From the NCBI GenBank assembly GCA_903927945.1, contig CAIYOZ010000404.1, positions 1-32,214 of the forward strand: DNA of 32,214 nucleotides, written 5' to 3'. Positions 1 to 32,214 of this stretch are shown here, one piece after another. The notes beneath the pieces are model-generated. The model worked only from the letters and a program-made list of their open reading frames with translations, was not told where the DNA came from and did no database searches. The translations under genes and the position numbers were made by a program. Position 1 is the first letter of the stretch, and the number at the start of each line of letters is the position of its first letter. The DNA is from an uncultured Bacteroidales bacterium. Its GTDB lineage: Bacteria > Bacteroidota > Bacteroidia > Bacteroidales > Paludibacteraceae.

Positions 1-3000
1 AACAAGAAAACAAATCAAGGAAGAACACAAAGGCTACTTGAGAGCACACGATGTTTTTGGCGACTATTGCCCCTATTTTTTTGTGTCATCATCCCCTTAA
101 ATATGTTCGCCCAAACAGCAGCTATTAGTGGAAAAGTTGTGGACAATAAAAATGAACCTCTTATAGGAGTCAGTGTTCTGGTAAAAGGCACAAAATCCGG
201 AACAATCACTGATTATGATGGCAAATTTACGATCACTGCCACAAGCAAGGATGTATTGGTCATCAGTTATATTGGAATGAATTCGCAGGAAATACCGGTA
301 GGAACTAATCGTAGCTTAAAGGTAGTGATGGAGGATAATTCTAAATCACTGGACGAAGTGGTCGTGGTGGGTTATGGATCGGTAAAGAGAAAAGATTTAA
401 CTACTGCAGTATCCACTGTTTCCACGAAAGATATTGACGAACGGCCTATCATTTCAGCCGCTGCCGCCATTCAGGGGAAAGCTGCCGGGGTTACGGTGGT
501 TCAACCGAACGGAGAACCTGGTGCCGGAATGGTAGTAAGGGTTCGTGGAAATACATCCATTACAGCTAGTAATGATCCTTTGTATGTAGTGGACGGAGTG
601 CCCATGAGTGAAATCAACTTCCTATCTCCCAACGATATTGAAAGTATGCAAATTCTGAAAGATGCATCTTCGGCAGCTATTTATGGATCAAGAGCGTCCA
701 ATGGGGTTGTGCTGATTACTACAAAGCTGGGAACCAAGGGAGAAGCAAAAATTTCATTTAATGCACACGCCGGAGTTACCCAGGTTGCCAAACAAATGCA
801 ATCGCTTAATACTTCACAATATACAGCGTTAATGAATGAACTTGGCGCTGTCACTTTGCCCAGTGGATTAACCGACCAGACCGATTGGTTTAAAGAAACC
901 TACCGGACAGGGGTAACGCAAGATTATCAATTATCGATTTCAAATGCTTCAGATAAAATGAGATACTTTGTTTCGGGTGGTTATACTGACGAATCAGGAG
1001 TTATCCCCGTAGCTTACTATAAACGCTATAATTTGAGGGCCAACCTTGAAAACCAGATTCGTTCATGGTTCAAATTAAGTACCAATATGGCTTATTCCGA
1101 TTATACAACCAATGGAATTATTTCCGGAACAGGTTCCAATCGTGCCGGCGTGATCTTATCGGTGATCAATACTCCAACGTATGCTACCATCTGGGATCCT
1201 GCAAATCCAAAGCAGTACAATGAAAATTTCTATGGAGCACAGGTTACTAATCCGGTAGAAAATATGTCCCGCACTGCAAATGATAAAACGAACAACAACC
1301 GATTTATAGGTAGTGTAAGCGGTGAGATTACTTTTTCACCCGATCTTAAATTTAAATCGACCAACTCCATGGATCGGGTTTACTATAATTATACTAATTT
1401 CCTGGATCCAACTTCTACAGCGTATGGTCGAAGCCTGTATGGTTCTGCTTATGATAATCGTTCCTTAAGTACGATCATGGTGCTTGATAATGTGTTGACA
1501 TACGATAAAAAAATCAACAAACATAGTTTTAGCGTGATGGGTGGTACTTCTTTTACAGGCTCTACCTGGAATCAAAGTTATATGACAGCTACACACTTTG
1601 CAAATTCAGATATTCAAACACTGAATGCCGGAAATAAAATTGATCCGGGAAGTGGTACTTCGGCTTCTGATTGGTCTATCATGTCTTATTTGGGCCGTTT
1701 GACTTATAATTATGACAGTAAGTATTTGATGACTGCAAATTTCCGTGCAGATGGATCCTCAAAACTGAATCCAAATCACCGTTGGGGATATTTTCCTTCA
1801 GCTTCTGTTGCCTGGAGAATTTCTTCTGAGGAATTTATGAAAGGAATTGAATGGATGGACGATTTAAAATTAAGAGGTGGTTGGGGACAAACCGGTAACC
1901 AATCCGGAATTGGTGATTACTCCTATTTACAAATGTATAATATCAATAGAATCGATTGGTGGGTAACAGGCAACACGAATGCTGTTCCTGCAACTTCGGT
2001 TGCAAATATGCAAAACAGCGATTTGACCTGGGAGACCACATCCCAATCGAATATCGGTGTGGACTTAGCTATATTAAAAAACAGGATAAATTTATCAATT
2101 GATGCCTATTACAAGTATACAACTAATTTATTGTTGAATGTGCCATTACCTGCCACTGCACCGGTAGGTTCGCTTACCCGTAATGAAGGAGAAATGAGCA
2201 ATAAAGGATTGGAATTTACTTTAAGTACAAAAAACTTAACCGGTAAATTCAAGTGGGAAACCGATTATAATATTTCATTCAATAAAAACCGTCTCGAGAA
2301 ACTTACCTTGCAACAAGTCTACTATTTTGGACAAACTTCTATGGGTGAAAATATGGTGATCATGAAACCGGGATTACCGATAGGTGTGTTCTATGGCTAT
2401 GTTTCAAAAGGAGTTGATCCGGAAACAGGTAATCTACTCTATCAGACTAAAAATGGAGAAAGCAGTTCACCGGCATTAAGTGATCGTACTGTAATAGGCG
2501 ATCCGAATCCAAAGTTTACCTATGGAATGACAAATAACTTTTCATATCTTGGTTTTTCGTTGAATATATTCTTGCAAGGTACCTACGGAAATGATATCTA
2601 CAATGTATCCAGGATGGAAACCGAGGGAATGTATGATGCTAAAAATCAGTCAATAGCTGTTCTAGATCGTTGGGAACGTCCGGGAATGGTGACTTATATG
2701 CCCAGAGCTACCATTGAAAAAACCAACTTGCTTTCCTCAACACGTTTTGTGGAGGATGGAAGTTATTTGAGAGTGAAAACACTTACATTATCATATAATA
2801 TAGCAGGAAAAAAATTGAAAAGTATCGGTATTAGCCGCTTTCAACCTTATTTAACTGCACAAAACCTGTTAACCTTGACGAAATACAAAGGCTTTGATCC
2901 TGAGGTGAGTCAAAATGGAGGAGATCCTACCCAGCAAGGAATTGACTATGGTACTTATCCACAGTCAAAGAGTTATATTGTTGGAATTAATGTTGAATTT

Positions 3001-3003
3001 TAA
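1..3003 (+). CDS. SusC/RagA-family TonB-dependent outer-membrane transporter, 5' end outside the window
   Basis: Imports oligosaccharides across the outer membrane, powered by TonB, together with the SusD lipoprotein encoded next. The frame is open from base 1 without a stop. A TTG at 67 and an ATG at 109 are possible starts, but residues before 67 (including RCFWRLLPLFF) already read as the basic and hydrophobic part of a signal peptide ending near NMFAQ, so the true start is probably a few codons upstream of the window. After the signal come a carboxypeptidase-regulatory-like domain (ISGKVVDNKNEPLIG), the DEVVVVGYG motif typical of SusC proteins, a plug domain (DPLYVVDGVP, SAAIYGSRASNGVV) and a long beta-barrel ending in an aromatic residue (GINVEF). 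About 1000 residues, the usual SusC length. No ECF sigma or hybrid two-component regulator is visible, so control of the locus cannot be read here. Family assignment is very secure; the substrate is inferred from the neighbours. Confidence 0.96.
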   Translation, partial: NKKTNQGRTQRLLESTRCFWRLLPLFFCVIIPLNMFAQTAAISGKVVDNKNEPLIGVSVLVKGTKSGTITDYDGKFTITATSKDVLVISYIGMNSQEIPVGTNRSLKVVMEDNSKSLDEVVVVGYGSVKRKDLTTAVSTVSTKDIDERPIISAAAAIQGKAAGVTVVQPNGEPGAGMVVRVRGNTSITASNDPLYVVDGVPMSEINFLSPNDIESMQILKDASSAAIYGSRASNGVVLITTKLGTKGEAKISFNAHAGVTQVAKQMQSLNTSQYTALMNELGAVTLPSGLTDQTDWFKETYRTGVTQDYQLSISNASDKMRYFVSGGYTDESGVIPVAYYKRYNLRANLENQIRSWFKLSTNMAYSDYTTNGIISGTGSNRAGVILSVINTPTYATIWDPANPKQYNENFYGAQVTNPVENMSRTANDKTNNNRFIGSVSGEITFSPDLKFKSTNSMDRVYYNYTNFLDPTSTAYGRSLYGSAYDNRSLSTIMVLDNVLTYDKKINKHSFSVMGGTSFTGSTWNQSYMTATHFANSDIQTLNAGNKIDPGSGTSASDWSIMSYLGRLTYNYDSKYLMTANFRADGSSKLNPNHRWGYFPSASVAWRISSEEFMKGIEWMDDLKLRGGWGQTGNQSGIGDYSYLQMYNINRIDWWVTGNTNAVPATSVANMQNSDLTWETTSQSNIGVDLAILKNRINLSIDAYYKYTTNLLLNVPLPATAPVGSLTRNEGEMSNKGLEFTLSTKNLTGKFKWETDYNISFNKNRLEKLTLQQVYYFGQTSMGENMVIMKPGLPIGVFYGYVSKGVDPETGNLLYQTKNGESSSPALSDRTVIGDPNPKFTYGMTNNFSYLGFSLNIFLQGTYGNDIYNVSRMETEGMYDAKNQSIAVLDRWERPGMVTYMPRATIEKTNLLSSTRFVEDGSYLRVKTLTLSYNIAGKKLKSIGISRFQPYLTAQNLLTLTKYKGFDPEVSQNGGDPTQQGIDYGTYPQSKSYIVGINVEF

Positions 3004-3015
3004 TTTAAAAACAAG

Positions 3016-4506
3016 ATGAAAAATATACTAAAATTAGCTTATTTACTTGTTATTGTACTACTTGTTAGTTCCTGTGACTTGAGTCTTAAACCGGTTTCAG
3101 CTGTCTACTCCAATGGAGGAGTTGATAGTGCCGGGAATACAGTAAAATTCAAAAACCGGGCTGAAATGCTTAGTCAATATAACAACATGTACAATCAATT
3201 GATTGGAAATAATGGTGTGGAAGGATGGACAACGGACATGCTTATTTATTCGGATACTCATGCAGATAATTCCTATCGTGGAGCCACTGATGTGGAATTA
3301 ACGCAATTGGAACAACAAAAACAAGACGGTATCAATAAAAATATCAATCGTGACTGGAATTATTATTTCTCCATCATAGCTGCTGCCAACAGTGTTATTT
3401 GTAATGTTGACTCTGTGCCTGATGCAACATTTACGCAGGCTGAAAGAAAACAATGGAAATCGGAAGGACTTATTCTGCGATCGATGATGTATTTTGATTT
3501 AGTACGTCTTTGGGGTGAAGTTCCTTTAATTACGGTTGAACCTCCTGCAATTACCGCTGCAAATATTACAAAGGTTTATCCGTTGTATTATCCACCCAGG
3601 GACTCCGTACAAAAAGTATATCGCCAGATTATCGGGGATTTAAATTTTGCACTTCAATCGGATGGTGCCCCCAATATTAATAATACCAATAAGTTTCTTT
3701 TCTCAAAAACAGTTGCTAATGCCTTATTAGCTAAAATTTATGCTGAAAAACCAGTGAGAGATTATGCCAAAGTTGTTCAGTATTGTGCTGCGGTGGAAAA
3801 AGATGTGACTTTGGTTCCTAATTATGGGGATTTGTTTGACATGAATGCATCGAATACCGATGTGAAATATAGAAATACCTCAGAATCTATCTTCGAAATC
3901 AATTTTGCAGGAGGAGGTAATTGGATGACCTGGATGTGTGGTAAAGATGTTTCTGATCCTAATAGTACATATGATTGGGCAAAATGGTTTACTCCTTCTC
4001 GTGATTTAATGGCTGCTTTTGATAATGCAGGGGATGTTGTCAGAAAGAATGAAACAATTATTACCGGAAATGTAACCTGGAGTAACGAGTATCCATCCAT
4101 TGGCTATCCATTTATGTGGAAATACCGTTCAAAATTTACCAGTGTGATCAAACTCCGTTTAGCCGATATCCTTTTATTGAAAGCCGAAGCTTTGGTTGAA
4201 CAAGGAAATGCAGCTGATGCCACTGTACTTGTCAATCGCATTCGTTCAAGGGCAAAACTTAACAGTCTGAGTACAGTGACTGCTGACGATGTCTTAAACG
4301 AAAGGCGTCTGGAACTGGCTTTTGAAGGACAACGCTGGTTTGATTTGGTGCGATCAGGAAAAGTTGTATTGGTGCTTAATTCATTGAATAGCCGTGATTC
4401 AGGTCGTTTGCCAATGGATCCGGTTACTGAGGCTAAAACATTACTTCCAATTCCTCAGCCTCAAATTGATAAAAACCCTTCCATGATTCAAAACCCGGGA
4501 TATTAA
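3016..4506 (+). CDS. SusD/RagB-family glycan-binding outer-membrane lipoprotein
   Basis: The surface lipoprotein that forms the lid of the SusC transporter and binds the incoming glycan. It starts 12 bases after the SusC stop, so the two are co-transcribed. A short lysine-containing start, a hydrophobic stretch and a lipobox (LVSSC, Cys20) mark it as a lipoprotein. Family signatures include the helical TPR-like N-terminal half with LILRSMMYFDLVRLWGEVPL and the C-terminal signature RLADILLLKAEAL ... LNERRLELAFEGQRWFDLVR, ending in PIPQPQIDKNPSMIQNPGY. At 496 residues it is of normal length. The ligand cannot be read from the sequence because SusD binding residues are poorly conserved. Confidence 0.96.
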   Translation: MKNILKLAYLLVIVLLVSSCDLSLKPVSAVYSNGGVDSAGNTVKFKNRAEMLSQYNNMYNQLIGNNGVEGWTTDMLIYSDTHADNSYRGATDVELTQLEQQKQDGINKNINRDWNYYFSIIAAANSVICNVDSVPDATFTQAERKQWKSEGLILRSMMYFDLVRLWGEVPLITVEPPAITAANITKVYPLYYPPRDSVQKVYRQIIGDLNFALQSDGAPNINNTNKFLFSKTVANALLAKIYAEKPVRDYAKVVQYCAAVEKDVTLVPNYGDLFDMNASNTDVKYRNTSESIFEINFAGGGNWMTWMCGKDVSDPNSTYDWAKWFTPSRDLMAAFDNAGDVVRKNETIITGNVTWSNEYPSIGYPFMWKYRSKFTSVIKLRLADILLLKAEALVEQGNAADATVLVNRIRSRAKLNSLSTVTADDVLNERRLELAFEGQRWFDLVRSGKVVLVLNSLNSRDSGRLPMDPVTEAKTLLPIPQPQIDKNPSMIQNPGY

Positions 4507-4542
4507 CCTTAAACAAGTGTTTCATTTTAAAAAGAATAAATC

Positions 4543-5931
4543 ATGAAAAATATAATTAAATTCCTTTTATTGATATGTGTGTCATTAGCATATGTGGCAT
4601 GTACCAACGAAGACATTATAGTTAAATATCCGGCTTCTACACCCAGAATTGATTCTGCGGTAGTTGCTGAAACTCAGATTACGTATGGTGATTCCATACA
4701 CGTGAAATTTGCAGTTTCTGATAAAGTAGCTCCCTTGTCAACTCTATTAATACGGGTGGTGGTAAATAATGCTGTTATTAGTTCTGAAACGGTTCGTACC
4801 AAAGGGAATTCTTCCCGGTTATCCCGTATTTACAGTGTACCATTTGGAGCAAACTGCCCGGATAATGCGCCAATTAAAATTTACCTGACAGAGACAAATG
4901 TAAGTGGAATCGTCAAGGATTCAATCGTAAGCACTACGCTTGCTAAAAGACCTGTCATCGACAATTTATATGTCGTGCCCGATTTTGGATTAGGCACTTC
5001 CACTAAATTAACGTTGATAGATGCTGCCAATTACGTTTATAAGGCTACAGGATTACCTTATGCAAATACATTCACCTATAAGCTTGCCACTAAGTTAGAT
5101 AAATTCAAACGTATTGACTGGACCGGAATGGTATTTGGTAAAGTAGGTACCGGTATTGGATTAATCGATCAAACCGGAGCATCGCTGACTGCTAATGATC
5201 AAACGCTGGTGAGCATTTCTGATTTTACTTTTGATGCTTTTAAATTCACCTCTATAGTTGGTGGTAAATTGCTCGAACCGGTGACCACACTCAATGTGAA
5301 TACAGACTTGCCGGCAATCGTGCTATCCTCGACAAATTTCCAGGGGGGCAACATCTATTTCGGAGAAAATGTAGAAGTAACTTTCACAGGAATTACGACC
5401 GACCTGGCCAACAGTATTTCGCCTGATTATTTCAGGGTTACCGGGGCTAATACGGCAGTATTCCTTGGGAAAACAGGGCTCTATAAAGCTTATTTCCTGA
5501 CAAGTGCGAATTATTTGTATATCGAGCCACAACCGGATGTTGTTTCCCCTAATGTGTTATGGATTTGCGGTGCCAATTTTGGACGTCCATCGTCTCCTTA
5601 CACTACCACAAGTAGCTGGAACTGGAATAGTCCATTGGATTATGCACCTTGTCGTCTTATCTCAACCGGAGTTTATCAGGTGACTATTTATGCTAACAAT
5701 ACAATTGGAACCGATGGATTTGGTGCTTTCAACTTTAAGTTCTTCGATCAAAGAGGTTGGTCCGGAAATGCAGAGCTCGCTTCATCTTACACTGTTTCAC
5801 TACCTTTAGTTGGCAGGACTGATGTGAATAATGTGGATAATGTGAGTGGTTCTACAACTGCGTTTGCAGGGGTCTATCAGATCACCTTGAATCAAAACGA
5901 TAAAACCATTAAAGCCGTTAAGCTGAATTAA
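4543..5931 (+). CDS. SusE-position surface glycan-binding lipoprotein
   Basis: Probable cell-surface glycan-binding protein that works beside the SusCD pair. It has a signal peptide with a lipobox (AYVAC, Cys20), then an all-beta protein: an Ig-like N-terminal domain (about residues 30-130, starting with a TPRIDSAVV segment), a middle beta region, and a C-terminal beta-sandwich (about 335-462, LWICGANFGRP ... FKFFDQRGW). This layout recalls the DUF5016-type SusE/SusF proteins found with GH30 enzymes in Bacteroides loci, but I cannot confirm the domain names without a profile search. It lies 36 bases after susD, in the same operon. No catalytic motif is visible, so a binding role is inferred from position, export and fold. 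Confidence 0.75.
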   Translation: MKNIIKFLLLICVSLAYVACTNEDIIVKYPASTPRIDSAVVAETQITYGDSIHVKFAVSDKVAPLSTLLIRVVVNNAVISSETVRTKGNSSRLSRIYSVPFGANCPDNAPIKIYLTETNVSGIVKDSIVSTTLAKRPVIDNLYVVPDFGLGTSTKLTLIDAANYVYKATGLPYANTFTYKLATKLDKFKRIDWTGMVFGKVGTGIGLIDQTGASLTANDQTLVSISDFTFDAFKFTSIVGGKLLEPVTTLNVNTDLPAIVLSSTNFQGGNIYFGENVEVTFTGITTDLANSISPDYFRVTGANTAVFLGKTGLYKAYFLTSANYLYIEPQPDVVSPNVLWICGANFGRPSSPYTTTSSWNWNSPLDYAPCRLISTGVYQVTIYANNTIGTDGFGAFNFKFFDQRGWSGNAELASSYTVSLPLVGRTDVNNVDNVSGSTTAFAGVYQITLNQNDKTIKAVKLN

Positions 5932-5934
5932 CTT

Positions 5935-5968
5935 ATTTAGAAGGAGAACCTTGGTTCTCCTTCTAAAT
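5935..5968 (+). terminator. 16-bp inverted repeat just after the binding-protein gene
   Basis: A near-perfect palindrome (arms 5935-5950 and 5953-5968, core AGGAGAACC/GGTTCTCCT) begins four bases after the stop codon. It is followed by an AT-rich but not purely T tract. It could be a terminator, an attenuator or an mRNA 3'-end stabiliser that raises susCD transcript levels relative to the downstream enzyme gene. Confidence 0.55.
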
Positions 5969-5984
5969 AATAATTGTATTTTTG
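5950..5984 (+). promoter_or_regulatory. Possible internal promoter upstream of the GH30 gene
   Basis: TATTTTTG at 5977-5984 matches the Bacteroides -7 consensus TAnnTTTG. A CTTG at 5950 could be the -33 element, but the 23-base spacing is longer than the usual 19-21. It overlaps the preceding palindrome. If real, it would let the GH30 gene and its follower be made independently of susCD. Weak evidence. Confidence 0.25.
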
Positions 5985-6034
5985 AATAAGAGATTTCAAA
6001 AAAAATACAATTTACACTTTATAATTCCAACACC

Positions 6035-7516
6035 ATGTCTAAACAAAAGCTTTTTTTAACTGCCGCTTTTTTCATAAGTTTGTCTCTTTCGGCCTGCACG
6101 ACCGAAAAGGATATTGTAACTCCGGTAACCCCGGCTGTTCAAAAAGATGTTGACCTATATGTGACAACGGCTAATAAGTCTATGTTGTTTGTTCCAATTC
6201 CATTAAGTTTCAATACGAAGCCCAATATGAATGTTGAAACAACCATCACTATGCAACCTGCTACCACTTTTCAGGTCATTGATGGATTTGGAGCAGCTAT
6301 AACCGGTTCTACCTGTTATAATCTGCTTAAAATGAGTGCAGTCAACAGGGCAAAATTATTGAAGGAGACATTCGATCCCGCTACCGGCATGGGTTACAGT
6401 TATATCCGCATTTCGATTGGTTGTTCCGACTTCTCGATGGATGAATATACCTGTTGCGATACCCAGGGAATCGAAAACTTTGATATCCCGTTTTATGACA
6501 GGCGTGATTTATTACCTGTATTAAAGGAAATCCTGGCAATCAACCCCAACTTAAAAATTCTTGGCTCACCCTGGACGTGTCCACGTTGGATGAAAGTGAA
6601 TAACCTGACAGACCTACAAGCCTATAATTCATGGACCAGCGGACAGTTGAACCGTGCTTTTTACCAGGATTATGCCACCTATTTTGTGAAGTATATTCAG
6701 GCCATGAAGACTGAAGGCATTACTATTGCCTCTGTTACCGTTCAGAACGAACCCTTGAATCGTGGCAATTCAGTATCATTGTATATGTCCTGGCAAGAAC
6801 AGGCAGCCTTTGTGAAGAATGCACTGGGTCCTAAATTTGCAGCAGCGGGGTTAACGACCAAAATTCTGGTTTTCGATCATAACTACAATTATGATAACAT
6901 TGCCGATCAGATGAATTATCCGGTTAAGATGTATGCCGATCCTGAAGTGGCAAAATACATTGATGGCGCTGCCTTCCACGCTTACGGAGGAGATAAAAGC
7001 GAATTGCTGAATGTTCATAATGCCTACCCTTCCAAGAACCTGTATTTTACCGAGATGTCTATTGGCACCTGGAATTACACTTTTGACGGTGACTTAATCT
7101 GGAGTATGCGTGAACTGGGTATTGGTTGTTTGAATAACTTCAGTAAATCGGTCATTGTCTGGAATTTTATGCTCGATGAAAAAGGTGCTCCCAATCGTCC
7201 GGGCGGATGTACCACCTGTTACGGGGCTGTCGATATCAGCAGCAGTGACTATGCCACCCTGGATAAGAAATCGCATTATTATGTGATCAGTCATTTGGCA
7301 AAATCTATTTCTACCGGAGCCACCCGTATTGGGACAACCGGTTATCAAACTTCCGGATTGTCATATACTGCAGTACTTAATACAGATGGAACCTACGGTA
7401 TGGTCTTTTTGAATGAAAATACTACTTCTCTTAAACTGACACTTGAAGACGAGAATCACTCCTTTAATTATACGATTCCTGCACAAAGCATTGCTTCATG
7501 TCGGTGGAAGAAATAA
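6035..7516 (+). CDS. GH30-family glycoside hydrolase, lipoprotein (candidate endo-beta-1,6-glucanase)
   Basis: A retaining glycoside hydrolase of clan A, family 30. A signal peptide with lipobox (SLSAC, Cys21) predicts outer-membrane anchoring. The (beta/alpha)8 domain starts with the family hallmark FQVIDGFGAAITGSTC and continues through YSYIRISIGCSDFS and ILGSPWTCPRWMK. The acid/base glutamate is E239 in VQNEP and the nucleophile is E340 in YFTEMS, both present, so the enzyme should be active. A C-terminal beta domain ends LNENTTSLKLTL ... QSIASCRW. At 493 residues it is a full family member. In Bacteroides thetaiotaomicron, a GH30 enzyme beside SusC, SusD and a surface binding protein is the key endo-1,6-beta-glucanase; that activity is the leading guess, but glucosylceramidase-type or xylan-active GH30 members cannot be excluded without subfamily placement. 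Confidence 0.9.
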   Translation: MSKQKLFLTAAFFISLSLSACTTEKDIVTPVTPAVQKDVDLYVTTANKSMLFVPIPLSFNTKPNMNVETTITMQPATTFQVIDGFGAAITGSTCYNLLKMSAVNRAKLLKETFDPATGMGYSYIRISIGCSDFSMDEYTCCDTQGIENFDIPFYDRRDLLPVLKEILAINPNLKILGSPWTCPRWMKVNNLTDLQAYNSWTSGQLNRAFYQDYATYFVKYIQAMKTEGITIASVTVQNEPLNRGNSVSLYMSWQEQAAFVKNALGPKFAAAGLTTKILVFDHNYNYDNIADQMNYPVKMYADPEVAKYIDGAAFHAYGGDKSELLNVHNAYPSKNLYFTEMSIGTWNYTFDGDLIWSMRELGIGCLNNFSKSVIVWNFMLDEKGAPNRPGGCTTCYGAVDISSSDYATLDKKSHYYVISHLAKSISTGATRIGTTGYQTSGLSYTAVLNTDGTYGMVFLNENTTSLKLTLEDENHSFNYTIPAQSIASCRWKK

Positions 7517-7602
7517 TCAGTTGCAATTCAATTCACTAATAATTTTTACTTAATAATTCTATTTTAATAATCAATTAATTTAATCTTTTTAAATTCACTC
7601 TT

Positions 7603-8778
7603 ATGAAAAAAGTTTTTACGTTCGTGATTGCTCTTATGGGCATGTTCGCTGTGATGCAAAATGCATCTGCATTAGTTTATACTGTAACCGTTCCGGTAGG
7701 TACACAGGCCTGTTTTATTTCCGGGGATATGAATAGCTGGAGTAGCCCGTTGGTTAACAGAATGACTAAGGTTGATGCTACACATTTCACGTTAGATATT
7801 CCGACTGCAAAGTCGACAGATGGTTATAAGTATTATAGCGGTCCCGATTGGAAATATGAAGAAAGAGATGCAGCAGGTGTTGCATTAACTGCAAACAGAA
7901 CCTATAACGCTGCCGATGTTGTTGCCAATTGGGCTGCTGTATATTTGACAACCTATGAAAAAGACGTTACTATTGACGTTTTGGTGCCTGCTACAACGGT
8001 TCAATGTTATATCATTGGTACGTTTAATAATTGGGCGAGCCCGGCTACAGCATTTCAAATGACTAAAAGTTCAACTACTGCTGATGGGATTGATTTTTCA
8101 ATTAAAATTCATGTCCTGGATACTACCACCTTACAATTTAAATTCAGTGCAGGTCCAGCATGGTCATATGAACAAACCGCAACCGCCAATTTTGTTTATA
8201 TGACAGATGGTAATGCTGTAGTAGTTACTGCTTTTGCTGGTATTTATGATCCTGCTAAAACAGGAACCCTAAATATCAAGGCTACAGTACCTGCTGCAAC
8301 ATCCGAAGTCTGGATCATGGGTGACTTTTTGGGTTGGGATATGACTAAAGCCGTAAAAGGTACCAAAAATGTAGATGGTACCTGGAGTTTCTCTATTCCA
8401 ATGGTTATGTCAATCCAGTACAGATTATACAACCACAATGACTGGGCATATGCCGAAGTAGGTCAGGGTGCACTAACAACTGATTTGCCTAATCGTAGTG
8501 CCGTTTATCCTACCGATGCTAATTCTTCGATTACTGTGTATGCGTGGAAACAAGCTTTTACCGCAGTTAATACTGTAAATTCCGATAATTATAAAATTTA
8601 TCCGATTGGAAAAACAATCGTAGTAGAAGGTGTGACTGCTCAGGTAGATATTATTGATTTAAGCGGAAGGAATGTTCAAAGTCAAAAACTTGTAGGTAAC
8701 TTTACTTCAAAGGCATTGACTTCTGGATTGTATATTGTTCGCGTGGATGGTGCAACTAGAAAAGTTTCTGTAAATTAA
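7603..8778 (+). CDS. Secreted triple-module glycan-binding-like protein with type IX secretion sorting domain
   Basis: Signal peptide (about residues 1-23, no lipobox), three tandem beta-sandwich modules of 90-95 residues (about 25-116, 121-213, 221-315), then a type IX secretion sorting domain (about 325-391). Each module carries the CBM48/CBM20-like pattern of a small hydrophobic strand, G-D/T-(F/M)-N-x-W and a later aromatic-rich W-x-Y-E segment: GDMNSW ... WKYEE, GTFNNW ... WSYEQ, GDFLGW ... WAYAE. The C-terminus (IYPIGKTIVVEG, VDIIDLSGRNV, GLYIVRVDGATRKVSVN) is a classical type A sorting domain, so the protein should cross the outer membrane and be attached to the surface or released. 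It has no catalytic signature. It lies 86 bases after the GH30 gene and ends at a strong terminator, making it the last gene of the locus. Binding to the locus substrate is inferred; the modules most resemble alpha-glucan binders, which sits oddly with GH30. Confidence 0.75.
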   Translation: MKKVFTFVIALMGMFAVMQNASALVYTVTVPVGTQACFISGDMNSWSSPLVNRMTKVDATHFTLDIPTAKSTDGYKYYSGPDWKYEERDAAGVALTANRTYNAADVVANWAAVYLTTYEKDVTIDVLVPATTVQCYIIGTFNNWASPATAFQMTKSSTTADGIDFSIKIHVLDTTTLQFKFSAGPAWSYEQTATANFVYMTDGNAVVVTAFAGIYDPAKTGTLNIKATVPAATSEVWIMGDFLGWDMTKAVKGTKNVDGTWSFSIPMVMSIQYRLYNHNDWAYAEVGQGALTTDLPNRSAVYPTDANSSITVYAWKQAFTAVNTVNSDNYKIYPIGKTIVVEGVTAQVDIIDLSGRNVQSQKLVGNFTSKALTSGLYIVRVDGATRKVSVN

Positions 8779-8809
8779 GAAGCACTTACTAATTTATTCT
8801 TGTCATTTT

Positions 8810-8848
8810 TACCGAAACAGATGCATCATCTGTTTCGGTATTTTTTTT
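8810..8848 (+). terminator. Strong intrinsic terminator ending the utilisation locus
   Basis: A perfect 14-bp stem (8810-8823 with 8827-8840, core ACCGAAACAGATG) with a 3-base loop CAT is followed directly by eight Ts. It lies 32 bases after the last stop codon. Confidence 0.93.
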
Positions 8849-8911
8849 GCTTTTTTTATAACAGGTTGAGTTTCTAACGTAGTTAGATCAGTCTGATTAT
8901 TCTATTGAATT

Positions 8912-8953
8912 ACCCACTACCTACTGATAGCTACCTGCTATCAACTACCCTTT
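8912..8953. repeat. ACTANNN-family heptad array, degenerate
   Basis: Six units in 7-bp phase (ACCCACT, ACCTACT, GATAGCT, ACCTGCT, ATCAACT, ACCCTTT). It belongs to the same family as the arrays at 18675 and 19973 but is more decayed. It lies in the 640-base gene-free gap 8779-9418, which otherwise holds the terminator, the 11-bp repeat element and a promoter; I see no coding sequence in it. Confidence 0.6.
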
Positions 8954-9018
8954 TCTCATTCCTGCCTTCGTGCTTAAACCGGCTTGTTTGAAAATCTAAA
9001 CATTATCTTATAAATACG

Positions 9019-9107
9019 ACGATATTACCTGGAAAACACCTATCTATATAAATAGGTATTGACTAGGTATTATATAGGTATTATGTAGGTATTGTATAGT
9101 TATTATC
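9019..9107 (+). repeat. 11-bp-phased inverted repeat element, copy 1
   Basis: Five consecutive 11-bp units begin at 9053, 9064, 9075, 9086 and 9097 (TAGGTATTGAC, TAGGTATTATA, TAGGTATTATG, TAGGTATTGTA, TAGTTATTATC). They are preceded by the core TATCTATATAA (9041-9051) and by two degenerate units in the opposite sense (ATTACCTGG, ACACCTATC). A second copy with the same core lies in the opposite orientation at 24563-24675. Confidence 0.8.
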
Positions 9108-9324
9108 TCATGCCAGTTTAAGTTCAAAGGCATGAACTATTATTCATAAAAGGAGGAGAGAATCATAAGTAATAAAAACGGCATCCAAGTAATCAGGATT
9201 TAACTCGAAAGGTTGTATAACTAAAATTATACAGCTTTTTAGGAATGGGAAATAAGCGATTGATTAATTTCTCCGGAATGAACCGAGGCAATTTTCTTAC
9301 TTTTATTCAAATGATGACTTTGCA

Positions 9325-9356
9325 CTTGTCAGCAATTACAAAAATGAGTACTTTTG
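9325..9356 (+). promoter_or_regulatory. Bacteroides-type promoter of the polysaccharide cluster
   Basis: TACTTTTG at 9349-9356 is an exact match to the -7 consensus TAnnTTTG. CTTG at 9325-9328 lies 20 bases upstream, the expected spacing for the -33 element. Transcription would start near 9363, giving a leader of about 55 bases before the ABC permease gene. Confidence 0.7.
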
Positions 9357-9418
9357 CAATGGAAACAGTAAATTTATTCCTGTTTAATTAATAAAAGGGC
9401 ACAATACTCATTTTTTTT

Positions 9419-10255
9419 ATGGAATATACCACCGTCATCAAACCCAAAAACAAGCTTTTTGAAGTTGATTTTAAAGAAATCTGGCAATACCGCGATTTGT
9501 TTACTATGTTTGTCAAGCGTGATATCATCACTCAATACAAACAAACCATCCTTGGACCGGCCTGGTTTTTTATTCAACCGGCGATCACCACCATTATGTA
9601 TATGATTGTGTTCGGAGGAATAGCCGGAATTCCAACTGATGGACTGCCTCAACCGATGTTTTACCTGGCAGGCATTACTTGTTGGCAATACTTTGCAGAT
9701 TGCCTGAATAAAACATCGTCCACCTTTACAACCAATCAGAATATATTCGGAAAAGTGTATTTTCCCCGAATGATCGTTCCATTATCGACTGTGGCGTCAG
9801 GACTTGTGAGAATGGGCATTCAGTTTCTGCTTTTTGCAGCAGTCTATGTGTATTATCTGATCCTGGGTGTTCATGTTGCTCCTAATATGTATATCTTGCT
9901 TTTACCATTTATTATTCTGGTGCTGGCAGGCTTGTCACTCGGTTTTGGAATTATCATATCCTCCATGACCACCAAGTACCGTGATTTGACCATCCTTTTT
10001 ACCTTTGTAGTACAACTTTGGATGTATGCAACTCCAATTATCTATCCATTAAGCACCATGTCGCCGAAACGTCAATGGATCATGGCACTTAATCCGGTGA
10101 CATCACTGGTTGAAACATTCAAATATGGCACCATGGGTACCGGTACTTTCAGCTGGGGTCAACTGGGATATAGTTTTGGATTTATGGTAGTACTGCTGGG
10201 CATTGGAATAGTGGTATTCAATAAGGTTCAACGTTCATTTATGGACACTGTGTAA
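9419..10255 (+). CDS. ABC-2 type polysaccharide export permease (Wzm/TagG-like)
   Basis: Membrane half of an ABC exporter that moves undecaprenyl-linked O-antigen, capsule or teichoic-acid-type chains to the periplasm. The cytoplasmic N-terminus (WQYRDLFTMFVKRDIITQYKQ) and the following TILGPAWFFIQPAITTIMYMIVFG are hallmark features of this family, and KYRDLTILFTFVVQLWMYATPIIYP is the second signature. About six membrane segments and 278 residues, full length for the family. The start at 9419 is preceded by a promoter and matches family N-termini. Normally the ATPase (Wzt) gene follows at once; here the next gene is a small unrelated membrane protein and no ATPase gene is present anywhere in the window, so its partner must be encoded elsewhere or have been lost. 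Confidence 0.9.
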   Translation: MEYTTVIKPKNKLFEVDFKEIWQYRDLFTMFVKRDIITQYKQTILGPAWFFIQPAITTIMYMIVFGGIAGIPTDGLPQPMFYLAGITCWQYFADCLNKTSSTFTTNQNIFGKVYFPRMIVPLSTVASGLVRMGIQFLLFAAVYVYYLILGVHVAPNMYILLLPFIILVLAGLSLGFGIIISSMTTKYRDLTILFTFVVQLWMYATPIIYPLSTMSPKRQWIMALNPVTSLVETFKYGTMGTGTFSWGQLGYSFGFMVVLLGIGIVVFNKVQRSFMDTV

Positions 10256-10256
10256 G

Positions 10257-10326
10257 TAGTTTATAGTTAATAGTTTACAGTTTATAGTAGGTAGTAAATA
10301 GTTGGTAGTCGGTAGTGGGTAGTTGA
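10257..10326. repeat. TAGTNNN heptad array, ten units
   Basis: Ten units in perfect 7-bp phase starting at 10257: TAGTTTA, TAGTTAA, TAGTTTA, CAGTTTA, TAGTAGG, TAGTAAA, TAGTTGG, TAGTCGG, TAGTGGG, TAGTTGA. The first four bases are fixed (one T-to-C change) and the last three vary. The array begins one base after the ABC permease stop codon. Confidence 0.92.
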
Positions 10327-10329
10327 GCA

Positions 10330-10408
10330 TAACTCTTCAAACTTTTCAAACCCTTCAACTCTTCAACTTTCAAACTCTTAAACTTTTCAAACTCTCAAAT
10401 CCTAAACT
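10330..10408. repeat. 8-9-bp pyrimidine-rich tandem repeats
   Basis: Follows the heptad array directly. Units such as AACTCTTCA, AACTTTTCA, AACCCTTCA, ACTCTTCA and ACTTTCA repeat at 7-9 bp almost to the start codon at 10422. The motif is the complement of the GAAGAGTTT units at 21271-21315, so this family too occurs in both orientations. Confidence 0.75.
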
Positions 10409-10421
10409 CTGATAACTGATT

Positions 10422-10790
10422 ATGCGCTATTTATACGTTTTTGCCACCTTATTTTTTACCGTTTACGGTCAGATGATACTCAAATGGCGGATATTGAAGC
10501 TAAACTGGAGTATGCCTCATACCGGAATCTGGGATATGGTGGTTTCATATACGAAATTTCTATTGGATCCTTTTATATTCTCCGGTTTCTTGTCTGCCTT
10601 TGTAGCCTCTATCTGTTGGTCAATGGCTATGACAAAACTACAGATCACAGAAGCTTACCCGTTTATGAGCCTGGCACCGGCCATTGTATTCATATTGGGT
10701 ATCTGGTTATTGGGTGAAACATTTACCATCGGTAAAGTACTAGGTCTTGTTTTAATAATTTTAGGTGTCATCGTTACTGTAAAGTATTGA
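10422..10790 (+). CDS. Small EamA/SMR-like four-helix membrane protein (possible ArnE/F-type lipid-sugar flippase)
   Basis: A 122-residue protein with four predicted membrane helices: start to about residue 20, about 45-67, 72-95 and 100-120. The third helix region FMSLAPAIVFILGIWLLGE and the C-terminal IGKVLGLVLIILGVIV are typical of the EamA/small multidrug resistance fold. Single-domain proteins of this size beside a GtrB/ArnC-like glycosyltransferase usually help flip undecaprenyl-phosphate-sugar (ArnE/ArnF). The gene is 1 base from the ATP-grasp gene and close to the GtrB/ArnC-like gene at 11898, supporting that role. Multidrug export is the alternative. Confidence 0.7.
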   Translation: MRYLYVFATLFFTVYGQMILKWRILKLNWSMPHTGIWDMVVSYTKFLLDPFIFSGFLSAFVASICWSMAMTKLQITEAYPFMSLAPAIVFILGIWLLGETFTIGKVLGLVLIILGVIVTVKY

Positions 10791-10791
10791 A

Positions 10792-11901
10792 ATGAAGAAA
10801 TTAGCCATCATTGGTGCGAGTTATTTACAATTGCCACTGGTTCGCAGAGCAAAAGAAATGGGAATAGTAACCCATTGTTTCGCCTGGGAAGACGGTGCTA
10901 TTTGTAAAGAGGTTGCCGACTTCTTTTATCCCATATCCATCCTTGAAAAAGAACAGATATTAGAAATCTGCCAACGGGTTTCAATTGATGGCATTACCAC
11001 CATTGCTTCTGATGCGGCTGTTCCTACCGTTTGCTTTGTGGCAGGAAAAATGGGTTTAACAGGCAATGCCTATGAAGATGCGTTGGTAGCAACCGATAAG
11101 TACCGCATGCGGCAGCGTTTTGCCGATTATTCGGTCAACTCACCCAGGTTTGTCATTGCCAATGAAAATTACTCTGTGGATAACTTCAACTATCCACTCA
11201 TTGTTAAGCCTACCGACCGCTCCGGAAGCCGCGGGGTAAAAAAGATAGAACATTCCGATGAATTGAGGGAAGCGGTAGCCCGTGCACAAAACGAATCGTT
11301 TACCCACCATGCCATCATCGAAGAATATATTTCAGGCTCGGAAGTAAGTGTCGAGAGCATCTCCTGGGAAGGAACACATTTTATACTGGCTATTACCGAT
11401 AAGATCACTACCGAAGAACCTTATTTTGTGGAACTTGAACACCATCAACCGAGTATACTTTTCGCCGATGTTCAACAGCGCATAAAAACAGAAACATTGA
11501 AAGCACTTTCAGCCTTGCATATCAACTACGGTGCAAGTCATGCTGAATTTAAAATAACCGACGATGGCAAAGTTTTTGCTATCGAAGTAGGAGCCAGGAT
11601 GGGCGGCGATTTTATTGGATCGCATCTGGTGAAACTCTCTACAGGTTACGATTTCGTGGAAGCAGTGATTGATATTGCCTTGGGACAATTTAAGGAACCT
11701 GAATTACCACAACATAAATCTTCAGGGGTATATTTTTTATGCAAGGAAACAGCACATTTGCTACCCATTATTCAAAATGCAGGCGATTACAATGAAATTG
11801 TAGAATCAGAAATTACAGATAATGAGCTACATGCCATTCAATGTAGTGCCGACCGGAGTGGATACTTTATTTATCAGGCTGAAAAACGATTTAAACTATG
11901 A
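10792..11901 (+). CDS. ATP-grasp carboxylate-amine ligase-like enzyme
   Basis: An ATP-grasp enzyme of 369 residues, unknown substrate. A Rossmann-like pre-ATP-grasp domain (LAIIGASYLQLPLVRRAKEMG, about 1-100) is followed by the ATP-grasp fold: IVKPTDRSGSRGV (137-149) is the nucleotide-binding lysine and glycine loop, EEYISGSEVSVE (177-188) follows, and EVGARMGGD (265-273) is the metal-binding site. A C-terminal domain of about 80 residues has no assignment. Such enzymes activate a carboxylate as acyl-phosphate and join it to an amine or thiol; in a sugar cluster with an amino-sugar transaminase, attaching an amino acid or other acid to the sugar amine is plausible. It overlaps the next gene by 4 bases (ATGA), so the two are translationally coupled. 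Confidence 0.82.
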   Translation: MKKLAIIGASYLQLPLVRRAKEMGIVTHCFAWEDGAICKEVADFFYPISILEKEQILEICQRVSIDGITTIASDAAVPTVCFVAGKMGLTGNAYEDALVATDKYRMRQRFADYSVNSPRFVIANENYSVDNFNYPLIVKPTDRSGSRGVKKIEHSDELREAVARAQNESFTHHAIIEEYISGSEVSVESISWEGTHFILAITDKITTEEPYFVELEHHQPSILFADVQQRIKTETLKALSALHINYGASHAEFKITDDGKVFAIEVGARMGGDFIGSHLVKLSTGYDFVEAVIDIALGQFKEPELPQHKSSGVYFLCKETAHLLPIIQNAGDYNEIVESEITDNELHAIQCSADRSGYFIYQAEKRFKL

Positions 11902-12833
11902 ACAATCCTCATTTATCGATTGTCACGACCTTATACCGTTCGGAACGGTTTTTAGATAAATTCGTGGCACAATGTCAGGAAGCATTGGCTGAAATTAAGT
12001 GCGACAACTACGAAATCATTTTTGTGAATGATGGTTCCCCGGATAATTCCCTGGAAAAGGTGTTGAAATTAAAAGAAACGAATAACAACATTGTAGCAGT
12101 TGACCTATCCCGTAATTTCGGGCATCATTATGCGATCATGGCCGGGTTAACCTGTTCAGCCGGTGAATTGGTTTTTCTGATTGACTGTGATCTGGAAGTT
12201 CCCCCTACTCAAATACCAACCTTCTATAACAAGTTTGTGGAGGAAAAGGAAGTGGATGTCGTATTTGGGATTCAGGAAACACGTAAGGGCTCCTTTATTG
12301 AGAGAACAGTAGGCGGTTTGTTCTATAACTTTTTTAACAGCCTGACCGATACCCGTATCCCTGAAAATTTACTGACCGAACGCTTGATGAGCCGCCGGTA
12401 CGTTAATGAATTAATCACGATGGGGGATAAAAATATATTCATGGCCGGCATGATGCAATGGATCGGTTTTAAGCAAATACCTATCACCATTAAAAAAGGG
12501 CAACGGGAAGGTAAAAGTACGTATACCCTGGGGAAACGGATATCCTTGAGTATGCAGGCTATCACGTCTTTTTCGTCATACCCGTTGGTCATGCTTTTCA
12601 GGTTTGGCTTTTTTATCTCCACCATAAGTGTGATCACCGGTGGTTACTTTCTGATTAAAAAGCTGATATACCCTGAAATTGTCCTCTCAGGATTTACATT
12701 CTTAATCGTTGTACTGCTCTTTTCTACCGGAATTATTATTAGTTCGTTAGGGATACTGGGTATCTATATCGATAAACTCTTCAACCAGACAAAGAATAGG
12801 CAAACTTTCATTATCAAAGAAATTTATAAATAG
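11898..12833 (+). CDS. GT2 glycosyltransferase of the GtrB/ArnC (polyprenyl-phosphate sugar) type
   Basis: Transfers a sugar from a nucleotide donor to undecaprenyl phosphate. The GT-A domain shows LSIVTTLYRSE, VNDGSPDNS (43-51), the family-specific SRNFGHHYAIMAGL (71-84) and the metal-binding DCDLE (96-100). The C-terminal third has two membrane helices (about 230-253 and 268-295), as in GtrB, ArnC and Synechocystis GtrB-like enzymes. At 311 residues it is full length. It is coupled to the ATP-grasp gene by a 4-base overlap. With the small EamA-like protein and the GT-C-like protein at 16095 it could form a complete flip-and-transfer route. Which sugar it loads is not readable; the WecE product is the natural candidate. 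Confidence 0.85.
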   Translation: MNNPHLSIVTTLYRSERFLDKFVAQCQEALAEIKCDNYEIIFVNDGSPDNSLEKVLKLKETNNNIVAVDLSRNFGHHYAIMAGLTCSAGELVFLIDCDLEVPPTQIPTFYNKFVEEKEVDVVFGIQETRKGSFIERTVGGLFYNFFNSLTDTRIPENLLTERLMSRRYVNELITMGDKNIFMAGMMQWIGFKQIPITIKKGQREGKSTYTLGKRISLSMQAITSFSSYPLVMLFRFGFFISTISVITGGYFLIKKLIYPEIVLSGFTFLIVVLLFSTGIIISSLGILGIYIDKLFNQTKNRQTFIIKEIYK

Positions 12834-12852
12834 ATTAAATCGAAGGAATGAT

Positions 12853-13530
12853 ATGAATACTGATCACAAGAAAGTAGTCATTTTTGGAACAAGCGATTTT
12901 GCAAGTCAGGTAAGTTTCTATTTGAAGCAGGATTCTGATTTTGAGGTGGTGGCTTACACAGTGAATGCCGAATATAATCAATCTCAACTATTTTTAGGTT
13001 TACCGGTCGTCGATTTCGAGAAAGTACAGGATACATATCCACCTTCTGAATTTGCCATGTTTATTGCCATCGGGTATCATAAATTAAATGCCACCCGCAC
13101 TACTAAATTCACTGAGGCAAAAGAAAAGGGCTATAAACTGATCAGTTATATCTGTTCCAGAAATTCCTATTGGAACGATCTGAAAATCGGTGAAAATTGT
13201 TTTATCATGGAAGGTAATATCTTTATGCAATCTGTCAGTATTGCCGATAATGTGATCATTGCCATTGGAAATAAGATCGGTCACGATTCAGTGATTGAGG
13301 AGAATTGTTTCCTGACATCAAATATCATGATGGGAGGTTTTTGTACGATCAAAAGAAATACCTTTATTGGATTGAGCACGGTGATCAGGGACAAGGTGAC
13401 CATTCAAGAAAATAACATACTGGGAGCCGGAGCCATTATTTTGAAGAACACGAAGAAAGGAAGTTCATACCTGACAGTTTCAACTTCCTTGACTCCCGAT
13501 CCTAACAATTATATCATGGATTTCATTTAA
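12853..13530 (+). CDS. NeuD/PglD-like sugar N- or O-acyltransferase (left-handed beta-helix)
   Basis: A 225-residue acyltransferase. The N-terminal Rossmann-like domain (VVIFGTSDFASQV, about 7-20) binds the nucleotide sugar in PglD/NeuD enzymes, and the C-terminal hexapeptide-repeat beta-helix carries the catalytic histidine, here H134 in NKIGHDSVIEEN. Relatives acetylate the 4-amino group of UDP- or dTDP-amino sugars. The gene starts after a purine-rich AAGGA stretch 20 bases from the previous stop. Given the acyl carrier protein, reductase and ketosynthase that follow, the donor could be an acyl-ACP rather than acetyl-CoA; that is inference. The repeats are rather degenerate for the family, but the active-site histidine is present. 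Confidence 0.8.
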   Translation: MNTDHKKVVIFGTSDFASQVSFYLKQDSDFEVVAYTVNAEYNQSQLFLGLPVVDFEKVQDTYPPSEFAMFIAIGYHKLNATRTTKFTEAKEKGYKLISYICSRNSYWNDLKIGENCFIMEGNIFMQSVSIADNVIIAIGNKIGHDSVIEENCFLTSNIMMGGFCTIKRNTFIGLSTVIRDKVTIQENNILGAGAIILKNTKKGSSYLTVSTSLTPDPNNYIMDFI

Positions 13531-13565
13531 TATGAGGAACAATATCTTGACTTAATACAAAACAA

Positions 13566-13716
13566 ATAGCACCACATAGCACCACATAGTAAGAACACAT
13601 AGTAATACATAGTCAAATATAATGTGTTTCCAGATCTTTAAAATAATAGATATCTTCAAATTCTAGAAACATTAAACAATGTGGACTATGTTACTATGTG
13701 AACTATGTGTATTTTA
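13566..13716. repeat. Inverted ACATAGT tandem arrays forming a long imperfect hairpin
   Basis: The left arm (13566-13612) holds five ACATAG units with 9-10-bp spacing (CACATAGCAC, CACATAGTAA, ACACATAGTA, ATACATAGTC). The right arm (13679-13712) holds the complement (GTGGACTATG, TTACTATGTG, AACTATGTG). The two could pair around a roughly 65-base AT-rich loop. The same motif forms the same structure at 31262-31435. The gap 13531-13777 has no other feature that I can see. Confidence 0.8.
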
Positions 13717-13777
13717 TTGATTTTCTTAATTGCTTATATTAGAATTCAGATTTTTAAATTAAAACTTATACATATTT

Positions 13778-14011
13778 ATGGAAGCAACAGATTTTATCAA
13801 GAATTTTGCAGCACAGTTCGACGATACAGATGCCTCAGAATTTAACCTGGAAACCCGTTTCAGGGAGCTGGATGAATGGTCATCACTGAATGCGCTGGCT
13901 ATATTGAACATGATTGGTAAGAAATATGCAGTGTTTTTGAAGCCTGACGAAATGAAACCAACCAATACGGTGCAGGAATTATTCGATTTGGTACAGTCCA
14001 AACTTAGCTGA
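13778..14011 (+). CDS. Acyl carrier protein
   Basis: A 77-residue acidic helical carrier protein. The phosphopantetheine attachment serine is most likely S36 in DEWSSLNAL, where the family usually has DSL or DSLNxxxL; the following LNMIGKKYAVFLKPDEM matches helix III of carrier proteins. It is not the housekeeping ACP, which is normally far more conserved around the serine (LGADSLDTVEL). The gene is followed one base later by the FabG-like reductase, with the FabH-like synthase next, so it probably carries an acyl group dedicated to this glycan cluster. Discrete carriers of this sort occur in sugar-acylation and arylpolyene or lipid loci. Confidence 0.85.
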   Translation: MEATDFIKNFAAQFDDTDASEFNLETRFRELDEWSSLNALAILNMIGKKYAVFLKPDEMKPTNTVQELFDLVQSKLS

Positions 14012-14012
14012 T

Positions 14013-14756
14013 ATGAATCCTTTTTCATTAGTTGGAAAAACCATTTTGGTCACCGGTGCTTCTTCGGGCATTGGAAAAGCAATTGCTGTGAGTTGTTCCC
14101 AACAGGGAGCCACCCTCATCATTACAGGGCGCAATGAAGCCAGGTTGTTAGAAACATTATTAATGCTGGAGGGGGAAGGTCATGAAATGATCTGTGCCGA
14201 TCTGACAAAGATGGATGAACTGGAAAAGATGGTGGAAGGATTACCCAAGCTGGATGGCATAGTTTGCAATGCCGGATTAGCTAATCCATTGGTCCTTCAA
14301 TTGACCGAAGCTGAAGATGTCGACAAGATTATGCAGATTAATGCACTTGCTCCGATACATTTGACACGAATCGTGTTGCAGCAAAAGAAATTGAATAAGG
14401 GAGCTTCCCTGGTGTATATTTCTTCTATCAATGGGAATAACTGTGCTTATATTGGGAGTACCATTTATGCAGCCTCCAAGAGTGCACTCACCGGATTTAT
14501 GAAAGGTGTTGCCTTGGAACTGGCACCCCGCGGTATCCGTGCTAATTGCATAAATCCGGGTATGATAGAAACCGACCTGTTGAAGTCAGGTAGTATTGGT
14601 CAGGACGAGCTCGAAAAGGATCGTTTGAAGTATCCGCTTAAACGATATGGAAAACCCGAAGAAGTGGCCTATGCTGCGGTTTATTTGCTATCGGATGCCA
14701 CACAATGGATCACGGGTAGCAGCCTGTTGATTGATGGGGGGTATACGTTGCAGTAA
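14013..14756 (+). CDS. Short-chain dehydrogenase/reductase, FabG-like 3-oxoacyl-ACP reductase
   Basis: NAD(P)H-dependent reductase of 247 residues. The dinucleotide-binding motif TGASSGIG is at 14-21, the NAG structural motif at CNAG (about 86-89), and the catalytic Tyr152 and Lys156 lie in YAASK, with the preceding serine in ISSINGN. The C-terminal AVYLLSDATQWITGSSLLIDGGYTLQ is the classical SDR end. It starts one base after the carrier protein stop, so the two are a unit. It probably reduces a 3-oxoacyl group on that carrier to the 3-hydroxyacyl form, though SDR substrate cannot be proved from sequence and a sugar substrate is possible. Confidence 0.87.
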   Translation: MNPFSLVGKTILVTGASSGIGKAIAVSCSQQGATLIITGRNEARLLETLLMLEGEGHEMICADLTKMDELEKMVEGLPKLDGIVCNAGLANPLVLQLTEAEDVDKIMQINALAPIHLTRIVLQQKKLNKGASLVYISSINGNNCAYIGSTIYAASKSALTGFMKGVALELAPRGIRANCINPGMIETDLLKSGSIGQDELEKDRLKYPLKRYGKPEEVAYAAVYLLSDATQWITGSSLLIDGGYTLQ

Positions 14757-14773
14757 TTGGTGGTTGGTGGATT

Positions 14774-14916
14774 AGTTAATTAGTTAATTGGTTGATTGGT
14801 TGATTGATTGATTGGTTAATTAGTTAATTGGTTGATTAAGTTGATTGAATCATGACTAACTAAATGCTCGATACTCGATGCTTTAAATAGTAAATAGTAA
14901 ATGAATAAATAGTAAA
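14774..14916. repeat. 8-bp tandem array followed by TAGTAAA heptads
   Basis: Eight units in exact 8-bp phase run from 14774 to 14837 (AGTTAATT, AGTTAATT, GGTTGATT, GGTTGATT, GATTGATT, GGTTAATT, AGTTAATT, GGTTGATT). After a short non-repetitive stretch, TAGTAAA units occur at 14888, 14895 and 14910, five bases before the start codon at 14922. The whole gap between the reductase and the synthase is built of such repeats. Confidence 0.85.
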
Positions 14917-14921
14917 TTATT

Positions 14922-15923
14922 ATGAAAGCATATATAAAAGCCATTTCGTATTATTTACCTGAAAAGGTAATCACAAACGAAGACCTGGTAAAGGAATTTC
15001 CTGAATGGACTGTGGAGAAGGTGGCCTCTAAAGTAGGAGTACACGAACGGCACATAGCTTCTGAAAATGAAACAGCTTCCGATATGGCTACCAGGGCTTC
15101 CGAAAAGCTTTTTGCCGAACACGGAATTGATCGCTCCACCATTGATTTTGTCTTGCTCTGCACCCAGAGTCCCGATTACTTTTTACCGACCTCCGCTTGT
15201 TTGATTCAAAACAGGTTGGGATTGTCCACTTCGTGTGGAGCCCTGGATTTTAATCTGGGATGCTCGGGATTTGTATACGGATTATCACTTGCCAAAGGAC
15301 TGATAGCTGGTGGAATCGCTAAAAATGTATTGCTTCTTACCGCGGAAACCTACTCAAAACATATTCACCCGAAAGATAAAGGAAATCGTACTATTTTTGG
15401 TGATGCATCCGCTGCAACCCTGGTATCCACCGAAGGCTTTGCATCCATTGAAGATTTCACATTGGGAACGGATGGCCGTGGTGCCGAAAACCTGATTGTG
15501 CGCAAAGGTGGTCTTCGTCAACCGAAGGCATTAAATGATTTGTCGTTTGATGAATCGGGTAACCCGGATTCATCCGATCATTTGTACATGAATGGAGGAG
15601 AGATATTTAACTTTACTTCCGAGGCTGTACCGGTGCTCGTTGAACAGGTATTGGAAAAGAATCATTTATCAACGGATGATATCGGGTTATTCGTGTTTCA
15701 TCAGGCTAATAAATATATGATGAATTACCTGCGAAAACTTATTGATATCGAACCCGAAAGATTCTACTTTTTCCTGGAGAATGTCGGTAATACAGTATCT
15801 TCCACCATTCCGATTGCTTTGTATGAAGCTCAAAAAGAGGGAAAGCTAAAAGGGAACGTTCTGATTGCCGGCTTTGGAGTGGGGTATTCATGGGGCGCTA
15901 CGGTATTGAAAAGCAGTTTATAG
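14922..15923 (+). CDS. FabH-like 3-oxoacyl-ACP synthase III
   Basis: Thiolase-fold enzyme of 333 residues that condenses an acyl-CoA starter with malonyl-ACP. All three catalytic residues are present: Cys114 in LGCSGFVYGLS, His260 in FHQANKYM and Asn290 in ENVGNTVSSTIP. The C-terminus LIAGFGVGYSWGATVLK is typical. Housekeeping FabH lies with fatty-acid genes; this copy follows an ACP and FabG-like gene inside a glycan cluster, so a dedicated short-chain product such as acetoacetyl-ACP (then 3-hydroxybutyryl-ACP) is likely. An HMG-CoA-synthase-like or alkylquinolone-type activity is less likely. The stop codon TAG is the first unit of a heptad repeat array, and the last codons before it also match the repeat. 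Confidence 0.88.
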   Translation: MKAYIKAISYYLPEKVITNEDLVKEFPEWTVEKVASKVGVHERHIASENETASDMATRASEKLFAEHGIDRSTIDFVLLCTQSPDYFLPTSACLIQNRLGLSTSCGALDFNLGCSGFVYGLSLAKGLIAGGIAKNVLLLTAETYSKHIHPKDKGNRTIFGDASAATLVSTEGFASIEDFTLGTDGRGAENLIVRKGGLRQPKALNDLSFDESGNPDSSDHLYMNGGEIFNFTSEAVPVLVEQVLEKNHLSTDDIGLFVFHQANKYMMNYLRKLIDIEPERFYFFLENVGNTVSSTIPIALYEAQKEGKLKGNVLIAGFGVGYSWGATVLKSSL

Positions 15924-15997
15924 TTTATAGTTTATAGTCGGTAGTTTATAGTTTATAGTCGGTAGTGGATAGTAAGTAGTTTATATGCAGTAGTTTG
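15914..15997. repeat. TAGTNNN heptad array overlapping the 3' end of the synthase gene
   Basis: Twelve units in perfect 7-bp phase from 15914: CAGTTTA, TAGTTTA, TAGTTTA, TAGTCGG, TAGTTTA, TAGTTTA, TAGTCGG, TAGTGGA, TAGTAAG, TAGTTTA, TATGCAG, TAGTTTG. The first unit and the TAG of the second are coding sequence and stop codon of the upstream gene. Confidence 0.93.
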
Positions 15998-16015
15998 GGT
16001 TGATAGTTGCATTAT

Positions 16016-16090
16016 TTCATCATTAATCCAATCATTAATCCAATCATTTCACTTATCACTTATCGTTTATCATTTTCACTTATCACTAAT
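16016..16090. repeat. CATTAATCC and CACTTAT tandem repeats up to the next start codon
   Basis: CATTAATCCAAT occurs twice from 16021, then units in 7-bp phase (one of 6) from 16050: CACTTAT, CACTTAT, CGTTTAT, CATTTT, CACTTAT, CACTAAT. The last unit ends four bases before the start codon at 16095. Confidence 0.8.
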
Positions 16091-16094
16091 TTAC

Positions 16095-17561
16095 ATGCAT
16101 ATATCCGGAAAAAAGCAACCTGTCAATAAACGAAACAACACACAAATTTTCGTGAGTTTATTGCTGATTACTTCACCCTGGATTGTCTTGTTTGTTACAA
16201 CCCGGCTACTATTCCATCATTCTGTCTTTAACTCCGTCCCTTGCTGGTCGGATGAATTATCATACTGGCATGAAGTACTTTCGTTCTCTCAAAAAGGTTT
16301 CAATTTTGGGTATTATACCATAAATGAAGTCTTGCCTCACTATTTATCTTTCGGTTCACACGGTTTTGGGACTGTTTCTATGTATGCCTTGTTTGCTAAG
16401 ATTTTTGGCTGGAAAGCTTACTCCCTGGTGTTGGCCAATACGTTCATTCTTTCGGTTGCGTTTCTAGCGTTTACACTTCTCGTAAGAACATCCTCCCTGA
16501 ACCTGGTTATTATTTTATTTTTTACCCTGACTTTCGCCCCGCTCGTTCTTTTCTCACCAACTTCTATGAGTGAGTTGTTGAATTTATCCCTCATGATTAT
16601 TTACGTGGGAATCCTTCATCGTTATTTTAGAAATGAAGGAAAGAAATGGCTCATCTTATTTCTGATTTTTTGTACTGCTATTTCATTTATCCGGATCATC
16701 TACATTATTCTTTTTTTACCCGTTTTGTTTAAAAGAAAGAATGAGTTCAGGTTTGATAGTAAATTCTTATTTTCAGTTATTATTTGGATCACTTTCAGCG
16801 GAATCTTGTTTGTGATTAATAATTTGTTTGTATCACCCTATCCGGATTCCTTCCTGAGCGACCTGTTTAAAAGTCATGGATTTGTTAGCTTTATGAGTAA
16901 TTTTACGATTCATTTTGTCCAAAACTTGTGGAACTTTATCAATCCGTTATCCGAAAACATGATTCAGGTTCTGCAACGTTATTTTGTCATTTTAGTGTGT
17001 TTGTATTCTTTGATTAAATCGAACCTGCTACAAACAAAACATAAAAAGTTAGAAATTGAGTATTTTATAGTATTTTTGATTTTGTTTTTGTTCCTGTTCA
17101 TTACCATAGCTGCCTATGATGTGTTTGACTGGCGAGATTATAGGGTATTGGCACCTGTTTTGTACGGTTGCATGTTGTATCTACTCTTAATTCAGAGAGA
17201 TAAAATCGTTTACAGCCTGATAGGGATGAATATACTTGGGATCGTATTTATGCTTATTTCACCGCAAGTGTTAGAATCATTCAATAACGGCAGATACGAT
17301 AAACCAGTAAAGAACACTTTGTTGAGCGGCATTGAATATACAGATTATCCGAGGTCAGGATTCGAAAATACAATCGTGGTCAATCAATTTGATACAAATA
17401 CAGTGATGAATATCCCGGCCGGAATTGGGATTAGTTTTTCGGAAATATTATCAGACACCTTAAAATCGAATTATGTATATTCGAAAAACAAACTTAAACT
17501 TACGACTTATAAACTGATCAACTCTAATACTTCAGGTTATTTGTACAGAAAGCTCAAATAA
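16095..17561 (+). CDS. Polytopic membrane protein, probable GT-C-fold glycosyltransferase
   Basis: A 488-residue protein with about ten or eleven hydrophobic helices and no lipobox. After the first helix (about 18-40) the periplasmic loop has CWSDELSYWHE (D53, E54), the position where GT-C enzymes such as ArnT and PMT/GT39 keep an acidic DE pair for sugar transfer from a polyprenyl phosphate. The C-terminal 90 residues are soluble. I do not recognise a named family, and the DE motif is the only functional clue. Position between the FabH-like and acyltransferase genes fits a periplasmic transferase of the glycan cluster. A polymerase (Wzy-like) is the alternative, but Wzy proteins rarely have this N-terminal loop. 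Confidence 0.55.
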   Translation: MHISGKKQPVNKRNNTQIFVSLLLITSPWIVLFVTTRLLFHHSVFNSVPCWSDELSYWHEVLSFSQKGFNFGYYTINEVLPHYLSFGSHGFGTVSMYALFAKIFGWKAYSLVLANTFILSVAFLAFTLLVRTSSLNLVIILFFTLTFAPLVLFSPTSMSELLNLSLMIIYVGILHRYFRNEGKKWLILFLIFCTAISFIRIIYIILFLPVLFKRKNEFRFDSKFLFSVIIWITFSGILFVINNLFVSPYPDSFLSDLFKSHGFVSFMSNFTIHFVQNLWNFINPLSENMIQVLQRYFVILVCLYSLIKSNLLQTKHKKLEIEYFIVFLILFLFLFITIAAYDVFDWRDYRVLAPVLYGCMLYLLLIQRDKIVYSLIGMNILGIVFMLISPQVLESFNNGRYDKPVKNTLLSGIEYTDYPRSGFENTIVVNQFDTNTVMNIPAGIGISFSEILSDTLKSNYVYSKNKLKLTTYKLINSNTSGYLYRKLK

Positions 17562-17600
17562 TTAATCTAAAGTGGCTTATATAACCTTAAATACTGAATT

Positions 17601-18689
17601 GTGTTAATAAGTATAAAACCCAAAACCCAAATAAATTATACTTTGTCGATATCAGATACGTTGATAATCAAAGGAGTTGCCATTTGCTTCATGCTTTGGC
17701 ATCATCTGTTTTATCAGTATTCAGAATACAGGGAATGGGTTCAAAATGCTGCTTTTTTGGGAAAAGTATGCATTGCCATGTTTGTATTTGTAAGTGCTTA
17801 TGGTTTAACGATTCAATATGAAAAAATAGATATTCACAAGTTCCAGGTACCAGGTTTCAGGGATACGCTTAAATTTCAAGGGAAACGGTTGTTAAAGCTT
17901 TATATAAATTATTGGGTTGTTTTTATACTATTTGTACCGATAGGCGTTTATTTCTTTCATAGGAGTTTACAGGCTTCATATGGTGCAGATGCCAATTATT
18001 CAATGAACCTGGTTATTGATTTACTGGGTATGAAAGGTTTTCAATCCTACAACATTACCTGGTGGTTTTATCAGGTGATTATTATACTCTATTTGGCTTT
18101 TCCAATCTTGTATATCGCTCTAAAAAAATTAAACATATTCATATTATCACTGTTTTTTCTGATTTTAGTTTTTCCTTTCATTGTCGTACCCTTTGTACAT
18201 CTTTGGCTTTTCCCTTTTGCACTTGGAATCAGTTGTGCATTGAAAAGAGAGAAGATTTCTTCATTCTTGAATCGTACGGATTGGAAGATACTGTTTCTCT
18301 GTAATTTGATTTTATTATTTTCAGTAGCTTATTTAAAGTTGGACGAATGGCTGTTTGGTGGGATAGGTATGGATGGTTTCTTTACATTAACCTTGATTTT
18401 CTTTATCATAACTACCCTTCGTCAAGTGAAAATAGTAACTCAACTGTTTCTGTTTTTAGGTAAACATTCAATGAATATCTTTATGATTCACACTTTTATA
18501 TATAGTTATTTCTATTCCGGATTTATTTATTCTTTCAGGAATCCCGGATTAATATTCATTATTTTGTTAACAAGTTCACTAAGTATTTCAATCCTGATAG
18601 AGTATGGGAAGAAAATGCTTGGAATATATCGTTTGGAAACTAAAATCATTGATTTGTTTTTAACGACCAAATCAACTACAAACTATTAA
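17601..18689 (+). CDS. Acyltransferase-3 family membrane O-acyltransferase (OafA/WecH-like)
   Basis: Ten-helix membrane acyltransferase that decorates sugars, often with acetyl groups. The N-terminal DTLIIKGVAICFMLWHHLF carries the family's arginine/lysine-plus-helix start and the essential histidine pair (H34, H35). The later FLGKHSMNIFMIHTFIY (about 290-310) is the second family signature. Length 362 residues is normal for a single-domain member. The start used is GTG at 17601; no ATG is available before the first family motif, and a TTG at 17643 is the other option. The 3' end, coding for the last residues NY, lies inside a heptad repeat array. Confidence 0.83.
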   Translation: MLISIKPKTQINYTLSISDTLIIKGVAICFMLWHHLFYQYSEYREWVQNAAFLGKVCIAMFVFVSAYGLTIQYEKIDIHKFQVPGFRDTLKFQGKRLLKLYINYWVVFILFVPIGVYFFHRSLQASYGADANYSMNLVIDLLGMKGFQSYNITWWFYQVIIILYLAFPILYIALKKLNIFILSLFFLILVFPFIVVPFVHLWLFPFALGISCALKREKISSFLNRTDWKILFLCNLILLFSVAYLKLDEWLFGGIGMDGFFTLTLIFFIITTLRQVKIVTQLFLFLGKHSMNIFMIHTFIYSYFYSGFIYSFRNPGLIFIILLTSSLSISILIEYGKKMLGIYRLETKIIDLFLTTKSTTNY

Positions 18690-18730
18690 TTACCGCCTAT
18701 TAACTACCCACTATAAACTATAAACTAAAA
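18675..18730. repeat. ACTANNN heptad array (complement of TAGTNNN), spanning coding end to next start
   Basis: Eight units in 7-bp phase from 18675: ACTACAA, ACTATTA, ATTACCG, CCTATTA, ACTACCC, ACTATAA, ACTATAA, ACTAAAA. The first two are the last codons and stop of the acyltransferase; the last ends three bases before the wecE start codon at 18734. The gap contains nothing else. Confidence 0.9.
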
Positions 18731-18733
18731 AAA

Positions 18734-19888
18734 ATGATTCCTTTCAACAAACCATATCTCACCGGAAAAGAGGCACATTACATGTATGAAGCAGTATTCA
18801 CAGGCAAATTATCCGGTAACGGCATGTTTACCCAACGTTGCCAGGCCTATTTTGAACAACGCTTTGGATTTAAAAAATGCCTGCTAACCACATCCTGCAC
18901 CGATGCGCTCGAAATGGCTGCCATATTATGCGATATAAAGCCCGGAGACGAAGTGATCATACCTAGTTATACATTTGTATCAACTGCCCTGGCATTCGTG
19001 CGTCAGGGAGCTAAAATAGTTTTTGCCGATAGCCAGGCCAATCACCCGAACCTGGATGTCGATCGCATTGAAGCGCTAATTAATTCCAAAACCAAAGTGA
19101 TTGTTCCTGTTCATTATGCAGGTATGGCCTGCGATATGGATCAGATTATGGCACTTGCTGCTAAGTATAATTTGCTGGTGGTAGAGGATGCAGCCCAGGC
19201 GATTGATTCTTATTATGTTCCCACTACCGGGGATGTTGAAGCAACCCCGAGACCATTGGGAAGTATTGGACACCTGTCAGCTTTCTCCTTTCATGAAACG
19301 AAGAACATTATTTCCGGTGAAGGTGGCATGCTGGCCATTAACGACGATCGCTTTATTCACCGTGCCGAGATCATTTGGGAGAAAGGGACCAATCGTGCAG
19401 AATTCTTCCGGGGTGAAGTCAATAAATACGGATGGGTGGATATAGGTTCTTCCTTTTTGCCTTCCGAAGTCATTGCCGCTTTCTTATGGGCGCAGGTGGA
19501 GCAACTGGATGTCATACAGGATAAACGAAAACAACATTGGAACCGGTATTATGAAGCCTTAAAACCACTTGCCGACAAGGGATATTTCAGTATACCGGCT
19601 ATTCCTGATTATGCCACCAACAATGCTCACATGTTTTACCTGGTGTGTCCTTCCCTGGATGAACGTACAAAACTGATCAACACCTTAAAACAAAACGATA
19701 TACTGGCTGTCTTCCATTACCTGAGTCTGCACAGCAGCCCTTACTATACCGATAAACACGATGGACGGGTATTGCCCAATTGCGATATGTTTACCGATTG
19801 CCTGGTCCGACTGCCGTTGTTTTATGAGCTAACTAATGAAAACCTGGATAAGATTATTGAAACTATTAAGTCAGTATATAGTATGTAG
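18734..19888 (+). CDS. wecE: dTDP-4-amino-4,6-dideoxygalactose transaminase (WecE/RffA)
   Basis: PLP-dependent DegT/DnrJ/EryC1/StrS transaminase that converts dTDP-4-keto-6-deoxyglucose to dTDP-4-amino-4,6-dideoxy-D-galactose (dTDP-Fuc4N) with glutamate as donor. Similarity to E. coli WecE as I recall it runs end to end: start MIPFN, TRRC-like TQRCQ, PGDEVIIPSYTFVSTA, VIVPVHYAGMACDMD, EDAAQ, FSFHETKN, EKGTNRAEFFRGEV and LAVFHYLSLH. The Schiff-base lysine is K190 in FHETKN. A nine-residue insertion (YVPTTGDVEATPRP region) precedes it relative to E. coli. The dTDP-glucose genes rmlA and rmlB are not in the window. The product is the best clue to the sugar made by this cluster. The TAG stop is part of a heptad array. 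Confidence 0.93.
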   Translation: MIPFNKPYLTGKEAHYMYEAVFTGKLSGNGMFTQRCQAYFEQRFGFKKCLLTTSCTDALEMAAILCDIKPGDEVIIPSYTFVSTALAFVRQGAKIVFADSQANHPNLDVDRIEALINSKTKVIVPVHYAGMACDMDQIMALAAKYNLLVVEDAAQAIDSYYVPTTGDVEATPRPLGSIGHLSAFSFHETKNIISGEGGMLAINDDRFIHRAEIIWEKGTNRAEFFRGEVNKYGWVDIGSSFLPSEVIAAFLWAQVEQLDVIQDKRKQHWNRYYEALKPLADKGYFSIPAIPDYATNNAHMFYLVCPSLDERTKLINTLKQNDILAVFHYLSLHSSPYYTDKHDGRVLPNCDMFTDCLVRLPLFYELTNENLDKIIETIKSVYSM

Positions 19889-19934
19889 TCGGTAGTAAGT
19901 AGTAAGTAGTAAATAGTAGATAGTAAGTAGTAAA
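19872..19934. repeat. TAGTNNN heptad array overlapping the wecE 3' end
   Basis: Nine units in phase from 19872: CAGTATA, TAGTATG, TAGTCGG, TAGTAAG, TAGTAAG, TAGTAAA, TAGTAGA, TAGTAAG, TAGTAAA. The wecE stop codon is the first three bases of the third unit. It forms an inverted pair with the array at 19973-20063. Confidence 0.93.
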
Positions 19935-19972
19935 AGAAGTGGTGTAATAAGTTTACTTTACCCTCTATCCAC

Positions 19973-20063
19973 ACTACCGACTACCGACTCCCGACTCCCG
20001 ACTCCCGACTCCCAACTACCAACTACCGACTATTAACTACCGACTATTAACTACAAACTAATT
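19973..20063. repeat. ACTANNN heptad array ending three bases before a start codon
   Basis: Thirteen units in perfect 7-bp phase from 19973: ACTACCG twice, ACTCCCG three times, ACTCCCA, ACTACCA, ACTACCG, ACTATTA, ACTACCG, ACTATTA, ACTACAA, ACTAATT. It is the reverse-complement type of the preceding array, so the whole gap 19889-20066 could fold as a hairpin around about 38 unrelated bases. Confidence 0.93.
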
Positions 20064-20066
20064 TCC

Positions 20067-21257
20067 ATGCATAAAAACCGAATAATTCCGCCTATCCTCT
20101 TTTTGTTATTGTTTGCCGCCTATTATACTTTGTTAAAAGTAATACCGGCTGATTATAACGACATACACGATCATGCTGCGTTTGCCCGTCAAATGTGTAC
20201 GGGAGAAATACCCTATACCGGGAATTTTTTGGTATACCTGTTGGTGAATGTATTCTCTTTTTTTAGTGCAAGTGTAACTCCTTCCGAAGTCAGTCTATGT
20301 GGTTTGCTGGCTTTCGCAGGTGTTTACCGTTTTTACCTGGCTCAACATGAAATAGCGGATGTGATGGAAAAGGATGTAAACTTACTCTCTAACTACTGGC
20401 ACACTGCTTTCATTTCGCTCAGCATGTTGTTTGTATTTGCCATTCCTATTCCAAGCTTCTTTACGGATGATAAATACATGTATATTGGTAATTATGTACC
20501 GAATGTATGGCATAATTCCACCATCCTTTTTTTATTCCCTTTTGCCTTGTTGCTTTTTGACTTATCATTCCGGCAATTACAAGAATATAACAGCAAGAGG
20601 AACATTTGGATTCTTTTGTTGATTTTACTGAATCTGGTGATTAAACCAAGTTACTTTTTTGTGTTTATTATTGCCTATCCGATACTTTTATTGGTCAGGT
20701 ACAAGTTTAATAAGGAATTCTGGATGAGTGTTTTGCCGTTGATCATTGGATTCTTCTTTTTGATGCTGGAGTACTGGGTGATCTACAAAACCCAGAAGCC
20801 ATCCGGCAGTGAAAGTTCTTCGGTCATATTCATGCCTTTTTACCGAAATCCGGCCTTTGGTGATGCAGGCAAGATGCCCGTATTCGATGATTTAAGCATG
20901 ATCCCTGTATCTATGTTTTTTTCACTACTTTTTCCGTTGCTTTATTCCCTCTTCAATTTACCCTTTGTTCTCAAAAGTCGGTTGTTCTGGTATACTTTCC
21001 TGTCTTTTATTATTTCGATCCTGATATTCTTCTTTATTTCCGAATCGGGTCCACGCGCATCGCACGGCAATTTCTACTGGCAAATCGTTATCTGCACCTG
21101 GTTCTGTTTCTTTGTCGCCTTGTTGGCCTTGCTCAAAGATTTTAAAACGACAGGTAAATCGTATAAGAATGTCTTTTTGGCTTCTGTGTTCTCAGTACAT
21201 GTCCTTATGGGAATCATTTATTTTGTCAGGATACTGGTTACCGGGAGTTATTATTGA
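20067..21257 (+). CDS. Polytopic membrane protein of the glycan cluster, function unknown
   Basis: A 396-residue protein with about nine hydrophobic helices. After the first helix there is a short polar loop with ADYNDIHDHAAFA (D32, H34, D35, H36), reminiscent of the acidic first loop of GT-C glycosyltransferases, and a second periplasmic loop holds FTDDKYMYIGNYVPNVWHN. I do not recognise a named family. It is the last + strand gene of the cluster and is followed by repeats, with a gene on the other strand beyond. A periplasmic glycosyltransferase or a polymerase are the reasonable options; neither is proved. Confidence 0.5.
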   Translation: MHKNRIIPPILFLLLFAAYYTLLKVIPADYNDIHDHAAFARQMCTGEIPYTGNFLVYLLVNVFSFFSASVTPSEVSLCGLLAFAGVYRFYLAQHEIADVMEKDVNLLSNYWHTAFISLSMLFVFAIPIPSFFTDDKYMYIGNYVPNVWHNSTILFLFPFALLLFDLSFRQLQEYNSKRNIWILLLILLNLVIKPSYFFVFIIAYPILLLVRYKFNKEFWMSVLPLIIGFFFLMLEYWVIYKTQKPSGSESSSVIFMPFYRNPAFGDAGKMPVFDDLSMIPVSMFFSLLFPLLYSLFNLPFVLKSRLFWYTFLSFIISILIFFFISESGPRASHGNFYWQIVICTWFCFFVALLALLKDFKTTGKSYKNVFLASVFSVHVLMGIIYFVRILVTGSYY

Positions 21258-21270
21258 TAAGTGATTGTTT

Positions 21271-21364
21271 GAAGAGTTTGAAGAGTTTGAAGAGTTTGAA
21301 GAGTTTGGAAAGTTTCGTGTTCCGTGTTCCGCGTTCCGTGTTCCGCGTTCCGTGTTCCGTGTTC
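21271..21364. repeat. 9-bp array fused to a GC-rich 7-bp array
   Basis: Four perfect GAAGAGTTT units (21271-21306) and one GGAAAGTTT are followed without a gap by seven heptads from 21316: CGTGTTC, CGTGTTC, CGCGTTC, CGTGTTC, CGCGTTC, CGTGTTC, CGTGTTC. The switch from 9- to 7-bp period and from AT- to GC-rich within one base is striking. Confidence 0.93.
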
Positions 21365-21434
21365 CATGACAAGTGACTAATCAACAGTCAAATGATAGTT
21401 TCATTAATTAAGTAAGATTCGATTTTCTTGTTTT

Positions 21435-21469
21435 AATCACTAATCACTGATCACTAATCGTTAATCACT
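21435..21469. repeat. AATCACT heptad array
   Basis: Five units in 7-bp phase (AATCACT, AATCACT, GATCACT, AATCGTT, AATCACT). The array ends four bases from the stop codon of the minus-strand gene at 21474. The motif resembles the CACTTAT units at 16050-16090. Confidence 0.88.
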
Positions 21470-21473
21470 ATTT

Positions 21474-22406
21474 TTACATTGACCAGAGTTCCGCTTTCAT
21501 ATCCGTTTCTTCGGACCAACGGTACTGCAACCGTACGATTTCATCAACAATATCCACAGGTAAGGGTTTGATGTCTTTCGTGGCATTCAGATATTCAGTC
21601 AGATTTTCCGGGTGAACCGTTGAACCAACCGTAGCCTGCACGTTCTCAAAACTAAATGCGAATCGTATACAGAATTCAGTCCAGTTCTCTATTCCCGAGC
21701 GCTCAAAGATAGGAGCTACTTCCACCGCCCTGTGTTGAAGGTATTCTTTCCAGGCGGCACCCGGCACGTCACGCAACCTATGGACCGGTCCACCCGCTAC
21801 CGTACGAAGTGCAATCTGAACCTCATGTTGGTTATTCAACAATTCCCAGAGTTCATTACTCACAAAGCGTTGCAACGGATTTAAATAATAAATATAGCCA
21901 TCCACAATGCCCTTGGGATAACCTCCGATTAAAGCCTGAAACGCAGTTCCCGATGTCCATGGAAATATTTCCAGTACAAAACGTTTGACCAGTCCTTCCT
22001 CTTTGATTTTTTGAAACTCCCGGTAACAATTTCCACCATTGGCAAATTCAAATGCCAAAGCACCGGTTCCAAGGCAGAGTTGCCCGATTTCCATGCTCTC
22101 TAGTCCCAGCGGCTCCAGGTTGTTGCGGATATCGTTTCTCAGCCCCGCAATCGTATCTCCGCCAATCTTTATGATCAGCTTGGGTACTTTCGTCCGTTCG
22201 GCATCAAAAGCCGCCCGTAACACCTGCTCAGCATCATTATATTGGTTGCTGGTATGAAACCAAACCCCCGACTCCATGGCTACCCGGGCCATCTGTACAC
22301 GTTCAGCGAATGGAATGCGATCGTCACCCAAGCGGGTAGTACCATAAATATAGGGAGGCAGATCGGATAGGAGGGAAGGCATAATCTTTTTCGAAGGTAT
22401 TTCCAT
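21474..22406 (-). CDS. Aldo/keto reductase-fold protein with altered catalytic residues
   Basis: A 310-residue TIM-barrel protein of the aldo/keto reductase superfamily: IYGTTRLGDD (20-29), then ERVQMARVAMESGVWFHTSNQY (the helix and strand that usually end in DTAxxYG), and KLIIKIGG. Of the usual Asp/Tyr/Lys/His tetrad, Tyr56 and Lys80 align but the Asp position is His51 and the His position is Cys111 (IGQLC). The C-terminal half holds TVGSTVHPENLTEYLN, the typical cofactor-binding end. It lies between two repeat-bearing gaps, on the opposite strand to the glycan cluster, so it is probably not part of that operon. It may bind NADPH and act on an unusual substrate, or be a non-catalytic relative. 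Confidence 0.75.
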   Translation of the reverse strand: MEIPSKKIMPSLLSDLPPYIYGTTRLGDDRIPFAERVQMARVAMESGVWFHTSNQYNDAEQVLRAAFDAERTKVPKLIIKIGGDTIAGLRNDIRNNLEPLGLESMEIGQLCLGTGALAFEFANGGNCYREFQKIKEEGLVKRFVLEIFPWTSGTAFQALIGGYPKGIVDGYIYYLNPLQRFVSNELWELLNNQHEVQIALRTVAGGPVHRLRDVPGAAWKEYLQHRAVEVAPIFERSGIENWTEFCIRFAFSFENVQATVGSTVHPENLTEYLNATKDIKPLPVDIVDEIVRLQYRWSEETDMKAELWSM

Positions 22407-22468
22407 ATTGTTGGTAGTTGAAAAGTATTTAATTAATCCGTTTTTTTTTGAGCTTTAAGTGAATGCTG

Positions 22469-22501
22469 CACAGATAATCGGAATTATTCCGATTATCTGT
22501 G
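22469..22501. terminator. Perfect 15-bp hairpin downstream of the SEC-C gene
   Basis: Arms CACAGATAATCGGAA (22469-22483) and its exact complement (22487-22501) flank a 3-base loop TTA. On the minus strand it follows the SEC-C gene by 80 bases, but no T tract follows immediately. It could be a terminator, an mRNA 3'-end structure or a dyad binding site upstream of the aldo/keto reductase gene. Confidence 0.6.
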
Positions 22502-22581
22502 TGTAAATAGCTATTTAAAGTTGCATTCTTAAATAATCATTGTAATCATTTAATCATAGAAATCACCATTTAGACCTTATC

Positions 22582-24192
22582 TTACAAGCAGCATTTTTTA
22601 TATTTTTTACCACTGCCGCATGGACAAGGGTCATTTCTGCCTACTTTTAACTTCTCAACCGGAGCCGGTATTATTTCATCTTCATCATTGTAGCTTGTTT
22701 TCTTATCAACTTTCGGTAAGTCTGCAACATCTTCAGTTGTATCCTTATAATAACTCCACTTATCAAGGTAATATTGGTAACGATCGATGCTGTTTTCAAA
22801 TATAGTTTTTTTTCTGTCAATTTCGGGTTCCTTCACAATCTCAATCATGCAATCGCTTAAACTGCCTGTAATTCCAGTGAAAACCAAACCGTGATTGAAT
22901 AATTCGGTAATTTGATCCGTTAATTCACGGGCCTGTATATCTGTTAAATCGCTTACCAGAAAAGCAATCCATTCTGAATCAATAATCGTTTCATCATCTT
23001 CCCGTTCAAGAATCTCATCAATAACACTTTTATACCAGTCAATAACTTCTGTCCGCCGTTGAGGTTCGTGGAGGGCTATTTGCATCAATACTCCTGAAAT
23101 CATTGTGCGCGAATAAAGATAGCGGTTAGGCTCGAAGACAAAACCTTTCAGTTTATCCAATTTATCACTGCCCAACTGATATACAATCTCACAGAAATCA
23201 TCAGTCAGGTAATCACTTAGCCACGTTTCAATGTAATTTACGTCTTGTCTGAGTATATCAAAAATTACGTCCAGGCTGCTATCGTCTTTCAAATCGGCGA
23301 GCAACGACAGACCATGTATAAAGAATTCGTGTGTTTTCGGACTCCAATCCATATCATCCGTAAACACTTTGTGGCGTGCTATACTATCATACAACATCTT
23401 GTGTAAATCGGAAATTAGTGATTCATGTGGAAGGAGCAATATCTGATGAATGATTTCCTGATCAATATTCAGGTCGTTTTGATAAAGCTCTTGTATCAAC
23501 TCATTTTCAAACACAGGAGCTTCGGTGGTCTCTTCAACTACTTTTAAAGGGATATGTTCAACGGTGAAGGAATCCATTTCCTCATCATCATAGACCTTTA
23601 AGCCTTTATTGAGATTTAAAAGCATTAATTGCTTCCGAAACTCAAACATGTTTAATGCTAAATCAAATTCAGTATTTAATTTCTCAATCATATCCAATCG
23701 TTTTTGAGCTTCTTTTTCTTTATCAGCCCCAATAAAGTAATGGAATGCCGTTTCATAGAAACCAAGCACTTCACTATGATGAAATTCCTCACGATCAGGA
23801 TAAGTGACTTTCAACTCCATGGCTTCACCCAGAATTTCAGGAACTTTTTCGTACTCCTTATTTGCAATGGCTATATTCGCCAAATGTAGTTTTCCATACA
23901 GATATTTCGGGTGCAAGCTCAAAAGCCGGCAATTTACTTCGTTGGCCATAAAATGGTTCCCCTGCATGTCATAAAGCTTAGACAATAACGTCTTAAACTG
24001 AGGAATAAAAGGATATTTCCTGATCAAATCATTCAATTCCTTGATGGCACTGTTTTTCTTCTTTTTTACCTTTACGGACATTTCAGCTAATATATCTGCT
24101 ATCCCTGGAGTAATTCCGTAAAGTTGATGGATTACTTCGGTTGATGCGCTTATTTTGCAACCTGAAATGATGATGTCTTCGTTCGTTGTCAT
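22582..24192 (-). CDS. TPR-like protein with DUF1186-like region and C-terminal SEC-C zinc motif
   Basis: A 536-residue cytoplasmic protein with no signal peptide. The N-terminal part (about 40-190) is helical with TPR-like repeats (YPFIPQFKTLLSKLYDMQGN, LHPKYLYGKLHLANIAIANK). The middle (about 230-455) is all-helical and resembles DUF1186 proteins (HGLSLLADLKDDSSLDVIFD, WLSDYLTDDFCEIVYQLGSD). The last 21 residues are a complete SEC-C motif (GRNDPCPCGSGKKYKKCC) with CxC and CC zinc ligands, as at the end of SecA, used to bind protein or ribosome partners. Its role is unknown. The start ATG at 24192 is preceded by the remnant of a WYL regulator reading in the same direction, whose leftover promoter region may now serve this gene. 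Confidence 0.75.
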   Translation of the reverse strand: MTTNEDIIISGCKISASTEVIHQLYGITPGIADILAEMSVKVKKKKNSAIKELNDLIRKYPFIPQFKTLLSKLYDMQGNHFMANEVNCRLLSLHPKYLYGKLHLANIAIANKEYEKVPEILGEAMELKVTYPDREEFHHSEVLGFYETAFHYFIGADKEKEAQKRLDMIEKLNTEFDLALNMFEFRKQLMLLNLNKGLKVYDDEEMDSFTVEHIPLKVVEETTEAPVFENELIQELYQNDLNIDQEIIHQILLLPHESLISDLHKMLYDSIARHKVFTDDMDWSPKTHEFFIHGLSLLADLKDDSSLDVIFDILRQDVNYIETWLSDYLTDDFCEIVYQLGSDKLDKLKGFVFEPNRYLYSRTMISGVLMQIALHEPQRRTEVIDWYKSVIDEILEREDDETIIDSEWIAFLVSDLTDIQARELTDQITELFNHGLVFTGITGSLSDCMIEIVKEPEIDRKKTIFENSIDRYQYYLDKWSYYKDTTEDVADLPKVDKKTSYNDEDEIIPAPVEKLKVGRNDPCPCGSGKKYKKCCL

Positions 24193-24273
24193 AAATTCTA
24201 AACTATGATTTATTTGTTTACTTTGATAATTTTGTTCAATATATCGCTTTCGTGCATTCTCTCTAAAGTTATT

Positions 24274-24375
24274 TCAGGCTTCAATCAAATCCTTAATATA
24301 ATATGTCCGCCCCGGATTGCGAAAACACTTATCCAGCGATTGGTAGCGAATTTCAGCGTGTTTATTGGTAGCCAT
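24274..24375 (-). pseudogene. Remnant of a WYL-domain transcriptional regulator (N-terminal 33 codons)
   Basis: Reading the minus strand from ATG at 24375, 33 codons translate to MATNKHAEIRYQ, SLDKCFRNPGRT and YYIKDLIEA, then TGA (24276-24274). This matches the conserved start of Bacteroidales WYL-domain regulators, where the pattern xNKxAxIRYxxLDxCFxNxxxxYYIxDLIEAC begins the helix-turn-helix. The stop falls where the conserved Cys codon (TGC or TGT) would be. The frame after it (NNFRENARKRYIEQ) does not look like the rest of the family, and the remaining 250-odd residues are absent; the SEC-C gene starts 81 bases further on. It is therefore a truncated relic rather than a single point mutation. 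The + strand frame here is a mirror and not a gene. Confidence 0.72.
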
Positions 24376-24562
24376 GGACAGATATTCTTACATTAGATTT
24401 TATCCCTGCAAAACTACTCATTATAGTTGAAGTTATCCATATTCCTGTTAATTATTTTATTCTTAAACTCTCGTATTCCCATTGCTAAGTTGAACCATTA
24501 TCTATTATGCAAGTTCAATACCCATTCGGTGCTGGTTCTATGCCCAGTCGCTACTGATTTTA

Positions 24563-24675
24563 GGATAACCCATAGATAACCCAAGGATAACCCAAGGATA
24601 ACCCAGGTATAACCCATACTTATATAGATATGGATTATCCCTGGATTATAGTTGGATTATTCCTGATTATAGTTT
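24563..24675 (-). repeat. 11-bp-phased inverted repeat element, copy 2
   Basis: Five direct 11-bp units at 24563, 24574, 24585, 24596 and 24607 (GGATAACCCAT, AGATAACCCAA, GGATAACCCAA, GGATAACCCAG, GTATAACCCAT), then the core TTATATAGATA (24620-24630), then four units of the opposite sense at 24632, 24643, 24654 and 24665 (GGATTATCCCT, GGATTATAGTT, GGATTATTCCT, GATTATAGTTT). On the minus strand the core reads TATCTATATAA, identical to copy 1 at 9041-9051, with five strong units on the same side. The gap 24193-24817 holds this element, the WYL relic, a short heptad array and nothing else that I can support. Confidence 0.82.
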
Positions 24676-24719
24676 CTTTTTACCTAAAACAGGCATAGAG
24701 AAGGATAAGGGAAGGATAA

Positions 24720-24747
24720 GAGTCGGTAGTCAGCAGTCGATAGTTCT
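24720..24747. repeat. Short TAGTNNN heptad array
   Basis: Four units in phase: GAGTCGG, TAGTCAG, CAGTCGA, TAGTTCT. It lies 44 bases beyond the 11-bp element, mirroring the order ACTA-type array then 11-bp element at 8912-9107. Confidence 0.65.
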
Positions 24748-24817
24748 GGGGTGGCTTCATAAAAGTGTTATTTTTAGTGAGAGCATGAATTTAAGTCATA
24801 CTCTCACTTGAGATATC

Positions 24818-25738
24818 TCAATCTATTTCTAATATAATTTTCCCGTTCACTCCACCGTGAGCTACCAAATCCTGTGCCTGGGCAGCTTGTTCCAATTTGA
24901 TCACTTTAGATATGGCAGGTTTAATTTTACCTTGTTCTATCAATTTTATACCATATTCCAATTTTTCATGAGATGACATGGATGATACAAATTGAGCTGT
25001 CACGTTGAATTTCTCTGCTAATTCAGCGGGTGGTGGCATGACTATACTTAATAGTTTGCCGCCTTTTTTTAGTACCTCAAAAGATTTTAACTGTGTTTCT
25101 CCCCCTACCAGATCAGCGACTATATCCATATCTTTTACTAGGGTGGTGAAATCCTGAGTTTTATAATCTATCACTTCATCGGCTCCTAATTCTTTAATCC
25201 TGTCTACACCTATTCCCGATGCTGTGCCAATAACATAGGCCCCCAGTGCTTTTGCCATTTGCACCATAATACTTCCCACGGCACCCGAAGCTCCATGAAT
25301 TAAAACCTTTTGTCCTTGCTTCAATTGCCCGGCTTCAACTAAAACAGCATACGAAGTAGCCAATGGGATGGCCAACGAAGCGGCTTCATCGAACGTAATA
25401 TTACCTGGTTTTAATGCCACCTGGTCTTCGTTAGTGACCACATATTCAGCATAAGAACCTGAGGAGGAAGTGGCAAAAACTTCATCCCCCACTTTAATAC
25501 GGGTAACTTTACTCCCCACTGCTTCTACAATGCCCGATTCGTCCAATCCGGGAATAAATGGTAATTGAACAGGCATCATTTTTTGCAGATTTCCCGAACG
25601 AATTTTCATATCGAATGGGTTTATGGTGGTGGCTTTTACGAGTATCAATACTTCATTGTCTTTCACACCGGGTTTATCTACCTGTTTCAGTTCCAAAACA
25701 TCTGAATTACCAAAGGATTTATACATCATTGCTTTCAT
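24818..25738 (-). CDS. Quinone reductase-like NADP-dependent oxidoreductase (medium-chain family)
   Basis: A 306-residue zinc-independent medium-chain dehydrogenase/reductase. The N-terminal GroES-like domain (MKAMMYKSFGNSDVLELKQV ... NPFDMKIRSG ... PFIPGLDESGIVEAVG) is followed by the Rossmann domain with the binding loop HGASGAVGS (148-156). Neither the catalytic nor the structural zinc cysteines are present, as in quinone oxidoreductases and enone reductases. The end VAHGGVNGKIILEID is typical. It is a single gene with its own upstream region and no obvious partner. The substrate is probably a quinone or reactive carbonyl; not resolvable here. Confidence 0.88.
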   Translation of the reverse strand: MKAMMYKSFGNSDVLELKQVDKPGVKDNEVLILVKATTINPFDMKIRSGNLQKMMPVQLPFIPGLDESGIVEAVGSKVTRIKVGDEVFATSSSGSYAEYVVTNEDQVALKPGNITFDEAASLAIPLATSYAVLVEAGQLKQGQKVLIHGASGAVGSIMVQMAKALGAYVIGTASGIGVDRIKELGADEVIDYKTQDFTTLVKDMDIVADLVGGETQLKSFEVLKKGGKLLSIVMPPPAELAEKFNVTAQFVSSMSSHEKLEYGIKLIEQGKIKPAISKVIKLEQAAQAQDLVAHGGVNGKIILEID

Positions 25739-26036
25739 AATAATGTTTTTTAGATTGTTTGTGGATTGATTTTATTATTTTGGAAGCCAAAGCAGGTAAG
25801 AGGTTCATCCGTCATAATGATTTTTTGACTTCCTGCTAGAAAACAATTCGAAATAGATTAAGTTTATAAGGTAGAAATGATTTTTCAACTGTTTCACATT
25901 CTAATGATAAATCGGTAATGTCTTGCTTGTTTTATCACGTCACCATATAGGGTGGAGTATTTAAAATGATTTTACTTAAACATTAAGCATGAATAAAAAT
26001 AATATAATAGGGTATATTTAAACTTTAACGTTGATT
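25739..26036. other. Divergent intergenic region with no gene seen
   Basis: AT-rich, 298 bases, between the oxidoreductase start and the toxin-antitoxin promoter. It holds an imperfect stem (AGCAGGTAAG at about 25792 with CTTCCTGCT near 25830). I found no convincing TAnnTTTG promoter for the minus-strand gene and no coding frame. Confidence 0.5.
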
Positions 26037-26069
26037 ATTGTGTTATATAAATAAAAACAGATATATTTG
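26037..26069 (+). promoter_or_regulatory. Promoter of the toxin-antitoxin operon
   Basis: TATATTTG at 26062-26069 matches TAnnTTTG exactly. ATTG at 26037-26040 lies 21 bases upstream as a -33 element. Transcription would start near 26076, only about 20 bases before the ATG at 26096, which supports that ATG as the original toxin start. Confidence 0.7.
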
Positions 26070-26095
26070 CGTGACTTAAAAAGAACGTGTTGGAA

Positions 26096-26460
26096 ATGTT
26101 CAAGCTACAAAAGAAGAAGTACAAAGGTTTTTAGATGATTTTCATTTAAAAACCAGCATCTTTAACATTGTATTTTGGGATACGAGAGACAAAAACTTTC
26201 AATCGATCTTAAAACTGGAAATCAGTTCATTCAGGCGTGAAGAAATTATTAAAACACTACAGGTTGAGGATTACTCAGAAGGACCGTTGCAGGATACTCT
26301 GCATCATTCGTCGGAAATGTGGGTGTTTGGCAAGATAGAGAAAAAGAAAGAGATCTATATTAAAATTTCGATGGGGTTCCCCAATTCCAGTACTATTTGT
26401 ATCTCTTTTCATACAGCAGAAAGAAAAATGAACTTTCCTTTCAAAAAAACAAAAAAATGA
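26096..26460 (+). pseudogene. MqsR-like toxin gene with its start codon out of frame
   Basis: From 26101 to the TGA at 26458-26460 an open frame of 119 codons encodes a small RelE/MqsR-fold toxin: ATKEEVQRFLDDFHLKTSIF, FNIVFWDTRDKNFQSIL, LEISSFRREEIIKTL, VEDYSEGPLQDTL, MWVFGKIEKKKEIYIKISMG and ICISFHTAERKMNFPF. The late DYSEGP, MWVFG and YIKI..ICISFH blocks match MqsR's DFYKS, W and YLKI..VSFK pattern. The frame opens after a TAA at 26077 but holds no ATG, GTG or TTG before the conserved part. An ATG at 26096, correctly placed after the promoter, is in another frame and stops after 12 codons (ATG TTC AAG CTA CAA...). One base missing near 26100-26103 would restore MF-x-ATKEEV. So this is probably a recently frameshifted toxin, a sequence error, or a case of programmed frameshifting on the A-rich stretch. 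Confidence 0.75.
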
Positions 26461-27458
26461 TCAGTCCATTTACAGGAGGAGAAGTTATTCTCATCAAGAA
26501 ACCCAGAGAACATGATTTCAGGGGTTCAAAATTTGATATAGTCCATCATTATTATCAATGTGTCGATACGGGTGAAACCTTTACCGATACAAGGTTGGAT
26601 GAGTTGAATTTGAATCAGGTCTATAATCATTACCGTGAAAAGGAGGGTATTCCGTTTCCGGATGAAATCAGTGCATACCGAAAGCAATATGATTTACCGG
26701 CAACCAAAATGTCGCAGATATTAGGTTTTGGGGTGAACATGTATGCCCGGTATGAGTCGGGTGAAATACCCAATGTGTCGAACGGAAGGATGATCAATAT
26801 CTGCAAAGATGCGGATGTTTTTAAAACCTATTTCTTACAAAGTACTTCCCAACAGTTCGTTGATAAAGAAAAAGAATCCATATTAAAAAAGATAGAAAAA
26901 GCAGTTGAACTAAAACGAGAAAGGCTGGATTTTGAATTTGAGAAATATGCAGCGCTAGGCAATACCCAAAGAGGCATTTATACGGGTTTTGTAGCTCCGA
27001 ATTTAAATAAGGCAAGAGCCATGGTGGTTTATTTTGCCCGATTATGCCAACCCTTTACCACCAAAATGAATAAACTACTGTTTTATGCGGATTTCCTGAA
27101 TTACAAACGAACCGGTTATTCTATCAGTGGGATGACGTATCAGGCGATTCCTCGAGGCCCTGTGCCACAAAGATATGATGGTCTATACGGGAATGTTTCG
27201 GATATTGTAGAACGAAAAGATGAGTTTTTTCCAAATGATGTGGCCGGTGAAAGATTGACCACAAAACAGGAGTTTAATGTTTCACTTTTTAATGAGGAGG
27301 AACTTAAGACGTTAGAAGCGATAGCCGATCGGTTTAAAATGACCCCGACGAAAGATATAGTTTCCATCAGTCACAATGAACCAGCTTGGTTGGAAAATGA
27401 AAAAACACGGAATCTTATTTCGTATAAATATGCATTTGACTTGAAAGCATTAAACTAA
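26457..27458 (+). CDS. MqsA-like antitoxin with HTH and SocA/Panacea (DUF4065) domain
   Basis: Antitoxin of 333 residues that should bind and neutralise the upstream toxin and repress the operon. The start is set at ATG 26457 because it overlaps the toxin stop (ATGA) and gives the family N-terminus MISPFTGGEV; an upstream in-frame extension to 26397 lies inside the toxin gene. Domains: a YgiT/MqsA-like zinc-finger region (about 1-55), in which most metal cysteines are lost (SPFTGG instead of CPxCG; QCVDTGE keeps one), an HTH (ISAYRKQYDLPATKMSQILGF ... YARYESGEIPNVSNGRMI), a linker helix, and a C-terminal Panacea domain (about 190-333: MVVYFARL, TTKMNKLLFYADFL, ISGMTYQAIPRGPVPQRYD). The Panacea domain is known to pair with many different toxin folds. 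Transcription ends at the shared terminator at 27476-27518. Confidence 0.88.
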   Translation: MISPFTGGEVILIKKPREHDFRGSKFDIVHHYYQCVDTGETFTDTRLDELNLNQVYNHYREKEGIPFPDEISAYRKQYDLPATKMSQILGFGVNMYARYESGEIPNVSNGRMINICKDADVFKTYFLQSTSQQFVDKEKESILKKIEKAVELKRERLDFEFEKYAALGNTQRGIYTGFVAPNLNKARAMVVYFARLCQPFTTKMNKLLFYADFLNYKRTGYSISGMTYQAIPRGPVPQRYDGLYGNVSDIVERKDEFFPNDVAGERLTTKQEFNVSLFNEEELKTLEAIADRFKMTPTKDIVSISHNEPAWLENEKTRNLISYKYAFDLKALN

Positions 27459-27475
27459 TGGAAGATAATAACAAT

Positions 27476-27518
27476 AAAAAAATCCCCGATACACATTTGT
27501 ACCGGGGAGATATTTTTT
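27476..27518. terminator. Bidirectional terminator between convergent genes
   Basis: An A tract (27476-27482), a stem TCCCCG/CGGGGA (27483-27488 with 27503-27508) extended by TACA/TGTA after one mismatch, and a T tract (27513-27518). It can serve the antitoxin operon on + and the gene ending at 27564 on minus. Confidence 0.85.
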
Positions 27519-27563
27519 AATTCTGAGACTAATGTTTATCTCATAACTTGTTTGTATAGATGC

Positions 27564-28298
27564 TTATTGTTGATCTCTTCCATAATATAGTTGAGGTTCG
27601 CCCATTACACCTGATTTCTGCATTAATTTCTTTCTTGCCGGGTTAGTCATTGCAGCTTTTGCCTGTTTCAGATCGGTAATTTTGAAAACCAGGTATACCA
27701 AATGAGGATCATCGAGACCCTGTGCCAATACACCATCCTGCAAACCATCTTTAGCCCTCATGGCAGCACCTTCTCCATCAAAAACCTTAATCCAGGAATC
27801 ATAGTCTTTTACCTTAATGGTTACTTCGGCATAATCTCCAGGCTTTTGTATAGCCTCGCTCATGCGCAGTACCTTAATAAACAGAATGCTGGGTGCAGAC
27901 GTAACACCAGCTTTTTGCATAACATCTTTTAAATCAGGGTTTGTAGTAAATGCTTTTGCTTTTTGTACATCGTCAATCATAAAAGGCATTTCTACATCAT
28001 TTGGGTTTTCAAGGCCCCGAGCTACACCAATTAGATGTAAACCGGCTGCATTTCTGTTGGTACTATCGGCATCAAATAATGGTTTCCACAAATCGTAGTC
28101 GGCTACAGTGTGCCTAATAACTACAACGTTAAAAGGTAAAGACATTTTTTCAGGCGGAGCATTTTCTTTTGTAACAGTTTGTTCAGTTGTTTGAGCATCC
28201 ATTTTGGTTGCATTGCCTGTGTTTTGTGTATTTCCAGCAAAAGGTAACATGGCTAAGCACAACGCTAATGCCAATTGAGTTGTTATTAGTTTTTTCAT
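27564..28298 (-). CDS. Exported protein with two tandem ABM-like domains, function unknown
   Basis: A 244-residue protein. The signal peptide (about 1-24, MKKLITTQLALALCLAMLPF) is followed by a low-complexity linker rich in T and E, then two homologous domains: about 57-142 (VVIRHTVADYDLWKPLFDAD ... LKDVMQKAGV) and about 157-240 (VTIKVKDYDSWIKVFDGEG ... RKKLMQKSGV). The shared D-Y-D-x-W, (R/Q)GLxxP and MQK(A/S)GV positions show internal duplication. The pattern recalls antibiotic-biosynthesis-monooxygenase-like dimeric alpha/beta-barrel domains, here presumably folding as a pseudo-dimer in the periplasm. No enzyme motif is visible. The gene is monocistronic and shares the terminator at 27476-27518. 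Confidence 0.7.
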   Translation of the reverse strand: MKKLITTQLALALCLAMLPFAGNTQNTGNATKMDAQTTEQTVTKENAPPEKMSLPFNVVVIRHTVADYDLWKPLFDADSTNRNAAGLHLIGVARGLENPNDVEMPFMIDDVQKAKAFTTNPDLKDVMQKAGVTSAPSILFIKVLRMSEAIQKPGDYAEVTIKVKDYDSWIKVFDGEGAAMRAKDGLQDGVLAQGLDDPHLVYLVFKITDLKQAKAAMTNPARKKLMQKSGVMGEPQLYYGRDQQ

Positions 28299-28656
28299 TT
28301 GTTGTAAATTTAATTATCCTTGCTTACTCTTTTCGGTTTTCAGCTTCCCCGTATTTAAACTGTCAAAGTATAGTTGGTTGTAAAGTTTAAATTTTAATTT
28401 AGTGTCAGAGCATTCGATGTGTCACTATTGAATACCTGATTCTTGTAGTTTTTTAGGGATAAGAATAATTTATAAGCATAACTGTTTTAATTAGTTCGTC
28501 TAACAGTTATTGTAGTAATAAAGTTCTGATATAAAGGTTTTTTTCAATTGATATTGATAGGAAATTATATTTAGTTTTTTAAAATTTCATAGAAGCTAAG
28601 ATGATCCTATAAATAGGATTCTGAAAATAGAATATCGCAGTAGTGATTATGAACAA
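28299..28656. other. AT-rich upstream region with no gene seen
   Basis: Upstream region of the exported duplicated-domain gene. It holds a TATACTTTG (on the minus strand, near 28360) that is one base off the promoter consensus, and a short palindrome ATCCTAT/ATAGGAT at 28604-28619. No coding frame is convincing, and there are no heptad repeats here. Confidence 0.45.
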
Positions 28657-28690
28657 AAAACTCCCCGAAACCAACGTACCGGGGAGTTTT
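28657..28690 (-). terminator. Terminator of the GGGtGRT operon
   Basis: An 11-bp stem (AAAACTCCCCG at 28657-28667, complement at 28680-28690) with a 12-base loop. On the minus strand it is followed by a run of Ts (the As at 28655-28660). It lies 32 bases after the stop of the gene ending at 28722. Confidence 0.88.
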
Positions 28691-28721
28691 CTATTCTAAA
28701 AACCCCTTTAGGGGCAGAGGG

Positions 28722-29714
28722 TTATTTCGCCATTTCAATAGCTACAGCTACCTGTACAGTGGCACCCACCATAGGGTTATTACCCATTCCAATGAATCCC
28801 ATCATTTCCACATGAGCGGGAACAGAAGAAGATCCTGCAAACTGAGCATCTCCATGCATACGTCCCATGGTGTCGGTCATACCGTAAGAAGCAGGACCTG
28901 CACCCATGTTATCAGGGTGAAGGGTGCGTCCGGTACCACCACCTGAAGCCACTGAGAAGTATTTTTTGCCTTGTTCCAGGCATTCCTTTTTGTAGGTTCC
29001 AGCCACAGGGTGTTGGAAACGGGTTGGATTGGTTGAGTTACCGGTGATCGATACATCCACCCCTTCGGAAGCCATGATAGCCACACCTTCGCGTACATCA
29101 TCGGCACCGTAGCATTTTACTGCTGCACGGGGACCATCGGAATAGGCTTTGGTACGAACTACTTTCAATTCGCTGGTATAGTAATCGAACTCAGTCTGTA
29201 CATACGTAAATCCGTTGATACGGGAAATGATCATGGCAGCATCTTTGCCCAATCCGTTCAAGATCACGCGTAAAGGTTCGTTGCGTACTTTGTTTGCTGA
29301 TAAAGCAATACCAATAGCACCCTCGGCAGCAGCGAATGATTCGTGACCTGCCAGGAAGGCAAAACATTTGGTTTCATTGCGAAGCAACATAGCAGCCAGG
29401 TTGCCATGGCCCAAGCCTACCTTGCGGTCTTCGGCTACTGAACCGGGGATACAGAATGCCTGTAGTCCGATACCAATAGCTTCGGCAGCTTCGGCAGCAT
29501 TCTTAGCTCCTTTTTTGATCGCGATTGCTGCACCTACTACGTAAGCCCATTTAGCATTTTCAAAAGCGATATTTTGGATGGATTCACAAATTTTATAGGG
29601 GTCGATGCCTTTAGCATCACAAATAGCCTTAGCTTCGTCGATATCCTGGATACCGTATGTATTTAGGGCCGCATTGACTTTGCCGATACGACGGTCATAA
29701 CTTTCAAATAACAT
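28722..29714 (-). CDS. GGGtGRT protein, conserved in anaerobes, function unknown
   Basis: A 330-residue cytoplasmic protein recognised by the name-giving motif ASGGGTGRTLHPDNMGAGPA (GGGTGRT at 258-264) and the C-terminal glycine/methionine-rich HVEMMGFIGMGNNPMVGATV. It also holds KKGAKNAAEAAEAIGIGLQ and GSVAEDRKVGLGHGNLAAM. There is no known enzyme signature; the glycine loops suggest nucleotide or cofactor binding, but this is unproved. It lies 46 bases after the NifU-like scaffold gene on the same strand, and they share a promoter and terminator, so the two probably act together, perhaps in metal-cluster or redox chemistry. Full length. Confidence 0.88.
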   Translation of the reverse strand: MLFESYDRRIGKVNAALNTYGIQDIDEAKAICDAKGIDPYKICESIQNIAFENAKWAYVVGAAIAIKKGAKNAAEAAEAIGIGLQAFCIPGSVAEDRKVGLGHGNLAAMLLRNETKCFAFLAGHESFAAAEGAIGIALSANKVRNEPLRVILNGLGKDAAMIISRINGFTYVQTEFDYYTSELKVVRTKAYSDGPRAAVKCYGADDVREGVAIMASEGVDVSITGNSTNPTRFQHPVAGTYKKECLEQGKKYFSVASGGGTGRTLHPDNMGAGPASYGMTDTMGRMHGDAQFAGSSSVPAHVEMMGFIGMGNNPMVGATVQVAVAIEMAK

Positions 29715-29760
29715 ATATTTTTGGTGTTAAGTTAGATGGATAATTAATTAACTGATTAGA

Positions 29761-30453
29761 CTATTCCTGACGTGGGTCAATATATTTTGCTGCATTTGCA
29801 AAACGACCATAAGTACTGGTAGATTTTTTCAATGCTTCGTTAGCATCAACTCCTTTTTTTACCAGATCTAACATAGGTCCTACGCGTACGAATTCGTACC
29901 CGCAAGCTTCACCGTCTTCGTCTAATGCCATGCGGCTGATATAACCTTCGGCTAATTCCAGATAACGAACACCTTTTTTGTTTGTGCTGAATGTAGTTCC
30001 CACTTGTGAGCGTAAACCCTTGCCTAAATCTTCCAGTCCGGCACCGATAGGTAATCCGCCTTCCGAGAAAGCCGATTGTGTGCGACCGTACACGATTTGA
30101 AGAAATAATTCACGCATGGCAACATTGATAGCATCACACACCAGGTCGGTATTCAATGCTTCCAGGATAGTCTTTCCTGTCAGGATTTCAGCAGCCATGG
30201 CAGCTGAGTGGGTCATGCCTGAACAACCGATGGTTTCCACCAAGGCTTCTTCAATAATACCTTCTTTCACGTTCAATGTCAGTTTACAGGCGCCTTGTTG
30301 AGGAGCACACCAACCAATACCATGAGTCAATCCTGAAATGTCTTTAATTTCTTTTGATTTTACCCATCTACCTTCTTCGGGTATGGGCGCAGGTCCATGA
30401 TTAGGCCCTTTTTTTACAACACACATGTGTTCTACTTCGTGCGAATAAATCAT
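29761..30453 (-). CDS. NifU-like iron-sulfur cluster scaffold-type protein
   Basis: A 230-residue protein with a NifU/IscU-like core: VETIGCSGMTHSAAMAAEILTGKTILEAL corresponds to the GC-x-a..ASxS..tel..Gkt..EA segment of scaffolds (written here in two halves, VETIGCSGMTHS and AAMAAEILTGKT). Candidate ligand cysteines are C49, C56, C77 and C106; C77 is in the motif position. The N-terminal extension and the C-terminal 110 residues (LEDLGKGLRSQVG, YEFVRVGPMLD) are not part of a classical IscU. It is the first gene of the operon with the GGGtGRT gene, behind a promoter at 30514-30544. Assembly or delivery of a cluster to the partner is inferred. Confidence 0.78.
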   Translation of the reverse strand: MIYSHEVEHMCVVKKGPNHGPAPIPEEGRWVKSKEIKDISGLTHGIGWCAPQQGACKLTLNVKEGIIEEALVETIGCSGMTHSAAMAAEILTGKTILEALNTDLVCDAINVAMRELFLQIVYGRTQSAFSEGGLPIGAGLEDLGKGLRSQVGTTFSTNKKGVRYLELAEGYISRMALDEDGEACGYEFVRVGPMLDLVKKGVDANEALKKSTSTYGRFANAAKYIDPRQE

Positions 30454-30513
30454 ACTTTGCTTAATTTATTAATATAATGTTTGTACTGAAATTTCGGGGA
30501 TTGAATTTGAGCG

Positions 30514-30544
30514 CAAAAGTACACATATTTCGCGGTTTAACAAT
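30514..30544 (-). promoter_or_regulatory. Bacteroides-type promoter of the NifU-like/GGGtGRT operon
   Basis: On the minus strand TACTTTTG (30521-30514) matches TAnnTTTG and ATTG (30544-30541) lies 19 bases upstream. Transcription would start near 30507, giving a leader of about 54 bases. The sequence TACTTTTG is the same as at the glycan-cluster promoter. Confidence 0.72.
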
Positions 30545-30654
30545 GCAAATGATTCAATAAAGTAGGGAGAGAACTGAACTTTTTTCGGTATATATTGTTA
30601 AGGTTAAAAAGGGTTTGTAAAGATATTTTCAAGTTTACCATTAAAAGAGGAAAT

Positions 30655-31230
30655 ATGCTGAATTTTCATAGAATTACGAGTGTCAACGATCCGTATTTCT
30701 CTAATCTGTTCAATCTTTACACGCTGGCATTTCCATCCACAGAACGAAGGACTTGGGCGGGTTTTGAATTCGAGTTGAATTATGAGAAAAAGTTTTGCGC
30801 CAATGCGTTGGTTCAATACGATACGTTCGTGGGTTTGTTTAATTACTGGACCTTTGACAAGTTTTATTATATTGAACATGTGGCAATTACTCCCAAACTG
30901 CGAAATATGGGCAATGGAAGTGAAGCCATGAATATATTTATGGAGCAGATTAATTTGCCTATCGTGGTAGAAGTAGAAATGCCGAATAATATTGCAGCCA
31001 GTCGACGTATACTTTTTTATGAAAGGCTAGGTTTTTCGATCATGTCGCATAATTATGCTCAGCCTCCATATGAAGGAAACGGGTTCTTAATGCCTGAATT
31101 AATCATGTCGAATGATATTCATTTTGCGAATACTCATTTTGAAAAGATTAAAGAAACGTTATACCACAAAGTGTATCATTACGAATTTTCGAGGGATGCG
31201 AATATAGTTATTGATGAACAAGCAAATTAA
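30655..31230 (+). CDS. GNAT-family N-acetyltransferase
   Basis: A 191-residue acetyltransferase. The acetyl-CoA-binding motif is HVAITPKLRNMGNGSEAM (75-92) with the R/Q-x-x-G-x-G/A pattern (RNMGNGS), and the C-terminal part has NNIAASRRILFYERLGF, a typical motif B. The start ATG at 30655 follows AAGAGGAAAT; a TTG 60 bases upstream is possible but would overlap the leader of the divergent gene and gives no conserved residues. Substrate unknown. It ends before an inverted repeat array and faces the M20 gene. Confidence 0.86.
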   Translation: MLNFHRITSVNDPYFSNLFNLYTLAFPSTERRTWAGFEFELNYEKKFCANALVQYDTFVGLFNYWTFDKFYYIEHVAITPKLRNMGNGSEAMNIFMEQINLPIVVEVEMPNNIAASRRILFYERLGFSIMSHNYAQPPYEGNGFLMPELIMSNDIHFANTHFEKIKETLYHKVYHYEFSRDANIVIDEQAN

Positions 31231-31261
31231 AGAGTGCTTTTCAATTAATGTTCTGAATTAA

Positions 31262-31435
31262 AACAACAATCACATAGTCCCACATAGCAAAATAGTCCCA
31301 CATAGTTCCATAGTAAAGATAAGATCTGAATTCTACTCGAGTCATAGTTAGTTTAAAGAATTAACAAACTTTGCTTTGTTCGTTTACTGAACTATGTGAT
31401 TCTATGCGATTTTCTATGTGATACTATGTGTAGAA
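31262..31435. repeat. Inverted ACATAGT arrays between convergent genes
   Basis: The left arm (31270-31313) reads CACATAGTCC, CACATAGCAA, AATAGTCC, CACATAGTTC, CATAGTAAAG. The right arm (31391-31432) reads ACTATGTGATT, CTATGCGATT, TTCTATGTGAT, ACTATGTGTAG. They can pair around a 75-base loop. The motif is the same as at 13566-13716, 17 kb away. It sits between two convergent genes and may end both transcripts. No other feature lies in 31231-31462. Confidence 0.82.
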
Positions 31436-31462
31436 TCTTCTTTGTATACGAACTAAGTGAGC

Positions 31463-32214
31463 CTACTCCGATAAGAATCTCCAGGCAAGCCAGACTAGTC
31501 CACCCATACCTGTTTCAAGGGCTTTTTCATCAATTTGAAAAGTAGGACTGTGCAATCCTCCAGTTTCTGAATTTATTTCGCCTTTTACTCCAAAGCGGTA
31601 GAATGAGCACGGATACTTCTGGGTGAAGAATCCGAAGTCCTCGGAAGTCATGCGCATTTCAAGATTCCTTATGTTCTCCGGTCCAACCCATTCGGTAGCA
31701 TACCGTCGGGCTTTAGCAGTTACTTCGTCATTGTTTACCACACAAGGATAACCCTCGGGAATATTAATTTCAGCTGTACACCCGTAGGCAGTACAGGTAT
31801 CATAGATAATCCTGCGGATATGTTTTTTTGCCTCAGCACGCCACTCCTCATTTACGGTGCGGAAAGTTCCTGCAAGTTGAACAACACCGGGAATCACATT
31901 TGTGGCTCCATCCGCTATGAGTTTGCCAAAGGTAAGAACCATGGGAGTTAGGGGGTGGCAAAGGCGGCTCCTTACCTGTTGGAGCGATACAATGACTTGC
32001 GAGGCACACAATACAGTGTCGTTGATTAAATGGGGCAAGGCACCATGGCCACCTCTGCCGTATATTTTTACATGAATTTCATCGGCGGAAGCCATAATCA
32101 TTCCAGGGAGAAAAGCCAGGGTGCCTGTTGGAAAATCGACTGATACGTGTTGTGCCAAAATGATCTCAGGCTCTAGATCCTTAAACAAGCCATCTTCAAG
32201 CATTAAACGAGCAC
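31463..32214 (-). CDS. M20-family amidohydrolase (N-acyl amino acid/hippurate hydrolase type), N-terminus outside the window
   Basis: C-terminal 250 residues of a metallopeptidase-fold amidohydrolase. The frame stays open to the window edge (ARLM before LEDGLF), so the gene continues beyond base 32214. Visible blocks: AQHVSVDFPTGTLAF with the metal-binding His of the QHV motif, the dimerisation domain starting IHVKIYGRGGHGALPH, LTFGKLIADGATNVIPG and GTFRT, then the second metal-binding site MTSEDFGFF and the final LHSPTFQIDEKAL with the last ligand His. These are the order and spacing of family M20D (AmhX/HipO-like). It probably releases an acyl group or amino acid from an N-acyl amino acid. 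Confidence 0.9.
   Translation of the reverse strand, partial: ARLMLEDGLFKDLEPEIILAQHVSVDFPTGTLAFLPGMIMASADEIHVKIYGRGGHGALPHLINDTVLCASQVIVSLQQVRSRLCHPLTPMVLTFGKLIADGATNVIPGVVQLAGTFRTVNEEWRAEAKKHIRRIIYDTCTAYGCTAEINIPEGYPCVVNNDEVTAKARRYATEWVGPENIRNLEMRMTSEDFGFFTQKYPCSFYRFGVKGEINSETGGLHSPTFQIDEKALETGMGGLVWLAWRFLSE

Follow-up and report, generated by a model that had tools for sequence, protein, structure and literature searches.

Dispersed, degenerate heptad arrays with an AGT core fill the gene borders in the genome of an uncultured Bacteroidales bacterium (G000), throughout much of its genus, and in no fewer than one further order of the class. The C-poor strand of these arrays, which bears the AGT, is nearly always directed outward from the adjoining gene. 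The arrays have a period of 7 bp, sit at gene borders with a common polarity, draw on a lexicon of units, are absent from coding sequence, contain some duplicated blocks of n × 7 bp, and differ at the same borders among relatives. As a tentative explanation, possible rather than probable, we propose that the arrays are written and not merely amplified, by synthesis in a 7-nt register that would run outward from the 3′ ends at gene borders with genome-specific words and would then be shaped by selection.

The window (the whole stretch of DNA that was analyzed, 32,214 nucleotides) contains the five TAGTNNN arrays that an earlier, sequence-only reading had placed at 10257, 15914, 18675, 19872, and 19973, each in exact 7-bp phase. 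The four-unit pattern TAGTNNNTAGTNNNTAGTNNNTAGT has 19 overlapping matches in the window versus 0 in 100 dinucleotide shuffles. The gaps at 3004-8778 and 28.3-30.6 kb are without arrays, as that reading had noted. Three shorter runs had also been named; the one at 8912 is present but weak (score 10), and those at 14888 and 24720 are below the detection threshold. The arrays and related tracts in the window are as follows.

10257..10323, + strand: TAGTNNN array of 10 units, one of which is CAGT; begins 1 bp past the stop of an ABC-2 permease gene (9419-10255).
10339..10410, − strand: degenerate CTTCAAA/AACTCTT tract that precedes the gene at 10422; the outward strand is TTTGAAGAG-like.
14761..14841, + strand: period-4 TTRR array (TTGG/TTGA/TTAA/TTAG), 4 bp past the stop of 14013-14756.
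15914..15994, + strand: TAGTNNN array of 12 units, including one CAGT and one TATG; starts within the last codons of a FabH-like gene (14922-15923).
16050..16071, − strand: CACTTAT heptads near the gene at 16095; the outward strand is GATAAGTGATAAGTG.
18675..18727, − strand: ACTA-strand array of 8 units, two of them imperfect; ends 6 bp 5′ of the ATG (18734) of a DegT aminotransferase gene.
19872..19931, + strand: TAGTNNN array of 9 units, one of which is CAGT; starts 17 bp before the DegT gene (18734-19888) ends.
19973..20060, − strand: ACTA-strand array of 13 units, four of them GAGT; ends 6 bp 5′ of the ATG at 20067.
21254..21324, + strand: period-9 TTTGAAGAG array following the stop of 20067-21257.
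21303..21377, + strand: period-7 GTGTTCC array within the convergent spacer 21258-21473.
21429..21476, − strand: period-7 array of ATCACTN units, bordering the gene on the right; the outward strand is of the AGTGAT type.

The arrays are located on gene borders and often contribute the stop codon. The TAG stop of the FabH-like gene is supplied by the array at 15914..15994, and the arrays at 19872..19931 (+) and 19973..20060 (−) are convergent partners. A TAG stop was found for 20/29 genes at arrays in G000 (versus 54/285) and for 9/12 in the genus mate G015; TAG is not favored at arrays in the class-mates (3/12). Relatives carry different arrays at one and the same border. In all six loci (of eight) that have the border, the FabH-like gene ends with TVLK and two to six unlike residues, and AGT heptads with differing words begin 2-17 bp past TVLK in each. 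By eye, the TTRR array at the 14761..14841 border is present in loci L021 and L022 and absent in L024, and the ACTA run at the 18675..18727 border is found in L021, L022, L023, L025, and L027, is short in L024, and is missing in L026. Between DegT and the orthologous gene that follows it lies a spacer of 178 bp of arrays in the window and a spacer of 3 bp in L022. Genes were taken as the longest open reading frames by script, and their starts may be too far upstream (as seen in L022 and L025), which weakens the start distances.

The arrays are a real component of the intergenic DNA of the glycan cluster, as had been proposed, but they are not special to it, since they occur genome-wide. The four-unit pattern has 182 matches in the genome versus 10 for the reversed control; the window is 0.7% of the genome, yet it is rich, with 19 of these matches. 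Matches were found in 29/35 genus mates. Across 433 kb in 41 stretches, of which 20 were chosen for their matches, period-7 arrays detected without assuming a word numbered 54 in intergenic DNA versus 0 in one shuffle per segment, and none lay in the 366 kb called as coding. The arrays thus exceed shuffled intergenic sequence and are not found equally in coding regions. All 20 class-mate stretches and 32/61 of those from G000 and G015 (window included) were picked at known matches, for which the strand, though not the gene neighbors, was known beforehand.

In spacers with arrays on both strands, TAGT precedes ACTA in 20/20 cases (7 in G000, 3 in G015, and 10 in class-mates, five genomes of family f29), and 57/65 of the single-strand spacers are outward. 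Of the 49 arrays listed for G000, 40 were counted as lying between two called genes, and 38 of these are outward. The TAGT arrays at starts are outward in 9/9 cases for G000, 7/9 for G015, and 4/4 for L021-L027. The outward strand of the word-free period-7 arrays of G000 has more G than C at 14/14 starts and at 30/32 stops (one opposite, one tie), and that of the period-4 arrays at 14/16 starts and 19/24 stops; the period-11 arrays do not follow the rule. Several unlike words (TTRR, TTTGAAGAG, and ATCACTT) have a common polarity. A generic composition of gene flanks was rejected as the cause because the skew nearly vanishes in G000 spacers that lack arrays (G−C of +0.003 at stops and +0.027 at starts); the values for spacers with arrays are +0.162 and +0.111, respectively.

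Some of the polarity data count against the arrays having been written outward. In G015, 17/22 TAGT arrays are outward and 5/22 are not; three of these five fill spacers of 31-46 bp alone, and two lie slightly past the midpoint of long spacers. Array spacers in other Bacteroidota loci lack the start-side skew (G−C of −0.013, n = 16, and −0.033, n = 4). The small samples from outside the class do not establish the polarity rule there. Among them, G195 has four TAGT arrays outward and three inward, an order of 1:2, and a period-7 skew at stops of 5:4; G239 has 1/1 TAGT arrays outward and one of two period-7 arrays with the opposite skew; G115 has 2/2 outward, and G252 has none.

The sequence-only reading had described four fixed bases and three freely varying ones. 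The pattern itself stands, with fixed columns at a majority of 0.89-0.95 versus 0.56-0.67 for the variable columns in arrays found without assuming the word, but the three bases do not vary freely. A purine occupies position 7 in 242/261 TAGT units, the triplets TTA and CGG make up 108/261, and the triplet behaves as a word (0.24-0.33 bits between positions). Unit identity between loci of G000 is 0.109, versus 0.054 to G015 and 0.005-0.013 to the class-mates, and genus mates have other words (AGTTYYG in G006 and AGTGAWC in G015). The "free" bases stem largely from a genome-wide lexicon, and with a common lexicon the question of why heptads, and why beside genes, becomes testable. A gradient within arrays (TTA near the gene, CGG farther out) was found in G000, but that of G is reversed in G015, and it was not used.

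Simple slippage had been disfavored on account of the variable bases. The arrays do require more than plain slippage, but slippage in steps of seven contributes, because units of G015, G229, and G143 are alike within arrays and blocks of units are duplicated. The within-array versus between-locus unit identities are 0.229 versus 0.065 for G015 (3.5 times) and 0.242 versus 0.130 for G229 (1.9 times), in both cases clear local duplication that speaks against writing; they are 0.136 versus 0.102 for G143 and 0.163 versus 0.109 for G000 (1.5 times), and in G080 the units of an array are less alike than those of different loci (0.071 versus 0.089). Duplicated blocks within arrays number 28 versus 14.0 in shuffled arrays for two units and 12 versus 1.6 for three units, and triplet identity is raised at lag-1 (0.189 versus 0.156) and lag-2 (0.227 versus 0.157). 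The earlier suggestion of recombination tracts is not supported, and recent long-tract gene conversion was rejected, since four units are common to no pair of loci. Dispersal as MITEs was rejected because there is almost no common sequence outside the arrays; 22 of 7912 18-mers are common among 32 array spacers, and the six examples printed are all from one pair.

In the reading that we prefer, slippage and short-range template switching would together constitute DNA synthesis in a 7-nt register. Synthesis would start at a 3′ end at the gene border and proceed outward into the spacer, units would be drawn from the genome-specific word set and laid on a single strand (C-poor and AGT-bearing), and both borders of a spacer would be extended toward each other. 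Selection would clear coding sequence of arrays, and divergent promoter spacers of most of them. We infer that growth is from 3′ ends and that the polarity is the direction of growth and not the result of selection. TAGT arrays occur in 0/77 divergent spacers of the genus set versus 63/550 others (p = 3e-4), and this absence weighs against writing to the extent that selection could also produce the polarity. With all array families pooled, the counts are 12/77 versus 116/550, which is not significant.

Several candidate makers were rejected as required. A reverse transcriptase (PF00078) was not found in G000 or in the array-rich genomes G003, G014, G016, and G019. Ku was found only in G000 among 60 genomes, and a Y1 transposase was not found in G003 or G006. 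Loss of mismatch repair was rejected because MutS was found in 32/36 genomes, including the array-rich G000, G003, G004, G005, G014, and G016; it was not found in array-rich G019 (85% complete). It is highly improbable, in our estimation, that the class has an active end-writing system, telomerase-like in its product and lacking PF00078, in which a polymerase would add C-poor heptads of a genome-specific lexicon to intergenic 3′ ends that are then joined, so that many spacers would be largely written DNA.

Selection at the RNA level could also produce the polarity, and we regard this as doubtful. RNA that enters a gene from outside, whether sense across the 5′ end or antisense across the 3′ end, would read the array strand that is rich in C and poor in G. 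Arrays of the wrong polarity would be lost because leaders are kept unstructured, because a Rho site halts antisense RNA, which is not translated, and lets translated sense RNA through, or for both reasons. The composition fits that of a putative Rho-loading tract: inward-strand C:G ratios are 5.5 (G000), 3.8 (G015), and 2.3 (class-mates), and YC steps number 5.2, 5.1, and 2.8, respectively, per 78 nt. Every spacer of the genus set that contains a TAGT array has a stop at one end or both, and a study of GGGNATC heptads states that most of these are transcribed (PMC4692102). However, 2/12 divergent spacers of class-mates contain TAGT arrays, and, with array-free gene ends almost without skew, the trait is not a general requirement. 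A Rho site directly 5′ of a start codon would presumably endanger sense transcription too, and the heptad register and lexicon would be left unexplained.

It is unlikely that the arrays are ordinary microsatellites, made by local slippage with selection against genic copies, whose polarity would come from a TAG stop followed by T and from inverted template switching. The repeated unit blocks, the raised triplet identity, the within-array identities of G015 and G229, and the TAG stops at arrays in G000 and G015 are all expected from such an origin, and two papers (PMC4679880 and PMC4692102) propose that polymerase slippage is biased toward heptads. However, the units of an array in G000 and G080 are nearly as unlike as those of different loci, start-side ACTA arrays occur without stop-side TAGT in 10/47 codirectional spacers with arrays from the genus set and in 4/16 from the class-mates, TAG is unfavored in the class-mates, and most array-rich genomes have MutS.

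We consider it quite unlikely that the arrays are binding sites for a protein that would step by 7 nt, such as a cold-shock-type OB-fold protein on single strands, with TAGT selected and the other bases drifting. The contrast between fixed and variable columns and the strict phase are consistent with this, as is the binding of heptamers by CspB, one protein each, described in PMC4679880. A single binder, however, would not explain unlike words of equal polarity in one genome; the context of the core differs among genus mates, and the variable triplets act as words. Growth direction, selection, and binding make differing predictions for strain comparisons and polarity swaps.

Intergenic hairpins of the REP/BIME or terminator kind, with left and right arrays as stem arms, are very unlikely. 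The 20/20 convergent order, near-perfect palindromes in L191 and L196 (by eye), a greater share of bases paired across the middle in G000 two-sided spacers (0.39 versus 0.22 in array-free ones), and a left/right match in the class-mates (21.1 versus 16.1, p = 0.0096, which also counts against writing) agree with hairpins; against them, left and right arrays of the same G000 spacer are no more alike than arrays across spacers (15.5 versus 15.4, p = 0.47, n = 23; p = 0.12 in a second test), the 15 two-sided spacers are as stable as the 35 array-free ones (−0.182 kcal/mol per nt in each group), and in many spacers the arrays are one-sided or of a different family at each end. Matched hairpins were rejected on the chance-level similarity and unremarkable folding. 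Terminators, suggested earlier, are not supported, given the same folding result and the lack of enrichment in convergent spacers (7/82 versus 56/468 codirectional). No known RNA family was found at the arrays.

The STRR sequences of cyanobacteria are intergenic heptameric tandem repeats and, like these arrays, are heptads between genes. REP/BIME and MITE elements resemble the arrays in being dispersed, intergenic, and often in inverted pairs; here, in contrast, almost no sequence is common beyond the arrays, and a Y1 transposase is not needed. The sequence-only reading knew of no Bacteroidales family with this pattern. For TAGTNNN this agrees with our searches of open-license PMC papers, in which no paper was found and by which absence is unproven, but related heptads are published, and one paper places TAACTGA repeats in Paludibacter as well (PMC4679880).

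A close parallel is the GGGNATC heptads of Xanthomonas and Nostoc, outside the Bacteroidota (Rehm et al. 2015, PMC4692102). As described in that paper, these have a period of 7, are genome-wide and intergenic, and lie up to 50 bp past stops on the sense strand or before starts on the antisense strand; they overlap stops, form some convergent pairs, are rare between divergent genes, and are conserved in place while changing in sequence. They are a G-quadruplex motif, with four units preferred. The arrays described here share the intergenic tandem period of 7 and the placement of the G-richer strand, sense past stops and antisense before starts. They differ in that a two-tier G-quadruplex motif was found in 2/49 arrays of G000, 0/26 of G015, and 0/32 of the class-mates (three-tier, by motif search only: 1/49, 0/26, and 0/32), and in that mixed words and families of period 4 and period 9 have equal polarity in G000. 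That heptads and tetrads without the motif follow the same outward rule, which PMC4692102 reports and discusses for heptads capable of forming G-quadruplexes, suggests that these structures do not explain it in general.

TAACTGA direct repeats (MacGregor 2015, PMC4679880) are described from Beggiatoaceae, Cyanobacteria, and five Bacteroidetes including Paludibacter propionicigenes. In the Beggiatoa genome they are mostly right 5′ of start codons, with 147/170 sets toward the start codon, and one F. litoralis set past a stop is reversed. The AGT strand (TCAGTTA) is thus outward in Beggiatoa, as in the AGT-heptad arrays, and the ACT strand of the TAGT arrays faces start codons in the proportions given above. 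The same paper reports mixed orientations in Microcystis, which does not favor writing, and a single exact word, in contrast to the degenerate words here. The exact TAACTGATAACTGA was found 0 times in the window and in 1/240 loci. If end-writing were true, a like process would have produced both the Xanthomonas/Nostoc heptads and the TAACTGA repeats.

One visible effect of the arrays is that they provide the stop codons of many genes. This is a warning for annotation, as arrays supply both the stop codons and the last residues of many genes in such genomes. Several contigs of the draft assembly end in or beside arrays.

Five arrays of the tandem heptad TAGTNNN (ACTA on the other strand) had been reported in the window, and both their positions and their strict 7-bp phase were found to be exact:

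10257-10323, + strand, TAGTNNN array
15914-15994, + strand, TAGTNNN array
18675-18727, - strand, TAGTNNN array
19872-19931, + strand, TAGTNNN array
19973-20060, - strand, TAGTNNN array

The four-unit pattern TAGTNNNTAGTNNNTAGTNNNTAGT matches the window 19 times and has no match in 100 dinucleotide shuffles. The ten array-flanking proteins scanned against Pfam are an ABC-2 permease, an EamA-like protein, a family-2 glycosyltransferase, an SDR, a FabH-like synthase, an acyltransferase, a DegT aminotransferase, an aldo/keto reductase, and two proteins with no Pfam match, so the earlier label of a glycan cluster is a fair one. Among named genomes, the DegT protein is matched best by Paludibacter MAGs (82-89% identity), a Bacteroidota bin (88%), and uncultured Bacteroidales. 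No Rfam family was found at the arrays. The sole Rfam match in the window at gathering score is a DUF805b RNA (RF02914) at 28321-28353 on the - strand.

The sequence-only reading had treated the arrays as a property of the intergenic DNA of this cluster. They are instead genome-wide, with 182 matches of TAGTNNNTAGTNNNTAGTNNNTAGT in the window's own genome (4.47 Mb, 450 contigs) versus 10 for the reversed pattern. At least one match was found in 29 of 35 genus mates; matches outnumber the reversed control in 27, tie with it at zero in 2, and are fewer in 6. Four of 24 genomes from other families of the order match, the control being equally high in two of these four. Phylum-wide, 49 of 198 genomes match, and the control exceeds the matches in some (e.g., 5 matches versus 78 in G182). 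The wider pattern AGTNNNN, repeated six times, gave 128 matches versus 8 for the control in the window's genome and revealed other words in genus mates (AGTTYYG in G006, AGTGAWC in G015), with the reversed control near or above the matches in several mates (matches versus control: G005, 118 versus 80; G015, 48 versus 42; G017, 31 versus 48). A draft-assembly artefact is ruled out, since G015 is a single 3.69-Mb contig and contains arrays. Several contigs of the window's genome (C67, C74, C162, and C163) terminate in or directly beside arrays, which therefore probably break assembly.

A search for tandem periods that specifies no word was applied to 433 kb of the window's genome (the window, 20 stretches at matches, and 20 arbitrary contigs). 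At period 7 it returned 54 intergenic arrays but none in a single shuffle of those segments or in 366 kb called as coding, as expected from the intergenic location originally described. In the 48 period-7 arrays from spacers flanked by two genes, TAGT words occur in 31 and other words in 17. The claim of four fixed and three variable bases was also borne out: majorities in the four core columns of the word-free TAGT arrays are 0.89-0.95, versus 0.56-0.67 in the others, and the pattern was therefore not created by searching for TAGT. Period 4 gave 43 intergenic arrays versus 8 in shuffled sequence, with 9 in coding DNA. Further periods were 8 (30 arrays), 9 (9), 11 (11), 12 (7), and 14 (9), which include multiples of 4 and 7; periods 5, 6, and 10 gave 2, 2, and 0 arrays.

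The left end of a spacer reads TAGT and the right end ACTA regardless of gene direction, so that the AGT strand points outward from the gene into the spacer. Outward TAGT arrays account for 38 of 40 in the window's genome, 17 of 22 in G015, 6 of 6 in the relatives' loci L021-L027, and 2 of 3 in loci L028-L062. Arrays are likewise outward in 11 of 12 single-strand spacers from five genomes that belong to another order of the class (family f29, hereafter class-mates) and use TTAGTNN-type words. In spacers with both strands, TAGT precedes ACTA in 20 of 20, a count independent of any choice of side. In word-free arrays of the window's genome, outward G>C holds at period 7 for all 14 arrays at starts and for 30 of 32 at stops (of the other two, one is opposite and one tied), at period 4 for 14 of 16 and 19 of 24, and at period 9 for 2 of 3 and 5 of 5. 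Period 8 is outward in 5 of 5 at starts and split 2:2 at stops. Period-4 arrays at starts have no polarity in G015 (5:6) or G005 (3:4). The outward skew is present in array spacers of the window's genome and G015 and nearly nil in array-free spacers; at starts it is absent from array spacers of two other locus sets (-0.013, n = 16; -0.033, n = 4). The rule fails for G195, which belongs to another class, in a small sample (4:3; order 1:2) whose spacers are mostly filled end to end.

We tentatively propose that the arrays grow outward from 3' ends at gene borders. Such growth would account for the polarity shared by both kinds of gene end and by several word families, for the freedom of left and right arrays to differ, and for array edges that lie on gene borders. 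Growth is what we infer; neither an enzyme nor an event was observed. The strongest rival, itself rather improbable, is selection at the RNA level on C-rich, G-poor RNA entering genes. None of the 77 divergent spacers in the genus set holds a TAGT array, which fits this rival as well as it fits plain promoter avoidance.

Array edges at gene borders were measured in spacers of at least 90 bp. In the window's genome, 24 of 26 arrays on the stop side have their gene-proximal edge no more than 20 bp from the stop, at a median of 3 bp before the gene's end (i.e., at the stop codon); on the start side 6 of 10 come equally close to the start. For stops and starts respectively, G015 has 6 of 6 and 2 of 6, and the class-mates have 10 of 13 and 4 of 10. 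The clearest border is that of the FabH-like gene. In all six loci that hold it, of eight examined (the window and L021-L027), the C-terminus of the protein is TVLK followed by two to six unlike residues, and AGT heptads, with words that differ per genome, start 2-17 bp past TVLK. An ACTA run directly precedes the DegT start in the window, L021, L022, L023, L025, and L027, is short in L024, and is missing from L026. The gene after DegT has orthologues in L022 (72% identity) and in L025 (63%). The spacer that separates this gene from DegT consists of 178 bp of arrays in the window, measures 3 bp in L022, and spans about 39 bp, array-free, in L025 (from the aligned start). By eye, one spacer of L022 (~5740-6000) holds three tracts in series: AAGAACC heptads after the stop, CTCAAAC heptads, and ACTA units before the ATG.

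TAG is the stop codon of 20 of 29 genes with an array at the stop versus 54 of 285 other genes in the window's genome (Fisher p = 5e-8), of 9 of 12 array-bearing gene ends in G015, and of just 3 of 12 in the class-mates. Slippage seeded by stop codons is an unlikely source of the arrays. TTA (72) and CGG (36) account for 108 of the 261 variable triplets of the window's genome; 242 of the 261 units carry a purine at position 7, and the dependence between positions is 0.24-0.33 bits. Within arrays of this genome triplet identity is 0.163, and between its loci 0.109, versus 0.054 against G015 and 0.005-0.013 against the class-mates. Within- and between-locus values are 0.071 and 0.089 in G080, 0.136 and 0.102 in G143, and, with clear local likeness, 0.229 and 0.065 in G015 and 0.242 and 0.130 in G229. 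A genome-wide word list and local duplication therefore both act, in proportions that vary by genome. Repeated blocks within arrays of the window's genome exceed shuffles (two-unit, 28 versus 14.0; three-unit, 12 versus 1.6), and three-unit strings are common to different loci in 28 pairs versus about 10. No pair of its loci has four units in common, and thus there is no sign of recent long-tract copying between loci. By eye, the spacers 2987-3226 and 9111-9363 of L198 (G143) both carry a near-identical stretch after the TTAGTNN array, GATTCGGAAAGTG.GACTGAATA.TGAGACTGA, a longer repeat joined to an array.

Other readings were rejected: G-quadruplexes by motif (2 of 49, 0 of 26, and 0 of 32 arrays in the window's genome, G015, and the class-mates); matched hairpins in the window's genome, from left/right similarity and folding (class-mates are partly matched); MITEs, from sequence sharing among array spacers; dependence on a PF00078 reverse transcriptase, Ku, or Y1 transposase, to none of which the arrays are tied; and mismatch-repair loss as a general cause. 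Ku is encoded in the window's genome at C316:4137-4667 and in 0 of 59 relatives searched, and is either bin contamination (4.6%) or a recent gain.

Heptads of this kind are partly known. Rehm et al. 2015 (PMC4692102) describe G4 heptads, with no function found, in two Xanthomonas genomes and one Nostoc genome; their placement and strand rule is the same as here, and they are rare between divergent genes. MacGregor 2015 (PMC4679880) describes exact TAACTGA repeats, most of which point towards start codons in the Beggiatoa genome; Paludibacter propionicigenes has two sets, and orientations in Microcystis are mixed. The placement and strand rule is thus already in print. In the portions consulted, the degenerate lexicon arrays and the rule in heptads without G4 potential are described in neither paper, and our literature search found no other paper on either.

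Period-11 arrays (AGGTATTATAT, AGGATAACCCA) were seen in longer spacers, at 9043-9114 and 24551-24629 of the window and in L106, L108, L112, L115, L120, L127, L133, and L136. In the window's genome this period is outward versus opposite 0:2 at starts and 5:1 at stops; without the outward rule, these arrays may be a separate family. The window spacers 13531-14012 and 31231-31462 have, by eye, irregular CATAGT words at the left and ACTATGTG-like words at the right, sharing the polarity with no 7-bp phase. Of the 240 loci analysed, 20 contain CCCCTTTAGGGG (L004 and L102 being one place), often as inverted pairs. A convergent non-heptad pair, CCCCTAAAGGGG at the left and CCCCTTTAGGGG at the right, is found in L102 (10815/10982), L112 (5678/5823), L109 (10872/10922), L024 (6494/6587), L151 (19815/19921), and L153 (18115/18185).
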